This document shows, piece after piece, positions 1 to 64,000 of a stretch of 64,000 bases of DNA. The position numbers and the translations under genes are program-made. Origin of the DNA: Natrarchaeobaculum sulfurireducens (GTDB lineage: Archaea; Halobacteriota; Halobacteria; Halobacteriales; Natrialbaceae); the NCBI RefSeq assembly GCF_003430825.1, contig NZ_CP024047.1, positions 434,001 through 498,000 on the forward strand. The letters are read 5' to 3'. How positions within the stretch are numbered: the stretch's first letter is position 1; each line of letters starts with the position of its first letter. The notes beneath the pieces are model-generated. The model was not told the origin of the DNA. It saw nothing but the letters and a program-made list of their open reading frames with translations, and made no database searches.

Positions 1-880
1 ATTCTCGGGGGTCGACCTGATCGAGTACGCGCTAAACCAAAATCTCGCAAAGCACTTCGGAGATTTACTCGAGTGGTCGGAGGGACGACTCTACGACCTC
101 GTCGCTCGATACCTCCGGAAGTTCGACGTCTGGAACGTCAAGACGATCATTCGCGGGATCTACACCGAGACGCCCACCGAGGAGATCCAGACGGACCTGA
201 TTCGTGCCGGTGAACTCGACGACGCGACGCTCGACCGACTGCTCGAGGTCGACGCGATCGAAGACGTCGTCGAGATCCTCGACGGAACGGTCTATCACGA
301 CCCGCTCGAGGCCGCCTACGAGCAGTTCGAGGAGACCGGGACGCTGGTGCCACTCGAGAATGCCCTGGATCGGGAGTTTTACGAGCATCTGCTCGACGAT
401 CTCGGCCGACCCCAGGAGGGGCCGGAGGCAAAGTACGTCGAATTCCTGCAGGCCGAGATCGACTTCCGGAACGCCCGAAACGCGTTGCGCCTTGCACGCA
501 GCGGGGCGGACCTCGACCCGGCGAGTTATTACATCGAAGGCGGTGTCTTGTTCGATCAGAAAGAACTGAACCGCCTCGTTACCGACCTCGACGAACTCGT
601 CGATCACATCGCCGAGAACAAACGCTACGGCAAGCGACTCTCCAGTGCGCTGGGACAGCTACGAGAGGCTGACAGCCTTATCCAGTTCGAGCACGCACTA
701 GACGCTGCGTTGCTCGAGTACGCCGACACACTCTCGAGCATCTACCCGGTTTCGGTCTCGTCCGTGCTATCGTACATCCTCGCAAAAGAGCGAGAGATCG
801 AGAACATCCGCGCGATCGCGCGTGGAAGAGAAGTCGGCCTCTCCGAAAGCGAGATCGAAGAGGAGCTGGTGATCCTATGA
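1..880 (+). CDS. atpC: A-type ATP synthase subunit C (5' partial)
   Basis: Central-stalk socket subunit (V-ATPase d/NtpC family) that couples the membrane c-ring to the D/F axle of the A1 motor. The reading frame is open from base 2 to the TGA at 878-880, giving 292 visible residues of a family usually near 350, so roughly the first 55 residues lie outside the window. The visible protein is all helical and acidic, with repeated LxxxxD helices and the C-terminal half (ILAKEREIENIRAIARG) typical of the family. It overlaps atpF by four bases (ATGA), so translation is probably coupled. Identity is supported by operon position directly before F, A and B. Confidence 0.95.
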   Translation, partial: FSGVDLIEYALNQNLAKHFGDLLEWSEGRLYDLVARYLRKFDVWNVKTIIRGIYTETPTEEIQTDLIRAGELDDATLDRLLEVDAIEDVVEILDGTVYHDPLEAAYEQFEETGTLVPLENALDREFYEHLLDDLGRPQEGPEAKYVEFLQAEIDFRNARNALRLARSGADLDPASYYIEGGVLFDQKELNRLVTDLDELVDHIAENKRYGKRLSSALGQLREADSLIQFEHALDAALLEYADTLSSIYPVSVSSVLSYILAKEREIENIRAIARGREVGLSESEIEEELVIL

Positions 881-1209
881 GCCAGGAAATTGCCGTCGTC
901 GGCAGTCCGGAGTTCACGACCGGCTTTCGCCTCGCTGGCGTCAGCCGGTTCGAGAACGTCGCGGACGACGAGAAAGAAACAGCGTTAGACGACGCCGTCA
1001 CGAACGTTTTAGAGGACGAGAACGTTGGAATCGTCGTCATGCACGACGACGATCTCGACTCGCTCTCCCGAAACGTTCGACAGACCGTCGAAACGAGCGT
1101 CGAGCCCGTCGTTGTCACCATCGGTAGCGGTACCGGTGGTGGCGGACTGCGCGATCAGATCAAGCGGGCGATCGGTATCGACCTAATGGAAGAAGAGGAA
1201 AGCGACTAA
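877..1209 (+). CDS. atpF: A-type ATP synthase subunit F
   Basis: Small central-stalk subunit, 110 residues, which with subunit D forms the rotating axle of A1. The N-terminus ([19 protein letters not shown]) shows the conserved Rossmann-like start of NtpF/V-ATPase F, followed by the [13 protein letters not shown] strand and an acidic tail. Its ATG lies in the ATGA overlap with atpC, and atpA begins two bases after its stop, so the three are one transcript. Length and motif agree with archaeal family members. Confidence 0.95.
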
Positions 1210-1211
1210 TT

Positions 1212-2975
1212 ATGAGCCAGGCAGACGAAACCCAGACCGTCGACGAAGACGGTGTAATCGAAAGCGTGAGTGGTCCCGTCGTGACCGCTGCGGACCTCGA
1301 CGCCCGGATGAACGACGTCGTCTACGTCGGCGACGAAGGACTGATGGGCGAGGTCATCGAGATCGAAGGGAACCTGACCACGATTCAGGTGTACGAAGAG
1401 ACCTCCGGTGTCGGCCCCGGCGAACCCGTCGAGAACACGGGAGAGCCACTGAGCGTCGACCTCGGACCAGGCATGCTGGACACCATCTACGACGGCGTCC
1501 AGCGCCCCCTCGACGAACTCGAGGAGAAGATGCAGTCGGCGTTCTTAGACCGTGGGGTCGACGCGCCGGGTATCGACCTCGAGAAGCAGTGGGAGTTCAC
1601 CCCCACCGTCTCGGAAGGCGACGAGGTCGAACCGGGAGACATCATCGGAGAGGTCCCCGAGACCGAGAGCATCACCCACAAGGTGATGGTACCGCCGGAC
1701 TACGAGGGCGGCGAGATCACCTCGATCGAAGACGGCGAGTTTACCGTCGAAGAGGTCATCGCCGAACTCTCCTCGGGCGAAGAGATAACCATGCACCAGG
1801 AGTGGCCGGTCCGGAAGGCCCGACCGTCCGCAGAGAAGCAGACGCCGACGGTTCCGCTCCAGTCCGGACAGCGTATCCAGGACGGCCTGTTCCCGATCGC
1901 CAAAGGTGGGACTGCAGCGATTCCCGGTCCGTTCGGATCGGGGAAGACCGTCACCCAGCACCAACTCGCGAAGTGGTCCGACGCGGACATCGTCGTCTAC
2001 GTCGGCTGTGGCGAGCGTGGCAACGAGATGACCGAGGTCATCGAGGACTTCCCGAACCTCGAGGACCCGATGACGGGCAAGCCGCTGATGAGCCGGACGT
2101 GTCTCATCGCGAACACCTCGAACATGCCTGTCGCAGCCCGTGAGTCCTGTATCTACACTGGAATTACGATCGCGGAATACTTCCGTGACATGGGCTACGA
2201 CGTCGCGCTGATGGCCGACTCCACCTCGCGGTGGGCAGAAGCCATGCGTGAGATCTCGAGCCGACTCGAGGAGATGCCCGGCGAAGAGGGGTATCCGGCG
2301 TACCTCGCGGCGTCGCTGTCGGAGTTCTACGAGCGGGCTGGCCTGTTCGAGAACGTCAACGGCACGCAGGGATCGGTGACCGCAATCGGTGCAGTCAGCC
2401 CGCCAGGCGGGGACTTCTCCGAGCCGGTTACCCAGAACACCCTGCGTATCGTCAAGACCTTCTGGGCGCTCGACGCGGACCTCGCCGAACGTCGACACTT
2501 CCCGTCGATCAACTGGAACGAGTCGTACTCGCTGTATCGCCAGCAACTCGACCCGTGGTTCCGTGACAACGTCGCGGAAGACTGGCCGGAAGTTCGCCAG
2601 TGGGCCGTCGACGTGCTCGACGAGGAGGACGAACTTCAGGAAATCGTCCAGCTCGTCGGCAAAGACGCCCTGCCGGAGGACCAGCAGCTGACCCTCGAGG
2701 TCGCTCGCTATCTGCGTGAGGCGTGGCTCCAGCAGGACGCGTTCCACGACGTCGACACCTACTGCGAACCGACGAAGACCTACCGGATGCTCGAGGCGAT
2801 CCAGACGTTCAACGACGAGGCGTTCGAGGCGCTCGAGGCGGGCGTCCCGGTCGAAGAGATCGCCAACGTCGAGGCGGCCCCGCGGCTCAACCGGATGGGC
2901 ACTGCAGAGGAGTGGACCGAGTTCATCGACGAACTCGAATCGGATCTCACCGAACAGATCAGGGAGCTGTACTGA
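1212..2975 (+). CDS. atpA: A-type ATP synthase catalytic subunit A
   Basis: Catalytic, nucleotide-binding subunit of the membrane ATP synthase. The 587-residue length is normal for a subunit A without intein. The Walker A loop GPFGSGKT is at residues 239-246, followed by the [12 protein letters not shown] segment and the catalytic region [17 protein letters not shown]. The large non-homologous insertion that separates A from B subunits is present between residues about 115 and 195. The start ATG at 1212 is two bases after the atpF stop, and atpB follows after two bases, indicating a tightly packed operon. Confidence 0.98.
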
Positions 2976-2977
2976 CC

Positions 2978-4396
2978 ATGAAGGAATACCAAACGATTAC
3001 GGAAGTCAGCGGTCCGCTGGTGTTCGCCGAAGTCGACGAGCCCGTCGGATACGACGAGATCGTCGAGATCGAGACGCCACAGGGGGAGACCCTGCGCGGA
3101 CAGGTACTCGAGTCCTCCGACGGCCTGGTCTCGATCCAGGTCTTCGAGGGCACGGGCGGTATCGACCGCAACGCCTCGGTTCGGTTCCTAGGCGAGACGA
3201 TGAAGATGCCCGTCACCGAGGACCTCCTCGGTCGGGTGCTCGACGGGTCCGGTCGACCGATCGACGGCGGTCCGGAGATCGTCCCCGAAAAGCGCGAAGA
3301 CATCGTCGGTGCGGCGATCAACCCGTACTCGCGTGAGTATCCCGAAGAGTTCATCCAGACCGGCGTGAGCACCATCGACGGCATGAACACGCTGGTTCGC
3401 GGCCAGAAGCTGCCGATCTTCTCCGGCTCCGGACTGCCACACAACGAACTCGCACTCCAGATCGCCCGCCAGGCGACCGTTCCCGAGGAAGAAGACGGCG
3501 ACGACGAGGACGGCTCCGAGTTCGCAGTCATCTTCGGTGCGATGGGGATCACCCAGGAAGAGGCAAACGAGTTCATGCAGGACTTCGAGCGCACGGGCGC
3601 ACTCGAGCGCTCGGTCGTCTTCATGAACTTAGCGGACGACCCCGCAGTCGAGCGGACGGTCACGCCGCGACTCGCACTGACCACCGCGGAGTACCTCGCA
3701 TTCGAGAAGGACTACCACGTGCTGGTCATCCTCACCGACATCACCAACTACTGTGAGGCACTGCGCGAGATCGGTGCCGCACGTGAAGAGGTGCCGGGTC
3801 GTCGTGGGTACCCCGGATACATGTACACTGACCTGGCCCAGCTCTACGAGCGGGCGGGTCGAATCGAGGGCCGTGAGGGCTCTGTCACCCAGATTCCGAT
3901 CCTCACCATGCCCGGTGACGACGACACGCACCCGATTCCCGATCTGACGGGATACATCACGGAGGGACAGATCGTGATGGATCGCGACCTGAACAGTCAG
4001 GGGATCGAGCCGCCGATCAACGTCCTGCCCAGCCTCTCGCGGCTCATGGACGACGGGATCGGCGAGGGGCTCACCCGTGCGGACCACGGCGACGTCTCCG
4101 ACCAGATGTACGCCGCCTACGCGGAGGGTGAAGACCTACGCGACCTCGTGAACATCGTCGGTCGCGAGGCGCTGTCCGAGCGAGACAACAAGTTCCTCGA
4201 CTTCGCGGACCGCTTCGAAGGCGAGTTCGCCCAGCAGGGCTACGACACCAACCGGACGATCGAAGAGACCCTCGAGATCGGCTGGGATCTGCTGTCGATG
4301 CTCCCGAAAGAGGCACTCAACCGGATCGACGAGGACCTCATCGAGGAGCACTACCGCGAAGACGTCGCCGAGGAAGCAGCCGTCCAGGCCGACTAA
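2978..4396 (+). CDS. atpB: A-type ATP synthase subunit B
   Basis: Regulatory, non-catalytic partner of subunit A in the A3B3 head. Starting at ATG 2978 ([16 protein letters not shown]) the protein is 472 residues, the family size. The region [20 protein letters not shown] replaces the Walker A loop, as expected for the B subunit, and the SYPEL-like C-terminal helices follow. A longer in-frame extension exists upstream but runs over atpA and lacks similarity, so the short start is chosen. A possible terminator lies right after the stop, so the C-F-A-B run seems to end here. Confidence 0.98.
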
Positions 4397-4432
4397 CTCC
4401 GGCCCGGCCTCGGAGTTTCTCGAGTCGTTTTC
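4395..4432 (+). terminator. Possible terminator after atpB
   Basis: AACTCCG at 4395-4401 pairs with CGGAGTT at 4411-4417 and is followed by a pyrimidine-rich stretch with TTTT at 4428-4431. The hairpin begins in the last bases of the atpB stop codon. It suggests that the ATP synthase transcript ends here and that the distant atpD has its own promoter. Confidence 0.4.
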
Positions 4433-4729
4433 TCTCCAGGCGTCGGCGTCTTGTCTCCCGAAAATCCGGCCGCGGACTGACCGCTGCCTGTCCCTACTCC
4501 GAGAGCCGTCGGTAAGGCGTTGCTTCGGGCCCGTCGGCGAACTGACGCTTACCGACCCCGTGGTGACGAGGATCCGTTTGTTGGACCCGGACGTTTCGTT
4601 CGGATCAGGTACTACGGGCGTGAGTGATTCGATCGGGATGACAGATCTCAGGGCAAGCGAGTACCGCTGAGGAGTGGGGAGGGGATACACCGAAACAATC
4701 GTGGGGGATGCTCCCTCTAATAGAGCTGT
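4433..4729. other. Spacer between atpB and acyl-CoA ligase, with inverted repeat
   Basis: No convincing gene is visible. The one structured element is an inverted repeat: GTCGGTAAGGCGT at 4508-4520 against ACGCTTACCGAC at 4545-4556, with one bulged base and a 24-base loop. It could be a terminator-type RNA hairpin or a protein site; I cannot tell which. No canonical TATA box is clear 26-30 nt upstream of the ligase start. Confidence 0.4.
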
Positions 4730-6391
4730 ATGCACAAGCCATTGCTCGTAACTGACTTTCTCGACCGAGCGCGGACACACTACGCCGATACAGAGGCTGT
4801 CGTCGCGACGACGGGCGAGCGATACACCTACGCTGAACTCGCCGAGCGAGCCGACCGATTCTCCGCGGCGTTGCAGGCGCGCGGCATCGAGAAGGGAGAT
4901 CGTGTCGCGGTGCTCGATCCGAACACACACTACCACCTCGAGGCGGCCTACGGGAGTATGCAACTCGGGGCCGTCCACATGCCGCTGAACTACCGGCTGA
5001 CACCCGAGGACTTCTCGTACATGCTCGAGGACGCCGACGTCGACGCGATCTACGCCGACTACGAGTACGCCGGGAAGATCGAATCGATCCGCGACGAGGT
5101 GCCCACCGAGACGTTCATTACGAACGACGTCGACGCGGTCGAGGGGGGTGAGGCTGACGAAGCCGGGCGATCCTCGTCGGACGAGTCCGACAGTGGGTGG
5201 GAGAGCTTCGATGCGGTGCTCGAGGAGGCCGGCACCGAGTACGACCGGCCGGAGATGGCAGAAGACGACATAATCACGATCAACTACACCTCGGGGACGA
5301 CGGGCGACCCGAAAGGCGTCTGTCGGACCCACCGTGCCGAGACGATCCACGCCTACGTTACGTGCGTCCACCAGGGGATCGGAGACGACGACGTCTATCT
5401 CTGGACGCTGCCGATGTTCCACGTCAACGGCTGGGGACACATCTACGCGATCACCGGCATGGGCGCAAAACACGTCTGTACGCGCGGTGTCGACGCCGGC
5501 GGCATCTTCGAGGCGATCCAGACCGAGGACGTCTCGTACATGTGCGGTGCCCCGACGGTGTTGAACATGTTGATCGACTACTACGGGGAGAACGACCCCG
5601 AGACGACCGGCGCGAACGACGTCCGTATCGCAACTGCAGGAAGTGCGCCACCGGAGGCGACCATCCGGACGGTCGAAGACGAGTTCGGCTGGTATCTGAA
5701 ACACGTCTACGGTGCGACCGAGACGGGGCCGCTCATCACGACCTCCGACGCCCGCCGGCACTTCGACGACGACAGCCGCGACCGATTCGCCGTCAAGAAA
5801 CGCCAGGGGCTGTCGTTCCTCGGCACTGAGGTTCGGGTCGTCGACGAGGACGGCAACGACGTCCCACGAGACAACTCGACGGTCGGCGAAATCGTCGTCT
5901 CCGGCAACCAGGTCATGGAGAAGTACTGGAACAAACCCGAGGAGACCGAGGCGGCCTTCTCCGACCGGATCGAGGGCTACTACCACATGGGCGATCTCGC
6001 GGTCGTCGACGAGAACGGCATGATCTCCATCCAGGACCGCAAGAAAGACATCATCATCTCCGGCGGGGAGAACATCTCGAGTATCGAACTCGAGGACACG
6101 CTGTTCGAACACGAGGCGGTCTCGGACGTCGCAGTGATCCCGGCCCCGAGCGAGGAGTGGGGCGAGACGCCGAAGGCGTTCGTCGTGCCTGCAAACGGCG
6201 ATCCAGACGAGCCGGGCGTGACCGTCGACGAACTCGTCGAGTTCACGCGTGACAACCTCGCGAGCTACAAGGCCGTCAAGCGCGTCGAGTTCGTCGAGCA
6301 ACTCCCGACGACGGCGACGGGCAAGGTCCAGAAGTACGAACTCCGCGAACAGGAGTGGGAAGACGAAGACCAGATGGTCGGCCAGGGCTAG
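4730..6391 (+). CDS. Acyl-CoA ligase (AMP-forming, fatty-acid type)
   Basis: ATP-dependent CoA ligase of the ANL superfamily, 553 residues, cytoplasmic. Motif A3 (YTSGTTGDPKG) is at about residues 186-196, A5 (YGATETG) near 326, the A7/A8 block (YHMGDLAVVDENG, then DRKKDIIISGGENISSIELE) near 420-460, and the C-terminal catalytic lysine in PTTATGKVQKYELRE. The architecture resembles medium/long-chain acyl-CoA synthetases; the substrate cannot be read from sequence. It converges on a membrane-protein gene, the two stop codons overlapping by two bases. It interrupts the usual atpB-atpD adjacency. Confidence 0.9.
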   Translation: MHKPLLVTDFLDRARTHYADTEAVVATTGERYTYAELAERADRFSAALQARGIEKGDRVAVLDPNTHYHLEAAYGSMQLGAVHMPLNYRLTPEDFSYMLEDADVDAIYADYEYAGKIESIRDEVPTETFITNDVDAVEGGEADEAGRSSSDESDSGWESFDAVLEEAGTEYDRPEMAEDDIITINYTSGTTGDPKGVCRTHRAETIHAYVTCVHQGIGDDDVYLWTLPMFHVNGWGHIYAITGMGAKHVCTRGVDAGGIFEAIQTEDVSYMCGAPTVLNMLIDYYGENDPETTGANDVRIATAGSAPPEATIRTVEDEFGWYLKHVYGATETGPLITTSDARRHFDDDSRDRFAVKKRQGLSFLGTEVRVVDEDGNDVPRDNSTVGEIVVSGNQVMEKYWNKPEETEAAFSDRIEGYYHMGDLAVVDENGMISIQDRKKDIIISGGENISSIELEDTLFEHEAVSDVAVIPAPSEEWGETPKAFVVPANGDPDEPGVTVDELVEFTRDNLASYKAVKRVEFVEQLPTTATGKVQKYELREQEWEDEDQMVGQG

Positions 6392-7413
6392 TCGGACGCC
6401 GTCGACCTCTCACCAGTGCGGTGTCGGTGCAGGCTACCGTTCGCGTGGCGCTCGAGCAACGCATAGATCTCGTCGGGATCGTCCAGCACCGACGTCGCAC
6501 ACCGAAGCGAGCGACGACCGTACAGATCGACGATAAGTCTCGAGGACTCGAGTCGCACGTCGGTTACGTCCTCCCAGGGGAGGAACTGTCGGCCGGTCGG
6601 TCCTGGAGCGACGAGTCCGGTTTCGTAGACCTCGAGGGTCGGCCTTCCCCACTTACTCTCGGAACCGGGAGTGGCCGAGTACCGCGTCCCGAACACCTTT
6701 TTGCCGGGTTCGTTCGGCCGGAGCTGTCCGAGCAACGACGTCTCGCCTGCGGCCTGCGATCGAGCGGAGAGGCCCGTGAGGACGAAGACGACGCCGAAGA
6801 TCACTGCGACGAACGCGACGCTTGTAGACGCCCGAAGCAGCCACGACCCGGTATCGATCGCGGCGATGCTGCCGCCGAGAACCGTCCCCACGGCGACGAC
6901 GATCGATGCGATTCCGAGCCCAACGGACATACGAGCGTGCACGGGATCGAGCCACGGAACCGTCGTGATCGGCTCGTCGGGCGTGATCGCCCGTGCGTAC
7001 CGCTCCCGGCCCATCGACGCGAACGCGAGCGCCGCGAGGAGCGTCCCGAACGCGCCCAGTCCGGTTCCGGCGGCTGCAGCGGGCTCGAGGGCCGGTATCG
7101 TGAGGAAACCGACGGTGGCAACGACGAAGCACAGCGGTGGGACGAACAACATCGCCATAGACCGTCGACGTCGGCCGATTCGAACCGCGAGGCCGTCGAT
7201 TCGGCTAGCGAGCAGTGCGCCGACGATGAGTCCACCCGTCGCGGCGGTGGAGACGACCCCGACGACGGTCGCGGCGGAGCCGTCGACTGCAAGCGCGGCG
7301 GCGATCGCTCCTGCGACGAAACAGATAGCGACGTAGCCCCCCGTCGCGGCGACGACGCCGACATCGGGGGTCTCGAGCGACTCCGGGAGGGGCCGCGGGG
7401 ACGGGAGGGACAC
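6388..7413 (-). CDS. Multi-pass membrane protein with C-terminal PH-like domain
   Basis: Unknown function. Several hydrophobic helices occupy the first two thirds (for example GGYVAICFVAGAIAAALAV and MAMLFVPPLCFVVATVGFLTI), then about 90 soluble residues (ESKWGRPTLEVYETGLVAPG, ending in LPWEDVTDVRLESSRLIVDLYGR) that look like the pleckstrin-homology-like fold common in small membrane proteins. A GTG at 7411-7413 gives 341 residues; an ATG at 7503 adds 30 Arg/Thr-rich residues that look non-coding and would leave only 62 bp before the divergent atpD. The start is therefore uncertain. Confidence 0.7.
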   Translation of the reverse strand: MSLPSPRPLPESLETPDVGVVAATGGYVAICFVAGAIAAALAVDGSAATVVGVVSTAATGGLIVGALLASRIDGLAVRIGRRRRSMAMLFVPPLCFVVATVGFLTIPALEPAAAAGTGLGAFGTLLAALAFASMGRERYARAITPDEPITTVPWLDPVHARMSVGLGIASIVVAVGTVLGGSIAAIDTGSWLLRASTSVAFVAVIFGVVFVLTGLSARSQAAGETSLLGQLRPNEPGKKVFGTRYSATPGSESKWGRPTLEVYETGLVAPGPTGRQFLPWEDVTDVRLESSRLIVDLYGRRSLRCATSVLDDPDEIYALLERHANGSLHRHRTGERSTASD

Positions 7414-7565
7414 GGGTTGACCTGTTGATACGACGCCAGACGAAATATGCGTTCTGCCGGTCCGCAGGCATCGTTCTCTGGGCCCCGTTCGAGTCGCGTG
7501 CACACGCTCGAGTGCGACGCAAACTGTAAACAGTTATCCGACTGGCTACGCAAGCATTCCACAAG

Positions 7566-8288
7566 ATGGCCAAGGACGTAAAGCCCACCCGCAAGAACCT
7601 GATGGAGATCGAAGATCGGATCGAACTCTCCGAGCGGGGGCACGGGACCTTAGAGAAGAAACGGGACGGGCTGATCATGGAGTTCATGGACATCCTGGAT
7701 AAGGCCCAGGACGTTCGTGGCGACCTCGCCGACGACTACGAGGAAGCCCAGAAGAAGATCAACATGGCACGGGCTATGGAAGGTGACGTCGCAGTTCGGG
7801 GGGCCGCCGCTGCACTCCAAGAACACCCCGAGATCACCACCGAGTCGAAGAATATCATGGGCGTCGTCGTCCCGCAGATCGAGTCCTCGCGCGTCTCGAA
7901 GAGCTTAGACGAGCGTGGCTACGGGATCATGGGTACCTCTGCTCGGATCGACGAGGCCGCCGAGGCCTACGAGGACCTCCTCGAGAGCATCATCCTCGCT
8001 GCCGAGGTCGAGACGGCGATGAAGAAGATGCTTCGAGAGATCGAGACGACGAAACGGCGTGTCAACGCCCTCGAGTTCAAGCTCCTGCCCGAACTCTATG
8101 AGAATCAAGAGTACATCGAGCAGAAACTCGAAGAACAGGAACGCGAGGAGACGTTCCGGCTGAAAAAAATCAAAGAGAAGAAAGAACAGGAAGAGAAAGC
8201 AGACCGCGAAGCAGCTGCCGAGGGAGCCGACAACCTCGAGGAAGCCGACCTCGAGCCGCCGGCCGCCGGCAGTGTCTCGCAGGGTTGA
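7566..8288 (+). CDS. atpD: A-type ATP synthase subunit D
   Basis: Axle subunit of the A1 motor, 240 residues and predicted coiled coil throughout. The N-terminus ([19 protein letters not shown]) and the block [21 protein letters not shown] match the NtpD family; the C-terminal helix ([21 protein letters not shown]) is Lys/Glu rich, with an acidic Pro-containing tail. It is separated from the rest of the operon by 3.2 kb holding an acyl-CoA ligase and a divergent membrane-protein gene, so it must be transcribed from its own promoter. Confidence 0.96.
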
Positions 8289-8310
8289 CTGGCGACTCGT
8301 TCGTTCGCTG

Positions 8311-8718
8311 ATGGTCTGTTCTGCCTGTGGCTCGTTGACGATCACCTTCGCCGTCCCGAATCCCTACATGGAATACGTGCCGGCAGCGCCGTCGGCCGCC
8401 TCCTTTTGCTCTCGCTGTCTAACCCTCGAAGCCACAGATTCGCCAGCTGATGCCGATCCGGACTTCTCACGCGTCAGCGATGCCTTCCCAACGCGTGCCG
8501 ATCGAGCCGTTCCGCTCGCGATTGCCCTGGGACTGTGTTCGTCGCTGGTAACCAACCGCGAGGCGATCGAATCGCTGTTCTCCGACGCCGAAGCGGCCGG
8601 GACCGACCCCTTGCTCGTGATCAATCGGCTCTGTCGCGACCCCGGCGTCGAACCGGCGATCGACCTCGATCGACGGGCCCACCAGCTCGAGCAGTTGATG
8701 TACGATAACAACGGCTGA
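8311..8718 (+). CDS. Small zinc-ribbon-like protein (DUF6276-like?)
   Basis: Hypothetical, 135 residues from ATG 8311 (MVCSACGSLTITFAV). A CxxC pair (CSAC) and a second pair about 40 residues on (CSRC) suggest a zinc-binding N-terminal ribbon; the rest is helical with a conserved-looking AIALGLCSSLVTNREAIESLF segment. A longer in-frame start at 8272 overlaps atpD and is less likely. It lies 22 bp after atpD on the same strand and probably shares its transcript. The DUF6276 assignment is from memory of haloarchaeal annotation and is tentative. Confidence 0.75.
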   Translation: MVCSACGSLTITFAVPNPYMEYVPAAPSAASFCSRCLTLEATDSPADADPDFSRVSDAFPTRADRAVPLAIALGLCSSLVTNREAIESLFSDAEAAGTDPLLVINRLCRDPGVEPAIDLDRRAHQLEQLMYDNNG

Positions 8719-8836
8719 CCACCTGAGCACGGTCGGCTTCAGCTACACTTCGAGGACCGTTCGGTCTCAGCTACGCGCTGAGGACGGCTCGAGTGGCGAC
8801 CACAGTGTTATGCCGTTCACCGTCGTGTGTTCTCAC

Positions 8837-9136
8837 ATGGCAGATACGAAGAAGGGCCGAGCTAAGAAAGCGCGCGATGCGGAGAACCGCGAACGGGAGC
8901 GAGATCTCACAGAGGCGCGTGAACGCGGTGACGAAGCCGAACCTCCTCGTGAGTGCCAGCGTCGGGACTGTTCCGAGCCGGTGACGTTCGTCGTCGTCGA
9001 ACGATACCGGGACGAAACCGGCCACGGTACCGTCGAAGCAACGGCTGACCTCTGTACTGCACATACCGCCGACGAACGCCCAACGAACCTCGATGGTGAC
9101 TTCGAGGACTATCTCTTCCGTGTCGAACCCGCATAG
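8837..9136 (+). CDS. Small charged protein, hypothetical
   Basis: Unknown function, 99 residues from ATG 8837 (MADTKKGRAKKARDAENRER). The first 35 residues are Lys/Arg/Glu-rich; the second half contains CQRRDC followed by a TFVVVERYRDETGHG strand and DLCTAH, which could form a Cys2/Cys-His metal site. An upstream ATG at 8810 would add MPFTVVCSH and is less likely. A hairpin that could terminate transcription follows the stop. Confidence 0.7.
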   Translation: MADTKKGRAKKARDAENRERERDLTEARERGDEAEPPRECQRRDCSEPVTFVVVERYRDETGHGTVEATADLCTAHTADERPTNLDGDFEDYLFRVEPA

Positions 9137-9181
9137 GTCGGGCCGGTTCGATACGGTCTTTCGTCCCGACTGAAACGGGTT
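9137..9181 (+). terminator. Possible terminator after the 99-residue ORF
   Basis: GTCGGG at about 9138 pairs with CCCGAC at about 9165-9170, followed by an ACGGGTTTTA stretch. It is the only terminator-like structure in the spacer before the leftward genes. Confidence 0.35.
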
Positions 9182-9360
9182 TTATGATCGGACTGTCCGC
9201 TGTTTTTCATTCCCACTTTGAACTGCGTCTGGCGTGCGATCGGGGGACACTGACTGTCAGTGCTTTCCGTCTTCTCGCAGCTGGTACGGTAGGTGCAGCG
9301 ACACGATGATCGACGACGGTTCGGATCTGTGTGTCACTGAACTGCTCGAGGAGAGACGCC

Positions 9361-9753
9361 TTACTTGCCGGTCGGCGTGATCCCGTTGCTGATGGCCTGT
9401 TTCATCTGTAACGCCGCGCTCGCGGCCAGTCCACGGGCGACTTCGGTACGTTCGTCGTCGCTGATGATCTCGTCGGTGACGTCATCAACGTCGGGGGCAA
9501 AGCCCGCACTGACGGGGTGGCCGACTGGTGGCTGGACGGCGACGGTTACCTGTGGTCCGGAGATGCCGCTTCTGACGTCGGCGTCAACGACGTATTCGTC
9601 GGGCAGAAACTCCCGGGTCAGTGCGGCGATTCGCGAGACATCTCGGTGGAGAAGACGTTTCTGTGGCCCGGAGAGGGTTGGAAGGTCCGCCGCGGCTCGT
9701 TGACCGGCCTTCGTCTGTCCGGGGAGTCCTGCGTACGGCGTATTTCCGTTCAT
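9361..9753 (-). CDS. DUF5811-like conserved haloarchaeal protein
   Basis: Unknown function, 130 residues from ATG 9753 (MNGNTPYAGLPGQTKAGQRA). The N-terminus and the block LSGPQKRLLHRDVSRI are conserved features I associate with DUF5811, a haloarchaea-restricted family; the rest is a soluble acidic domain ending in a helical stretch (ERTEVARGLAASAALQMKQAI). An in-frame ATG 20 codons upstream gives a poor extension. It lies downstream of the flippase-like gene on the same strand, 77 bp away. Confidence 0.8.
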   Translation of the reverse strand: MNGNTPYAGLPGQTKAGQRAAADLPTLSGPQKRLLHRDVSRIAALTREFLPDEYVVDADVRSGISGPQVTVAVQPPVGHPVSAGFAPDVDDVTDEIISDDERTEVARGLAASAALQMKQAISNGITPTGK

Positions 9754-9829
9754 GAGGAGATGTACCTCGATTTTCGGCGCCGTTGGGTATAAACGGTTCG
9801 ACTCGAGTGACACGCACCCACACGCGAGA

Positions 9830-10858
9830 CTACCCTTGAACGCGCCGGAGTCGTCTCGAGACGCGAGCGAGAACCCCGTCGGGGAGGATTTCGTCTTCGT
9901 TCACGATGAGCGAGATGGTCACAACTCCGGAGAGGGCAAGTGGGAACCAGAACGTGATCAAGCGTGCGAGCAAGGCGACCGACAGTCCCTCGGCGAACGT
10001 CGCGCCAGCGCCAACGAGCACGAGCGCCAGCGTCCCTTCGAACGTACCCGTACCGCCCGGCGAAATCGGGGCGAGGCCGACTATGTAGGCGAGGAACGTC
10101 CCGACAACGACGATGGCGAGGCCGACGTCGAGACCGAGGGTCACCGCGACGACGTAGATCTTGATCGGGTACAGCCCCCACAGTAGTAACGAGATGCCAT
10201 AGAGCCACCACCGACTGCGCCGGTCGAGCAACGCGCTCGCCTCCTGTATGAGCGACCGGACGACGCCCCGCCACCGCTCGACGTGGCTCGAGAGCGTTTG
10301 TTCCCAGTCCGACGCCGAATCGTCGGGATCACGCCGGTGAAACCAGAGAGATACCGACGCGACGAGCCCGCCGACGAGGCCGACTGCAACCACGGCAGAG
10401 CTACTGACAGTGGGCGTGATTGGAATCTCGAGTTGGACGGTAGCGAGCACGACCGCGGCGATTGCGATGAGCACGAACGGAAGCATCGAGACGTACTTCT
10501 GAGCGAGCAGGACCGACGTGATCGTCCCGTAGGCGGCATCCGTCGTCCGCTCGAACAGGTAGACTTTCGCGGCCATCCCGCCCAGTTTCGACGATGGCGT
10601 GACGCTCTCGACGAAGCCAGCAGCGAGCGTCACCTCGAGGATGCGACGAAACGAGACGGTGACGTCGGCCCGACGGAACAGGTACTGCCACTGGTAGCTG
10701 ATGATGAAGAACGTGAGAATCTGCACCAGCGCGAGGCCGGCGAGTACGAGCGGGTTTCCGCGGCCGATCGCCGTCCGGATGTCTGCCCAGCCGGCTGCCA
10801 CTGTGAGCCCTGCGAGGACGGCGATACCCACGGTCCAGAGCAGGAGCTTCCGGTTCAC
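9830..10858 (-). CDS. Flippase-like integral membrane protein (LPG synthase TM / UPF0104 family)
   Basis: 342 residues with about eight transmembrane segments. The first (LLLWTVGIAVLAGLTVAAGW), the SYQWQYLFRRADV region and the ESVTPSSKLGGMAAKVYLF loop are typical of the lysylphosphatidylglycerol-synthase transmembrane domain family. In archaea these proteins are proposed lipid or lipid-linked-glycan transporters or flippases; no substrate can be deduced. It begins six bases after a methyltransferase gene on the same strand, implying a two-gene operon. The C-terminus is short and charged. Confidence 0.85.
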   Translation of the reverse strand: MNRKLLLWTVGIAVLAGLTVAAGWADIRTAIGRGNPLVLAGLALVQILTFFIISYQWQYLFRRADVTVSFRRILEVTLAAGFVESVTPSSKLGGMAAKVYLFERTTDAAYGTITSVLLAQKYVSMLPFVLIAIAAVVLATVQLEIPITPTVSSSAVVAVGLVGGLVASVSLWFHRRDPDDSASDWEQTLSSHVERWRGVVRSLIQEASALLDRRSRWWLYGISLLLWGLYPIKIYVVAVTLGLDVGLAIVVVGTFLAYIVGLAPISPGGTGTFEGTLALVLVGAGATFAEGLSVALLARLITFWFPLALSGVVTISLIVNEDEILPDGVLARVSRRLRRVQG

Positions 10859-10864
10859 GGCGAA

Positions 10865-11422
10865 TCACCTCCGCTCGAACAGCAGCGACTTTCCGAACGT
10901 CGGCATCGGGTGTGAGACGGCGTCGACGGGCTCGTACGCTGGTGGTAGTGCACCGTACTCGTCCGCGACGGCGCCTCGAGGGTGGCGAACGACGATGCGG
11001 TCCGGCCCGTCCTCGAGCGCTCGAAGGTGGTCGACGATCTCGGCTTTGGGCGTAGCCTGGACGGCGACGAACGCGGTCGTCACCGTCTCGTGTGGGAGGG
11101 GCGCGTCGTCGGCGGCACGACCGTCGCCAGTGACGATCTGAACCCGATCAGCCACGTTCGCGTAGGCGACGTTTCGTCTCGCTCGCTCGGGGACCGAATC
11201 GTCGTTGTCGAGGGCGTAGACGTCGGCGTCGGCCAGCTTGGCAACCAACACCGCGGTAAACGGCATTGCACCGCAGCCGACGTTGAGGACGGTGTCCCGC
11301 CGGTCGACGCCCGCAAGTTCGATCTCGCGACCCACGACACCGCGGTAACACCGCGTGTAGAGATCGAACAGCAACGGCGCAGTCGTACCGGATTTCTCGA
11401 GCTTCGCGAAGACGTGTTTCAT
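10865..11422 (-). CDS. Class I SAM-dependent methyltransferase
   Basis: 185 residues. Motif I is DTVLNVGCGAMPF, motif II VYALDNDDS, and a later VTGDGRAADDAPLP strand gives motif III, so a Rossmann methyltransferase binding S-adenosylmethionine is well supported. The target is unknown. It starts an operon with the flippase-like gene six bases downstream, which hints at a lipid or membrane-linked substrate (inference). A palindrome sits 40-70 bases upstream of its start. Confidence 0.85.
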   Translation of the reverse strand: MKHVFAKLEKSGTTAPLLFDLYTRCYRGVVGREIELAGVDRRDTVLNVGCGAMPFTAVLVAKLADADVYALDNDDSVPERARRNVAYANVADRVQIVTGDGRAADDAPLPHETVTTAFVAVQATPKAEIVDHLRALEDGPDRIVVRHPRGAVADEYGALPPAYEPVDAVSHPMPTFGKSLLFERR

Positions 11423-11462
11423 TGTTGGGAGTCGTCTAACCGGCTCGTTCGCGCGCCGGCTT

Positions 11463-11493
11463 AATCTCTACTTTCAGTAATGAAAGCGAGATT
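11463..11493. promoter_or_regulatory. Palindrome upstream of the methyltransferase operon
   Basis: CTTTCA at 11471-11476 and TGAAAG at 11481-11486 form a perfect six-base arm pair around GTAA; AATCT and AGATT extend the symmetry on both sides. On the minus strand it lies just upstream of a TTAAT-type AT-rich element before the methyltransferase start at 11422. It could be an operator or, equally, part of the edge of the neighbouring insertion remnant. Confidence 0.35.
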
Positions 11494-11520
11494 GTAAAGA
11501 TTTCGGACTTATCAAGCGGG

Positions 11521-11862
11521 GTAGGGCGCTGAAACCTCGTGCTTCAGCACGGAGATACAGCGCCCATAGCGCATTTTAACGTCCTCTACAACGTATTGAA
11601 CGCTATCCGAGAGGGCCTATCCGCCCTCTGTCAATGAGACAGTATCGGGAGTCACTCGTTCATCGTGGAAGGCACCCTTCCAATGATGAACAGGGTGCAA
11701 GTAACTCAACATAACCCCGAATCTCCGCTCGAGACGGTGGATAGGGATAACGGTAGCGTGGCACTGCCAGCATTCCCTTGGGGATATCAAACCGTACCTC
11801 TCTCAACCCAGCAAGCCGTCGCTCGTGGGAAGCTCCGCCGGTTACGGTGAAGCGGATGTCAC
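11521..11862 (+). mobile_element. Remnant of IS200/IS605-family (IS1341-type, TnpB) element
   Basis: The left part holds nested hairpins: GGGCGCTG (11524-11531) with CAGCGCCC (11558-11565), enclosing CGTGCT-TC-AGCACG. The right part contains a short open frame (11665-11850) and ends in GTGGGAAGCTCCGCC...GGCGGATGTCAC-like sequence, the style of haloarchaeal TnpB-element right ends, with a small terminal stem. No intact tnpA or tnpB is present; the internal frame of 61 codons may be the eroded C-terminus of TnpB. The right end abuts the stop codon of the arginine decarboxylase gene. Assignment rests on recalled end motifs, so it is moderate. Confidence 0.45.
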
Positions 11863-12338
11863 AGAATCGGTTCGCTCTTCCCGTAGACGGCAGCGACGAG
11901 CGCTGTGGTGTAGCTTCCGGACTCCGCCTGGCTACTCTCGACGGCGACGTGTGGGTCGGTAAACGCCCAGTCTCTCAGTTCTTGACCCGCGGACAGCCCC
12001 TCGCGGACGCGACGCTCGACGTCTTCACGTCCCGTCTCGCCCGCGACTTCGTAGAACAGTCCTGGGCCGTCGTCGGCAGCCTGCGACCACGCGAGTGCGG
12101 CGCTTACGCGGCCGGGACCGGCGGTCGTGGCTCGAGACTCGACGACGGTCAGACGCTCACCGGCCGGACCGAGGTCGGGGGCGGTGCCGACGGCCTCGAC
12201 GTCGACGTCGGCCGGAATCACGGAAGAGACGGAGACGAGGTTGTAGTTCTCGATACCCGCTCGCGCGAGGGCGGCGTCGTAAGAGGCCATCGCCGTGGGG
12301 GCGGATGCTGACCCCCAGACGACTCGAATCGGGCTCAT
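11859..12338 (-). CDS. pdaD: Pyruvoyl-dependent arginine decarboxylase
   Basis: Converts arginine to agmatine, the first step toward archaeal polyamines and agmatidine. The 159-residue proenzyme is expected to self-cleave between Ser38 and Ser39 within NLVSVSSVIP, generating the pyruvoyl cofactor from the second serine; this motif and the GPGRVSAALAW strand match the PvlArgDC family. The start at 12338 (MSPIRVVWGSASAPTAM) is standard. Its stop codon coincides with the last bases of the insertion remnant described next to it, so the element inserted immediately behind or at the gene end. Confidence 0.95.
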   Translation of the reverse strand: MSPIRVVWGSASAPTAMASYDAALARAGIENYNLVSVSSVIPADVDVEAVGTAPDLGPAGERLTVVESRATTAGPGRVSAALAWSQAADDGPGLFYEVAGETGREDVERRVREGLSAGQELRDWAFTDPHVAVESSQAESGSYTTALVAAVYGKSEPIL

Positions 12339-12428
12339 ATCCGCATTCGGAGACGGGTGCCGTAAGGAGTTGCGGTTCGCGAGCGGGCCGGCGATGACCC
12401 GGAAGTCACGCCTTGGCGTGACCGATTG

Positions 12429-13661
12429 TTACTGGTAGAAGTAGCCTGCCGAGGAAATGACGTCGCTCGAGTCGTCGTTTTCGATCTTCTCGAACGCCTC
12501 GAGGAAGTCCTCGTGGCGGACCTCGTCGCGGTCGGCGCGGATGGCGAACATGCCTGCTTCGGTGGCGAGACTCTCGATCTCAGCACCGGAGTAGCCGTCG
12601 GTCTTCTCGGCCAGCGCCGCGAAGTCGATCCCGTCGCTGACGTTCATCCCGCGGGTGTGGATCTCGAGGATGCGCTCTCGTCCTTCCTGGTTGGGTTCTG
12701 GCACTTCGATGAGGCGGTCGAACCGGCCGGGTCGCAAGATCGCGCGGTCGAGCATATCGAAGCGGTTGGTGGCGGCGATGATACGGATCTCGCCGCGGGC
12801 CTCGAAGCCGTCCATCTCGGCGAGCAGTTGCATCATCGTTCGCTGGACCTCGGCGTCGCCGGAGGTCTTGGATTCGGTACGAGTCGCGGCGATGGCGTCG
12901 ATCTCGTCGATGAAGATGATGGCGGGTTCGCGCTCGCGAGCCATCTCGAAGAGGTCGCGGACGAGTCGCGAGCCCTCGCCGATGAACTTCCGAACGAGCT
13001 CGGAACCAGCCATCTTGATGAAGGTGGCGTCGGTTTTGTTGGCGACGGCTTTCGCGAGCATGGTCTTGCCCGTTCCTGGCGGGCCGTACAGCAAGACTCC
13101 GCTCGGCGGTTCGATGCCGACTTTCTCGAACACCTCGGGTTCGGCGAGTGGCTGTTCGACCGCTTCGCGGACCTCGCGGATCTGCTCGTCGATGCCGCCG
13201 ATATCCTCATAGCCCACCTGCGGTCGCTCGGTGATCTCCATCGACTGGGCGCGAGCGTCCGTCTCGGCCTCGAGGATCCGCTGGATCGCGAACGAATCGT
13301 TGACGGCGACGCGGTCACCGGCCGTGACGCGGTCGGCGATCCGCGGTGAGACCTCGGTGAGCACTTCCTGATTGTTGCCGTGTTGTTTGACGATCACGTT
13401 GCCGTTGTCCATCACGTCCTCGACGGTCGCGATGTACAGCGACGAACTTTTCAGCGTCTCGTTTTCCCGTTCGACCCGGTCGACGCGCTCGCGGAGGCGT
13501 TCGCGACGCTCGTCGGCTTCCTCGAGCTGGTCGGAGAGCTGTTCGTTGACGTCGACGAGGTCTACGAAGTGGCCGCGCAGCGCCTCGAGCCGCTCGGCGT
13601 CTGGAAGGTCGGGATCGATATCGCGGTGAGGTCGGTCGGGGAGAGACGGGCTTCGAGACAT
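12429..13661 (-). CDS. pan: Proteasome-activating nucleotidase (PAN)
   Basis: AAA+ ATPase that unfolds substrates for the archaeal 20S proteasome. From ATG 13661 (MSRSPSLPDRPHRD) it has 410 residues: an N-terminal coiled coil (about 35-72), an OB domain (about 75-130), Walker A GPPGTGKT at 193-200, Walker B IIFIDE at 248-253 and the second region of homology with AILRPGRFDR. The C-terminus ends in Phe-Tyr-Gln, a HbYX motif that docks into and opens the proteasome gate. An upstream in-frame extension is Arg-rich and rejected. It lies downstream of pepF on the same strand. Confidence 0.96.
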   Translation of the reverse strand: MSRSPSLPDRPHRDIDPDLPDAERLEALRGHFVDLVDVNEQLSDQLEEADERRERLRERVDRVERENETLKSSSLYIATVEDVMDNGNVIVKQHGNNQEVLTEVSPRIADRVTAGDRVAVNDSFAIQRILEAETDARAQSMEITERPQVGYEDIGGIDEQIREVREAVEQPLAEPEVFEKVGIEPPSGVLLYGPPGTGKTMLAKAVANKTDATFIKMAGSELVRKFIGEGSRLVRDLFEMAREREPAIIFIDEIDAIAATRTESKTSGDAEVQRTMMQLLAEMDGFEARGEIRIIAATNRFDMLDRAILRPGRFDRLIEVPEPNQEGRERILEIHTRGMNVSDGIDFAALAEKTDGYSGAEIESLATEAGMFAIRADRDEVRHEDFLEAFEKIENDDSSDVISSAGYFYQ

Positions 13662-13771
13662 CCTGATGTCCGCCGATACGTCCCCGACGATAAATGTGCC
13701 TTTGGGTCGTCGGTGGTTTTTGCGCCACCACGGTCGCTCCCGGGGTCGATTGTGCCGGTCGACGGCGCTCG

Positions 13772-15565
13772 TCACTCGAGCAGCGCTTCCATCTCGTCCA
13801 GCCGGTCGCCGTAGGTTGTGAGCGCGCGTTCGATCGGCTCTGACGTGCTCATGTCGACGCCAGCGATCCGCAGCAGTTCCAGTGGGTACTCGCGTGAGCC
13901 CTGCTGGAGGAACTCGAGGTAGTCGTCGGCTGCGGTCTCGCCGTCTTCGAGGATGCGGTCGACGATGGCGAGCGCGGCGGAGAGACCGGTCGCATACTGG
14001 TAGACGTAAAACGCCCGGTAGAAATGTGGAATGCGCATCCACTCGCGGGCGATTCGGTCGTCGATCACGGCGGGTTCGTAGTAATCGGATTTGAGCCCCC
14101 GGTAGAGATCGTCCAGTCGGTCCGCGGTCAACGGCTCTCCCGCTTCCTCTAAGCGATGGGCTTCGTGTTCGAACTCCGCAAAGAGCGTCTGACGGTAGAG
14201 CGTCGAGCGAACGCGTTCGGCGAACTCGTTCAAGACGTGTGTGCGGAACTCGGGGTCGTCAACGGTCTCGAGCAGGTGCTGGGTCAACAGTGCCTCGTTG
14301 ACCGTGCTTGCGACCTCGGCGACGAAAATCTCGTAGCCCGAGTAGATGTAGGGCTGTTCGTCTTTCGTCAACTCGGAGTGCATCGAGTGGCCGAGTTCGT
14401 GGGCCAGCGTGTACATCGAGGAGATGTCGTCCTGGTAGTTCATCAGGATGAACGGCTGGGTGTCGTAGGTGCCGCCGGAGTAGGCACCGGACTGTTTGCC
14501 CTCGTTCTCGTAGACGTCGACCCACCGGGAGTCGAGTCCCTCGGCGACGCGAGACTGGTACGCCTCGCCCAGCGGCTCGAGGGCGTCGACGACGTACTCG
14601 GTCGCCTGGTCGTACTCGACGTCGGGGCCGCCATCGCCGGTCAGCGGCATGTAGAGGTCCCACATCCGGAGCTCGTCGACTCCGAGGGCCTCGCGTTTGA
14701 GTTCGGCGTGGTGGTGGAGCTTCTCGACGTTGTCGTGGACGGTCTCGACGAGCGTGTCGTAGACCTCTACGGGGACGTTGGGTCCGTCGAGAGCGGCCTC
14801 GCGGGCGGTCTCGTAGTCGCGCGCCTGGGCGAGTTTGACGTCGGCTTTGACGCTGTTCTTGTAGGAGGCGGCGACGGTGTTTCGCACCGACTCCCACTCG
14901 TCGAAGTAGGCCTCGTAGACGCGCTGGCGGAACTCGCGGTCGGGCCGTTTGAGCAGGTTGACGAAGTTGCTCTGAGTGATCTGGATGGTTTCCCCGTCCG
15001 GGTCCTCGACGACGGGGAACTCCATGTCGGCGTTCGAGAGCATGGTGTACACCTCGCCCGTCGCGCCCGTGACCTCACCCAGGTCAGCCAGCAGCGCTTC
15101 GACCTCCGCCGACCGGGTGTGTGGTTTCATCCGCAACACGTCGTCGACGTAGTGGTCGTACGTCTCGAGGTCTGACTCCGTCTCGACCATCGCCTCGAAC
15201 TCCTCGTGGGTGAGTTCCTGAAGTTCGGGTTCGATGAACGACGCGGCCGACTGGGCGTCGGCGGCCAGCGACTGTGCGCGGGCGGTCAGCGCCTGGTAGT
15301 GCTGGTTCGTCGTGTCCTCGTCGCGGCGCATCCGGGCGTAGGCGGCGACGGTCGACACGTCGCGCATGACCTCGTCGCGTAACTCGAGGACGGCACGCAG
15401 GGTCTCGGCGTCGTCGGTGGCCTCTCCCTCGTAACTCGAGAGTTCGTCGACGCGTTCGGCGACGGCCTCGTATGCCGCCTCCCAGTCCTCGTCGGTCGTG
15501 TAGATGCTCTCGAGGTCCCAGGTATACTCCTCGTTGACCTCGGAACGGTCCGGAACGGAACTCAT
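13772..15565 (-). CDS. pepF: Oligoendopeptidase F (M3 family)
   Basis: Cytoplasmic zinc metallopeptidase degrading oligopeptides, 597 residues as usual for M3B. The zinc site HELGHSMHSE is at about residues 388-397, preceded by FILMNYQDDISSMYTLAHE; the third ligand glutamate lies in the following EIFVAEVASTVNEALL segment. The PAN gene lies 110 bp downstream on the same strand, and an M28 peptidase is divergent, so this is a small proteolysis neighbourhood. Confidence 0.95.
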   Translation of the reverse strand: MSSVPDRSEVNEEYTWDLESIYTTDEDWEAAYEAVAERVDELSSYEGEATDDAETLRAVLELRDEVMRDVSTVAAYARMRRDEDTTNQHYQALTARAQSLAADAQSAASFIEPELQELTHEEFEAMVETESDLETYDHYVDDVLRMKPHTRSAEVEALLADLGEVTGATGEVYTMLSNADMEFPVVEDPDGETIQITQSNFVNLLKRPDREFRQRVYEAYFDEWESVRNTVAASYKNSVKADVKLAQARDYETAREAALDGPNVPVEVYDTLVETVHDNVEKLHHHAELKREALGVDELRMWDLYMPLTGDGGPDVEYDQATEYVVDALEPLGEAYQSRVAEGLDSRWVDVYENEGKQSGAYSGGTYDTQPFILMNYQDDISSMYTLAHELGHSMHSELTKDEQPYIYSGYEIFVAEVASTVNEALLTQHLLETVDDPEFRTHVLNEFAERVRSTLYRQTLFAEFEHEAHRLEEAGEPLTADRLDDLYRGLKSDYYEPAVIDDRIAREWMRIPHFYRAFYVYQYATGLSAALAIVDRILEDGETAADDYLEFLQQGSREYPLELLRIAGVDMSTSEPIERALTTYGDRLDEMEALLE

Positions 15566-15696
15566 GGCAGCAGGTTCGGAACGATGGTGGTAAAACGTAT
15601 CGAACGAATACGGTTTCTCCGCCTCTCGTCGCCGCCGTGGCCCTCGAGCGCCGCGAGCGGCCCAACGATTTTCCTGCTCGAGAGAGATGCCGAGAT

Positions 15697-17142
15697 ATGG
15701 ACGACCGCGACGCCGACGACACCGACCCGCTCACGACGCGCGTCGACGCGCTCGAGCCGGCGATCGGCCGGGCCTGGACCGACGACCGTTCGTGGACCCT
15801 GCTCACGCGGCTGACCGAACTCCCCCACCGGATGGGCGGCTCGCCAGGCGAACGACGCGCCGCCGACCTCCTCAGCGAGGCGTTTCGGAACGCGGGACTC
15901 GAGGACGTTTCGATCAGCGAGTTTCCGATGCAATACTGGGAGCGTGGGACGACCGAGTTCGCTGTCCTCGAGGACCGGTCGCCGTCAGGCGGGGACGATA
16001 CGCTCGAGGACGCCGAGCCAGATCGAATCGACGCCGGATGCAACCGCTCGTTCGAGGCCATCGCACTGCCGTACTCTCCGGCGAGCGACGTCACTGGGCC
16101 GCTCGTCGACATCGGCTACGGGACGCCCGAGGAGATCGCCGACGTCGACCTCCAGGGTGCGATCGCCCTCTCGAGTACGACGACGCCACCGGGAAAGCGG
16201 TTCGTCCACCGGATGGAGACGTTCGGCCACGCCGTCGCGGCCGGGGCGGCGGGGTTCGTCTTTGCCAATCACGTCCCCGGACAGCTGCCGCCGACCGGTG
16301 CGTTGACGTTCGACGGTGAAGCCGCAGCACCGGGAATCGGCGTCAGCGCCGAAACCGGTGACTGGCTCCGGGAATACGCCGCCGACGGCGTCCGCGCTCG
16401 CATCCGCGTCGACGCGACCACTCAGGACGGCTCGAGCCAGAACGTCGCCGCCACAGTCGGCCCCGACACCGATACGGAGGTGCTCGTCGTCGCCCACTAC
16501 GACGCCCACGACGTCGCCGAGGGTGCCCTCGACAACGGCTGTGGCATCGCCACCGTCGTCGGCGCGGCCGCGGTCCTGTCGGCGATCGAGGACTCGCTCG
16601 CTCAGCGCGTCCGCCTCGTCGGCGTCGGCTGTGAAGAGATCGGCCTGCTGGGTGCCGAGGCGCTGGCCGACGATCTCGACCTCGAGTCGGTTAGCGCGGT
16701 TCTCAACGTGGACGGAGCGGGTCGGTTCCGGAACCTACGAGCGCTCACCCACGGCTCGGCGGCGCTCGAGGAGCTGGCCGAACGCGTCACCGACGACCTG
16801 GGTCAGCCACTCGCCGTCGAGTCCGACCCACACCCGTTCAGCGACCACTGGCCGTTCCTCCGGGCGGGCGTGCCCGCCATCCAGCTCCACAGCGAGCCCC
16901 CCGAAGGCCGCGAACGCGGGCGCGGCTGGGGACATACGGCCGCCGATACGCGAGACAAGGTCGACCCGCGAAACCTCCGCGAACACGCCGTCCTGACGGC
17001 CCGTATCGCCTGCGAGCTGACCCACGCGTCCGTTCCTCGAGTGGCGGATGCGGAACTCCGGGAGCAACTGCAGGCCCAGGAGTACGAGTCGGGGATGCAA
17101 GCGGCGGATCTGTGGCCCGACCGGTGGGCCGATCGGGCATAG
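15697..17142 (+). CDS. M28-family metallopeptidase (aminopeptidase-like)
   Basis: 481 residues from ATG 15697 (MDDRDADDTDPLTTRVDALE). A PA-domain-like insert (about residues 125-235) precedes the peptidase core. Expected dinuclear zinc ligands are seen in VVAHYDAHD, EGALDNGCG, GCEEIGLLGAEAL and LNVDGAGR, with SDHWPFLRAGVP downstream. No signal peptide is visible, so it is probably cytoplasmic. A longer in-frame start 60 bases upstream is Arg-rich and unlikely. Its gene is divergent from pepF and converges on the DUF418 gene. Confidence 0.9.
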   Translation: MDDRDADDTDPLTTRVDALEPAIGRAWTDDRSWTLLTRLTELPHRMGGSPGERRAADLLSEAFRNAGLEDVSISEFPMQYWERGTTEFAVLEDRSPSGGDDTLEDAEPDRIDAGCNRSFEAIALPYSPASDVTGPLVDIGYGTPEEIADVDLQGAIALSSTTTPPGKRFVHRMETFGHAVAAGAAGFVFANHVPGQLPPTGALTFDGEAAAPGIGVSAETGDWLREYAADGVRARIRVDATTQDGSSQNVAATVGPDTDTEVLVVAHYDAHDVAEGALDNGCGIATVVGAAAVLSAIEDSLAQRVRLVGVGCEEIGLLGAEALADDLDLESVSAVLNVDGAGRFRNLRALTHGSAALEELAERVTDDLGQPLAVESDPHPFSDHWPFLRAGVPAIQLHSEPPEGRERGRGWGHTAADTRDKVDPRNLREHAVLTARIACELTHASVPRVADAELREQLQAQEYESGMQAADLWPDRWADRA

Positions 17143-17183
17143 GGGCTGCCGTTGAACGGTGGCCGTCTCCGACCGAACCGTGC

Positions 17184-18482
17184 TCACTCCTCGAGGCGCA
17201 TCGGCTGTCGCGTCCGGTAGGTGAGCGTCCGCCAGACCCACTCGACGGGCCCGAACCGGAACCGGCGGAGCCACCACACCGAAAGCGAGATCTGGAGCGC
17301 CCAGATCAGGACGACCACGCCGAGCAGCTCTACCCGGCGTACCTGCCCGAACAGTCCGAGCCCGTGTCCGTAGAAGATCGTCGTCGCCAGGAGGGTCTGG
17401 AGCAGGTAGTTCGTGAACGCGGTTCGGCCCACCGCCGCTAACGCGTGGACGACCATCCCATCGCGCAGCCACCGACAGAGCAGCATGATCCCGGCGAGGT
17501 AGCCGGTCGCGAGCAGCGGGGCTCCCCAGTAGTTGAACTGAAACGCGAGCGTGAGCACCGGAACCGTCTGCCAGGCGATCGCCTCGCGGACCCAGACACC
17601 CACGAGGACCAGCCCCAATCCGACCCCGCCAGCGCCGACGAACAGCCGCCGGTAAAAGCGCGTACTCCGCGCGTTGGTGATGATTCCCCACTTGTAAAGC
17701 GCCATTCCGACGATCATCAGTCCACCGAGCATCCAGAACATCTCGAAGACGAACCCCACGGTGTGAAACTCGAGCATCAGGGGAACCCGGTGTGCCAGCT
17801 GGTCGAGCCAGCCGCTCTGGTAGATCTCGATCTCGCGTTCCGGCGAGAGGGTCGCACCGAAGGCGGCGAGCAGGGAGTCCTCGAGTTCGGCCCGACCGTC
17901 TGCCGGAAGCGAGAGGTAGCCGATCCCCAACAGGAGATAGAAGCCCGCCGGGAGCGCGAACATCACGGCCCCGAGCGCGAACTGTCGGCTGGGCCGCCAC
18001 CGCCACACCCAGACCACGAGGAACCCCGAAAGGGCGTAGAAGACGAGGATGTCGCCGTACCAGAGCAGGTAGGCGTGTCCGAGCCCGATAACGAGCAGCC
18101 AGAACGTTCTGGCGAAGTGTATCCGCCGACCGGGCTGTCCTTTCCGCTCTTTGGACTCGAGAAAGAGGACGATCCCGGCACCGAACATGAACGTAAACAG
18201 GGTCACGAACTTCTGCTCGAAGAAGACGTGACTGACCAGCCACGCCAGGTAGTCAACGCCGGTAAAGTTCCCGTAGAGGGCGGGGTTGAACGACGCGATC
18301 GTCGGCAGTCCGAACAGCCAGATGTTGATCACCAGAATCCCGAGGAGGGCAAACCCACGGAGCGCATCGAGGGCGACGATCCGATCGGAGGGAGCCGTCG
18401 GTCCGCCGTCGTCCGAATCCGACGGATTCACGCGGTTCTCAGGCGACGGCGTCGGTGTGGATGTCGTGTCCTCGTGCGTCAT
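17184..18482 (-). CDS. DUF418 family integral membrane protein
   Basis: 432 residues with about ten transmembrane helices after a charged 30-residue N-terminus. DRIVALDALRGFALLGILVIN at the start of the membrane region is the hallmark of the YeiB/DUF418 (acyltransferase-3-like) superfamily, and the C-terminal DUF418 region contains WKWGI- and FTNYLLQTLLAT-type helices, ending in RFGPVEWVWRTLTY. Function is unknown in archaea; transport of small molecules has been suggested for relatives. It stands alone, between two convergent/divergent neighbours. Confidence 0.85.
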   Translation of the reverse strand: MTHEDTTSTPTPSPENRVNPSDSDDGGPTAPSDRIVALDALRGFALLGILVINIWLFGLPTIASFNPALYGNFTGVDYLAWLVSHVFFEQKFVTLFTFMFGAGIVLFLESKERKGQPGRRIHFARTFWLLVIGLGHAYLLWYGDILVFYALSGFLVVWVWRWRPSRQFALGAVMFALPAGFYLLLGIGYLSLPADGRAELEDSLLAAFGATLSPEREIEIYQSGWLDQLAHRVPLMLEFHTVGFVFEMFWMLGGLMIVGMALYKWGIITNARSTRFYRRLFVGAGGVGLGLVLVGVWVREAIAWQTVPVLTLAFQFNYWGAPLLATGYLAGIMLLCRWLRDGMVVHALAAVGRTAFTNYLLQTLLATTIFYGHGLGLFGQVRRVELLGVVVLIWALQISLSVWWLRRFRFGPVEWVWRTLTYRTRQPMRLEE

Positions 18483-18722
18483 TTTCTCTCGTCCGGATGA
18501 CTGGTGTGTTCTCTCAAAGCGCGTTTAACTGTTCGTTTTCGCGGGCAATACCGCCGCGGTCAGCCCGACGACGTCTCTCCATCGTCTCCCAGCCAGCGCC
18601 GATCTCGATCCGTCCTTCCTCCAACCCCGTCCCGGATGACTCGAGTCGCTCCCACCCCAGCGACGGACATATCAACCAAACGTCGTGAAAGGGTTTTACC
18701 GACGCCGTCGCCAGTTCATCGT

Positions 18723-19898
18723 GTGAACAGACGAACGTACCTCTCGGCCACGGCTGCCCTCGGCCTGTCGACCCTTTCGGGCTGTGCGGGCGTTCTCTCC
18801 GGCGGCGACGACCCGTTCGAGACCGAGACGGTCGTCGACGGCCTCGAGCACCCGTGGGGGATGGCGTTCCTGCCGGACGACGAGCACCTGCTCGTCACCG
18901 AACGCCCGGGGCGGCTGGCGCTCGTCGACCGTGAAACGGGCGACCTCGAGGACGTCTCGGGTACGCCGGGGGTTGCCGATGGGGGCCAGGGTGGCCTGCT
19001 CGACGTGGCGATCCATCCGGAGTTCGACGACGACCCCTGGCTCTACCTGACATACGCGATCGGCACCGACGACGGCGGGTCGACCACGGCGCTCGGCCGA
19101 ACCCGCCTCGACGTTGACGAGGCCGCGCTCGCAGACGGCGAGGAACTCTATGTCGTCGAGCCGTCCGTCGACTCGACTGCCCACTACGGATCGCGGGTCG
19201 TGTTCGACGACGACGGGCTGCTCTACGCAACCGTCGGCGACCGCGGCTCGAAGGACTTCGGCGAGGACCACTACTCCCAGGATCTGACGACCGAGATCGG
19301 CACTACCCTGCGGCTCGAGGACGACGGCTCGATCCCCGAGGACAACCCGTTCGTCGACGGCGAGGGTCCGGCGGGCGAAGACGCGCTCGAGGCCATCTAC
19401 AGCTACGGTCACCGGAACGCCCAGGGGATGACGGTTCACCCCGAGACGGGCAACCTCTGGCAGAGCGAGCACGGCGAGGAAGACGGCGACGAACTCAACG
19501 TCGTCGAGGCTGGGGGCAACTACGGCTGGCCCATCGCGCACACGGGGTGTGAATACGGGACCGATGACCTCGTCGGCGACGATCCGTTCGAGCGCGACGA
19601 CGTGGTCGATCCGGTCTACTACTGGGAGTGTACCACGGGCGGGTTCCCGCCCGGCGGAATGGCGTTTTACGACGGCGACGCGTTCACCGAGTGGGAGGGC
19701 GACCTGCTCGTCGGCACCCTCGCTGGCGAGTACCTCGGCCGGTTCACCGTCGATGGCACCGACGTCGAGGAGTCCGACCGGTTGCTCGAGGGTCGGGGCT
19801 GGCGAATCCGCGACGTGGCGGTTGCCCCCGATACCGGCTATCCGTACGTGGCGGTCGACGACGCCGACGCGCCGATCGTTCGGCTGCTGCCGGAGTAG
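18723..19898 (+). CDS. PQQ-dependent aldose sugar dehydrogenase-like Tat lipoprotein
   Basis: 391 residues from GTG 18723. The N-terminus has a twin arginine (NRRTYLSATAALGL) followed by a lipobox ending LSGC, so it is predicted to be exported by Tat and anchored by lipid outside the membrane. The six-bladed beta-propeller shows LEHPWGMAFLPD, TERPGRL, GGQGGLLDVAIHPEF, YGSRVVFDDDG, YSYGHRNAQGM and LWQSEHGEEDGDELN, all typical of the GDH-B/YliI glucose/sorbosone dehydrogenase family. A longer in-frame ATG upstream would destroy the signal peptide, so the GTG start is chosen. Confidence 0.9.
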   Translation: MNRRTYLSATAALGLSTLSGCAGVLSGGDDPFETETVVDGLEHPWGMAFLPDDEHLLVTERPGRLALVDRETGDLEDVSGTPGVADGGQGGLLDVAIHPEFDDDPWLYLTYAIGTDDGGSTTALGRTRLDVDEAALADGEELYVVEPSVDSTAHYGSRVVFDDDGLLYATVGDRGSKDFGEDHYSQDLTTEIGTTLRLEDDGSIPEDNPFVDGEGPAGEDALEAIYSYGHRNAQGMTVHPETGNLWQSEHGEEDGDELNVVEAGGNYGWPIAHTGCEYGTDDLVGDDPFERDDVVDPVYYWECTTGGFPPGGMAFYDGDAFTEWEGDLLVGTLAGEYLGRFTVDGTDVEESDRLLEGRGWRIRDVAVAPDTGYPYVAVDDADAPIVRLLPE

Positions 19899-19914
19899 CG
19901 GTCGTCGACTCGGG

Positions 19915-20667
19915 CTACCGCCTGACTTCCTGGCTCGCCTCGATCAACTGGATCAGGACGGTGGCGAACAGCGAGCCGGCGCTCCAGATCGCCGTCTCGC
20001 TGTCGTCGTCGTCGACGACGCTCAACAGGATGCTGTCGTCGTCGACCAGGCAAATCCGTCCCGAGCGCTGGTCGGCCTCGCGATAGGCTGGTGGCTCCTC
20101 GACCGCCACCTCCTCGAGCGCCCGAAACCGGCCTCTGACCGCTTCAGAGCGGCTGACGACCGTCACCGAGAGCCCAGCCGTCGCTCGTTCCTCGAGCGTG
20201 CGTTCGATCGAATCGGTCAGGAGGCCCGAGAGCCGGGTGCCGAAGACGATTCGATCGTCGGCCGCCGAACAGAGATCGATCACGCGGTCGGTCACGCGGC
20301 TTCGTCCGCGGACCGTCCAGATGTCCTCGCGTTCTTCCTCGCCCGTGGAGGCGTCGTTGACCGACTCGACGTACGCGAACGCCCGTTCACGCTCGCGGTC
20401 GAATCGCTCCTCGAGCGTCGTTTGGGCTTCCTCGACGCTTACGGGCCGATAGCGCATCGGGCTCGACTGCTGGATCTCGAGTAAGCCGCGGTCGGCGAGG
20501 CTCTCGGCGACGCTGTAGACCTGCGAGCGCGGGACGTCCGCGATCCGGGCGACGTCCCTGGCCGTGCCCGACCCAAGTCGGTGGAGCGCGATGAACACCT
20601 TGGCCTCGTAGCTGGTCAGCCCGAGTCGTTCGAAGGCGTCGACGGCGTCGTTCTCGTCGGGATTCAT
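19915..20667 (-). CDS. TrmB-family transcriptional regulator
   Basis: 250 residues. The N-terminal winged helix (LGLTSYEAKVFIALHRLGSG, then DVARIADVPRSQVYSVAESL) is the TrmB DNA-binding domain; a coiled linker (about 80-105) is followed by a phospholipase-D-like sensor region (about 120-250) found in shorter TrmB proteins lacking the sugar-binding domain. Its ATG overlaps the stop of the MMPL transporter gene as ATGA, so the two are translationally coupled, and it probably controls that operon. The inducer is unknown. Confidence 0.92.
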   Translation of the reverse strand: MNPDENDAVDAFERLGLTSYEAKVFIALHRLGSGTARDVARIADVPRSQVYSVAESLADRGLLEIQQSSPMRYRPVSVEEAQTTLEERFDRERERAFAYVESVNDASTGEEEREDIWTVRGRSRVTDRVIDLCSAADDRIVFGTRLSGLLTDSIERTLEERATAGLSVTVVSRSEAVRGRFRALEEVAVEEPPAYREADQRSGRICLVDDDSILLSVVDDDDSETAIWSAGSLFATVLIQLIEASQEVRR

Positions 20668-23600
20668 CGGTCCTCACCGCCGTCGTCGGTGTCGTCCGCC
20701 GCCTCAGTGTCTGCATCACCGTCGGTCTGTGGCGTCCCGCCGTCGCTGGCAGTCGGCGTCGGCCGGTCGGCCCCGCCGACGTCGAAGGAGACGTCCGGAC
20801 CGAGATACCGCGTCCAGAGCACCAGCAGCGTCGGGAGGACGATGACGCTCGAGAGGAACGCGTACGTGATCGTCAGTCCGGTGATGATCCCGAACTGCCG
20901 GAGCGCGGGGAGGATGGCGAACGCGAGCGTCCCGAAGCCGCCGACCGTCGTCGCCGCACTGCCCAGCAACGCGCCGCCGGTGCCGGTGACCGTTCGGTGC
21001 ATCGCGTCCCAGACGTTGCCCTGGCGCTCGAGCTCGAGGCTGTACCGGGCGCTAATGTGGATGCTGTAGGCGACGCCGAGCCCGATCGTGAGGCTGGTGA
21101 TCATCCCCGTCAGAACGTTAAACGGCATCTCGAGCAGGTACATGGTCCCCAGGATCCAGCTGACGGCGAAGGCCACGGGGAGGAGGGTGACAGCACCGAG
21201 TGCGGCTCCGTTCCCGGTCGCCCAGTAGGCGACTGTCAGGAACACGAACGCGGCGACGAGCGTCACCAGCAGGCTCTGGATGACGGTATCGAACAGGTCC
21301 CCTTCGACGATGTAGTTGACGATAGGGTCGCCGGTCGCGATGGCACTGACGCCATCCATACCGGCCGCCGTGCCGTCGTCTTCGTCGCTGGCGCTTTCGT
21401 TCTCGAGGGCGTCGGGGCGGTTGTCGCCGATCCCATCGCTGTCGATCGTCGCGGCGATGTCACGCAGATCCGTGGTTACGTCGTCGAACGCTGCGTCGCC
21501 CTCGACGGCGACGATGAGCCGTGCAGAGTCGTACGTCCCGTCGTCGGTCCGATTCAATACCTGGCTCGCGCCGTCTTCGTTGATCTCGAATAGTTCGTCG
21601 TACAGTTCGGAGACGTTCTCGTCGGGGATCCCGTCACCCGTCGTATCGGCTGCGTCTCGGCGCTCGTCGAACGACTCGTTCTGGGCTGCCGTCTCGTTTA
21701 ACACCGTCAGCGGTCCTTCGACGTCGGCGTCGCCACTCGGCGTCGTGTACGCGACGGAGCTATCGGCTGCCCGGTCCTGTGCCGTCTGCAGCCGCTCGAG
21801 GACGTCCCCGTCGGCCACGTCTCCCTCGACGAGGATCTGGGCCTGCAGGTCGTCACGCTGGTAGTGTTCGTTGACGTACTCGAGATCGGCGGCGGCCTGG
21901 TACTCGCCGGGGCTCATCCCGCCGGGGAGGTGTTCGGTCCACTCGGGTGGGCTCTCCGCAAGGAAGTCCTCTTCTTCGAAGCTGGTGTCGACCTGGCTGG
22001 CACCGTAGACGCCACCGGCGGTCAACAGGAGCACGGCGACCAGCACCACGAGCGGAACCCGTCGAGCGGCGACCGAGCCGACCGAGAGGAGGGAACTGAA
22101 CCGGCCACCGCCGGTTCCGAACGCGCGCCTATGCCGGTCGATGCCCCGACTCTCGAGTACCGAGTCGATCTCGACTTTGGCAGCCGGGATCAACGCGCCG
22201 AAGACGAGCAGCGCCGAGAGGATGCCGACGGAGCTGACGACCGCGAACTCCCGGATCGGACCGATCGGGCTGACGAGGTTCGCCAGGAATCCGATCGCGG
22301 TCGTCGCCGTGACCCAGACCAACGCGACCCCGACACCGGCCAGCGCGATTCCCATCGATCCCCGGACGGTGTCGAACCCGTGGCCGGATTCGTCCGCTTC
22401 GGAGGCGGGGTCGCCCTCCCCGTCCGTCCGCAAGCGCGATAGCGCCTCGCGTTGCTCCCGATGTCTCATGAAGACGTGTATCGCGTAGTCGATCGAGAGC
22501 CCGATCAGCAACACGGGAACGGCCACCATCATCTGGTTGAACGGGATTCCCGCCCAACCCATGAAGCCGAACGTCCAGAGCAACACGCCAAGGATGCCCG
22601 CGACGCCGAGGACGATATCCAGCGGATCGCGGTAGGCGATCAACAACGCCGCGACGACGAACGCCAGCGCCAGCGGTCCGACGATCGCCAGGCTATCGAC
22701 CATCGACCGGTCGATCTCGTCGGTGATGATCCCGATACCGAAGGTGACGTACTCGTGTTCGTGGGCGTCGGCGAGTTCACGGATGTCGAGTTGCGACTCG
22801 AGGACCTCGTCGTCACCCGCGCCCATCTCGAGGTCGGCGTCGCCGGCGTCCTGCGTGATCGCGGTCATCCGGCTCTCGGCCTCGGTCGACCCCGGCTCGA
22901 ACGCCGACGGCATGAACGCGAGGGCCGCACCCTCCTCCGTCTCGTCGTCGCCTTCGGCGAGAGACTCCTCGAGTGCGTCCTCGAACGCCTCCTCGTCTAA
23001 GTCCTCGAGGAGCTCGATCTGGTCCTCGATCGAGAGCTCGTCGTCCTCGTCGTCCGTCTCGAGTGCGTCCCAGTCCTCCTCGAGCGCCTCCTGCTCCGCT
23101 TCGAGTGCTTCCTGTCGTTCTTCGAGGATTTCCTGGTCCTCCTCGAGTACCTCTTGATCCTCCTCGAACGCCTCGAAGTCAGCCTCGAGTTGTTCGTACT
23201 CCGTTTCGAGGGTACCCATCGTCGCGGCGGTGTAGACCCCCTCCAGGTCTTCCTGAAGTTCCCCATACTCGGGGAGGGCTTCTGGATCGTCGACCGTTTG
23301 TTCGATCTCGATCAGTCCCGACTCGAGTGCCCGCGCCTGTTCGGCTAGCCCGTCGTACTCGGCGGCTTGCTCGTCGGTGAGGTCAGCGCCGTCGGCCGTC
23401 TCCTCGAGCAGTTCGTCGAACACAGCCTCGAGTTCGGCGGCTCCCTGCTGGTACTCGGGATCGTTTTCGTCGAACTCGGCGGCGAGTTCCTCGTACTCAC
23501 GTTGAATCTCGCGGGCCTCGTCGATACCTGCCTCGAGGGCGTCGCTTCTGGCCTCGAGTTCGGCCTCACGCCCGGCGAGTTCCTCGCCGCGCTCCTCGAG

Positions 23601-24095
23601 TTCGCCACCGCGGTCGGCCAGCTCAGAACCGAACGCCTCGAGTGAGTCCCCCTCCGCTTCGAGGTCGTCAGTCCGGTCCTCGAGGTCGTCGATCTGCTGT
23701 TGGCTGTCCGCGGTCATCGCGACGATGTTCTCGACGCCGGTGATCGGGTCCTCGTCGGCCAGCGTCTCGTTGATCGTTTCGTTCTCCTGTAACGTCTGCT
23801 GGAACTCGAGCGACTCGATCAACACCTCCTGCTCGAGGACGTTGGTGTCGTCGGTATCACCGCGGTGTATCAGCTGCACCGATGTCGTGTTCTCCTGCGC
23901 TTCGACGCCGAACCGATCGTCGATGTCCTCGGCGGCCTGTGCTTCGGGCGACTCGCTCTCGAACTGGTCGAGCGAACTGTCTTCTTCGACCATCGGCATT
24001 CCTGCGCCGACGAGTGCGGTCGTCAGGACCAGCACAACGAGAACGAGTTTCGAGTGAGACGTGATGCGGTCGGCAATTCGATACGGCAAACTCAT
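20664..24095 (-). CDS. MMPL/RND-type exporter with long extracytoplasmic coiled coil
   Basis: 1143 residues. TM1 is at about residues 17-35, followed by an exceptionally Glu-rich extracytoplasmic region (about 130-380) predicted to be coiled coil, including five near-perfect heptads at 311-345 of the type EEDQEVL. The first TM bundle contains PVLLIGLSIDYAIHVFMRHRE, the second LTIGLGVAYSIHISARY, both standard for MMPL transporters, and each half ends in a helix cluster. Substrate unknown; archaeal relatives are linked to lipid or drug export. The C-terminus is a disordered Asp/Thr tail. It is the first gene of an operon with trmB. Confidence 0.9.
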   Translation of the reverse strand: MSLPYRIADRITSHSKLVLVVLVLTTALVGAGMPMVEEDSSLDQFESESPEAQAAEDIDDRFGVEAQENTTSVQLIHRGDTDDTNVLEQEVLIESLEFQQTLQENETINETLADEDPITGVENIVAMTADSQQQIDDLEDRTDDLEAEGDSLEAFGSELADRGGELEERGEELAGREAELEARSDALEAGIDEAREIQREYEELAAEFDENDPEYQQGAAELEAVFDELLEETADGADLTDEQAAEYDGLAEQARALESGLIEIEQTVDDPEALPEYGELQEDLEGVYTAATMGTLETEYEQLEADFEAFEEDQEVLEEDQEILEERQEALEAEQEALEEDWDALETDDEDDELSIEDQIELLEDLDEEAFEDALEESLAEGDDETEEGAALAFMPSAFEPGSTEAESRMTAITQDAGDADLEMGAGDDEVLESQLDIRELADAHEHEYVTFGIGIITDEIDRSMVDSLAIVGPLALAFVVAALLIAYRDPLDIVLGVAGILGVLLWTFGFMGWAGIPFNQMMVAVPVLLIGLSIDYAIHVFMRHREQREALSRLRTDGEGDPASEADESGHGFDTVRGSMGIALAGVGVALVWVTATTAIGFLANLVSPIGPIREFAVVSSVGILSALLVFGALIPAAKVEIDSVLESRGIDRHRRAFGTGGGRFSSLLSVGSVAARRVPLVVLVAVLLLTAGGVYGASQVDTSFEEEDFLAESPPEWTEHLPGGMSPGEYQAAADLEYVNEHYQRDDLQAQILVEGDVADGDVLERLQTAQDRAADSSVAYTTPSGDADVEGPLTVLNETAAQNESFDERRDAADTTGDGIPDENVSELYDELFEINEDGASQVLNRTDDGTYDSARLIVAVEGDAAFDDVTTDLRDIAATIDSDGIGDNRPDALENESASDEDDGTAAGMDGVSAIATGDPIVNYIVEGDLFDTVIQSLLVTLVAAFVFLTVAYWATGNGAALGAVTLLPVAFAVSWILGTMYLLEMPFNVLTGMITSLTIGLGVAYSIHISARYSLELERQGNVWDAMHRTVTGTGGALLGSAATTVGGFGTLAFAILPALRQFGIITGLTITYAFLSSVIVLPTLLVLWTRYLGPDVSFDVGGADRPTPTASDGGTPQTDGDADTEAADDTDDGGEDR

Positions 24096-24309
24096 TCGAT
24101 TGCCTCCGAGGATTTTCGACTGCGGACCATGCTGTTGTTATGATCCTACCAAACGGTCGCTTATACATATTTGGAGGTTTATACTTTCGAGAACGTCTTC
24201 CGCCCTGATACGATTCTGGGGCCGATTTGATGATGTATGGCGTTTCGAGGACGTATCGAATGAGAAGAACATACCGCCCGACCATGGCTGGTGCTGGGTG
24301 GGGGCGTCG
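24096..24309 (-). promoter_or_regulatory. Promoter region of the MMPL-trmB operon
   Basis: AT-rich stretch at about 24160-24190 reads, on the minus strand, AAATATGTATAAGCG, a good haloarchaeal TATA candidate about 75-80 bases before the transporter start, giving a leader of roughly 50 nt. CCAAATATG on that strand and CCAAACGG on the other face each other around it and could belong to a TrmB site; this is a guess. Confidence 0.35.
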
Positions 24310-25044
24310 TCACTCGATCGTGACCGTCGTCAGGTCTTCGGCGAACCGCACGTCGCCGTCGTAGTGGGTAGCGATCGACTCGAGCATCTCCTCGTGACGG
24401 CCGTCGGTGTGGGGATAGAGGTGCGTGAGATAGATCCGGCCGATGTCGGTTCCCTCGAGGGCTTTTCCGAGCGTTCCAGGCGTGGGGTGGTTCGCGACGT
24501 CGACGTCGTCGGGGAACGAGCAGTCGTGGGCCAGGATCGCCGACCCGTCGGCGAAGTTCGCCAATCCGTCGAACGCCTCGCTGTCGCCGCTGAACGTAAA
24601 CCGGTCGTCGAATCGGTAGGCTAGACACGGCACCGAGTGACGCGTCTCGTACGCCGAGATGTCGAAGCCTGCGACGGAGAACTCGCCGGCGACGACCTCC
24701 CGAATCTGCAGGTCGAGTCGTCCCTGCATGTAGTCGTGAACCGACAACAGGTCGTCGATCAGCGACTTCGTTCCCTGTGGCCCGACGACCTCGAGGTGTT
24801 CTTCGCCAGCGAGCCAGCGGGCTTTGAACAGCGACAAGAGGTCGGCGACGTGATCGAGGTGGTGGTGAGTGAGCAACACCGTCGAGACGTTCTCGTGACC
24901 CACGCCTGACTGCTGTAGTCGGTGGAGAACGCCGGACCCACAGTCGACCAGCAGCGTTCGACCGTCTTCCTGGACGAGGATTCCCGTCTGGAAGCGATCC
25001 CCGGACGGCATTGCGCTTCCGGTACCGAGAAAGGTAACACGCAT
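24310..25044 (-). CDS. MBL-fold metallo-hydrolase (RNase Z-like)
   Basis: 244 residues from ATG 25044 (MRVTFLGTGSAMPSGDRFQT). The metal motif LTHHHLDHVADL, the later LAHDCSF and THLYP segments and the opening FLGTGSAMPS place it in the RNase Z/phosphodiesterase-like branch of the metallo-beta-lactamase superfamily. It lacks the exosite arm of true tRNase Z, so a general phosphodiesterase or hydrolase role is more likely. An upstream in-frame ATG adds nine unconvincing residues. Confidence 0.88.
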   Translation of the reverse strand: MRVTFLGTGSAMPSGDRFQTGILVQEDGRTLLVDCGSGVLHRLQQSGVGHENVSTVLLTHHHLDHVADLLSLFKARWLAGEEHLEVVGPQGTKSLIDDLLSVHDYMQGRLDLQIREVVAGEFSVAGFDISAYETRHSVPCLAYRFDDRFTFSGDSEAFDGLANFADGSAILAHDCSFPDDVDVANHPTPGTLGKALEGTDIGRIYLTHLYPHTDGRHEEMLESIATHYDGDVRFAEDLTTVTIE

Positions 25045-25113
25045 GCGAGAGCGTGTGTTCGGCCCGAGCAAAAGGGTTGTGCTGGGCGTCGGTCACGACC
25101 GTACTGGTGTGGT

Positions 25114-25829
25114 TCAGTCCGCGCCGACTGGACCGTCCGCAGTGGCCTCGGCGATCGACTGGCCGCGTTCGGTCTCGAGGATCGTGCCGGTGTTGAGCGC
25201 GATCAGGCCGAAGCCGACCTTGGTGAGCACGTCGAGGTAGCTGATCAGCATGATGTCGACCGTCGGGGTGATCATGCCGAGTCCAGGGGGGCCCAACAAC
25301 CAGATGACCGGATACACCGACCAGAGGATGACCGTAAGGTTTCGCAGGCTGGTAAACAGCGACGTGACGGCTGCTCCCTGCTCGGCAGCCCGGTCACTCA
25401 TCGGACCCAACAACAAGTAGAGCAAGCCGAGGTACACGATACCGGCGACGACGAACAGTCCGTACCCCAACCCGCCGGGGACGAGCGCGGCTGCGAAGCC
25501 GAGCACCATGACGGCCGTGTTGACGGCGATGACCACACCGAGTTCCCGACTGTCGCTCCCGGCGAGCAAGCCGAGGAACAGCAACAACAGCGGCGTCGTC
25601 AGGATCCAGTCGACGTACCGTGGCGTGAAGACGACGTTGTCGCCGACGGTCACCCAGCCGATCTCGAGAGCCATCATCGCGTACGCAACCGCAGCGATCA
25701 GACTGATCGACGCGAGGATCGCGTAGTACCGGCGGTAGACGCTCTCCGTGGAGATGCCACCCAAGACGAACGCGACCGTCCCCACGGCCATCCCGAGCGC
25801 ACCGAGCCAGAACAGCAGGGTTGGCTCGA

Positions 25830-25833
<4 letters not shown>
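25114..25833 (-). CDS. sopII: Sensory rhodopsin II (phoborhodopsin)
   Basis: Seven-helix retinal photoreceptor for blue-light avoidance, 239 residues. Numbering coincides with the Natronomonas protein: Arg72 and counter-ion Asp75 in [11 protein letters not shown], Phe86 where proton pumps have the donor Asp, Tyr174, Thr189, Asp193, Tyr199, Thr204 and Schiff-base Lys205 in [10 protein letters not shown]. The Tyr174/Thr204 pair and Tyr199 are those needed for signalling and transducer contact. Its ATG overlaps the htrII stop (ATGA), so receptor and transducer are co-translated. No other rhodopsin is present here. Confidence 0.96.
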
Positions 25834-27497
<1,664 letters not shown>

Positions 27498-27903
27498 GTA
27501 ATGTGATATCTGTTCAGGTATGTTAGTGGTGACGGCCAACTACGTGTAATCGATTTCTTTAGATACTTCCGAACGAGTTCCGTGGTTAGCCATATGATTC
27601 ATAACCTCGTTGATGAATGGAACAGTCGAGACGACAATCAGTCGTCGACCTGATGAATGTCCATTCCCCGTCTCTCCCTCGAGTGTCACGCGTTATCCGT
27701 CCCGTTGCCGACCGGTTTCCTCGGCCGGCTCACGATCAGTCGCAACGACGGCTGGTTGGGGCACGCCTCGGGTTCAGGGTTCACCGTCACCGTCCAGGTC
27801 GCCGTCCTGTCCCTGTGGCTGCTCGAGCGCCGCCACGAATCCTGTGCCTTGTGGCTCGAGCGGCTTCGAACCCGAACGGTACCGAGTCACGGGGGAATAC
27901 CCG
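27498..27903. promoter_or_regulatory. Divergent promoter region between htrII and blh
   Basis: A 406-bp spacer serving both transcripts. The part nearest htrII (27540-27610) is AT-rich and contains, on the minus strand, AAGTATCTAAAGAAATCG as a TATA candidate. The remainder (27610-27900) is GC-rich, in-frame with blh but Ser/Pro/Arg-rich, and shows no protein similarity I recognise. Shared control of receptor and retinal synthesis is plausible. Confidence 0.5.
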
Positions 27904-28920
27904 ATGGCCGGTGACGCAGCCGATGTCGCGGCATCGGTGAGCCTCGTCTGTGGCGTCGTCGCGCTCGTGACAGGGGTCGCACTCGTAACGCTGTTCGACT
28001 CGCTCCCACTGTCCGTCCAGCTGGTTCCGCTGGCTGTCAGCGTCGTCGTCCTCGGGCTGCCACACGGGGCCGTCGATCACCTCGTCCTTCCTCGAGTGCG
28101 CGAAAAACCGGTCTCTCTGCGGTGGCTCGTCGGCTTCGGCCTCGGGTACCTCGCGCTCGCCGCTAGCTACGCCATCGGCTGGTACCTCGAGCCCGTTCTC
28201 GCCTTCGTCGGTTTCATCCTCCTGACGATCTTTCACTGGGGACAGGGCGACGTCTACGCCCTCGTTTCCATCTTCGACGTTGATCACCTCGAGACGCGAT
28301 TTCAACGCGCGCTCACACTCTGTGTTCGCGGCGGAATCCCGATGCTCGTTCCCCTCGTCGCGTTTCCCGAACAGTACGCGTTCGTGGCAACCGCCGTCGT
28401 TGAGCTGTTCGATCCGGCTGCAACCAGCGCGCTCGAGCCGGTGTTTGCCCCCACCGTCCGCGCCTGGGTCGCCGTTGGCTTCACAGCGCTCGTGGCAGTC
28501 TCACTCGGCTGGGGGCTCTTTCAGGCCGGCCCGTCCCGCTCGTGGACGCTCGACGCTGGCGAAACGGTGGGACTCGTCGCGTTCTTCGCCGTCGTTCCGC
28601 CGATTCTCGCCATCGGCCTCTATTTCGCGTTCTGGCACTCGGTTCGACACGTCCTCCGAACCGTTCTGGTCGACCGACCCGCAGCCGACGCACTCGAGGC
28701 CGGCTCCCTTCGGACGGCCCTGTGGCGGTTCACCCGCGACGCTGCACCGCTGACGGCGGGGGCTCTCGTGGTCCTCGTGGGGCTTGCACTCGCCGTCCCA
28801 CGGACGCCAGCGACCCTCTCCGACCTTCTCGGCGTCTATCTGGTCTGTCTCGCCGTCCTGACGCTCCCTCACACCGTCGTCGTCTCGCTGCTCGACTGGG
28901 AACAGCGCATCTGGGCGTGA
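27904..28920 (+). CDS. blh: Brp/Blh-family beta-carotene 15,15'-dioxygenase
   Basis: Membrane enzyme that cleaves beta-carotene into two retinal molecules, the chromophore of the adjacent sensory rhodopsin. From ATG 27904 (MAGDAADVAASVSLVCG) it has 338 residues and about nine transmembrane helices. Conserved histidine motifs of the family are all present: GLPHGAVDH, FHWGQGD, FWHSVRH and LPHTVVVSL. It is divergent from htrII-sopII. The open frame continues upstream to 27610, but that extension is Ser/Pro/Arg-rich and not membrane-like, so the shorter start is used. Confidence 0.93.
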   Translation: MAGDAADVAASVSLVCGVVALVTGVALVTLFDSLPLSVQLVPLAVSVVVLGLPHGAVDHLVLPRVREKPVSLRWLVGFGLGYLALAASYAIGWYLEPVLAFVGFILLTIFHWGQGDVYALVSIFDVDHLETRFQRALTLCVRGGIPMLVPLVAFPEQYAFVATAVVELFDPAATSALEPVFAPTVRAWVAVGFTALVAVSLGWGLFQAGPSRSWTLDAGETVGLVAFFAVVPPILAIGLYFAFWHSVRHVLRTVLVDRPAADALEAGSLRTALWRFTRDAAPLTAGALVVLVGLALAVPRTPATLSDLLGVYLVCLAVLTLPHTVVVSLLDWEQRIWA

Positions 28921-29636
28921 CGACGCGCCGTTCGTTCTCGAGATCCACCACCCCGATGCCCGGTGGTGTCCTACTGTCAGACAGACGGCTATGAAGAGAA
29001 TTCGCCGGATGGGTGCGACGAACCCTCACACTCGTTCTGTCCGGCAGCATACGCATTTCCGTCTCCAGCGAGTGCGTGACTAAAAGTACAAACAGATTAG
29101 GAGATATGGGAGCTAACGTACTTCTGTGGTGTTGTAGCTGAACGAGACAGTGGGTTCGATTCGAACTGTCTTTTAGCAGACCTCTCGTGAGCTACGAACG
29201 AGTTCTTGCTACCTGTGGACCTTGGTGGTGTCCTTGCCAAACACCTTGTACATTAGCCATGTCGCCTGTCAGTCGTGTTTTCTGTCGGTTGCGTTGTTCG
29301 CCGGTCGTGTTGCCCGTCGGTTGTGTTGTCCGCCGGTCGTGTTATCCACCGGTCGTGTAGTTCCTCTCCTTGTACGAGCACCTAACTAACAGTCTTCTAT
29401 AGTGTGTAGAAAATTGTTATATAGGGTGGGTGGTGGAACACTTCCCCTTCACAGGGAGGAGGTAAATGACGGCGGTCTGGCGTGTTGTGTTTCGTCGACG
29501 GGGCGTTCGCGCTCGGTGCGGTCGAATCGTGTGGAAACGCCAGCGTACGGCGTCGATTCCGAAGTCCGCGAAACCATTTAGTTGCCGTCGGCCGAACCGA
29601 TAGGGCGGCCAGCCCCGTGCTGGGAAAGTTTCGTCC
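28921..29636. other. Gene-poor, AT-richer spacer with minisatellite
   Basis: No convincing gene in 716 bp. It contains an inverted repeat AGACAG (29145-29150) / ACTGTCT (29165-29171) followed by TTTT, probably a terminator, a 16-bp tandem repeat (listed separately), and an AT-rich patch at 29380-29425 with TATATAG, a promoter candidate for the chorismate-using enzyme downstream. A purine-rich GGAGGAGGT at 29456-29464 precedes an Arg-rich 45-codon frame that I do not accept as a gene. Confidence 0.6.
29260..29355. repeat. 16-bp tandem repeat, six units
   Basis: Six head-to-tail 16-base units with consensus TGTTGTCCGCCGGTCG; the units at 29324 and 29340 are nearly identical and the first two are most diverged. 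The unit length is not a multiple of three and no reading frame is conserved, so it is non-coding. No RNA hairpin is formed by single units. Confidence 0.85.
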
Positions 29637-31190
29637 ATGCCGAACGACCATCCCCATGTCAGAACGACCGGCTCCGAGTTCGTAGCGACCGCCACAGACG
29701 CCCCACCGGACGCACGCGTTCCAATCGAGGTTCGGGTGACCGTCGACGATCCGTATCGCGCGTATCGTCGCGTCCGGACAGACCCCTCGGTCCACGGCGA
29801 TATGGGTGGCGAATCCGACAGCATGGGACCGACCGGTGTCTACCTCGAGACCACCGGCGGCCAGTCCGGCTGGGGCTACTTCGCCGTCGATCCGTTCACC
29901 AGCCTGCAGGTGGGCTCGACGCTCGAGCCCGTCGGTGACGTCGATCCCGCGCCGTCGCTGGCAGAACTGGATGGACTGCTCGAGCGTGAGACGCTCGTCC
30001 GTGGCGACTGTGACGTACCCTACCCCTGCGGGGCGTTCGGCTGGCTCTCCTACGACGTCGCTCGCGAACTCGAGACGCTGCCCGAGACGACCGTCGACGA
30101 CCGCGACCTCCCGCGTCTGCAGGTCGCCGCGTTCGACCGCGTCGCCGCCTGGGAGGAACCACGGGACGGCGAGACGACGCTGCGGATCACGGCCTGTCCC
30201 CGCGTCGGCGACGACCCTCACGCGGCGTACCAACGGGGCCGCGAGCGCGCCCTCGAGCTGGCTCGTGCGGCCAGGACCGGGGAGCCATCCATGCCAGCTC
30301 CCCCGGTCCGGGCGACCGACGCCACCTTCGAGAGCGACTGCTCGACGGCCGAGTTCGCAGAGCGCGTCCGCCGCGTCAAAGCGTACGTCCGCGACGGCGA
30401 CACCTTCCAGGCGAACGTCTCCCAACGACTCACCGCACCGGCTGCCGTCCACCCCGTCGCGGCCTTCGACGCGCTCCGTGCGGTGAATCCGGCGCCGTAC
30501 TCCGCGCTGCTCGAGTTTCCGGGGATCGACCTCGTCAGCGCCTCGCCGGAACTGTTGCTCGACGTCGAGGGCGACCGTTTGCTGACCGAACCGATCGCTG
30601 GCACCCGGCCGCGGGGCGAGACGCCCGCCGAAGACGACGCGCTCGAGGCTGACCTGCTCGATGACGAGAAAGAGCGGGCCGAACACGCGATGTTGGTCGA
30701 CTTAGAGCGAAACGACCTCGGGAAGGTCAGCGAGTACGGCAGCGTCGAGGTGACCGAGTACCGTCGGGTCGACCGCTACTCGGAGGTCATGCACCTCGTC
30801 TCGCTCGTCGAGGGGCGACTGCGTTCGGGCGAGGCCCTCGTCGACGCGATCGCCGCGGTGTTCCCCGGCGGGACGATCACCGGCGCGCCGAAACCCCGGA
30901 CGATGGAGATCATCGACGAGGTCGAACGGACGCGCCGCGGCCCTTACACCGGCTCGATCGGCGTCTTCGGCTTCGACGACCGGGCGACGCTCAACATCGT
31001 CATCCGGACGCTCGCTCGACGGGGTGAGCGGTACTCGTTGCGCGTCGGTGCCGGCATCGTCCACGACTCGGTGCCCGAACGCGAGTACGAAGAGACCCTC
31101 GACAAGGGCCGTGCGCTGGTCCGTGCGCTGGATGCAGCCCTCGGCGAACGGGCGGAACTCGCCGTCGCCGACGGCGGGGTGACCGACTGA
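29637..31190 (+). CDS. pabB: Aminodeoxychorismate/anthranilate synthase component I
   Basis: Chorismate-using synthase, 517 residues. The C-terminal catalytic domain shows [14 protein letters not shown], the [20 protein letters not shown] block, [38 protein letters not shown] and a terminal [17 protein letters not shown]. TrpE and PabB are hard to separate: the Ala in PIAGT is the TrpE-type residue, whereas Lys marks classic PabB; on the other hand the N-terminal tryptophan-binding LLES motif is absent (YLETT instead), arguing against feedback-regulated TrpE. Paired with a glutaminase subunit 76 bp downstream. Symbol is a preference, not proof. Confidence 0.65.
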
Positions 31191-31266
31191 TGTGGTCCAC
31201 TCGAGCGCGGTTCGTTACCCTGCTGGTCGAGCCCTCGACGGTCGCAGCCTGCGGGGGTGAGCCGCG

Positions 31267-31932
31267 ATGACGCAGATTCTGATCGTCGACAACTACGACT
31301 CCTTCGCGTACAACCTCGTCCAGTACGTCGGTGGGGCGATCGACGCTCCCTACGACGGCGAGGTACTCGTTCGGCGTAACGACGCCATCGACGTCGACGG
31401 CATCCGTCGACTCGACCCCGACGCGATCGTCGTCTCGCCTGGCCCCGGTACCCCCGCCGAGGCTGGCGTTTCGATTCCGATCTTTCGCGACCTCGAGTAC
31501 CCGACCCTCGGCGTCTGTCTGGGTCACCAGGCGCTCTGTGCGGCCGCCGGTGCGCCCGTCGGCTACGCACCACGAGTCGTTCACGGCAAGCCCTCGACGG
31601 TCACTCACGACGGAACCGGCATCTTCGAGGGGCTCCCGGACCCGTTCGAGGCTGGCCGCTACCACTCGCTGGCGGTCGACCGGGAGGACCTGCCGGCAGA
31701 ACTGCTCGAGACGGCCAGTACCGTCCTCACCGCCAGTAGCGAGCCAGGCGACACAGCCGAACCCGAGGCCACCAACGAAGTGGGCCAAGAAATCGTGATG
31801 GCCGTCCGCCACCGCGAGCGACCCCACGTCGGCGTGCAGTTTCACCCCGAGAGCATCCTCACCGGCACAGGAATGCACCTGATCGAGAACTTCGTCGACG
31901 CGGCCGCGACCGACGCCGTCGCCCGGTCGTAA
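31267..31932 (+). CDS. pabA: Glutamine amidotransferase component II (PabA/TrpG)
   Basis: Class I glutaminase supplying ammonia to the preceding synthase, 221 residues. Catalytic Cys84 lies in LGVCLGHQALC, the His-Glu pair in GVQFHPESILTG, and the oxyanion segment is SPGPGTPAEAG. An internal acidic insertion (ASSEPGDTAEPEATNEV) is unusual but close to the domain surface. It is 76 bp after component I on the same strand. No aminodeoxychorismate lyase follows, so whether the pair makes p-aminobenzoate or anthranilate is unresolved. Confidence 0.88.
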   Translation: MTQILIVDNYDSFAYNLVQYVGGAIDAPYDGEVLVRRNDAIDVDGIRRLDPDAIVVSPGPGTPAEAGVSIPIFRDLEYPTLGVCLGHQALCAAAGAPVGYAPRVVHGKPSTVTHDGTGIFEGLPDPFEAGRYHSLAVDREDLPAELLETASTVLTASSEPGDTAEPEATNEVGQEIVMAVRHRERPHVGVQFHPESILTGTGMHLIENFVDAAATDAVARS

Positions 31933-32182
31933 CTCGTTCTATCGGGGCCGTCGATCCGTCGCCGCGGATCACCGTCCCGGTCGTGGTTCCGACCGCCAGC
32001 AGGGACGACAGACGGCCGGCTCGAGCATCGAGTGCGGACGATAATGCTGTTTGACATTTACCCAAAATATGCGTTAAACGGTGCTGATGTTTTCGGACCT
32101 CATTCGATTTACTGCTGGTTATTAGTTACGTTTCCCGGACAGACCCGGAATTGTTACCTACTCCGAGTTCAAAGCCGCGACT

Positions 32183-32365
32183 ATGAGCCAGAACCGACCC
32201 ACCGACCGACGAACGCCCACCGACAGACGCGACCCGGAGTTCTACCTCCCCGGAACGCCGACGTCGTCGGCCACGCTCGAGCGCCTCGAGCGGCTTTTCA
32301 CGTCGCTGTTTCGCAACCGTGGCCGGATTCGAGGCGACCGGAAGCGCGACCGGACCGAGAAGTAA
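32183..32365 (+). CDS. Small hypothetical protein
   Basis: 60 residues, unknown function: MSQNRPTDRRTPTDRRDPEF, then YLPGTPTSSATLERLERLFTS and a basic end. The layout (charged Pro/Thr-rich head with PTD, an aromatic-Pro centre, then an amphipathic Leu-Arg helix ending LF) resembles the 44-residue protein at 38624-38758. An AT-rich patch (32100-32130) upstream could be its promoter. The composition is more basic than typical here, so coding status is likely but not certain. Confidence 0.5.
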   Translation: MSQNRPTDRRTPTDRRDPEFYLPGTPTSSATLERLERLFTSLFRNRGRIRGDRKRDRTEK

Positions 32366-32511
32366 CCCGACTCGCCCGCCGTTTTTTCGCCGAGTGCCCG
32401 GACAGGCACCGCTCGAGTACCCTGATAGCCCACCCAGAACGCCGAGGGTTACCGTTCGTTTGCCGCGTCGTCGTTGAAAACCTTTGTACGTCCCACCCAT
32501 ACGACTGACGT

Positions 32512-33375
32512 ATGGACTACAGGTACACCGGTGATGCGTGCAAGCGGCTCTTCGAGGCCTACGAGGCCGACGCCGAGCCGTTTCCCACGGCGTCATCGAT
32601 GAACTTCCCACGATGGGACCACCGGCGGGCCGAGCTCGGCTTGCTGAGACGACTGCTGTTTCCAAGGTGCTGGAACGCCGACGAGTTGCTCGAGGAACGC
32701 TCGAGAGTCCGTGAGACGCTGTCGGAACTCGGCTCGATCTACTGTCGTGGCATCCGCCCGTACACGGGCAGTGATCCCTCGGCGACGGTCGATGGGGTGC
32801 TCGACCGGCTTCCCGACCTCCGCGAGACGCTAAAACGTGACGTGGAGGCGGCGTACAAGGGTGATCCTGCGGCGAAGTCCTACGTCGAGGTTATCCGTTC
32901 GTATCCGGGCTTCCAGGCGATCATGATGCAGCGGGTCGCACACGTACTGTACGAGGCTGACACGCCGGAGTACGCCAGAGAACTCACCGAGTACGCCAAG
33001 ACGGTGACGGGAATCGACATTCACCCAGGAGCGGAGATCGGCGACCACTTTTTTATCGATCACGGCACCGGCGTCGTCATCGGGGAGACGGCGACGATCG
33101 GCGACTGGGTTCGTCTCTATCAGGACGTCACCCTCGGAGCGCTTCACTTCGAGGCGGAAGAAGACGAGGAGAAGACGCTGAAGAAAGGGTACAAACGCCA
33201 CCCGGACATTGGGGATACCGTCGTGATCGGTGCGGGGACGAAAGTGCTCGGGCCGATCACCGTCGGCGATCACGTGAGTATCGGCGCGAACTCCTGGGTG
33301 ACCGAAGACATCCCACCGAAAACGAGCGTCTACGTCTCCGAACACCCGACACAGGAACGAAAGCGCAGCGAGTGA
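32512..33375 (+). CDS. cysE: Serine O-acetyltransferase
   Basis: Makes O-acetylserine from serine and acetyl-CoA for cysteine synthesis. 287 residues: a helical N-terminal domain (about 1-150) and a left-handed beta-helix with hexapeptide repeats (about 165-280), including HPGAEIGDHFFIDHGTGVVI, IGDWVRLYQDVTLGAL and VVIGAGTKVLGPITVGDHVSIG. The catalytic-type His in FIDHGTG is present. The N-terminal domain has the length of the EpsC-type serine acetyltransferases. It stands alone, convergent with metF. Confidence 0.93.
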   Translation: MDYRYTGDACKRLFEAYEADAEPFPTASSMNFPRWDHRRAELGLLRRLLFPRCWNADELLEERSRVRETLSELGSIYCRGIRPYTGSDPSATVDGVLDRLPDLRETLKRDVEAAYKGDPAAKSYVEVIRSYPGFQAIMMQRVAHVLYEADTPEYARELTEYAKTVTGIDIHPGAEIGDHFFIDHGTGVVIGETATIGDWVRLYQDVTLGALHFEAEEDEEKTLKKGYKRHPDIGDTVVIGAGTKVLGPITVGDHVSIGANSWVTEDIPPKTSVYVSEHPTQERKRSE

Positions 33376-33417
33376 GTCGCGTCGACGTAGCCGGCTCACT
33401 GTCGACGCGTCCTCGAG

Positions 33418-34284
33418 TCACCGATGCTGGGTCAGCGTCTTCGATCGCCACGATTCGAGGTCGGGCACCTGGTTGAACGCGTAGACGTGGATGCCCCGGA
33501 GGTCGTAGTGGGGGTCGGCGGCGTACGGCGCGAGTTCTTCGATGAGTTCGTCGGGGACGTACGTCCCGCGTGAACCGACGAGTTCGCGGACGAAGCCGAG
33601 GATACCGCTGGTCTTTTTGAGAAAGCGAACCGAGTCGCCGACGCCGACTTTCTTCGAGATGGTCAACAGTCGCTGGTACTTCATCACGCCGGGAATGCCG
33701 ACTTCGACCGGCAGATCGACCCCGCGGTCACGGATCTCGTCGATCCACGTAACGATGGCCTCGGGGTCGTAACACAGCTGCGTGACGATGTAGGTCGCGT
33801 ACGGCTCTTTTTCTGCCATCGCCTCGGCGAGCGTCTCGTCGTCGAGGAAGGCGTGCCCCTCAGGATAACCGGTGATCCCGACTTCGTCGAACTCGTACTC
33901 GAGCGCTTCGAGCGTCGAGAGCAGGTCGGACGCCGACGTAAACTCGCCGGCGGGCTCTTCGCGGTCGCCGCCGGGGACGAAGATGTCGGTGACGCCAGCG
34001 TCGACGAGTCGCTCCGCGACCGCCTCGAGGTGCGCTGTATCGCGGACGTAGCGAGCGGCGATGTGCGGGACGACCTCGAAGCCGCGGTCGCTCGCCCGCT
34101 CGGTCCAGTCGACGGTCGCCTCGAGGCCGAGCGTCGGCGAGGTGGTGATCGCGACCTCTGCACCCTCGGGGAGGTGGTCCAGTTGCTCGTCCATGCTCTC
34201 GAACGGCATCAGCTCGAAGCGTGGCTCCTCGAGCAGCGTAACGACGCCTGCTGCGGTCGTGGTCGACTGTATTTCGGATGACAT
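33418..34284 (-). CDS. metF: Methylenetetrahydrofolate reductase-like protein
   Basis: Interconverts 5-methyl-THF and 5,10-methylene-THF using flavin; 288 residues, a TIM-barrel of MetF size. Family blocks seen: VVPHIAARYVRD, DIFVPGGDREEPAGEF, VGITGYPEGHAFL, YIVTQLCYDPEAIVTWIDEI and VEVGIPGVMK. It follows a DmdA-like THF methyltransferase gene on the same strand by about 200 bp, and FolD is nearby. In a demethylation pathway it would run in the oxidative direction on 5-methyl-THF released by that enzyme (inference). No partner MetV-like gene is visible. Confidence 0.9.
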   Translation of the reverse strand: MSSEIQSTTTAAGVVTLLEEPRFELMPFESMDEQLDHLPEGAEVAITTSPTLGLEATVDWTERASDRGFEVVPHIAARYVRDTAHLEAVAERLVDAGVTDIFVPGGDREEPAGEFTSASDLLSTLEALEYEFDEVGITGYPEGHAFLDDETLAEAMAEKEPYATYIVTQLCYDPEAIVTWIDEIRDRGVDLPVEVGIPGVMKYQRLLTISKKVGVGDSVRFLKKTSGILGFVRELVGSRGTYVPDELIEELAPYAADPHYDLRGIHVYAFNQVPDLESWRSKTLTQHR

Positions 34285-34486
34285 GGTATCTGTGACTGTG
34301 GGACCTCGGGACGCATCGGTTCGCGTGCTAATTTAGCTCACGGACTCGAACCCCTCGTAGGTATCGGTTCTCGAGGCGTGTGAACCGTCGCGTGATCGAC
34401 TCGGGCCGAGGCGGTGGTCTGTCAGTCAGGCCTCACTGAGAGCGAACGACGTCGCTCGCGAGCGCCCAGCGCGGTCCCGTCGCGGT

Positions 34487-35863
34487 TCAGTCCGAGGCCT
34501 CTTTTCCGGCGTTGAGTTTGGCTTGTTCGCGGGCGCTCGGGTTGACCGACGGCTTGAACGGCACCTCAGAGACCTTGGCGTACACCGGCTCGCCAGGCTC
34601 TTCTGCGTACTCCTCTGGCAGGTGGACCTGGAATTCGGTCTCGATGTCGCCGTCGTAGACCTCCATCGGGTTGCCGTCGAGTTTTTCGGCCGGCACGAAC
34701 CCGAGTGCGAGGTTCGTCTCGAGTTCGGGGTTGTGCCACGGCGAGGTGACGTAGCCACACTCCTCGCCGGTGTCGGGGTCGGAGATGAGCCAGAAGTCCG
34801 GTGCGTAGTCACGGACCGGCTCGCCGGCCATCTTGAGTCCGACCATCTTGTGGACGAACGGGTACTCGCCCTCGTCGATCTGGGCTTTCTGGCGCTCGAG
34901 TGCTTCTTTCCCGATGTAGTCGGCGTCTTTGTCGTCGGGCACCTGGTAGGCGAGGTTGACCTGGAACGGCGAGGTTTCGTGGTCCATATCCTGCCCCCAC
35001 GAGAGGATGCCGGCGGCGATGCGTCGGTGGTGGGCCGGGGCGACCTGCATGCCGCCGTGGGCACGGACGGACTCGATGGCGGGGTCCCAAACGCGCTCGG
35101 CGTTCTTCGAGGCATCTTTGACGTAGATCTCGAAGCCTTTTTCGCCCGAGAAGCCGGTCTGGCTCACTAACACCGCCACGCCATCGATCTCTGCTTCCAT
35201 CAGACCGTAGTAGGGGATCTCGTCGACTTCTTCGCCGACGAGGTCGACCATCACGTCGACGGATTTGGGCCCCTGGATCTGGACCGGGGCGACGTCGATC
35301 TCGTCGATCTCGACGTCGAAGTCCATCCCGACGTTGACGCCCTGAAGCCACTGCATGAGCGTCGAATCCGAGATCGAGAACCAGAACTCGTCCTCGCCCG
35401 GCCGCAACAGGACGGGATCGTTGAGGATGCCGCCATCCTCGTTACAGAGGATGACGTACTTGCCGTGCATCGGTTCGATCTCGGTTGCATCACGGGTGAT
35501 GACGTAGTTCGTCAGCGCCTCAGCGTCCGGGCCTTTGACGCGGATCTGTCGCTCGACGGCGACGTCCCACAGGGTGACGTGATTGACGAGTGCGTCGTAC
35601 TCCTCCATCATCCCGCCCTCCTCGGGCTCTAACATCCCGCGTGGGTGGTAGACTCGGTTGTACACCGTTGCTCGCCAGGCACCGTTCTCGACGAACGACT
35701 TGTGGAAAAACGGTGATTTTCGCACTCGAGTCGAGACGAGCATCTCGATTCCGGGATCGCCGGACTGCCGCAGGTTTCGCGGCAGTACCCGGTCGGACTG
35801 GTCGACGCTCGGATAGTTCGGGTGGTCCTGACTCTCCGTCTGTGGCGGTTCGTTGCCAGACAT
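34487..35863 (-). CDS. DmdA/GcvT-like tetrahydrofolate methyltransferase
   Basis: 458 residues from ATG 35863 (MSGNEPPQTESQDHP). It resembles dimethylsulfoniopropionate demethylase DmdA more than glycine-cleavage T-protein: RVRKSPFF, TLWDVAVERQIRVKGPDAEAL, GGILNDPVLLRP, WFSISDSTLMQWLQGVNVGM, VAPVQIQGPKS, QTGFSGEKGFEIYV and GILSWGQDMDHETSPF all have counterparts there. Such enzymes move a methyl group from a sulfonium or quaternary amine to THF, giving 5-methyl-THF. Adjacent metF fits this. Substrate (glycine betaine, DMSP or another) cannot be decided from sequence; the nearby dimethylglycine dehydrogenase favours betaine. An alternative ATG at 35875 exists. Confidence 0.8.
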   Translation of the reverse strand: MSGNEPPQTESQDHPNYPSVDQSDRVLPRNLRQSGDPGIEMLVSTRVRKSPFFHKSFVENGAWRATVYNRVYHPRGMLEPEEGGMMEEYDALVNHVTLWDVAVERQIRVKGPDAEALTNYVITRDATEIEPMHGKYVILCNEDGGILNDPVLLRPGEDEFWFSISDSTLMQWLQGVNVGMDFDVEIDEIDVAPVQIQGPKSVDVMVDLVGEEVDEIPYYGLMEAEIDGVAVLVSQTGFSGEKGFEIYVKDASKNAERVWDPAIESVRAHGGMQVAPAHHRRIAAGILSWGQDMDHETSPFQVNLAYQVPDDKDADYIGKEALERQKAQIDEGEYPFVHKMVGLKMAGEPVRDYAPDFWLISDPDTGEECGYVTSPWHNPELETNLALGFVPAEKLDGNPMEVYDGDIETEFQVHLPEEYAEEPGEPVYAKVSEVPFKPSVNPSAREQAKLNAGKEASD

Positions 35864-35889
35864 TGACACCACCATGTCTTGCAGGGCAC

Positions 35890-35897
35890 ATAAAAGT
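35890..35897 (-). promoter_or_regulatory. TATA-like box for the DmdA-like gene
   Basis: On the minus strand the bases read CTTTTATG, centred about 30 nt before ATG 35863 and only 18 nt before ATG 35875. Haloarchaeal TATA boxes sit about 26-30 nt before the transcription start, so this favours a leaderless mRNA beginning at or near the inner ATG. Confidence 0.45.
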
Positions 35898-36234
35898 GGG
35901 AGTCGACACCGATCGGCACGGTTGCGTATTCGACCGAATACGGTCGAAAGAGGCCTTCTGAGTCGTTATTCTTGATTCGAGAACCTGGCCGGACGCCGGC
36001 TAACTCGAGCGAGCTACAACTGATGGATACGTTATGTGTTGTGGAATTCGGACCGGTCGCTGTCGAAATCGGTCGACTTCACCTCTAAGGCAGAGCGTTG
36101 ATAACTCACCACACAGTTAGCTCCACGGTAGTCCGGGACCCACCGCGAAAGCGACGGCGTCCCGGCTGATAGACGGTGACTCGAATGAGATTCAACTCAT
36201 GGACCACTTCGACTTCGACAGGCGGTGAGGTATC
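35898..36234. other. Divergent spacer between the DmdA-like gene and folD
   Basis: No gene. It contains GGGAC...GTCCC symmetry at about 36136-36164 and a GTGAGG ribosome-binding-like sequence just before the folD GTG. A nine-codon frame from ATG 36199 ends immediately ahead of folD and is probably meaningless. Confidence 0.5.
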
Positions 36235-37128
36235 GTGACTCACGTTATCGACGGGAACGCGGTAGCAGACCGGATTACCGACGGACTCGAGGCGTGTGTC
36301 GAGACGCTCGAGGCGGAGCAGGTAACGCCTGGACTGGCCACGGTGTTGATGAGCGACGATCCCGCGAGCGAGACGTACATTTCGATGAAACAGCAGGGGT
36401 GTGCGGACCTCGGTATCGAGAGCATCCACCGAGAGCTGGACCCGTCCGCGTCCGCCGACGACCTGTTCGAGATCGTCGCGGCGCTGAACGACGACCCCGA
36501 CGTCCACGGGATTCTGGTTCAGATGCCCGTTCCCGACCACGTCGATAGCACGAGGGTCCTCAGGACCATCGATCCGCTCAAGGACGTCGACGGCTTCCAC
36601 CCCGAGAACGTCGGTCGCCTCGTCGCGGGCGACCCGCGGTACAAACCCTGTACGCCCCACGGTATCCAGAAACTGCTCGAGGCGGCGGACGTCGATACCG
36701 AGGGCACGGACGCGGTGATCGTCGGCCGGTCAGACATCGTCGGCAAACCGATGGCGAACCTGCTAATCCAGAAGGCTCCCGGCGGCAACGCGACGGTAAC
36801 GGTCTGTCACTCCCGTACCGAGGACCTCGCCGCGAAGACCCGCGAGGCGGACATCGTGATCGCCGCGGCTGGCGTCCCCGAACTCGTCGACGGCTCGATG
36901 ATCGGTGACGGCGCCGTCGTGATCGACGTCGGCGTCAACCGCGTCGAGGTCGACACCGAGAAGGGCTACGAACTCGTCGGCGACGTCGAGTTCGAGAGCG
37001 CGATGGAGAACGCACGCACAATCACGCCCGTCCCTGGCGGCGTCGGCCCGATGACGATCGCGATGTTGCTGTACAACACGGTCAAAGCCACAGCCATCCA
37101 GGAGGACGTCTCCGTCGACCTTCCGTGA
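36235..37128 (+). CDS. folD: Methylene-THF dehydrogenase / methenyl-THF cyclohydrolase
   Basis: Bifunctional enzyme oxidising 5,10-methylene-THF to 10-formyl-THF, 297 residues. Catalytic lysine lies in SETYISMKQQGC; signature one is the PVPDHVDSTRVLRTIDPLKDV region with DGFHPENVGRL, the NADP fold begins VIVGRSDIVGKPMANLL, and signature two is PVPGGVGPMTIAMLLYN. It starts with GTG at 36235, preceded by GTGAGG. Divergent from the DmdA-like gene, it supplies the step after MetF and dimethylglycine dehydrogenase in one-carbon oxidation. Confidence 0.95.
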   Translation: MTHVIDGNAVADRITDGLEACVETLEAEQVTPGLATVLMSDDPASETYISMKQQGCADLGIESIHRELDPSASADDLFEIVAALNDDPDVHGILVQMPVPDHVDSTRVLRTIDPLKDVDGFHPENVGRLVAGDPRYKPCTPHGIQKLLEAADVDTEGTDAVIVGRSDIVGKPMANLLIQKAPGGNATVTVCHSRTEDLAAKTREADIVIAAAGVPELVDGSMIGDGAVVIDVGVNRVEVDTEKGYELVGDVEFESAMENARTITPVPGGVGPMTIAMLLYNTVKATAIQEDVSVDLP

Positions 37129-37234
37129 AACAGATGTTGCCAAATCGTCTCAGCCAGCATACTGGTTCTGTTTCGCCGTGTGCTGTGCCCGCGTCGTCCC
37201 CGATCGCTCGAGCCCGACTCCTGGGGGTGTCGCC

Positions 37235-38467
37235 GTGAGCGACGACCTTCCCATCACGTTCGACGACGTCGAAGCGGCACGTCGTCGGCTCGACGACCCA
37301 ACCGTCGTCAAACGGACGCCGGTCGAACGGAGCACGTCGCTCGAGTCGATGACCGATGCCACGGAGGTCATCCTCAAACTCGAGCACCTCCAGTGGACGG
37401 GCTCGTTCAAGACTCGCGGTGCGTACAACAAGATCAAACGCTGTCTCGCCGAAGGCGACAGAGAGCGGGTCGTCGCGGCCAGTGCGGGCAACCACGCCCA
37501 GGGTGTCGCCCTTGCCGCGACGACGCTCGGGGTCGAGTCGACCATCGTCATGCCCAGGACGGCCCCACAGACGAAGATCGACGCTACTCGTGGCTACGGC
37601 GCGACGGTCGAACTCGTCGGCCAAAACTTCCAGGAGGCCACCGAGTACGCCCGCGACCTCGCCAGCGACTCGGACGCCGAGTTCGTCCACGCGTTCGACG
37701 ATCCGGCGATCGTCGCGGGCCAGGGGACACTCGGCCTCGAGATGTACGAGCAGTATCCGGACGTCGATACCGTCGTCGTGCCGATCGGCGGCGGCGGCCT
37801 GATCAGCGGCATCGCGACCGCGTTTGCGGAACAAAATCCCGAAACGCGGATCGTCGGCGTCCAGGCGACCGGTGCAGCGACCGTCCACGACAGTCTCGAA
37901 AAGGGGAGTCCCCGAACGCTCGAGTCGGTCGATACGATCGCCGACGGGATCGCGACTGGCGGCATATCGGAGCTAACGCTATCGATGATCGAACACCACG
38001 TCGACGACGTGGTGACAGTGACGGACGCCGAAATCGCCGACGCGATCCTCCTGTTGATGGAGCGGGCAAAGCAAGTCGTCGAGGGTGCCGGTGCAGCGTC
38101 CGTCGCGGCGTTGTTGAGCGACGACCTCGACGTTACCGACGAGTCGGTCGTGGCGCTGTTGTGTGGGGGCAACCTCGATATGACAATGCTCATGGAGGTC
38201 GTAATTCATGCACTGACCAGGCGCAAACAACTGCTCAAGTTGCGTGTCCACATCGACGACCAACCGGGCAAGATGGCCCACATCTCCGGACTCATCGCCG
38301 ACTGCGGGGCCAACATCCAGACCGTCCGCCACGACCGCGCACTCGAGGAGTTAGACGTCGGCGAGGCGTATCTGATCTTTCAGGTCGAGACGAGCGGCGT
38401 GGATCACGCAGTGGAGATCCTCGATTCGATCACCGCCGGCGGATACGAGGTCGAACTCGTGAACTAA
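37235..38467 (+). CDS. ilvA: Threonine/serine ammonia-lyase with ACT domain
   Basis: PLP enzyme deaminating threonine or serine to 2-oxo acids, 410 residues from GTG 37235 (start VSDDLPITFDDVEAARRR). The PLP lysine is in WTGSFKTRGAYNKI, with SAGNHAQGVALAA and the phosphate loop PIGGGGLISG. The C-terminal 80 residues (LLKLRVHIDDQPGKMAHISG) form an ACT regulatory domain, as in catabolic/allosteric single-ACT dehydratases. It follows folD by 106 bp on the same strand. It could feed serine derived from glycine into pyruvate; RidA at 46.9 kb would remove its reactive enamine product. Confidence 0.93.
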   Translation: MSDDLPITFDDVEAARRRLDDPTVVKRTPVERSTSLESMTDATEVILKLEHLQWTGSFKTRGAYNKIKRCLAEGDRERVVAASAGNHAQGVALAATTLGVESTIVMPRTAPQTKIDATRGYGATVELVGQNFQEATEYARDLASDSDAEFVHAFDDPAIVAGQGTLGLEMYEQYPDVDTVVVPIGGGGLISGIATAFAEQNPETRIVGVQATGAATVHDSLEKGSPRTLESVDTIADGIATGGISELTLSMIEHHVDDVVTVTDAEIADAILLLMERAKQVVEGAGAASVAALLSDDLDVTDESVVALLCGGNLDMTMLMEVVIHALTRRKQLLKLRVHIDDQPGKMAHISGLIADCGANIQTVRHDRALEELDVGEAYLIFQVETSGVDHAVEILDSITAGGYEVELVN

Positions 38468-38623
38468 TCGCGACGTTTCGCCCGAGGGCGTCGACTCGAG
38501 GGACACGTCGGGGGTTCGATCCACGCGGTTTCGAGACCGCTACCCGGAACTCCGACGACAGTTCGTGATTGATAACGGCTCTCGCGCAATCTTTAGGTTA
38601 CGACGGTTCTGACCGTCGTCTGG

Positions 38624-38758
38624 ATGGAACCCGAACCAAAACCTGAAGAAACGCCGACAGACGAGTTCGTCAACTACATGCCTGCGATGCCGAGCTTCTC
38701 CGGAGACCAGGGCGTTCTCGGTCGACTCGTCGACGTGCTGTTTGGCCGACGGGCATAA
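38624..38758 (+). CDS. Very small conserved-looking protein (44 residues)
   Basis: Unknown function. ATG 38624 opens MEPEPKPEETPTDEFVNYMP and the frame ends GRLVDVLFGRRA. Composition is acidic then amphipathic, with codon use like genuine genes here, and a TTTAGGTTA element lies about 30 bases upstream. It shares layout with the 60-residue protein at 32183: PTD..EF followed by a Met/Pro stretch and an Arg-capped Leu helix. Too short for standard ORF calling but probably real. Confidence 0.6.
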   Translation: MEPEPKPEETPTDEFVNYMPAMPSFSGDQGVLGRLVDVLFGRRA

Positions 38759-38839
38759 CGCCGGTTGCTCACGGTGGCGTTTCGACCGCTCGAGTGATCC
38801 GGGCTGTACCTTTTTAGGCGTTTGCGGTGACGTACACGC

Positions 38840-39145
38840 ATGCGCCCGTTCCATGGTCGGACACGACACTGCAAGCGCTGCAAGTGCGAACTCGAGGGCG
38901 GCGAGGAGGGCTGTCCGCAGTGTGGGTTCAATCCCCGACAGACGGGGTTACGCGTCTCGATGGGGTTATTGTTGGTCGTCGTGGTTTCGATGACGGTACT
39001 CACCTTCCCGGCAGCGTTCTGGACGGGCCTGGAACCGTTTCTCTTGGGGCTCGCAGTCGTCTCGTTCGGACTCGCCGTCTTGCTATTTCTCTTCTCGTTT
39101 CTCGCCACCCCGTATCGGCTCAGCACTGTCTTTGCCTGGTTTTAA
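38840..39145 (+). CDS. Zinc-ribbon membrane protein, hypothetical
   Basis: 101 residues. The N-terminus carries CKRCKCELEGGEEGCPQCGF, a two-pair zinc ribbon, followed by two hydrophobic helices (MGLLLVVVVSMTVLTFPAAF and LGLAVVSFGLAVLLFLFSF) and a short tail. Such zinc-ribbon/transmembrane proteins are common in haloarchaea and of unknown role. ATG 38840 is preceded by no clear Shine-Dalgarno, fitting a leaderless transcript. Confidence 0.8.
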   Translation: MRPFHGRTRHCKRCKCELEGGEEGCPQCGFNPRQTGLRVSMGLLLVVVVSMTVLTFPAAFWTGLEPFLLGLAVVSFGLAVLLFLFSFLATPYRLSTVFAWF

Positions 39146-39185
39146 CTGCGGTGTATTGGGATGGCCCGCCACGTCTACTCGATAC

Positions 39186-39291
39186 TATAGTAACAACTGC
39201 AACGAGTTGCACACCGATCGCCGACCGTCTGGCGATCAGGTGCACAATGGCTTATCTTCTCGAGCGGGCCTGGGCCGCAGTGGCTACTATA
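39186..39291. repeat. Palindromic MITE-like element, copy 1
   Basis: About 106 bp bounded by TATAGTAACAACTGC (39186-39200) and GCAGTGGCTACTATA (39277-39291), inverted repeats with two mismatches. Inside, GTTGCACACCGATCGCC and GGCGATCAGGTGCAC form a second arm pair around a short loop. It is clearly related to the element at 61235-61318; the distal arm here carries about 25 extra bases. No coding capacity. Confidence 0.8.
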
Positions 39292-39566
39292 CCAGCCTCC
39301 TCGAGCGCATGACTCTCGAGAATGTTCAGATATATTACCAAAACTATATACGGAATTGCAGGTTATCGGGCTAATGAGGTTGGTAGTGCATGTCACTCGA
39401 GACATGTTCGCACGGTTCGGTCCCGTAGACGCCGGACCGGGCGGGTGGAGATGGCAACGAAAGGATCGATCAGGGCGACCGTCGTGTGACGACTTGCCGC
39501 CCCGAAACACGACCGGCGATACGGCGTCGAGCGACACCATCAGCACGCACACACGGAGGGTAACTC
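39292..39566 (+). promoter_or_regulatory. Leader and promoter region of BCCT gene 1
   Basis: AT-rich TATATTACC and ACTATATACGG elements at about 39328-39353 are the likely promoter, leaving a leader of about 190 nt. A perfect inverted repeat CATGTC (39389-39394) / GACATG (39401-39406) lies in it, and GGAGGG at 39555-39560 stands six bases before the ATG, a strong ribosome-binding site that is unusual in this largely leaderless setting. Confidence 0.45.
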
Positions 39567-41363
39567 ATGACAGACGAAGGTAAACGCGGTATACAAGGTG
39601 AACTGTTCCACGCGGAGACGGATCGAGAACCGGGAGACAACAACTGGCAAGGATACGGATTCGACATCAATCCACCCGTCTTTCTCATTGCAGGTGGGCT
39701 GATTATTCTGTTTATTATCCTCTCGCTTGCGTTTCCGGACCAGGCGGGAGCGATCTACCAGGATACACGGATCGCGATATCCGACTACTTCGACTGGCTG
39801 TTCATCCTGGCAGCGAACATCTTCATCATCTTCATGGTCTATCTCGCCATTAGCAAGTACGGCGCGATCCGGCTCGGTGGCGTCGACGGCGAGAAGGAGT
39901 TCAGCGACATTTCGTGGATCGCGATGCTGTTCAGTGCGGGGATGGGGATCGGCCTGATGTTCTTCGGCGTCGCCGAGCCAGTCTATCACCTCTTCGATCC
40001 GCATCTGGGTGCCGAAGCGGGCACCGACGCTGCAGCGGAGGTCGGAATGGCGGTATCGCTGTTCCACTGGGGCTTCCATCCGTGGGCGATATACGCGCTG
40101 GTCGCGCTCGGACTCGCGTTTTTCTCGTATAACCGGGGGCTCCCGCTTACGTTTCGGTCGGTCTTCTACCCGGTGCTTGGCGAACGGATCTACGGCTGGC
40201 CGGGACACGTCATCGACATCTTCACCGTGTTCGCGACGCTGTTCGGCCTCGTGACCTCGCTCGGCCTCGGCGCGTTACAGATCAATGCCGGGTTGACGTT
40301 CGTGGGTGACGAAGTGGCCGCGTTCCCCGCCGTCCCCGACTCGGTCTGGGTCGCCGTCGGGATCGTCACGGTCGTCACGGGCCTGGCCATCATCTCGGTC
40401 TACCTCGGCCTCGATAAGGGGATCAGACGTCTCAGCAACCTGAACCTGACGCTGATGCTCGTGCTTCTGGCATCGGTGTTCATCCTCGGGCCAACGCTGT
40501 TTATCCTCGGTGCGCTTCCACAGGGGATCGGCGCGTACATCGGGAGTTTCTTCGAGCTGTCGTTCTTCGGCAACTCGTTCGACAACCACTACTTCCAGGG
40601 CTCGGAGTTCTACGGTCCGGGTGGCGACGGTGAAGGCGGATTCCTCGTCGACTGGACGGTGTTCTACTGGGCCTGGTGGATCTCCTGGTCGCCGTTCGTC
40701 GGGATGTTCATCGCACGCATCTCGAAAGGGCGTACCATCCGCGAGTTCGTCGGTGGCGTCCTGTTGATCCCCGTCGTGTTCTCGTTCGCCTGGTTCGCGG
40801 CGATGGGCGGCACCGCGCTCAACTTCGAGTTGAACGAAGCAACCGCCGGTGCGATCAGCGGGCCGACGTTCGAGACCGGCGAGGAACTCGCGATGTTCGC
40901 GATGTTCGATCTGATGCCCGGCACCGTGGTCCTGTCAGTGCTCGCGATCATCCTCGTTACGACGTTCTTCGTGACGTCTTCGGACTCTGGCTCGCTCGTC
41001 CTCGAGCACCTGAGCACCGGCGGGAAACACGAAACGCCGGCGACCGGTCGGGTCTTCTGGGCGGCCTCCGAAGGGCTCGTCGCGTCCACGCTGTTGATCG
41101 CCGGCGGTGACGCGGCAGTCGACGCACTTCAGGCGGCAGCAATCGCCAGCGGCCTCCCGTTCGCGGTGATCCTGCTGTTTATGATCTACGCCGTGATGCA
41201 GGGGCTCAAAAAGGAGTACCGGATCCTCCAGTCGAACGAGTTCGAGGAGCTGATCGACGACCTCGAGGACCAGGGTGAGATCGTCGTCACGACCGAGACT
41301 GGCGACCTGGTGACCGAAGTCAAGACCAGAGATGACAGGGTGATCAACGTCGGTAGCGACTGA
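39567..41363 (+). CDS. BCCT-family transporter (betaine/carnitine/choline), copy 1
   Basis: Secondary transporter for quaternary ammonium solutes, 598 residues and about twelve transmembrane helices. The family signature DWTVFYWAWWISWSPFVGMF lies near residue 370 and supplies the aromatic box for the trimethylammonium group; GMGIGLMFFGVAEPVYH near residue 130 gives the other substrate-site segment. The C-terminal 50 residues are a hydrophilic cytoplasmic tail. It has a separate leader with a Shine-Dalgarno site. Together with the second BCCT gene at 44.9 kb and downstream demethylation genes, uptake of glycine betaine or a relative is likely. Confidence 0.92.
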   Translation: MTDEGKRGIQGELFHAETDREPGDNNWQGYGFDINPPVFLIAGGLIILFIILSLAFPDQAGAIYQDTRIAISDYFDWLFILAANIFIIFMVYLAISKYGAIRLGGVDGEKEFSDISWIAMLFSAGMGIGLMFFGVAEPVYHLFDPHLGAEAGTDAAAEVGMAVSLFHWGFHPWAIYALVALGLAFFSYNRGLPLTFRSVFYPVLGERIYGWPGHVIDIFTVFATLFGLVTSLGLGALQINAGLTFVGDEVAAFPAVPDSVWVAVGIVTVVTGLAIISVYLGLDKGIRRLSNLNLTLMLVLLASVFILGPTLFILGALPQGIGAYIGSFFELSFFGNSFDNHYFQGSEFYGPGGDGEGGFLVDWTVFYWAWWISWSPFVGMFIARISKGRTIREFVGGVLLIPVVFSFAWFAAMGGTALNFELNEATAGAISGPTFETGEELAMFAMFDLMPGTVVLSVLAIILVTTFFVTSSDSGSLVLEHLSTGGKHETPATGRVFWAASEGLVASTLLIAGGDAAVDALQAAAIASGLPFAVILLFMIYAVMQGLKKEYRILQSNEFEELIDDLEDQGEIVVTTETGDLVTEVKTRDDRVINVGSD

Positions 41364-41742
41364 TCCGGCCCGTCGTGAATCGCTACCGGTGGTCGCTCGA
41401 CTGGGCCAGCGACTACCGGTAACACGGGACCGCAATCCGTCTGCTCCGCTCTGTGGTATCGATTCACCGGCCCGACCGCAGGACGGCTCGCTGCCGGGCC
41501 GAAACCGACGTACAGGAGTCCGGCCGACGACCACGGACGATTCTCACGGTGGCGGCTCTCGATCCCCCGTTTCGCTCGGAGACGGCCGAACGACGACCTC
41601 GAGCGAAGCGAGGACGGTCACCCGACGATCAGCACGTTTTCGATCCCGTCTCGGTTCTGGAAGAAGAAACTCGCCTCGTCGCTACCCAGTATGTGCCCAA
41701 ACGGTAGTTCGTCCAAGCCGATTTTATCGCGGATCGCCACTG
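41364..41742. other. Spacer between BCCT 1 and usp1, no feature seen
   Basis: Three hundred and seventy-nine bases between convergent genes. Arg-rich frames on both strands lack haloarchaeal composition. A segment near 41475-41520 resembles loosely the stretch at 42370-42420 behind the small membrane-protein gene, but I do not rely on it. Confidence 0.4.
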
Positions 41743-42168
41743 CTAGGGTGCGCGAACGACTGTAACCGGCTTCGGACACATCCGCACGACTTTCTCGGCG
41801 TTCGATCCGAGGTATTTCTCGATCGTCCCGCGGCCCCGTTCGGCGACGATCACGCTGTCGACGTCTTCGTCCGTGGCGTAATCGACGATCTCCTGTGCAA
41901 TATTCCCCGTCTTGACTACGCCGACACCCTCGAGGCCGCGTTCTTCGGCCTGGTCGACGACGTTCCTGACGACTCCCTCTCCGAACTCCCGATACTCGTC
42001 CATCTCGCTTTCGCTTACACCGACCGTGAGGATGTACGCCGCTTTCGTTTCGACGACGTATATCACGTGCACCGTGGCCCCGAACACGTCCGCGAGATCG
42101 AGACCGTGCTCGACTGCACGCGCTGCCTTGTCACTTCCATCAGTCGCGATCAGTATGTTGTCTTGCAT
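41743..42168 (-). CDS. UspA-family universal stress protein 1
   Basis: 141-residue alpha/beta nucleotide-binding-type stress protein: MQDNILIATDGSDKAARAVE, VVETKAAYILTVG, EIVDYATDEDVDSVIVAERG and GTIEKYLGSNAEKVVR. The G-2x-G-9x-G-S ATP loop is one residue shorter than the canonical spacing and its first Gly is Ala/Glu-like, so ATP binding is uncertain. It is a close paralogue of the gene at 42883 and shares a promoter motif with it. Such genes often accompany transporters in haloarchaea. Confidence 0.92.
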   Translation of the reverse strand: MQDNILIATDGSDKAARAVEHGLDLADVFGATVHVIYVVETKAAYILTVGVSESEMDEYREFGEGVVRNVVDQAEERGLEGVGVVKTGNIAQEIVDYATDEDVDSVIVAERGRGTIEKYLGSNAEKVVRMCPKPVTVVRAP

Positions 42169-42198
42169 GACCGTTGCCCTAGCGGACTATTCGAAAGA

Positions 42199-42210
42199 CG
42201 GTAGCATATA
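42199..42210 (-). promoter_or_regulatory. Promoter element of usp1
   Basis: Plus-strand CGGTAGCATATA; read on the minus strand as TATATGCTACCG it is a TATA box about 39 nt before the start, giving a leader of about 12 nt. The same 12-mer with one change occurs at the second usp gene. Confidence 0.55.
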
Positions 42211-42423
42211 TCTTGGGACCTTCTATCACACACTGTCGGATGGAGCCGCCATCGAGCGCCAGGCGACTCGTGTGAATCGGTGTCTGCCCCACTGAGTCGC
42301 GATCGATCGTCGAGTTCGCCGACATCGAGGTACCGGATCGCCTCTGGCGGTCCGCGATATCGGGCTCCCGGCCCGGTCGCCGGGGTTCGCGGTCGGGCCG
42401 GAACTGACGTCCAGTACTCCGTC

Positions 42424-42579
42424 TCAATCGACGTTGATCTCACGAGCGTAAATGGCGAACGCGACGAACGTGAGCAAGGTCCCGGCAAAGAAGTAATTTC
42501 CCGCGACGATGGCCATGAGACTCAGACCGGCCAGCGCCACCGCGAGGATCGTAGCGACGGTTGCGACGAGTTGGGACAT
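42424..42579 (-). CDS. 51-residue two-helix membrane protein
   Basis: Starts at ATG 42579 and reads MSQLVATVATILAVALAGLS, then a second hydrophobic helix (YFFAGTLLTFVAFAIYA) and ends REINVD. Two helices joined by a Gly-Asn turn, with no other motif. It is transcribed leftward, lying between the two usp genes with another small membrane protein; a role as accessory subunit to the transporters or channel nearby is speculation. Confidence 0.7.
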   Translation of the reverse strand: MSQLVATVATILAVALAGLSLMAIVAGNYFFAGTLLTFVAFAIYAREINVD

Positions 42580-42617
42580 GTTTCACACCACGTCGACGAC
42601 GGAAGTTATACGTAACG

Positions 42618-42788
42618 TCAGGCAGCGGACTCGTTCCACTCGGCGGCCAACCCGACGACGCCGAGGACGACCGCGACGGCTCCGATACCTGCGGTGAGTG
42701 TCTCCTCACCGACCAACCCGCTGACGAGGACGGCGAGTCCGCCGAGCAGCAAGAAGGCCCGAAGGACCGTCCGAGCGTTCCAGTGCAT
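42618..42788 (-). CDS. 56-residue two-helix membrane protein
   Basis: Starts at ATG 42788 and reads MHWNARTVLRAFLLLGGLAV, followed by LVSGLVGEETLT and a second hydrophobic helix (IGAVAVVLGVVGLAAE), ending WNESAA. It lies 38 bp upstream of the 51-residue protein on the same strand, probably cotranscribed. Function unknown. Confidence 0.7.
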   Translation of the reverse strand: MHWNARTVLRAFLLLGGLAVLVSGLVGEETLTAGIGAVAVVLGVVGLAAEWNESAA

Positions 42789-42882
42789 GGTCAGAGACGC
42801 CCAGCATCGTACGTGACTGCCGTGCTCGTCGCGAGTTGCCTGTCAGGATCACCTGGCCGTCCTCGAGTTGCTGGCCGACCAC

Positions 42883-43308
42883 TCATCCCTCGATGACGAC
42901 CGTCGCCGTGTCCTCGGCCATCCGAATAACGTTCGATGCGGTGCTTCCGACGTGTCTGTCGATCGCATCGTGGCCCTGTTTGCCCACCAGGATGGCGTCG
43001 ATGTCGTTGCGTTCGGCGTAGTCGACGATCTCCTCTGCCGGACGACCAGTCTTGAGCACACCCGTGGCCTCGAGACCGCGATCCCCCGCCCGTTCGACGA
43101 TGTCCGTGACGATCTCTTCACCGTACTCCCTGTAGGCTTCTAGCTCGTCGTCGGAGAGCCCTACGGTCAAAATGTAGGTGGCTTTCGTTTCGACGACGTA
43201 CAGTGCGTGTACCTTTGCGTCCATTGCCTCGGCGATTTGGAGGCCATACTCGACGCATGGCTCGGCCTCGTCGCTTCCGTCGGTTGCGATCAAAACGTTG
43301 TCGTACAT
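42883..43308 (-). CDS. UspA-family universal stress protein 2
   Basis: 141 residues, same length as usp1 and alignable throughout: MYDNVLIATDGSDEAEPCVE, VVETKATYILTVGLSDDELE, EIVDYAERNDIDAILVGKQG and RHVGSTASNVIRMAED. The loop GKQG-8x-GS is one residue short of the usual ATP motif. Tandem duplication with divergence is the likely origin of the pair. Divergent from the K+ channel gene. Confidence 0.92.
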   Translation of the reverse strand: MYDNVLIATDGSDEAEPCVEYGLQIAEAMDAKVHALYVVETKATYILTVGLSDDELEAYREYGEEIVTDIVERAGDRGLEATGVLKTGRPAEEIVDYAERNDIDAILVGKQGHDAIDRHVGSTASNVIRMAEDTATVVIEG

Positions 43309-43343
43309 CTGTGTTCGTCCTCGTCTTCGCCGGAGTATCGACG

Positions 43344-43356
43344 CGATAGCATATAG
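43344..43356 (-). promoter_or_regulatory. Promoter element of usp2
   Basis: Plus-strand CGATAGCATATAG, equivalent to the usp1 element; on the minus strand CTATATGCTATCG, about 44 nt before the start. The conservation beyond the TATA box itself hints at shared control. Confidence 0.55.
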
Positions 43357-43466
43357 TCCTTGCTTCTGTTACCATATCGCATGGCTCCCCGCCGGTGATC
43401 GCCGATCCGGGTGGGACGGGACCGGGCGGCGGTACTACTTTGCTGTCCCGGCCCGACTAGTCGTGC

Positions 43467-44693
43467 GTGGTGGCAGATCACTCGGACTCTTCGGAGCCTG
43501 CGATCGATCGGTTGTTCTCCCACAGCGAGACGGTTCGTCTCGTCAACTGGCGAGCGCTTTCCGGGGCGAAGTCGGCGGTCATCCTGTGTGGGTTCGTCGC
43601 CGTGCTCTCGTTCGTCACCGGACTATCGAATCTCGCTCAGCCGACGGTCGCCGACGACGGTCCTCTCGCGGCGGTTCTGCCTGGCGGACCGAACGTCGTT
43701 CCATTTACCGGCGTCCTGTTGGCGTTCGTCCTCGGGGCACTCGTGTTCGGACTTGGGCGCCGAAAGCGCCTCGCCTGGTATCTCACGGTACTCACGCTCC
43801 CACTCACCTCGCTGTTGCCCTTGACGGCGTTCCAGACGACGGACGTTCCGCTTTTGCTCTTGGTTCTTCTCACCCTCCCGCTGTTGCTCGTCAACCGGGA
43901 CGCGTTCGATCGGCGGCTCGAACTCTCCTCGCTCCAGATCGCCTCACTGTCCTCGATCGTGGGTGTCGTGTTGTACGGCACGATCGGTACCTACGCTATT
44001 CGTGATCAGTTCACCGGTATCGACACCTGGGGCGATTCAGTCTACTACGTCGTCGTGACGATCGCGACAGTTGGTTACGGGGACATCACGCCGCTGACGA
44101 CCGGGGCGAAGTGGTTCTCGCTGTCGATCATCCTCTTCGGAACCGGCGCGTTCACGGTTGCTATCGGGGCCTTGATCGTGCCGGCGATCGAGAAACGAAT
44201 GGCCACCGTATTCGGAAACATGACCCCATCAGAACTCACCTTACTCGAGGACCACGTGCTGGTCCTCGGGTACAGCGACATGACGGACTCCCTGCTCGAG
44301 GAACTCGATGACGAAACCGACCTCGTGATCGTCACACCCGACGCCGACGCCGCAGCCACGCTAACCGAGCGAGAGGTCAACGTTCTCACCGACGATCCAA
44401 CACACGAAGCGACGCTTCGCGACGCCAAGATCGGCGACGCTGCAGGCGTGGTCGTCGCGACACACGACGACGCCAACGACGTCCTTGCCGTCCTCGCGGC
44501 CCGGAAGTTGAATCCCGACATCCGCATCGTCGCCGCAGCGACCGACGGACAGCACGTCGACAAACTCGAGGCGGTCGGCGCGGACGAAGTCATCAGCCCG
44601 GTCGAGATGGCCGGCCGGCTCCTCGGTCGGTCGATCCTCGAGAAGCCGTCCACCGAGTCGCTGTTCGGGACGACTGACGACGACGCGTCGTGA
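43467..44693 (+). CDS. Potassium channel with cytoplasmic RCK/TrkA-N domain
   Basis: 408 residues starting at one of two tandem GTG codons (43467 or 43470). Four or five N-terminal hydrophobic segments precede a pore helix and the selectivity filter TIATVGYGDITPLT (filter near residue 195-200), then an RCK-type Rossmann domain beginning DHVLVLGYSDMTDSLLEEL with VIVTPDADAAATL and DDANDVLAVLAARKLNPDIR. Potassium-selective conduction gated by a nucleotide is expected. The extra N-terminal helices make it longer than two-TM channels. It fits an osmotic-stress island with the BCCT and Usp genes. Confidence 0.92.
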   Translation: MVADHSDSSEPAIDRLFSHSETVRLVNWRALSGAKSAVILCGFVAVLSFVTGLSNLAQPTVADDGPLAAVLPGGPNVVPFTGVLLAFVLGALVFGLGRRKRLAWYLTVLTLPLTSLLPLTAFQTTDVPLLLLVLLTLPLLLVNRDAFDRRLELSSLQIASLSSIVGVVLYGTIGTYAIRDQFTGIDTWGDSVYYVVVTIATVGYGDITPLTTGAKWFSLSIILFGTGAFTVAIGALIVPAIEKRMATVFGNMTPSELTLLEDHVLVLGYSDMTDSLLEELDDETDLVIVTPDADAAATLTEREVNVLTDDPTHEATLRDAKIGDAAGVVVATHDDANDVLAVLAARKLNPDIRIVAAATDGQHVDKLEAVGADEVISPVEMAGRLLGRSILEKPSTESLFGTTDDDAS

Positions 44694-44938
44694 GAGCGCC
44701 CCGTCCGTGTGGCGGAGCCGACCAGGACAGGGGCCAGTGGGTCACAGTCGATGGACCACATCGTATCAGTAACATATTCCTTCGTGGACTGGCGAGCAGT
44801 CGTCCGGTTCGTGAACTCGCAGTGTGACTCTCTCCCTGTCGTGACTGGGTACATGGCCGGACGTCGCGTACGGGAGTCGTCCGTACCCGTCCCGACGCTC
44901 GGGGGAATTGATTTACGCCGGGGAGAAAACGTTCGGAT

Positions 44939-46795
44939 ATGGGCATTCAGGGAGTCAGTGCCGGTGAACACGCCCTCCGAAAGCTCGTGGTCCCGCTCTG
45001 TCTCCTGTCGGGGATCGTCGTCGTTTCGGGCTTTTTCTTCCCCGAAATCGTCGGCGAAACCATCTCTGGCCGGGCGTGGCTCGTTACGTCTCTCGTCTTT
45101 TTCGCCTCCGGACTGAGCTACCTCGCGGTCTTACCTACCGACGTCGACGAGACGGCACACACCTTCGACCCGGAGTATCTGCTGCGTGTCCGTCGGCTCG
45201 AGCTGGCGGACACTGCCAAGGGGTTTTTGACCCGTCAGGATCCGATCACCTTCGGCGTCACGGTCGTCGCGTTCACGCTCTTTTTCGTTGGGCAGCTGTT
45301 GATTCCGTCGGAGACGATCGCTGCCATCGATGCCGCTCAGGCTACAGTGACCACGTACGGCGGGTTGGTGTTCGCCGGCGTCATGATGCTCGCCGTCTTA
45401 TTCTGTCTGTTCTTGCTGGCTGGGCCGTGGGGGTCGGTGAAACTCGGTGGCCCGGATGCCGAACCGTCGTATACGTATCCCGTCTACTTCACCATGTTTT
45501 TTACAGCCGGCATCGCCGCCGGAATCGTCTTCTGGGGACCGGCGGAGGCGCTGTTTCATTACGAGACGCCGCCGACGTACTTCGACGTCGATCCGGGGTC
45601 GGAGGGTGCTGGCGAGGCGGCGCTCACCTACGCACTGTTCCACTGGGGGTTCACCACCTGGAGCGCCTACATCGCTCTCGGCGTTCCGATCGCGTACTAC
45701 GTCTACCAGCGCGGTGCGCCGTTGCGGGTTTCGGCAATCTTGACCCCGTTTCTGGGCAGCGAGAACCTCGACTCGGCGTGGTGTCGGCTCGTCGACGTCC
45801 TCGCCGTCTTCGCAACGATCGGCGGAATCGCCACCTCCATCGCACTCGTCAGCGAACAGTTTCTCGTCGGGGTCGACTTCCAGTGGGACATGACCTTCGA
45901 CACGCTCGGGTCGGTCCTGTTCGTCGGCGGCCTGACGTTCATCTTCGTCGTCTCGGCCCAGAGCGGCGTTCACCGTGGGATCAGACGGATCGCGGCCGTC
46001 AACGTCGTCCTCTTCGGGCTGTTCGCAGCGCTGTTTCTCGCCGTCGCTCCGCGAACCGTCGTCCTCGAGAGCAGCTCGAGTGCGGTCGGTAGCTACGCCG
46101 CGAACGTCGTTCCGATGAGCCTTCATCTGGGCGATGGGCTGGTCGCCGACGAGTGGGTCGCCGAGTGGACGATCTGGAACTGGGCGTGGTGGCTCTCGTG
46201 GGCGCCGTTCGCTGGCCTCTTTCTGGCGGCGCTCTCTCGTGGTCGGCGAATCAGAACGGTCGTCCTGACGGGGTTCGTCGCGACGTCGCTGGCGACGATG
46301 GTCTGGTTTCTCCTGTTGGGTTCCACTGCCGTACACCTCCAGCAGACGAGTGCCGTAGCCGTTCTCGCGGCGGTCGACGCCTACGGCGGCTCCGAGGCCG
46401 TCGCCGGCTTTCCGGTGTTCGAGACGTTCGCGATCGGCCAGCTCCTCATCTTCGTCTTCCTGGCGCTGATCGTCGTCTTCATGACGACTTCTGCTGACAC
46501 CTCTACGCTCGTCGTGGCGGTGCTGGCGACGAAACGTGACTTCGCTCCGACGACCGGCGCGATTATCTTCTGGGGAGGATTTCAGGGGCTCGTCGCCGTC
46601 TCCGTGCTCGTCACCGACAGCGCGGAAGTCCTGCAGGCGATGGCCGTCTTGACCGGCGGTCCGTTCGCGCTGGTGGTCTGTCTCGCACTGGTCGGCCTCG
46701 TCGGAACGCTTCTCACACACGACGCCGATCGCTCCTCGTCCGCCGAGCCCTCGGGAGAGGGTTCGGAGAAGGACCACGAGAGTACCGACCGGTGA
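44939..46795 (+). CDS. BCCT-family transporter, copy 2
   Basis: 618 residues, about twelve helices. The signature EWTIWNWAWWLSWAPFAGLF and the GIAAGIVFWGPAEALFHYE segment mark the BCCT substrate site, while overall sequence differs greatly from copy 1, so different substrates or affinities are likely. The first 90 residues include an extra pair of hydrophobic segments (LVVPLCLLSGIVVVSGFFF and LVTSLVFFASGLSYLAVL). GATTTA centred about 28 nt before ATG 44939 suggests a leaderless transcript. The short C-terminal tail is charged. Confidence 0.92.
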   Translation: MGIQGVSAGEHALRKLVVPLCLLSGIVVVSGFFFPEIVGETISGRAWLVTSLVFFASGLSYLAVLPTDVDETAHTFDPEYLLRVRRLELADTAKGFLTRQDPITFGVTVVAFTLFFVGQLLIPSETIAAIDAAQATVTTYGGLVFAGVMMLAVLFCLFLLAGPWGSVKLGGPDAEPSYTYPVYFTMFFTAGIAAGIVFWGPAEALFHYETPPTYFDVDPGSEGAGEAALTYALFHWGFTTWSAYIALGVPIAYYVYQRGAPLRVSAILTPFLGSENLDSAWCRLVDVLAVFATIGGIATSIALVSEQFLVGVDFQWDMTFDTLGSVLFVGGLTFIFVVSAQSGVHRGIRRIAAVNVVLFGLFAALFLAVAPRTVVLESSSSAVGSYAANVVPMSLHLGDGLVADEWVAEWTIWNWAWWLSWAPFAGLFLAALSRGRRIRTVVLTGFVATSLATMVWFLLLGSTAVHLQQTSAVAVLAAVDAYGGSEAVAGFPVFETFAIGQLLIFVFLALIVVFMTTSADTSTLVVAVLATKRDFAPTTGAIIFWGGFQGLVAVSVLVTDSAEVLQAMAVLTGGPFALVVCLALVGLVGTLLTHDADRSSSAEPSGEGSEKDHESTDR

Positions 46796-46920
46796 TCGTG
46801 TGGTGGTGTGCGTGTGGTGGGCTCGCTTTCACAACCACAACGTATCCGTTCTCTAACATCAGTTGCGTTCGTCGTCGGCGGCGGTACGTATATGATCGTC
46901 CCGGACGACGTCCCGACGGG

Positions 46921-47301
46921 ATGAAACGCCTCGTTAACACCGACGACGCACCCGCAGCAGTTGGCGCGTACAGCCAGGCGGCGACGAACGGAACCCTCCT
47001 GTTTACCGCCGGACAGCTTCCGTTGACAGTCGACGGCGAACTGCTCGAGGACGAATCAGTCGCCGTCCAGACCCGCCAGTGTCTCGAGAACGTCGCGGCG
47101 ATCCTCGCGGCCGAGGAACTGACCCTCGAGGACGTGCTGAAGGTAACGATCTACCTCGACGATATCGACGACTTCGAGGCCATGAACGAGACCTACGCCG
47201 AGTTCTTCGACGACGAACCGCCCGCCAGAAGTGCCATCGAAGTCGGCGCCGTCCCGAAAGGGGCCGCCCTCGAGATCGAGGCCATCGCAACGCTCGAGTG
47301 A
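46921..47301 (+). CDS. ridA: RidA-family enamine/imine deaminase
   Basis: Hydrolyses reactive 2-aminoacrylate and related enamines released by PLP dehydratases; 126 residues. It opens MKRLVNTDDAPAAVGAYSQA and shows FTAGQLPLTVDGELLEDESV, the Arg of PPARSAIEVGAVPKGA that binds carboxylate, and IEAIATLE at the end. The in-frame frame upstream is Trp/Cys-rich and non-conserved. Its presence near a threonine/serine dehydratase and amine oxidases fits detoxification of their products. Confidence 0.93.
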   Translation: MKRLVNTDDAPAAVGAYSQAATNGTLLFTAGQLPLTVDGELLEDESVAVQTRQCLENVAAILAAEELTLEDVLKVTIYLDDIDDFEAMNETYAEFFDDEPPARSAIEVGAVPKGAALEIEAIATLE

Positions 47302-47395
47302 GCCGGCGACGACTCTCGTCTGAATCGACAGCTCGGAGAGCCGATTCGCCCGAAACACGGCGAAAAGATGCACACAGGGTCGACCGAGACGGGGG

Positions 47396-49540
47396 TCAGT
47401 CGTCGGCCGGGGCGTCGTCCGCCGGTTCGATACCGACCTCGATCTCGGCGGCCGCCGCCTTGTACTCGGGGATCTTCGCGCGCTCGTCGAGTACGTCGTT
47501 CGTGAGTTTGTTCGCCGAGGAGGCCGCGAAGTGCGGTGTCGTCCACACCGAGCCTTCCGTGATGTCCTCGGTGACCTGTGCCTCGACGGTGATCTCACCG
47601 CGACGGGACTTGAGGACGATCTCCTGGCCGTCCTCGATGCCGTAGCGCTCGGCGTCGTTCGGGTGGACGTCGACGAAGTTCTCCGGCGTCTGGCGGTTCA
47701 GCGTCGGCGACCGACGGCTCATCGTCCCGGTGTTGTAGTGTTCTTCGAGCCGAGCGGTCGTCAGGATCAGTGGGTACTCGTCGTCGGGCGTCTCTTTGGG
47801 CGGCTGGTGGGTGACGCCGATGATCCGTCCGAGGCCGTTCTCCGTGTCGAACTCGTCTTCGTAGAGGAAGGGATCGCCCTCGTCGCCGGGCTCGTAGCAG
47901 GGCCAGTGGAGCCCTTCCTCGCCGAGTAGCTCGTAGGTCATCCCGTGGTAGATCGGACAGACCTCCCGGAGTTCCTCGAAGACCGCTTCGGGGCCATCGA
48001 AGTCGAATCCCGAATCGAACAGTCGCGTTCCGATCTCGGTGAGGATCTCGAGGTCGTGTTTCGTGTTCTCGTGAACCTTCTCGACGCCGCGCATCAACTG
48101 GACGCGCCGGTCGGTGTTCGTGACGGTGCCGCCGCGTTCGGCCCAGGTCGTCGCCGGGAGGATCACGTCGGCGTACTGGCTCGTCTCGGTCGGGAAGATG
48201 TCCTGGACGACGACGAACTCGAGTTCCTGAATCCGCTCGGCGACGCGGTTCGCGTCGGGTTCGCTCATCACGGGGTTTTCGCCCATCACGTACAGCCCTT
48301 TCACCGAGTCGCCGAACTCGTGGGAGAGTTCGACGTTAGTGAGGCCGGGTTCGTCGGGGACCTCGAAGCCCCAGACCTCCTCGACGGACTCGCGGGCCTC
48401 GTCGTCGTCGACGAGCTGGTAGCCCGGCAGGACGTTCGGCATCGCACCGACGTCACAGGTCCCCTGAACGTTGTTCTGGCCGCGCAGCGGGTTGACCCCG
48501 GTACCGGCTCGCCCGACGTTGCCGGTGAGCAACGCGAGGTTGATCTCGTTCTGGACGTTGTCGACGCCGCAGGCGTGTTGGCTCATCCCCATCCCGGTGA
48601 AGATGGCCGCGTTGTCCGCTTCGGCGTACTTCTCGGCGGCCAGCTCGATCTCCTCGAGCGAGAGGCCACACTCCTCCGCTGCGGCTTCCTTGTCGAAGTC
48701 CTCGAGTGTCTCTTTTAAGTGTTCGAACCCTTCGGTTCGCGCCTCGATGAACTCCTCGTCGATCCAGCCCGCCTCGGGATCTTCCTCGTGGTTCTCGAGG
48801 ATCGTCTTGATGACGACGTTTAGCAGCGGGATGTCGGTCCCCGGCTTCAACTGGAGGTGCTGGTGGCGGTCGGTGTCGTCGATGTCGAACGACCGCGTCG
48901 TCTTGTTCGCGTGGGGGTCGACCTGGATGACGGTCGCCCCGTCTAACACTGCCTGGCGGAAGTACTGGCTGTTCGCGATCGGGTGTTGCTCGCCCGGATT
49001 GGCCCCCTGGATCCAGAAGAGGTCGGCCTCCTCGCGAAGGTCGGCCATGCTGTTGGTCATCGCGCCCGCGCCGAGGCTCGTCCGCAGCGCCCAGACGGTC
49101 GAGGCGTGACACATCCGCGTACAGTTGTCGACGTTGTTCGTGCCCAGCCGACGGGCGAGTTTCTGGAGGAGGTAGTTCTCCTCGTTCATCGCCTTCGAAC
49201 AGCCATAAAAGCCCAGTGCGTCGGCGCTGTACTCGTCGCGAATGCGCTCGAGTTCGTCGACGATCAGCTCGTAGGCCTCCTCCCAGGAGGCCTCGCGAAA
49301 CTCGCCGTCGTCTTTGATCAGCGGGTCGGTGAGCCGATCCTCGTGGTCGACGACCTCCGTCGCCGCACCGCCTTTGATGCAGATCCGGCCCTCGTTGACG
49401 GGCGCGTCACCCCACGGCATGAACTGTACGTCCCCCGGTTCGTCGCCCTGTTTGACCTGAATTCCACAGCCGACACCACAGTACGGACAGATGGTCTTGA
49501 CTGGTTCGGACTCCGGATCATCGGTCGACATCGAGATCAC
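47396..49540 (-). CDS. fdhA: Formate dehydrogenase alpha subunit (molybdopterin oxidoreductase)
   Basis: 714 residues. N-terminal [4Fe-4S] binding motif CPYCGVGCGIQVKQ with GRICIKG, followed by bis-MGD oxidoreductase domains: EASWEEAYELIVDEL, YGCSKAMNEENYLLQKLARR, a metal-ligand Cys in NCTRMCHASTVW, then ANPGEQHPIANSQYF, ATTWAERGGTVTNTDRR and the C-terminal VDVHPNDAERYGIEDGQE. This matches cytoplasmic formate dehydrogenase catalytic subunits; no Tat signal is visible. An alternative start at 49531 is equally possible. In this setting it would oxidise formate from the THF pathway to CO2. No partner subunit, FdhD or cofactor gene lies in the window. Confidence 0.85.
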   Translation of the reverse strand: MISMSTDDPESEPVKTICPYCGVGCGIQVKQGDEPGDVQFMPWGDAPVNEGRICIKGGAATEVVDHEDRLTDPLIKDDGEFREASWEEAYELIVDELERIRDEYSADALGFYGCSKAMNEENYLLQKLARRLGTNNVDNCTRMCHASTVWALRTSLGAGAMTNSMADLREEADLFWIQGANPGEQHPIANSQYFRQAVLDGATVIQVDPHANKTTRSFDIDDTDRHQHLQLKPGTDIPLLNVVIKTILENHEEDPEAGWIDEEFIEARTEGFEHLKETLEDFDKEAAAEECGLSLEEIELAAEKYAEADNAAIFTGMGMSQHACGVDNVQNEINLALLTGNVGRAGTGVNPLRGQNNVQGTCDVGAMPNVLPGYQLVDDDEARESVEEVWGFEVPDEPGLTNVELSHEFGDSVKGLYVMGENPVMSEPDANRVAERIQELEFVVVQDIFPTETSQYADVILPATTWAERGGTVTNTDRRVQLMRGVEKVHENTKHDLEILTEIGTRLFDSGFDFDGPEAVFEELREVCPIYHGMTYELLGEEGLHWPCYEPGDEGDPFLYEDEFDTENGLGRIIGVTHQPPKETPDDEYPLILTTARLEEHYNTGTMSRRSPTLNRQTPENFVDVHPNDAERYGIEDGQEIVLKSRRGEITVEAQVTEDITEGSVWTTPHFAASSANKLTNDVLDERAKIPEYKAAAAEIEVGIEPADDAPADD

Positions 49541-49666
49541 CTGTGTGAGCGAGCGTCATTATCTAGTGTATCGTCTCTCTCGACGGCCATCAAAGTTTCT
49601 TCGACGCCGTCTCATGGCACCCTGAGAGGGAAACGTTCACACTCGCGGCCCCGATACGTGGTGGAC

Positions 49667-50236
49667 ATGGAACTCACCGCCGACGCCATCGACTCCCTCG
49701 CTGGCGACTACGAGACCACCCACCCGTTTGCGACGGTCGAAGACGAACACTTCGAGATGCTGCCGCCGACCCTCGCGGCCGGCGACTATGGCTGGCGCGA
49801 CCTCGAGTGGGTCGTTCAGTGGTACTACCGGCGCACGCTGGGGGCGATTCCGAACGCCGAACGCCGCGAGCGGGAGGCCGCATTCGCGGAAAACGAGTAC
49901 GAAGCCGTTCACGCAGCAATCGACGACGCCCTCGCCGCCGACGGAACGACGGACAAACTCGAGTCACTGACGGCGCTGTCGGGTGTCGACGTGCCCGTCG
50001 CGAGCGCGTTCGTGCAGTTTCTCTCGCCCGAGCACTTCCTGGCTGTCGGCAAGCGCGAGTGGTGCGTGCTGGCCGACCGCGGGGTACTCTCGCGACCGTA
50101 TCCGGACGAACCAGGTGCCGACGACTACGCGGCGTATCTCGAGTGCTGTCGAACCGTCGCCGATCGGTGTTCCTGTGACCTTCGGACGCTGTACCGTGCG
50201 CTCTGGATGCTCGGTTACGAACAGCCGGACGCGTAG
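49667..50236 (+). CDS. Hypothetical protein with HhH-GPD-like segment
   Basis: 189 residues from ATG 49667 (MELTADAIDSLAGDYETTHP). The N-terminal half has conserved aromatics (YGWRDLEWVVQWYYRR). The stretch LTALSGVDVPVASAFVQFLSPEHFLAVGKREW resembles the helix-hairpin-helix plus following strand of DNA glycosylase-like proteins (LxxLxGVGxxxASAxLxxLxPxxF), but the catalytic Lys/Asp of true glycosylases is not evident. Cys-rich segment CCRTVADRCSCD near the end. Function unknown; a nucleic-acid-binding role is a suggestion only. Confidence 0.65.
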   Translation: MELTADAIDSLAGDYETTHPFATVEDEHFEMLPPTLAAGDYGWRDLEWVVQWYYRRTLGAIPNAERREREAAFAENEYEAVHAAIDDALAADGTTDKLESLTALSGVDVPVASAFVQFLSPEHFLAVGKREWCVLADRGVLSRPYPDEPGADDYAAYLECCRTVADRCSCDLRTLYRALWMLGYEQPDA

Positions 50237-50308
50237 TCCAGCGTGGCAGCTGATGAGCCGACTCGAAGGGTCCGTCAGCTGATCGGACGAGACGGGGCGG
50301 TCAGGTAC

Positions 50309-52021
50309 TCAGAAGAGCCCGGAGATGCTCCCGTCGGAGCGCAGTTCCATGTTCGCGGCCGCCGGTTCCGAGGGGAGGCCGGGGAGCGTCAGCACGTCGG
50401 CCGTGAGCACCACCAGGAAGCCCGCGCCCGCCGAGGGGTAGATCTCGTTGATCTCGAGCGTCCAGTCTTCGGGGACGCCCTTCTGGCTCGCGTCGTCGCT
50501 CAGCGAGTGGAACGTCTTCGAGATGCAGATCGGGACGTCGTCGAAACCGAGGTCGGTGAGCCGTTCGATGTCGGCTCTGGCGTCGCTGTGGAACTCGACG
50601 CCGTCGGCGCCGTAGATCTCGGTCGCGACCGTCTCGATCTTCTCGTCGATCGGGGCCTCGAGGTCGTAGAGCGGCTCGAACGACGACTCGGACTCGGCGG
50701 CGTCGATCAGCTTCTCGGCGAGGTCGATCCCGCCCTCGCCCCCGTCGGCGAACACCGTCGACTCGGCCGCGGGGACGCCGAGGTCCTCCTCGCAGTGGTC
50801 GATGACGGCCTCGATCTCGGCGTCGGTGTCCTGTGGGAAGCGGTTGACGGCGACGACGACCGGGACGCCGAACTGCTCGAGGTTGCGGACGTGTTTGTCG
50901 AGATTCTCGAGGCCGTCGTAGACGGCGTCGACGTCTTCGTCCTCGAGGGCGTCGACGTCCGGCGGCCACATGTCCTGGCCGTGGTATTTGAGCGCCCGGA
51001 CGGAGGCGACGATCGTCACCGCATCTGGTTCGACGTCGCCGAATCGGGAGACGATGTTCATGAACTTCTCGGCACCCAGATCGGAGCCGAAGCCGGCCTC
51101 GGTGACGAGGTACTCGGAGAGGTGGGCGGCGACCTCGTCGGCGATCAGCGAGTTGGTCCCGTGGGCGATGTTCGCGAACGGGCCGCCGTGGACGAACGCC
51201 GGCGTTCCCTCGATCGTCTGGACGACGTTCGGCTTCAGCGCGTCTTTCAGGAGAATCGCGGCGGCGTCGGTCGCGCCGATGTCGTCCGCGGTGATCGGCT
51301 CGCCGTCCTCGTTGTAGGCGACGATGATCCGGCCGATGCGTTCTTTGAGGTCGTCGATGCCGTCGGCGAGACAGAGAACGGCCATCAGCTCGGAGGCCGC
51401 AGTGAGGATGAAGCCGTCCTCACGGGGAACGCCCGTCACCTCGCCGCCGAGCCCGACGACGGTCTCACGGAGGACGCGATCGTTCATGTCGATCGCCCGC
51501 GGCCAGTTGATCCAGTTGACCGCGATGTCCAGCTCGTTGCCCTGCTTGATGTGGTTGTCGAGCATCGTCGCGATCAGGTTGTGCGCCGACGTGAGCGCGT
51601 GCAGGTCGCCCGTAAAGTGGAGGTTGATGTCCTCCATCGGCAGTACCTGCGAGTAGCCGCCGCCTGCGGCCCCGCCTTTGACGCCGAACACCGGCCCGAG
51701 CGACGGCTCACGAACGGCGACGAGTGCTTCTTTCCCGACCTGGTTGAGCGCCTGACCAAGGCCGACCGTCGTCACCGTTTTCCCTTCGCCCAGCGGCGTC
51801 GGCGTCATCCCGGTGACGAGGATGGTCTTCCCGTCCGCGTCTCGTTCCTCGCGAACGCGTTCGATCGCCTCGAGTTCGACTTTGGCTTTCGTCTCGCCGA
51901 CCAGCTTGAGATCGGCTTCGGTGAGGCCGAAGGGTTCGACGACGTCGACGATGTGATTCGTCTCGACGGACTGTGCGATCTCGTAGTCTGAGGGGATCGA
52001 CTGGTCGTCTGCGGGTGGCAT
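50309..52021 (-). CDS. fhs: Formate--tetrahydrofolate ligase
   Basis: ATP-dependent interconversion of formate + THF and 10-formyl-THF, 570 residues. The ATP loop TPTPLGEGKTVTTVGL near residue 70, FGVKGGAAGGGYSQVLPMEDINLHFTGD, HGTNSLIADEVA and the C-terminal GFLVVLTADVLTLPGLP segment are family hallmarks. It is rarer in archaea than in bacteria. In a catabolic direction it would conserve ATP while releasing formate for the adjacent formate dehydrogenase (inference). An ACTTATC element about 27 nt upstream suggests a leaderless mRNA. Confidence 0.96.
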   Translation of the reverse strand: MPPADDQSIPSDYEIAQSVETNHIVDVVEPFGLTEADLKLVGETKAKVELEAIERVREERDADGKTILVTGMTPTPLGEGKTVTTVGLGQALNQVGKEALVAVREPSLGPVFGVKGGAAGGGYSQVLPMEDINLHFTGDLHALTSAHNLIATMLDNHIKQGNELDIAVNWINWPRAIDMNDRVLRETVVGLGGEVTGVPREDGFILTAASELMAVLCLADGIDDLKERIGRIIVAYNEDGEPITADDIGATDAAAILLKDALKPNVVQTIEGTPAFVHGGPFANIAHGTNSLIADEVAAHLSEYLVTEAGFGSDLGAEKFMNIVSRFGDVEPDAVTIVASVRALKYHGQDMWPPDVDALEDEDVDAVYDGLENLDKHVRNLEQFGVPVVVAVNRFPQDTDAEIEAVIDHCEEDLGVPAAESTVFADGGEGGIDLAEKLIDAAESESSFEPLYDLEAPIDEKIETVATEIYGADGVEFHSDARADIERLTDLGFDDVPICISKTFHSLSDDASQKGVPEDWTLEINEIYPSAGAGFLVVLTADVLTLPGLPSEPAAANMELRSDGSISGLF

Positions 52022-52210
52022 ACGGGTACGTTTTCGAGAGTCGGTGATAAGTGTTGACGCACCTATAGCTCACCGGATACGACGAGTTTCCGGGCCAACT
52101 CGAGTCGACGCGTACCGTGTGGACCAGGATCGGCTTCGACGACACCGCGCTCGACTCACAGTTCCTCTCAGAAAGCTGAGTGGCTGTGGAACGGGCGCAT
52201 TCGACGCGAG

Positions 52211-52218
52211 TTTTATTG
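52211..52218 (+). promoter_or_regulatory. TATA-like box of folCP
   Basis: TTTTATTG centred 28 nt before ATG 52242, the classic leaderless spacing; it also argues that the gene begins at 52242 and not at an upstream in-frame codon. Confidence 0.6.
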
Positions 52219-52241
52219 ATCGACGTGTGATCTGTTCGCGC

Positions 52242-54779
52242 ATGGACTACTGCGAGGCGATCAACCGGCTCGAACGGCTCCACCGGAGCCGAACGGAGTT
52301 CGGGACCGAACCGACCGAGGCCATGCTCGAGCCCGTCGGAAATCCCCACGAGGACGTCGCTGCCGTCCAGATCGCTGGCTCGAACGGAAAGGGGAGTACG
52401 GCCAGATTGCTCGAGCGAATCCTCCGGGAGACGGGCCTGACCGTCGGCTGTTACACCTCTCCCGACCTCAACGACCGACGCGAACGGATACAGGTGCAGG
52501 GGCGCAAGATTCCTAAACGCGAGGTCGTGCGGTTCGTCGAGACTATCTGGCCGTTCGTCGTCGACCGCTCCGTCGAGGGGAACGCGCCGACGTTCTTCGA
52601 GGTCTTCACGGTCATGGCGCTGTGGCACTTCGCGCGCGAGGACGTCGACGTCGCCGTCCTCGAGGTGGGAATCGGCGGCCGGTACGACGCCACGAGCGCG
52701 GTCGATCCCGTGGCCGCGGCGGTCACTTCCGTCAGTCTCGAGCACACCGACGTACTTGGCTCGACCGTCGAAGAGATTGCCCGTGACAAGGCCCAGGTCG
52801 CCCCCGACGACGCGCCGCTTGTTACCGGCGCAACGGGCGATGCACTCGAGGCAATCCGCACGGAGACGGACGTGATAACCGTCGCCGCTGCTGAGCACCT
52901 GGGTTCGGAGGCCCTCGACACCGACGGTGAGGGGCTGTCCGGCCCCGCTGTCGGTGACCGACCGATCGGCCACCGTGACGGGACGCCGAACCCGGACGCA
53001 AAAGCGGACGTTCTGGTTCGTGAAAACGGGATGGTCTCGACGGCCTCCTCGTCGCTCTCGCTCGTCGGCCCCGACTGGGAGGTCCAGTGTCGGACGCCAC
53101 TGCTCGGTGCCCACCAGGGGATAAACGCCGGCATCGCGACCGCGCTCGCCCGACAGGTCGCCGCTCCGTCGGAGCGCGAGATCGCGACCGGCATCCGGAA
53201 CGTCCGCTGGCCGGGCCGCTTCGAGGTGATGGACGATGCGCCGCTGTCGGTTCTCGACGGAGCACACAATCCCGAAGCGTGTGCGTCGGTCGCCGACCTG
53301 CTCGAGCGCTTCGAGTACGACGACCTCCACCTCGTCTTCGGTGCGATGTTCGACAAAGACCACGTGGAGATGTGCCGCGCGTTGCCCGAACCCGATCGGG
53401 TCGTACTCGCCGAAGCGAGCGTCGACCGGGCCCAGCCGACGGACGTGCTCGCGGCCACGTTCGAACGCGAGACAGACGCGGCGGTCGTCGAGTACGAGTC
53501 GGTCCTGGTTGCGCTCGATCGAACGCTTCGGACGGCTGACCCCGACGACTGCGTGCTCGTCACCGGCTCGCTCGCGGTCGTCGCCGAGGCCCGTGATCGG
53601 TGGACGCGAACAGTGCGTTCGTCGCCGACCCGAACGTCGGCCGAGGCTCGGGCGGTCTTGCGTCGGGCGGACGTCCCCGAGTCGGCCCACCGCGACCACG
53701 CCGAGCGGCTGCCACACCGGACGCTACGGTTTCGGGTCCGCCACGACGAGGCGGCCGAACTGCGCTCGCTGATGGCGTCGATCGGCGGCACCTGTGCCGT
53801 CTCCGGTATCGAGGCGACCGACCAGCACGTCGAGGTCGTCCTAAGCGGAACTGTCGCCCAGTTTACGGACCTTACCGCCCGCTTGCGCGGGCGATCGGTC
53901 GGCGGCCGGTGGCTCGCCCAGCAACTCACCCGCGCGCTCGGAATCAGCACCAACGACCCCCCCAGAGCGTACCCCTGGAACGACGCTACGGCGGTGATGG
54001 GCGTCCTGAACGTCACGCCGGACTCGTTTCACGACGGCGGCGAGTACGACGCCCTCGAGGATGCGATAGCGCGTGCTCGAGCGATGGCCGCCGCCGGCGC
54101 GGACGTGATCGACGTCGGCGGCGAGTCGACGCGCCCCGGTGCCCAGCCGATCACTGCCGAGACCGAACGTGAGCGCGTCCTGCCGGTCGTCGACCGACTC
54201 GCAGACTTCGACGTGGCCGTCTCGATCGATACGCGCAAGCCGTCGGTCGCCGAGGCGGCGCTCGAGGCCGGGGCGGACGTGGTCAACGACGTGACTGGAC
54301 TCGCCGACGAGGCGATGTGTCGGATCGTCGCCGACCACGACGTCCCCGCGGTCCTCATGCACAGTCTGTCGGCACCGGTCGACCCCGACCGCGGCTACGA
54401 CTACGACGACGTGGTCGACGACGTCCTCGAGCAACTCACCGAGCGCGTCATCCTCGCCGAACGGGCGGGGATCGACCGCTCGCAACTCGTGGTCGATCCC
54501 GGCCTCGGCTTCGGGAAGACGGCCGCCGAGAGCTTCGCGTTGCTCGACCGACTCGAGGAGTTTCGGGCGCTCGGGACACCGCTCATGATCGGCCACTCCC
54601 ACAAATCGATGCTCGAGGGCGTCGCTCGAGACGGCGACCGACTCCCACCGACGGTCGCGGCGACGGCGCTGGCTGCAGAACGTGGCGTCGACGTCGTCCG
54701 GGTCCACGACGTAGCGCCGAACGCGGCGGCCGTCGCGACCGCCGACCGTCTCGCCACCTCGCGCCGCCAGGGCCGGTGA
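52242..54779 (+). CDS. folCP: Fused dihydrofolate/folylpolyglutamate synthase - dihydropteroate synthase
   Basis: 845 residues joining FolC (about 1-440) and FolP (about 575-845). FolC shows the P-loop region VQIAGSNGKGSTARLLERIL, CYTSPDLNDRRERI, FEVFTVMALWHFA and LDGAHNPEACASV; FolP shows VMGVLNVTPDSFHDGGEYD, DVGGESTRPGAQPI, SIDTRKPSVAEAAL and DPGLGFGKTAAES. A helical linker region (about 440-575) of unknown function intervenes. Such fusions are known in haloarchaea and yield folate by condensing dihydropteroate and glutamylating it. It supplies the cofactor for the surrounding one-carbon enzymes. Confidence 0.95.
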   Translation: MDYCEAINRLERLHRSRTEFGTEPTEAMLEPVGNPHEDVAAVQIAGSNGKGSTARLLERILRETGLTVGCYTSPDLNDRRERIQVQGRKIPKREVVRFVETIWPFVVDRSVEGNAPTFFEVFTVMALWHFAREDVDVAVLEVGIGGRYDATSAVDPVAAAVTSVSLEHTDVLGSTVEEIARDKAQVAPDDAPLVTGATGDALEAIRTETDVITVAAAEHLGSEALDTDGEGLSGPAVGDRPIGHRDGTPNPDAKADVLVRENGMVSTASSSLSLVGPDWEVQCRTPLLGAHQGINAGIATALARQVAAPSEREIATGIRNVRWPGRFEVMDDAPLSVLDGAHNPEACASVADLLERFEYDDLHLVFGAMFDKDHVEMCRALPEPDRVVLAEASVDRAQPTDVLAATFERETDAAVVEYESVLVALDRTLRTADPDDCVLVTGSLAVVAEARDRWTRTVRSSPTRTSAEARAVLRRADVPESAHRDHAERLPHRTLRFRVRHDEAAELRSLMASIGGTCAVSGIEATDQHVEVVLSGTVAQFTDLTARLRGRSVGGRWLAQQLTRALGISTNDPPRAYPWNDATAVMGVLNVTPDSFHDGGEYDALEDAIARARAMAAAGADVIDVGGESTRPGAQPITAETERERVLPVVDRLADFDVAVSIDTRKPSVAEAALEAGADVVNDVTGLADEAMCRIVADHDVPAVLMHSLSAPVDPDRGYDYDDVVDDVLEQLTERVILAERAGIDRSQLVVDPGLGFGKTAAESFALLDRLEEFRALGTPLMIGHSHKSMLEGVARDGDRLPPTVAATALAAERGVDVVRVHDVAPNAAAVATADRLATSRRQGR

Positions 54780-54983
54780 GCAGCACATGCGAGTGCCGGC
54801 TGGGATGTCGAACCGAGACATGCCATCTGTGTGATAGCTTGTGGACTGGGGGACGGTTCGGTCGAATTCCGGTCTCGAGCGGTCGAACTTCATCCGGCCG
54901 ATCTCGAGTGCTCGCTCCAAACGGAATTCGACTCTCGAGGTCGCTCCTGGGGCTGGGCAGTCGTTTGGCATCGCCCCTCGAGC

Positions 54984-55003
54984 CGTCGTGCGCTCGCACG
55001 ACG
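54984..55003. promoter_or_regulatory. Perfect 9-2-9 palindrome upstream of the dehydrogenase operon
   Basis: CGTCGTGCG at 54984-54992, CT, then CGCACGACG at 54995-55003. It ends about 30 bases before the TATA box of the dimethylglycine dehydrogenase operon. It can be an operator for a dimeric regulator or, less likely given its position 205 bp after folCP, a terminator. Confidence 0.5.
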
Positions 55004-55029
55004 CATAATTCGGCTGTCAGATAGGCGTT

Positions 55030-55040
55030 CTTTTAATATC
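55030..55040 (+). promoter_or_regulatory. TATA box of the dehydrogenase-etf operon
   Basis: CTTTTAATATC centred at about 55035, so transcription should start near 55061-55062, only about six bases before ATG 55068 of the small upstream frame. The GGAGG at 55046-55051 would fall upstream of the mRNA start. Confidence 0.5.
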
Positions 55041-55067
55041 CTGCGAGGAGGTCAGTATCGAACGAAG

Positions 55068-55163
55068 ATGACACTATACGGTAACGTGCTGAGACTGCAG
55101 ACCGGTATCGACACTGTGACTGAAGCGAAACGACCATCCCACGTAGAGGGTGATCGACGATGA
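55068..55163 (+). CDS. 31-codon upstream open reading frame (possible leader peptide)
   Basis: ATG 55068 opens MTLYGNVLRLQTGIDTVTEA and the frame ends at TGA 55161-55163, overlapping the ATG of the dehydrogenase gene as ATGA. With the promoter placed by its TATA box, this frame would begin at the very 5' end of the mRNA. Translation of it could therefore deliver ribosomes to the large gene. It may be only a coupling device; no protein similarity is recognisable. Confidence 0.4.
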   Translation: MTLYGNVLRLQTGIDTVTEAKRPSHVEGDRR

Positions 55164-57694
55164 GCGACGACGAGTTCCCGGAGCACGCGGGAACGGTCAT
55201 CATCGGCGCGGGGATCGTCGGAAACAGCCTCGCCTACCACCTCGCAATGCAGGGTCGCGACGACATCTTGCTCACGGACAAGGGGCCACTGCCGGACCCG
55301 GGTGGATCGACGGGACACGCGTCGAACTTCCTCATGCCCGTCGAGCACTCGAAAGAGATTACCCACCTCACCCAGCGGAGCATCGAACAGTACGAGGACA
55401 TGGACACGTTCACCAACAGCGGCGGGCTCGAGGTGGTTCGCACCGACGAGCGAATGGAAGAGCTCAAACGCCGTGTCCAGTCGGCCAAATCCTGGGGCGA
55501 GGAGGGCAGGCTGCTCAGCGTCGAGGAGATCGAGGAGATGGTCCCCTATATCAACACGGACATCATCGAAGGCGGCTTCTACAGTCCAGGTGCTGGCACC
55601 TGTGACCCGCTGCGGGCCGGCGAAGTGATGCGAGCGCGTGCCGACGACGCGACCGACGGCGGGCTGACCGTCTCGCCAAATACCGAAGTGCTCGACATGC
55701 ACGTCGAAAACGGCGAGATCCAGGCCGTCGAGACCGACCGTGGCACCGTCGAAGCCGACGAGGTCGTCATCGCAGCGGGACTGTGGAGTCCCAAGATCGC
55801 CGAGATGGCCGATGTCGAGATCCCGCTGACGCCCGCGGTCCACCAGATGGTCAGCGTGGGCCCGATCTCTTTTTTCGAAGACTACGAGGGCGAGATCTCG
55901 TTCCCCGTGGTGCGGGACATGGACACCCAGATGTACGAACGCCAGCACGGCAACGACCTGGAAGTCGGCTCCTACCAGCACCGGCCGATCCTCTGGGACG
56001 TCGACGACGTACCCTCGATCGAAGAGTCGCCGCTGTCGCCCACCCAGCCGCCGCTGACCGACGACGCGTTCGAGCAGTCGATGGAAGACGCCCTGGAAAT
56101 CGTCCCCGAACTGCTCGACGATCCACAGGCGGGCGTGCGCCACGAGATCGACGGCCTGCTGTCGGTGACCCCTGACGGTATGCCTCTGTTGGGTCCGCTG
56201 CAGGACGTCGACGGACTCTGGTCGTGTGCCGCCGTCTGGATCAAGGAGGCACCGGCGATCGGTGAGGCCGTCGCTCAGTGGATGACCCAGGGCTGGTCGG
56301 AGATCGACCTCCACGGCTCGGACGTCAACCGTTTCTACCAGTACGGAAACTCAGAGGAGTTCGTCAAGAACCGCGCTCACGAGGGCTTCCAGAAGATCTA
56401 CGGTATCGTCCACCCAGCAGAGCAGTGGCAGAGCTCCCGACCCCTGCGAACGAGTCCCTTCTATAGCCGTCAGGATGACCTCGGCGCTCGCTTCTTCGAA
56501 GCCGCCGGCTGGGAACGTCCGCAGTGGTTCGAGTCCAACGACGACCTCGTGCGTACGTACAACGCCGAACTCGACGGCCTGCTCCGGGGGAACGAGTGGG
56601 ACTCGCGGTGGTGGTCGCCGATCATCCTCGGCGAACACCTTCACATGCGCGACCACGTCGGGATGATCGGCGACATGGGCTTCGGGAAGTTCGACTTCGT
56701 CGGCTCGGACGTGGTCGACTACCTGGAGACGATGGCCGTCGGCCGGGTCGACGTCGACGTCGGCAAGACCGTCTACACGCCGATCCTCGCCGAGAACGGC
56801 GGCTTCGTCTCCGACCTGACGATGGCCCGACTCGGTCCCGAACACTACCGGGTGATCACCGGTGGGGCCGCCGCGGGTGCCGACCGTGCCTGGTTCGGGA
56901 GCCACATCTCCGACGACGCCGACGTGACGATGATCGACCGGACCGAGTCGCTGTGTACGCTCGGCGTCTGGGGGCCGGACGCCCGCGAGGTCGTCCAGTC
57001 CGCCACCGAAGAGGACATGTCTCACGAGGCGTTCCCGCCCTACACGGCCCAGGAGATCACCGTCGGCGAGGTCGACGCCTGGGCGATGCGACTCTCCTAT
57101 GTCGGCGAACTCGGCTGGGAGATCTACGCCCCGATGGGTCAGGGCCAGCGCCTCTGGGACACCATCGCCGAGGCCGGCGAGGCGTACGACATCCGTCCCG
57201 TCGGGATGGGCGTCTACGGCACGACCGGCCGCATGGAGAAAGGCTACCGGCTGCACGGCCACGAACTCGAGCTCGAGTACACCCCCGCCGAGGCCGGGCT
57301 GACGTTCCACGGCGTCAAGGATGCGGACTTCATCGGGAAAGAGGCGTACGCCGAGGCCATCGAGGAGGAGAACGCCGCGACGCTGTGTACGCTCTCGGTC
57401 GACGACCACACCTCCGAGTCCGGCGAACGCCGCTTCATGCTCGGCAACGAGCCGATCCTCGACGAGAGCGGCGAGGTCATCGTCGACGACCACGGCCGGG
57501 AGTCCTACGTAACGAGCGCAGGCACCGGCCCGAGCGTCGGCAAGCACCTGCTGATGGCATACCTCCCGCCGGAGTACGCACAGAAAGGACAACACCTGCA
57601 AGTCGAGTACATGGGCGATCAGTACCCCGTGACCGTTGAGGTCGCCGGCAGCCGTCCGCTGTTCGACCCAGAGAACGAACGCATCCGCAGCTAG
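55160..57694 (+). CDS. Dimethylglycine/sarcosine dehydrogenase-like FAD-GcvT enzyme
   Basis: 844 residues. N-terminal FAD oxidoreductase (about 1-385) with VIIGAGIVGNSLAYHLA and GGSTGHASNF, where His53 is at the position that carries FAD covalently in dimethylglycine and sarcosine dehydrogenases. A linker (about 390-445), a GcvT-type THF-binding domain (about 450-735) and a GcvT C-terminal barrel (about 745-840) follow. The enzyme would demethylate dimethylglycine or sarcosine, passing the methyl carbon to THF as methylene-THF and electrons to ETF. etfB and etfA lie directly downstream. Substrate is inferred from architecture and context. Confidence 0.88.
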   Translation: MSDDEFPEHAGTVIIGAGIVGNSLAYHLAMQGRDDILLTDKGPLPDPGGSTGHASNFLMPVEHSKEITHLTQRSIEQYEDMDTFTNSGGLEVVRTDERMEELKRRVQSAKSWGEEGRLLSVEEIEEMVPYINTDIIEGGFYSPGAGTCDPLRAGEVMRARADDATDGGLTVSPNTEVLDMHVENGEIQAVETDRGTVEADEVVIAAGLWSPKIAEMADVEIPLTPAVHQMVSVGPISFFEDYEGEISFPVVRDMDTQMYERQHGNDLEVGSYQHRPILWDVDDVPSIEESPLSPTQPPLTDDAFEQSMEDALEIVPELLDDPQAGVRHEIDGLLSVTPDGMPLLGPLQDVDGLWSCAAVWIKEAPAIGEAVAQWMTQGWSEIDLHGSDVNRFYQYGNSEEFVKNRAHEGFQKIYGIVHPAEQWQSSRPLRTSPFYSRQDDLGARFFEAAGWERPQWFESNDDLVRTYNAELDGLLRGNEWDSRWWSPIILGEHLHMRDHVGMIGDMGFGKFDFVGSDVVDYLETMAVGRVDVDVGKTVYTPILAENGGFVSDLTMARLGPEHYRVITGGAAAGADRAWFGSHISDDADVTMIDRTESLCTLGVWGPDAREVVQSATEEDMSHEAFPPYTAQEITVGEVDAWAMRLSYVGELGWEIYAPMGQGQRLWDTIAEAGEAYDIRPVGMGVYGTTGRMEKGYRLHGHELELEYTPAEAGLTFHGVKDADFIGKEAYAEAIEEENAATLCTLSVDDHTSESGERRFMLGNEPILDESGEVIVDDHGRESYVTSAGTGPSVGKHLLMAYLPPEYAQKGQHLQVEYMGDQYPVTVEVAGSRPLFDPENERIRS

Positions 57695-57745
57695 GTCGGT
57701 TTCGGCCGGCCCGTACAGCTGCTTCACGACCACCCCACGACCACC

Positions 57746-57846
57746 CACGACCGTCCAGCGAACCCGAACCGAGACTACCCACGACCGTCCAGCGACCCCG
57801 AACCGAGACCATCCACGCCGTCCAGCGAACCCGAACCCTGACCATC
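57746..57846. repeat. 34-bp tandem repeat, three units, before etfB
   Basis: Three head-to-tail units at 57746-57779, 57780-57813 and 57814-57846 (34, 34 and 33 bases), each starting CACG(A)CCGTCCAGCG and ending in CGAACC plus a (C/G)AGAC(T/C)A(C/T)C-type tail. They fill most of the dehydrogenase-etfB spacer, immediately before the etfB ATG at 57861. Unit length is not a multiple of three. They form no obvious hairpin, so they are probably recent slippage or recombination products. Confidence 0.85.
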
Positions 57847-57860
57847 CACATCACCGAACC

Positions 57861-58634
57861 ATGAACGTACTGGCCTGTGTCAAACGAGTGCCGAACACCG
57901 GCGCGAAGATCGTACTGACCGACGACAACCAGCGCATCGATGCGAGTAACCTGGGGTTCACCATGAGCCCCCACGAGGAGTGTGCCATCGAGGAGGCCAT
58001 CCAGCAGGTCGAGGCCCATGGCGGCTCGGCCCACGTCCTCACGCTCGGTCCCGAGGAGGCGACCGAACAGCTCCGGACCGGGCTGGCCATGCAGGCTGAC
58101 GAGGCCACCCTGCTCGAGACCGATGGCTCCGAGTGGGAGCCACGTGCGACCGCCGATGCGATCGCGAACGCGGTCCGCGGACTGGCCGACGACGGCACCG
58201 AGTTCGACCTGCTATTGCTCGGCAACGAGTCTGCGGACGCGGCGAACTACCAGGTCGGCGTCCGCGTCGCCCGCGAACTCGGGCTTCCCTGCGTGATGGG
58301 GATCAAGTCCCTCGACGTCGAAGACGACACCGCGATCGCCAGACGCGAGATCTCCGGCGGAGAAGAGGTCTACGAGGTCGACCTCCCCGCCGTCATCACG
58401 GTCAAAGAAGGGATCAACGAGCCCCGCTACGCTTCGATGCGCGCGAAGATGCAGGCGCGAAAGAAAGCGATCGAACGCCTCGAACCGTCCGGCGCTGCCG
58501 GCCCAGGCACGCTCGAGAAGATACGTCTCGAGGCGCCCGAGACGGACGACTCGGCCGCCGACGTCCTCGGTGATGGCCCCGACTCAGTCCCCGAGATTAT
58601 CGAGGTCCTCGAGTCGGAGGTGGAGGTGTTATGA
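57861..58634 (+). CDS. etfB: Electron transfer flavoprotein beta subunit
   Basis: 257 residues, AMP-binding partner in the ETF heterodimer that takes electrons from FAD dehydrogenases. Family features: MNVLACVKRVPNTGAKIVLT, MSPHEECAIEEAIQQ, GSAHVLTLGPEEA and LPAVITVKEGINEPRYASM. Start at ATG 57861 is the first methionine after the spacer repeat and matches the family N-terminus. It overlaps etfA by four bases (ATGA). Being next to the dimethylglycine-dehydrogenase-like gene, it is its most likely electron acceptor. Confidence 0.95.
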   Translation: MNVLACVKRVPNTGAKIVLTDDNQRIDASNLGFTMSPHEECAIEEAIQQVEAHGGSAHVLTLGPEEATEQLRTGLAMQADEATLLETDGSEWEPRATADAIANAVRGLADDGTEFDLLLLGNESADAANYQVGVRVARELGLPCVMGIKSLDVEDDTAIARREISGGEEVYEVDLPAVITVKEGINEPRYASMRAKMQARKKAIERLEPSGAAGPGTLEKIRLEAPETDDSAADVLGDGPDSVPEIIEVLESEVEVL

Positions 58635-59605
58635 TCCTCGCGTTCGTCGAACACGAAAGCGGCCTCCCGGACGAACTCTCGCTCGAGGCGCTCTCGCTGG
58701 CCCGCGAGCTGGCGACCGCCGAGGGAGTCGACCTCGGCGCGGCAGTCTTCGGCGACGAGGGGGCCGCCCTGGCGGACGAACTCGGCCCCTACGGCGTCGA
58801 GGAGATCCACCACGTCACCCACGACGAACTCGGCGGCTACGCCCCCGAGGCCTGGGGTGAGAGCCTGGCTCAGCTCGCCGACGAGATCGAGTCCGGCACG
58901 GTCGTCGTCCCCGGCAGCGACCGTGGCCACGAGGTCGCCGCACACGCCGGAGCCACGCTCGACGCGCCGATGGCGACCAATTGCGTCGCCGTCGAGGTCG
59001 ACGACGCCGGCGTCTACGAACTCGAGCGCCACCGCTGGGGCGGCAGCTTACTCGAACACGCCCGCCTCGAGGGCGACCGAAAGCTCGTCAGCGCCGCCGA
59101 ACACGAGTTTCCGGTCCAGTCGGCCGACGAAGAGGCCGTTCCGACGGCCACCGAGTTCACCCCGTCGCTCGAGGCCGACCACTTGCGGGTACGCGTCGAC
59201 CGCGTCGAGAGCGGTGACGAAGAGGGCATCCCGCTCGGGGAGGCCCGCGTCGTCGTTGGCGGCGGCCGCGGCGTCGGAGGGCCGGAGGACTACGACCAGC
59301 TCGAGGAGCTCGCCGACCTGCTCGGGGGGACCGTCGGTGCGTCGCGTGCCGCGATCAACGAGGGGTGGCGACCCCACGACGACCAGGTCGGCCAGACGGG
59401 CGCGAAGATTAGTCCGGACATCTACCTCGCCTGTGGGATCAGCGGTGCCGTCCAGCACATGGTCGGCTGCAAAGGGGCCGAGACGATCCTCGCGATCAAC
59501 ACCGACCCCGAGGCGGCGATCATCCAGAAAGCCGACTGGGCCGTCGTGGGCGATCTTCACGAGGTCGTTCCCGAGTTGAACGACGCGATCCGCGAACAGA
59601 CCTGA
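58631..59605 (+). CDS. etfA: Electron transfer flavoprotein alpha subunit
   Basis: 324 residues. An N-terminal domain (ILAFVEHESGLPDELSLEAL, VVVPGSDRGHEVAAHAG) is followed by the C-terminal FAD-binding domain with GGGRGVGGPEDYDQLEELAD, VGASRAAINEGWRPHDDQVG, SPDIYLACGISGAVQHMVG and AINTDPEAAIIQKADWAVVGD. Electrons would continue to an ETF:quinone oxidoreductase, not present here. Translation coupled to etfB through ATGA. The gene converges on the AlaX gene. Confidence 0.95.
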   Translation: MILAFVEHESGLPDELSLEALSLARELATAEGVDLGAAVFGDEGAALADELGPYGVEEIHHVTHDELGGYAPEAWGESLAQLADEIESGTVVVPGSDRGHEVAAHAGATLDAPMATNCVAVEVDDAGVYELERHRWGGSLLEHARLEGDRKLVSAAEHEFPVQSADEEAVPTATEFTPSLEADHLRVRVDRVESGDEEGIPLGEARVVVGGGRGVGGPEDYDQLEELADLLGGTVGASRAAINEGWRPHDDQVGQTGAKISPDIYLACGISGAVQHMVGCKGAETILAINTDPEAAIIQKADWAVVGDLHEVVPELNDAIREQT

Positions 59606-59641
59606 GCGGGAGCCGCTGGCTCTTCTTCCACCGTCGCTATC

Positions 59642-60892
59642 CTACCTGTCCCGCAGGTAACTGACGAGATCGTCGGCATCGCAATCGAATCCGCCACCCT
59701 GGGCGAGTGTCGATCGGCCGCCGCCACCACCGCCGAAGGAGTCGGTCACGTCGTCGATCACCGCTCCCGCGTCGACGTCGCCGGTGGAGGCCACGACGAG
59801 CGAGGGAGGCTGGTCAGTGATGACCGCCGCGACGACGTCCGATCCGGCTCCGTCCTCGCTAACGACGTCTCGAGCGGCGTCGCCGACGACGTTCGAGTCG
59901 AGTCCGTCGACCGATCCGATCGCCCAGGTCGCCCCATCTCGATCGACGGTCGAAAACTCCGCGAGGCGGGTCGTGACGACCTCTCCTTCGAGCCGCTCGA
60001 GTTCGGCCTCGTAGGTCTCTCGTTCGTCCTGAAGCCGAGCGACGAACGATGGGAGTTCGGCCACCGGAACCCCACCCAACTGGCTCGCTTCGCGTGCGTT
60101 CGCCTGCACCGACGCGGCGTGATCGATCGCGGTCGGCCCGACCGCGAACTCGACGCGAGTGACGCCTTCACCAGGGTTCGACCGGTCTAGCACCTCGATC
60201 GGGCCGATCTGGTGCGTGTTCTCGACGTGTGTACCGCCGCAGGCAGCGACGTCCCAGGCCTCGCCGTCTTCGTCGGCACCGACCGTCGCGGCGCCGATCG
60301 TCACGACCCGGACCTGCTCGGACGTCGACGCGTCGTCGGTCGCCATCGCCCCTTCCTCGGTCTTCTCGTTGAACGCGATGTTCTCGAGCCCGCGTGCCTC
60401 CGCGGCCGGCAGGCGTTCCCAGCTGACCGGTCGTGCGTCCCAGACGGCACGGTTCGACCGTCGACCGAGTTCGACGAGCCCCTCATCGTCGATCGGCTCG
60501 TCCGTCGTCAGGTCGACCCGGACCTTCTCCGCGTTGATGTCGAACCCTGCATACCCCAGATCGTCGTACAGCCGCCGTGCCGCGCCGTAGACGACGTGAC
60601 TTGCCGTGTGGGCGCGCATACAGTACGTCCGAAACGTATCGTCGACGACGCACTCGACGTGTTCTCCCCTCTCGAGGGTTGGCTCAGTCTCGAGCGCGTG
60701 GACGACCGTATCGTCCCGTTTCTGGACCGTCTCGAGTTCGATCCCGTCGATCGTTCCGCGGTCGGCCGGCTGGCCACCGCCCTCCGGGTAGAAGTACGTC
60801 TCCTCGAGTTCGACCTCGCGGCCGTCGACCGCCGCAACGGTCGCCTCGAACGTTCGAACCGTGGGTGACTCCGGGGCGCGTGATACCGTCAT
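59642..60892 (-). CDS. alaX: AlaX-type trans-editing protein (long form with DHHA1)
   Basis: Frees tRNA(Ala) from mischarged Ser/Gly. 416 residues: an AlaRS-like TGRT/β-barrel region (TYFYPEGGGQPADRGTIDG), the second additional domain with metal motif H95TASH99 and CGGTH, then a coiled coil (about 275-315) and a C-terminal DHHA1 domain with SFGGGGGGRSTLAQGGG. The length places it among AlaX-L proteins without the catalytic aminoacylation core. Gene stands alone; no AlaRS in the window. Confidence 0.92.
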   Translation of the reverse strand: MTVSRAPESPTVRTFEATVAAVDGREVELEETYFYPEGGGQPADRGTIDGIELETVQKRDDTVVHALETEPTLERGEHVECVVDDTFRTYCMRAHTASHVVYGAARRLYDDLGYAGFDINAEKVRVDLTTDEPIDDEGLVELGRRSNRAVWDARPVSWERLPAAEARGLENIAFNEKTEEGAMATDDASTSEQVRVVTIGAATVGADEDGEAWDVAACGGTHVENTHQIGPIEVLDRSNPGEGVTRVEFAVGPTAIDHAASVQANAREASQLGGVPVAELPSFVARLQDERETYEAELERLEGEVVTTRLAEFSTVDRDGATWAIGSVDGLDSNVVGDAARDVVSEDGAGSDVVAAVITDQPPSLVVASTGDVDAGAVIDDVTDSFGGGGGGRSTLAQGGGFDCDADDLVSYLRDR

Positions 60893-61906
60893 GCACTCGA
60901 GTCAGTCGCGCCGGGACAAAAAAGTCGCCATTCGTTCCACGTCGTGCCATCGGTCGATCGGGCCACTGCTACGACGCCGCGAGTCGATGACCGCGATCCA
61001 CTGTGTCGCTCCGACACGACGTATCAGGGCCGAGCTACGACGAGGTTCGGCGACTGGCTCGACAGTGCGAGTCCGACGGCGTCGAGAAGACGTTATCCGG
61101 TCGCGTTTTAGATCGCCGACTCCCGGCTGGGTGCACCTCTCTCGAGCACTTCTCATCAGGCCAGTGATGGTTTGTGGTTTAGAATTTACAACAGTACGAA
61201 CGTAAGGAATTGTCGGGTAATACTGGGTTCCGTTTATACTAACAACTGCACCGAGTTGCACACTGATCGCCGATCTATCCGGCGAGCAGGTGTGCACTGA
61301 CGTGCAGTGGCTACTATAGGACCGATTCGGATCGACCCTGTTCCTGACTGCTGCCTATTGGCCAACATATCTCTTGAGAATTCATATACGAAGAACTTTA
61401 TTTTGTCCGACCAGCCAGAAACTAATTGACAACCGATAGTTTTCTATTCGTTATGTGAAAACGAAGCTGTGGCTCTGTGTTTTTCATATAGCTCTCAAAA
61501 CGCATATAAGGGTCTTTGTAGCCTGTACAACTACTAAAGCATGCCTTGAAGAAGATATTTGAAGAATAGGATATTTCAGCAATCTCCGACAACAAATCAG
61601 TTTTCTACAACTCTATAAATAATGTCATTTTATCTATTGTGTTATTAGCTAACTACTAAATGCTATTGAGCGGGCCGTCAGCACGGCACCGCTTCCGTCG
61701 CCCGGTTGAAACGACCGTATCGGTGCCTCTCGAGTCGTTGCCCTCACCAGCGTCTGTTGCCACCCGTCCGGGTGAATCAGTTCCGAGTTGGCGTTCGGTA
61801 GGTCGTTTCGACCGTGTCGATTGCATGCCGGATCGAGCCAACTGACTTAAACACCCCCACAATTCATCACCCGTTCTCATTGCTGTGTGAAACGATTACA
61901 CTATTC
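60893..61906. other. Gene-free, AT-rich kilobase with palindromic element
   Basis: I see no credible gene. The first 340 bases have normal GC but only basic, unlike-looking frames. The MITE-like palindrome (61235-61318) follows. From about 61360 to 61670 the base composition drops to strongly AT-rich, with CATATAAGGG (61502-61511) and TATAAATAATG (61614-61624) elements that look like TATA boxes, and no ORF longer than about 40 codons. It may be a transfer scar, decayed IS or a matrix of promoters for the downstream regulator gene. Confidence 0.6.
61235..61318. repeat. Palindromic MITE-like element, copy 2
   Basis: 84 bp, almost fully self-complementary: left arm TATACTAACAACTGCACCGA... (61235-61271) pairs with right arm reading TATAGTAGCCACTGCACGTC... 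on the opposite strand, around a loop near 61272-61280. It shares ACTAACAACTGCA, GAGTTGCACA, GATCGCCGA and GCAGTGGCTACTATA with copy 1 at 39186. No coding capacity. Confidence 0.8.
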
Positions 61907-62902
61907 ATGAGTGTGGGTACCAGCATCCGGAATTTAGGCACGTTCCTCGAGGAGTGTGACGACGGTACGGGTACCGTACACAACGTGGAGCTCGCCGGAA
62001 GCGTCGATCCGGGGCCGGGACTCTCCGCCGACGTCGAACTGACCGTACAGGTAGGCTCGTCGGACGACTCCTCGGGAGGGCTCGCAGTCGAGGACGTAGA
62101 AATCGACGCCGATGGTCGCCTCTCGTTGGTCCTCGAGACCGAGGCGTCCGTGGTCCCGGCGAGCGATCACGATCTCGCGGTCGAACCGAGGGCAGCAACC
62201 GTCCACGACGACGGAACGATCGGTGTCTCGATCACCGCATGCGATCCGGACGACGGAGACGACCGCTCGGCCGCTGACTCCCGGTCGGGAACCGACGATT
62301 CGGCAGCCGAGTGCGACGACTCCTCGAGCACTCGAAACCGCGACGTCCCGCCGTTCAGGGACCCTGAACTCCTCGCGGAGGTGTACGACTCCTGTGAGAC
62401 GTTCGCGGAGATGAGCGAGGCGATCGATATGGACGTGACCGCCGAGACGGTGCGGCGGTACATGATCGATTACGACATCCACGAACCGAACCGGTACGAT
62501 ACCGGCGACCAGGAGGCGAACGAAGCGGAGTCGGACGCCGACACGGAGGACTCGGCAGCCGAGGCCGACGGATCGACTGTCGACTCGAGCGACGACGTCG
62601 GTGACTCGGCGGTCGAACCCGACGCTGACGTGGCGGCTCCCGTCGTTGTCACCGACGGGCTCGGTCTTCCCGACGACCTGACGGTCGACGCCCTCGTCGA
62701 GACGGTCTCGCGGTCGAACACGGTCTACGAGGTTACGCGGGATGTCGGCCGCGAGCGCGACGAAGTGCTCGACCTGCTCCGACGGTTGAACCTGATCGAC
62801 CTCGTCGTCGGTCGAATGAGCCGGGAACCCGAACGAAACGTCGGCCGGGACGAAATCCTCGAGCGACTCCGCGAGGCGTCCAGTGCCCATCCACAGCCGT
62901 AG
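61907..62902 (+). CDS. Acidic protein with two HTH-like segments, probable regulator
   Basis: 331 residues from ATG 61907 (MSVGTSIRNLGTFLEECDDG). An N-terminal beta-rich domain (about 1-110) contains VHNVELAGSVDPGPGLSADV. Two putative helix-turn-helix segments follow: FAEMSEAIDMDVTAETVRRYMI (about 165-186) and a C-terminal one around VYEVTRDVGRERDEVLDLLR, linked by very acidic, Ser/Asp/Ala-rich low-complexity stretches (about 125-145 and 205-250). Haloarchaea-type architecture, function unknown; DNA binding is inferred. An upstream in-frame start would extend through the AT-rich spacer and is unlikely. Confidence 0.7.
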   Translation: MSVGTSIRNLGTFLEECDDGTGTVHNVELAGSVDPGPGLSADVELTVQVGSSDDSSGGLAVEDVEIDADGRLSLVLETEASVVPASDHDLAVEPRAATVHDDGTIGVSITACDPDDGDDRSAADSRSGTDDSAAECDDSSSTRNRDVPPFRDPELLAEVYDSCETFAEMSEAIDMDVTAETVRRYMIDYDIHEPNRYDTGDQEANEAESDADTEDSAAEADGSTVDSSDDVGDSAVEPDADVAAPVVVTDGLGLPDDLTVDALVETVSRSNTVYEVTRDVGRERDEVLDLLRRLNLIDLVVGRMSREPERNVGRDEILERLREASSAHPQP

Positions 62903-63004
62903 CCCAGCGGACGCCGGGTATGTCGCCTAACTGCCCTTTTTGAAACGATCACCGATGCTTATAATGCTGGAGTGTGTTACCATACAGACTAGTCGTCATC
63001 CCAG

Positions 63005-63742
63005 ATGTCGCTCATCACCGAGGTCCGATTCGCGCACGAAGACGGCGTACTCGCCGACACGCTAACAGCGCTGCCCGACCTCTCGGTCGACATCGTTCGG
63101 GAAGCGAGCACGGCTCCCGACAAGGGTGTCTACTTCTTCCGGTTCGACCACGCCCACCCCGAAGAGGTCCGGCCGCTCCTCGAGTCAGACCACACGGTCA
63201 GTGTAGCCGAACGGGTGCCGGCGGTCGACGACCAGCATCTCTGGAAGATCGCTCTCACGTCCGAGACGAAGCTCCTCGCGCCAGCCGTTACGGTTCGTGG
63301 CGGAGTCGTCCTCGACGCCCGAAGCGCATTGACGAACACCGAGCCGCGTGGCTGGCGTGAACGCTGGTTCTTCCCGGACGACGACGGCATCCACGAGATC
63401 TGGAACCACGCTCGAGCAGCGGACTTCGAGTTCGAAGTGCTCGATCTTTCCCGGCAGCTCCAGCCCGACGTCCCACACGTCGAGGTAAATCCGGTCACCG
63501 ACGAGCAACACCGGGCCCTGTTGACGGCGTACGAACTGGGCTACTTCGAGGAGCCACGCAAGACCTCACTCGAGGAACTCGCAGCAGCGCTCGATCTGTC
63601 GCCTTCTGCGGTCAACGGACGGCTCAGACGCGGCCTGAAGTCGCTGATCGGTGCGGCGTTGACCGTCGACGTTGAGGACGAGGTGGGGAGGACAGATGGC
63701 GAGCCACACGCACGAATCGAGTCGTCTCACTCCCGATGGTAA
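63005..63742 (+). CDS. HTH_10 (bacterio-opsin-activator-like) transcription regulator
   Basis: 245 residues. The N-terminal part (MSLITEVRFAHEDGVLADTL and following) is the BAT-type sensor region seen in short members; the C-terminal HTH_10 domain reads TDEQHRALLTAYELGYFEEP, then TSLEELAAALDLSPSAVNGRLRRGLKSLI. The target is unknown; no PAS or GAF domain is present. Its final codons overlap the start of a paralogue (ATGGTAA, 63736-63742), so the two form an operon of duplicated regulators. Confidence 0.9.
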   Translation: MSLITEVRFAHEDGVLADTLTALPDLSVDIVREASTAPDKGVYFFRFDHAHPEEVRPLLESDHTVSVAERVPAVDDQHLWKIALTSETKLLAPAVTVRGGVVLDARSALTNTEPRGWRERWFFPDDDGIHEIWNHARAADFEFEVLDLSRQLQPDVPHVEVNPVTDEQHRALLTAYELGYFEEPRKTSLEELAAALDLSPSAVNGRLRRGLKSLIGAALTVDVEDEVGRTDGEPHARIESSHSRW

Positions 63743-64000
63743 CCGCCCGAATCTACGTCGAACACCCAGATCTCGCCCTCTCCTACACCATTCGATCGCT
63801 CTCCGACGCAGCGATCGCCGTGGTCTCCGACGTCGGAACCGACCCACACCACAGCGTCTACTTCTTCCGGATCGAAGCCCCCGACTTCGACGCGGTGGCG
63901 TCGACGCTTCGAGCGGACCACACCGTCGACGAGTTCGCCACCGTCGTCGAGATGGCCGGCCACCGGACCTACCGGATCGAGTACAGCGACGCCGCGAAAC
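63736..64000 (+). CDS. Second HTH_10-type regulator (3' partial)
   Basis: Opens MVTARIYVEHPDLALSYTIR at ATG 63736 and continues to the window edge (88 codons visible). It aligns with the N-terminal region of the preceding protein (compare VYFFRIEAPDFDAVASTLRA with VYFFRFDHAHPEEVRPLLES), including TVVEMAGHRTYRIEY. The HTH part lies outside the window. Overlap of start with the upstream stop implies coupled translation. Confidence 0.8.
   Translation, partial: MVTARIYVEHPDLALSYTIRSLSDAAIAVVSDVGTDPHHSVYFFRIEAPDFDAVASTLRADHTVDEFATVVEMAGHRTYRIEYSDAAK

Follow-up and report, generated by a model that had tools for sequence, protein, structure and literature searches.

The DmdA-like gene at 34487-35875 (minus strand) of our window, the whole stretch of 64,000 nucleotides of Natrarchaeobaculum sulfurireducens DNA that was analysed, is predicted to encode a glycine betaine:tetrahydrofolate (THF) methyltransferase. 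Judging from sequence and genome context, the protein most likely works like the DMSP demethylase DmdA, is not DmdA itself, and acts on glycine betaine. We regard it as quite probable that a single enzyme, independent of O2 and free of corrinoid, performs this reaction and passes its methyl-THF to an MTHFR working in reverse. The initial annotation left the substrate undecided between DMSP and betaine; the genome evidence favours glycine betaine and disfavours DMSP. On balance, it seems likely that this is a fourth route for the first step of betaine use, in which one enzyme of the GCV_T family moves the methyl group directly from a quaternary ammonium to THF without oxygen, corrinoid or homocysteine, that haloarchaea exchange it for a Rieske oxygenase or for a corrinoid-dependent MttB system in front of a conserved island of dimethylglycine and folate oxidation, and that the DmdA-like gene with its dedicated catabolic MTHFR forms a module shared with Actinobacteria.

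The longest frame of the gene encodes 462 amino acids, and 35863, the end given by the initial annotation, is a likelier start than 35875 because the orthologs begin at residue 5 of this frame. The protein matches GCV_T (PF01571) with 141.1 bits against a cut-off of 25.6, while its C-terminal barrel (PF08669, 24.4 bits) stays slightly below the cut-off of 25.9. The blocks WDVAVERQ, GGILNDPV, IQGPKS, GFEIYV and LSWGQDM, claimed as a mark of DmdA, are all found in the claimed order, but only WDVAVERQ and NDP, which replaces the DD of GcvT, discriminate, since IQGPKS and GQDM also occur in GcvT. Similarly, the protein is indeed longer than T-proteins, but this is due for the most part to ~45 residues forming an N-terminal tail rather than to the C-terminal segment that had been proposed; in the alignment, the C-terminus carries a small insertion followed by ~20 tail residues. 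Both tails are predicted to be disordered (residues 1-49 and 441-462, pLDDT <50) in an AlphaFold model with mean pLDDT of 76.2 and pTM of 0.79. The closest solved structure is DmdA 3tfh (E 4.5e-43), with the T-protein 1woo near it (1.2e-40). The top fold match of the model is also 3tfh (TM 0.92 by target length, rmsd 2.2), followed by the T-protein 1wos (TM 0.90), so that the fold alone cannot separate DmdA from T-protein.

The window is a folate/betaine island with genes on both strands around the DmdA-like gene. The adjacent metF gene named in the initial annotation (MTHFR, PF02219; 33418-34284) is confirmed; it lies on the same strand, 202 bp downstream, and its product is predicted to oxidise 5-methyl-THF. 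On the plus strand follow FolD, the methylene-THF dehydrogenase/cyclohydrolase (36235-37128; 547 bits, cut-off 477), a threonine/serine ammonia-lyase predicted to convert serine to pyruvate (TIGR01127; 37244-38467, start codon picked by eye), a BCCT betaine/choline/carnitine transporter (39567-41363) and a second BCCT-like transporter under the TIGR00842 cut-off (44939-46795). Between the two transporters (41743-44693) lie two universal stress protein-like genes and a potassium-channel-like gene, named by sequence. The minus strand then carries a formate dehydrogenase alpha subunit (47396-49540; 738 bits, cut-off 666) and a formate-THF ligase (50309-52021; 808 bits, cut-off 652). Back on the plus strand are an ORF (52044-54779) which we take to be folylpolyglutamate synthase/dihydropteroate synthase-like, its match in locus L036 being annotated as folP, and a dimethylglycine oxidase/dehydrogenase-type (DMGDH-type) protein with DAO, FAO_M and GCV_T domains (55160-57694), which among PDB entries is most similar to N,N-dimethylglycine oxidase 1pj5 (E 2.5e-142). 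They are followed by the beta (57861-58634, named by sequence and position) and alpha (58631-59605) subunits of electron transfer flavoprotein (ETF), also on the plus strand. At lower coordinates than the MTHFR gene, a plus-strand chorismate-binding enzyme of the PabB/TrpE type (29637-31190) adjoins a PabA/TrpG-like ORF (31267-31932). At 25114-27539, a rhodopsin-like membrane protein and an acidic transducer-like protein look like a sensory rhodopsin/transducer pair.

A compact island is found on a plasmid of Haladaptatus salinisoli, with two FolD-type genes, two chorismate-enzyme components, RidA, formate dehydrogenase, formate-THF ligase, folP, the DmdA-like gene, glyA, MTHFR, two DMGDH-type genes, ilvA and BCCT. 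On plasmid pNG700 of Haloarcula marismortui, the DmdA-like gene is accompanied by MTHFR, two DMGDH-type genes, a Rieske oxygenase, ilvA and BCCT. In Haloarcula hispanica, too, an ortholog is located on a plasmid.

Starting from the observed sequence, fold class, clade, gene neighbourhood and co-occurrence, we infer the substrate, the direction and every catalytic step of the pathway as follows. The DmdA-like enzyme would move one of the methyl groups on the quaternary nitrogen of glycine betaine to N5 of THF. The products would be dimethylglycine and 5-methyl-THF, and the chemistry would be of the redox-neutral type by which DmdA transfers a methyl group from DMSP to THF (PMC5395565). The adjacent MTHFR would run oxidatively, from 5-methyl-THF to 5,10-methylene-THF. 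One or more enzymes of the dimethylglycine oxidase type would, with ETF, oxidise dimethylglycine and then sarcosine, yielding more methylene-THF. The C1 units would then go to CO2 via FolD, formate-THF ligase (run for ATP) and formate dehydrogenase. Finally, glycine and methylene-THF may give serine (GlyA) and then pyruvate (IlvA), by a route that has been described (PMC12093977).

To get insights into the partners of the gene, we searched 242 Halobacteria genomes, drawn evenly from the larger group; in many of them, scoring for homology was limited to the 6-10 best candidates of a first look. Orthologs were defined by ~77% identity or more, the next tier being paralogs at 65-69% and then GcvT at <=34%, and by this definition 52 of the 242 genomes have an ortholog of the DmdA-like protein. 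A DMGDH-type protein (PF16350) is present in 78 of the 242, comprising all 52 genomes with the ortholog versus 26 of the 190 others. The two genes are <30 kb apart in 46 of the 52 genomes (<10 kb in 31), >100 kb apart on the same contig in four, and on different contigs in two. Strong orthologs of the window MTHFR occur in 54 of the 242 genomes, that is, in all 52 with the DmdA-like ortholog and in two more; none of the 26 DMGDH genomes lacking the ortholog has an MTHFR of the window type. Fisher p values for these co-occurrences (1e-33 and 5e-51) ignore the relatedness of the genomes. Among the genera that are variable for the ortholog, MTHFR tracks the DmdA-like gene in 7/7 (sign test, p 0.016) and DMGDH does so in 6/7; in the seventh genus (g47), the genomes without the DmdA-like gene keep DMGDH and have a Rieske gene. 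Within ~9 kb around the ortholog (with the window taken whole and two loci shorter), MTHFR is found in 40, DMGDH in 31, BCCT in 20 and FolD in 13 of the 52 genomes. This pattern of MTHFR is as predicted, because a Rieske route gives formaldehyde and needs no MTHFR, whereas a THF methyltransferase gives methyl-THF and needs one. Thus, adjacency and co-occurrence across genomes both support the coupling of the DmdA-like protein to MTHFR that the initial annotation had suggested.

The two additional genomes with the window-type MTHFR have other gene contents. In L225, a gene for a LigM/DesA-type THF O-demethylase, another kind of methyl-THF maker, is located ~500 bp from the MTHFR gene; its product reaches 480.6 bits to the DesA model, below the cut-off of 800. 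This haloarchaeal gene for an aromatic O-demethylase-type protein (L225:7300-8715) stands beside MTHFR, PurU-like, FolD and folate genes, and the cluster suggests THF-dependent O-demethylation in haloarchaea. In L224, a PurU-like gene, FolD and folate genes are near MTHFR, and no GCV_T-type gene was matched within the 20 kb of that locus.

The genomes that keep DMGDH were then compared for the genes that could supply its substrate. There are three described systems for the first step of betaine use, GbcAB, Bhmt and Mtg, and the passages presenting them mention neither GcvT nor DmdA (PMC12478193). Among the 78 DMGDH genomes, 44 have only the DmdA-like gene, 24 have only a Rieske gene (<=40 kb from DMGDH), eight have both and two have neither. 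The DMGDH-linked Rieske protein is inferred from its sequence to be GbcA-like: for the one on pNG700, the best curated model is GbcA, although its 132 bits fall far short of the cut-off (670), and the best PDB match is carnitine monooxygenase (E 3.6e-42). Since 24 of the 26 ortholog-less DMGDH genomes have such a linked Rieske gene, the DmdA-like and Rieske genes seem to fill one slot. In addition, six ortholog genomes have an MTTB gene; in the one whose locus was inspected, that of a 2.2-Mb haloarchaeon, it stands within a cluster of DMGDH, ETF, FolD, MTHFR, formate dehydrogenase and Fhs with MtrH-like and RACo-like genes (L226:581-19767), and these corrinoid genes are apparently an alternative betaine entry step. 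Judging from their distributions, the DmdA-like, Rieske and MttB genes seem to provide three interchangeable entries into a single downstream island.

In the genome of N. sulfurireducens itself (99.98% complete), no match was found to PF00848 (Ring_hydroxyl_A), PF06253 (MTTB) or PF02574 (S-methyl_trans), to which the enzymes of the three known first steps belong. Moreover, 32 of the 52 ortholog genomes, all keeping DMGDH, have no match anywhere to PF00848 and MTTB, so that no known betaine entry step is left there without the DmdA-like protein (for the Bhmt family, the search covered our own genome). On the other side, an MTTB protein is present in six and a DMGDH-linked Rieske gene in eight of the 52, and nine ortholog genomes have PF00848 matches located away from DMGDH. 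Where a Rieske gene or MTTB coexists (14/52), the ortholog may duplicate their function or use a different methyl donor. These 14 genomes, together with the varied operons without DMGDH in which bacterial relatives lie and with haloarchaeal paralogs placed mostly away from betaine genes, would fit a demethylase for a different quaternary amine (carnitine, proline betaine, choline or similar), with another system taking care of betaine. We consider this rather unlikely, in view of the 32 genomes that keep DMGDH without a PF00848 or MTTB match and because, to our knowledge, dimethylglycine is expected as a product only from glycine betaine.

By its sequence, the window protein is a member of the DmdA side of the GCV_T family, but not DmdA proper. 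Its best curated model is the NCBIfam DMSP demethylase (NF009133), with 233.7 bits against a cut-off of 410; GcvT models rank after it and are likewise under their cut-offs (TIGR00528, 135.8 bits against 235.85). In a maximum-likelihood tree of 57 rows, sampled at random from 172 collected haloarchaeal and bacterial rows with the divergent L004 row omitted and containing some long branches, the haloarchaeal proteins form one clade (support 100/100), separate from the clades of DmdA (99/99), of a large group of proteobacterial DmdA-like proteins (99/97), of GcvT (97/86) and of DMGDH C-termini (100/99). An earlier tree had 72 rows, sampled at random from the same 172. AU tests rejected a single clade of the haloarchaeal rows with GcvT (p 1.79e-05) as well as one with the four DmdA rows (p 0.000436). 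WDVAVERQ and NDP occur in the haloarchaeal proteins as they do in DmdA and its bacterial relatives; GcvT shows FDVSH and DD instead. The THF-side residues of DmdA are named in a study treating DmdA and non-DmdA homologs with a calibration on Halobacteriales, whose passages on these proteins name no betaine function (PMC7487153); by our own mapping of positions, these residues are present in the window protein, as are the fold and the NDP motif. Phe242 of the window protein was tried and dropped as a marker for DMSP: the DmdAs aligned here have Trp or Tyr at this position (Tyr in the annotated Phaeobacter DMSP demethylase) and the bacterial relatives vary, so that it is not diagnostic.

The same similarity raises the possibility of a true DMSP demethylase, with the BCCT carriers, which can transport DMSP, importing its substrate; both the best curated model and the best structure and fold match are indeed DmdA. 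Against it stand the score far under the cut-off, the AU test and the constant partnership of the ortholog with the dimethylglycine enzyme. Moreover, no DmdB/C/D-like gene was found at E 1e-8 in the 51 other ortholog loci, and the only candidate in the window is an acyl-CoA ligase 28 kb from the DmdA-like gene. We therefore reject the identity as DmdA proper and hold DMSP to be an improbable substrate. A T-protein paralog of the glycine cleavage system, which the common GCV_T domain and THF pocket and the annotation of the ortholog in Haloarcula records would allow, is extremely improbable and was rejected, as the initial annotation had it, by the AU test, the curated-model scores, the motifs and the absence of gcvP and gcvH from all 63 loci under queries that do recover the GcvP and GcvH of our genome, where the GcvT, GcvH and GcvP genes lie ~0.8 Mb from the DmdA-like gene. 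Neither of the two findings that the initial annotation named as refuting it, a position inside GcvT and a gcvH/gcvP linkage, was observed.

Relatives outside the ortholog group were also collected. Bacterial relatives are found in an operon of Lrp, DmdA-like protein, OsmC, enoyl-CoA hydratase and acyl-CoA synthetase in roseobacters or in PurU/MTHFR/FolD clusters, and no DMGDH-type match was found in the flanks of the best 80 of them. These other operons without DMGDH suggest that the wider family is not betaine-specific, and they do not help to assign the substrate. The roseobacter operon is conserved in many genomes (L037:9318-14049, L108:7322-12121, L109-L188), and related proteins also occur in Pelagibacteraceae and SAR86. 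Phage and plasmid collections yielded further relatives, with no experimentally tested betaine enzyme among them. Of the 52 ortholog genomes, 13 have a second haloarchaeal DmdA-like paralog with ~63-69% identity to the window protein, which was also found on a Haloarcula plasmid; NDF replaces NDP in it, and it is mostly distant from betaine genes (L210-L221, near 9 kb each; L040:10028-11395; L086, near 11 kb).

The sister of the haloarchaeal clade in the 57-row tree (support 99/98) is one actinobacterial-looking protein with 49% identity to the window protein (L189). An MTHFR gene lies directly downstream, its product 34% identical to the window MTHFR; within the 29 kb of this locus, no DMGDH, BCCT or other betaine gene was matched. 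The record (MT835505.1) is labelled Bacteriophage sp. from human faeces in GenBank, though its ORFs look actinobacterial-chromosomal and not phage.

With DmdA (Pelagibacter 3tfh; Phaeobacter L104; NF009133), the window protein shares the fold, the THF-side residues, WDVAVERQ, NDP and the proposed methyl transfer to THF, but it differs in its separate clade, its score below the cut-off, and its place beside a dimethylglycine oxidase and MTHFR with no dmdBCD. The overall reaction that we propose, from the betaine methyl to THF, is that of MtgB/MtgC with MtgA or MtgD (PMC12478193), but the latter systems are multi-protein and dependent on cobalamin/corrinoid, and the MTTB family is absent from our genome. 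GbcAB and Bhmt perform the same pathway step from betaine to dimethylglycine (PMC12478193), but GbcAB requires O2 and yields formaldehyde, Bhmt methylates homocysteine, and neither family is in this genome. LigM/DesA and Dmt O-demethylases transfer methyl groups to THF by enzymes of the aminomethyltransferase family (PMC9404685), but they act on aromatic methyl ethers, and the window protein reaches only 35.2 bits to LigM with a TM of ~0.6.

BCCT carriers near dimethylglycine oxidase genes were reported in four haloarchaea with the suggestion that betaine is used, in a passage which names no enzyme for the first demethylation (Anderson, 2011; PMC3102087). The same source states that betaine failed to improve the growth of H. 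walsbyi and to support that of H. utahensis, which would count against the betaine reading if the two species carry the DmdA-like gene. We found no report of a betaine demethylase of the DmdA/GcvT family in haloarchaea within the open-licence literature, which is weak proof of absence.

In saline waters, glycine betaine is one of the major osmolytes. Our study names a candidate for its first demethylation in 52 of the 242 sampled species. If this is true, the DmdA side of the family would extend beyond sulfonium compounds to substrates with a quaternary ammonium group, and DmdA-like genes found in brines should not be taken to stand for DMSP demethylation. Moreover, the first step of betaine use would then proceed without oxygen or vitamin B12, by a route so far undescribed.

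Follow-up and report, generated by a model that had tools for sequence, protein, structure and literature searches.

A palindromic MITE of haloarchaea that duplicates TA and shares asymmetric ends with IS630 elements of the ISNpe3/ISNamo16 group

Two related palindromic elements in a stretch of 64,000 nucleotides from the main contig (C3) of Natrarchaeobaculum sulfurireducens (hereafter the window; G000:C3:434001-498000) belong to a haloarchaeal family of MITEs that insert at TA and duplicate it. Our preferred reading, to which we give a probability of roughly 85%, is that an 82-bp body, inserted at TA (with a preference for C-TA-G) and duplicating it, is, as we infer, moved in trans by an IS630 transposase of the ISNpe3/ISNamo16 group. 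An earlier note, made from the sequence of the window, had proposed a non-autonomous transposable element as one of two possibilities. This proposal is borne out by further copies, by empty sites with a single TA, by the absence of both window copies from the closest relative and by IS630-like ends.

Like other MITEs, the element has terminal inverted repeats, lacks a transposase gene, is shorter than ~500 bp (84-86 bp, or 120-129 bp in a long variant) and occurs in dispersed copies; empty sites reveal target duplication, and the ends are common with those of an autonomous transposon. The 2-bp TA duplication and a partner insertion sequence (IS) that encodes an IS630 transposase place it among MITEs of the IS630 type. 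No earlier description of the family was found in our literature search, which did not extend to ISfinder and subscription journals, and the accessible parts of PMC3119063, PMC10264941 and PMC10969869 (a 2024 review of prokaryotic MITEs) do not describe it. The family is thus provisionally new, and the kind of mobile DNA is well known.

Two copies in the window and the family in the host genome

Both copies lie where the earlier note had placed them (Table 1), and the shared ends and inner arms and the nearly complete self-complementarity described there hold. The copy at 39186 starts with TATAGTAACAACTGC and ends with GCAGTGGCTACTATA, with arms of 15 nt (87% complementary); that at 61235 has arms of 29 nt (72% complementary) and an additional inner pair of 10 nt. 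Both fold better than shuffled sequence, with z-scores of -4.3 and -6.7, respectively, for the better strand, and a 23-mer from the shared arm, with up to three mismatches allowed, has exactly two matches in the window against 0.00 expected. The arm insertion said to separate the copies is real: from TATA to TATA, the 61235 copy and nearly all others measure 84 bp, and the 39186 copy is the exception, with 22 bp more in one arm.

Other details needed correction. The ends are inverted as described, but GTTACTATA does not stand at both sides; one end reads TATAGTAAC and the other TATAGTAGC(C), an asymmetry that is family-wide. The spacers around the copies, described as low in GC, show just a slight enrichment in AT (58% vs 64% GC). 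As to the transport and regulatory neighbours, a BCCT transporter gene (39567) is indeed the nearest downstream, and a Bat/HTH_10 regulator (63005) is further off.

Table 1. Features of the two MITE copies, in window coordinates
Feature	Position	Strand	Basis or remark
MITE copy, atypical, 106 bp TATA to TATA	39186..39291	- (= strand starting TATAGTAGCC)	Missing from the syntenic position in G002
Terminal inverted repeat, TATAGTAAC end, with the TA presumably duplicated on insertion	39186..39200	.	Exact empty sites at other loci point to TA duplication
Terminal inverted repeat, TATAGTAGCC end (reverse complement)	39277..39291	.	Arm comparison
Right-arm stretch, ~22 bp above family consensus (limits approximate)	39245..39276	.	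Alignment to ~30 genomic copies
MITE copy, standard 84 bp	61235..61318	-	Syntenic spacer of G002 is diverged and holds no copy
Inner hairpin CTGATCGCCG / CGGCGAGCAG, 90% complementary	61263..61289	.	Arm comparison

The genome-wide search for further copies was positive. A covariance model built on 30 copies placed the family at ~61 separate positions (E<=1e-8) in the 3.79-Mb genome (G000), all on contig C3, and BLAST with the 39186 copy as query recovered some 40 places. The consensus is an imperfect palindrome of 84 bp, TATAGTAGCC...GTTACTATA, with GTAAC at one end and GTAGC or GTAGCC at the other throughout the family. Thirty copies from this genome have a mean column identity of 91% and a mean divergence from consensus of 8.4%; at this divergence the family looks old in N. 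sulfurireducens, where it is probably no longer moving. Sister types appear among the weaker matches, one of 86 bp with a different inner stem and one of 120-129 bp with an extra inner hairpin. In these long variants (L102, L108, L109, L111 and L114) the extra hairpin, CGCGGTTCGGAGCGAGGAACCGAG..GAACCGCG, replaces the loop. Contigs C1 and C2 (267 kb together) carry no MITE copies against ~5 expected from the density on C3.

Placement was assessed for 69 places, weaker matches included, on simple codon-score gene calls rather than annotation: 58 are intergenic, nine touch a gene edge and two lie inside a predicted gene. The window is 86% coding, and since 27% of its TA dinucleotides are non-coding, the intergenic excess goes beyond the supply of TA and suggests that insertions disrupting genes are selected against. 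The orientation of neighbouring genes shows no preference (29 co-directional, 21 divergent and 17 convergent gaps; 14 copies on the same strand and 15 on the opposite one). No obvious transposase genes were found between closely spaced copies in the regions of this genome that were inspected.

Insertion at TA and distribution across haloarchaea

Evidence for transposition comes from two Halomicrobium genomes (G085 and G135), of which 0.4-Mb blocks were aligned; they are ~97% identical over long syntenic blocks. Five exact empty sites were found between them, with the filled form left/TATAGT..ACTATA/right facing the empty form left/TA/right. For example, at B314516 the filled site reads GAGCCGC/TATAGT...ACTATA/TTACG and the empty one GACCCGC/TA/TTACG. 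Sites C201613 and C219720 have the same single-TA empty forms, and their filled forms hold a second element nested inside the MITE; at B244964 the element has lost 1 nt, and at B49315 the empty site reads TG. The TA-type duplication that the earlier note had suspected is therefore seen at four of the five sites, where a single TA faces a filled site with TA at both ends. One TA becomes two on insertion, and the MITE inserts at TA with duplication of TA.

The intact copies in G085 are 94-99% identical to the query, and the family moved recently in Halomicrobium. In 21 of 30 copies from other families the TA is preceded by C and followed by G, and C-TA-G is preferred by young copies. Transposases of the IS630/Tc1/mariner type are recognised by their duplication of TA, and for IS630 itself CTAG is the preferred target. 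CTAG occurs 16 times in the 64 kb of the window, far below the number predicted from base composition.

The second element in the nested cases is also palindromic, ATACGGAAAGTTGTAGG...CCTACAACCGTCCGTAT. It was seen in L260-L268 and at segment coordinates 201613, 219640 and 379341 of G135:C1 (add 2039999), lies at the same internal point of the MITE at at least three sites, and forms two composites that face exact empty TA sites in G085.

Both window copies are missing at the syntenic places in G002, the closest relative. Around 39186 both sides align and the element is missing; the region of 61235 lacks a copy within a diverged spacer, and at both places the G002 spacers are too diverged for base-exact junctions. 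L178, used as another empty-site query, showed a local rearrangement at its locus.

Of 292 Halobacteria genomes, 98 contain the family; they represent 29 of 77 genera and four families of the order, with members named in Natrialbaceae and Haloarculaceae. Ten genomes outside the family of the host have 5 to 55 copies each. Named hosts include Natronococcus, Natronorubrum, Natrialba, Natrinema, Halobiforma, Haloarcula, Halomicrobium, Halostella and Halomontanus, and the length is 84-86 bp almost everywhere across families. Haloarchaeal plasmids also carry the MITE (54 records), and the phage records searched gave 0 matches. One plasmid copy (L207:3001-3086, Haloarcula sp. CBA1115) directly follows a glycosyltransferase gene as annotated, and this insertion may have affected the 3' end of the gene.

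Ends shared with IS630 elements

Candidate partners were sought by locating DDE_3 transposases and reading the borders of their repeated copies. IS630 elements in Natrialba magadii (G063) and in G301, two genomes that also contain the MITE, have the ends TATAGTAACCGTTAGAA and TATAGTAGRCRTTAGAA, with GTAAC at one and GTAG at the other, i.e., the asymmetry of the MITE. Past the first nine shared bases, the GCC end of the MITE matches the IS end at 11 of 17 further positions (shuffle p 0.0006-0.002); the match at the other end is weaker (8/17, p 0.046). The two reading frames of the 1,059-bp partner match the HTH_33/IS630 and DDE_3/IS630 models (NF033545, PF13358), and the frames meet in an overlap at an A7G run, which is what a frameshifted transposase should show. 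ISNpe3 and ISNamo16 are the names given to the protein in public records, and the element borders lie at the expected TATAGTA ends. A search with the end pattern, which also catches some MITE ends and chance matches, found such ends paired in inverted orientation across 1,059 bp in many genera.

The ends thus match a known IS family, and for what the earlier note had called an unknown transposase, a candidate can be named. Because the MITE ends match those of the 1,059-bp IS630, including the GTAAC/GTAGC asymmetry, mobilisation in trans by its transposase is the best available mechanism. In this mechanism, the ISNpe3/ISNamo16-group transposase would recognise two non-identical ends, TATAGTAAC.. 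and TATAGTAGCC.., would cut the element out as double-stranded DNA and would insert it at TA, as IS630/Tc1/mariner transposases do. The likeness to ISNpe3 and ISNamo16 extends to the ends (TATAGTAACC.. and TATAGTAG.C..) and to TA at the junctions, whereas the partner is far longer and has a two-frame transposase. Beyond ~26 bp the interiors are unrelated, and descent of the MITE from the partner by deletion appears unsupported past this point.

On pNMAG02 of Natrialba magadii (L270, L292), an ISNamo16-type IS630 lies inside a MITE copy in two places, each time at the same base, and forms a 1,141-bp composite bounded by MITE ends. This arrangement fits both movement of the composite by the MITE ends and two independent insertions.

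End sequences from the class as a whole, rather than from each genome, are the basis for naming this partner. The end-pattern search detected no intact IS with ISNpe3-type ends in N. sulfurireducens (one end-like match), in line with its old, diverged MITE copies. The same search was negative for ISNpe3-type ends in G085, despite its apparently recent insertions, and gave one end-like match in G135, whose IS630 elements have other ends. Loss of the acting transposase from such genomes, greater divergence of its sequence or its membership in another IS630 subgroup could each explain this.

Recent insertions in G085 and G135, where recognisable ISNpe3-type elements are absent, are also what one would expect if a different IS630-like or other TA-inserting transposase moved the MITE. 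The obvious candidate is the IS630 with TATAGTGATG ends, present in N. sulfurireducens as four near-identical copies that have TATAGT in common with the MITE. However, its ends diverge from those of the MITE after TATAGTGA and lack the GTAAC/GTAGC asymmetry, and over 26 positions of the GCC end it matches at 10, against 19 for the ISNpe3 type. On these sequence comparisons it would rank below the ISNpe3/ISNamo16 type as the source, and we regard a mobiliser of this other kind as quite unlikely. Three of the four TATAGTGATG-end copies are on contigs C1 and C2.

The conserved hairpin, related elements and significance

One feature is left unexplained by plain mobilisation through an IS630 transposase. 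Between subfamilies, stem pairs change on both sides (e.g., columns 13/74, 16/71, 32/56 and 39/49), including pairs deep inside the element, so that paired changes preserve the inner hairpin, which is further in than any transposase site would be expected to reach. Such changes could arise by gene conversion between the arms or because source copies need the hairpin. Because the inner stem keeps pairing in this way at a constant length of 84-86 bp, the whole-length hairpin might itself be under selection in source copies; it could, for instance, form a cruciform or a single-stranded hairpin that transposition requires or that binds a host protein. We consider this unlikely; if true, it would make the family an IS630-type MITE with a structural requirement that is not known from other IS630-type elements.

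The same paired changes, the strong predicted hairpin in both window copies and the location of 67 of 69 copies between genes or at gene edges could also be read as signs of RNA function, either as a structured small RNA family, the second possibility raised by the earlier note, or as cis-acting hairpins (terminators, 3' UTR elements) kept for their RNA fold. Several observations speak against it. No Rfam family matched, orientation and place relative to genes are not fixed, and exact empty sites show insertion as DNA. Arm pairing among the copies of N. sulfurireducens is 88.9%, compared with 89.2% after column shuffling, i.e., there is no excess. G-U changes outnumber A-C changes on the better-folding strand (104 vs 35), but without four family-wide wobble pairs the counts are 38 vs 35, which is what neutral decay gives. 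RNAalifold, run on the GTAAC strand, returned an unconvincing structure of 13 pairs, the real palindrome being on the opposite strand. With no Rfam match, no fixed gene placement and no G-U excess, the RNA alternative finds no support, and we hold it to be very improbable.

Compared with known systems, the family is closest to MITEs of the IS630/Tc1/mariner group, which are likewise short and non-coding and have inverted ends, TA duplication, tens of copies and ends common with full-length IS630. It differs from them in that its two ends differ systematically (GTAAC vs GTAGCC), nearly the whole element is palindromic, and the length is nearly fixed at 84-86 bp across families. Palindromes derived from IS200-IS605 (PATEs) and REP elements are also palindromic, intergenic and repeated, but PATEs have neither terminal inverted repeats nor target duplication; a filing as PATE/IS605 derivative or REP was rejected because the element has both. 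According to the accessible part of PMC10264941, the Halobacterium MITEs (ISH2, MITEHsal1/2) are likewise transposase-free haloarchaeal elements moved in trans, and the target duplications of ISH2 (10 bp) and MITEHsal2 (6-8 bp) indicate other transposase families. The small mobile repeats SMR-A and SMR-B of Haloquadratum walsbyi share the size range (80-110 bp), prominent inverted ends and high copy number in a haloarchaeon, but as defined in the accessible part of PMC3119063, SMRs make no target duplication and have ends unlike any transposon, SMR-A targeting IS605/PATE palindromes; with TA duplicated and ends matching IS630, assignment to the SMRs was rejected as having next to no likelihood.

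A very common and so far unannotated haloarchaeal repeat now has exact ends, a target and a probable transposase. Annotators can mask the element and stop taking its copies for genes or RNAs. Its strict length, asymmetric ends and conserved inner stem also make it a tractable system for studying the end requirements of IS630 transposases, and genetics is possible in hosts such as Haloarcula and Haloferax.
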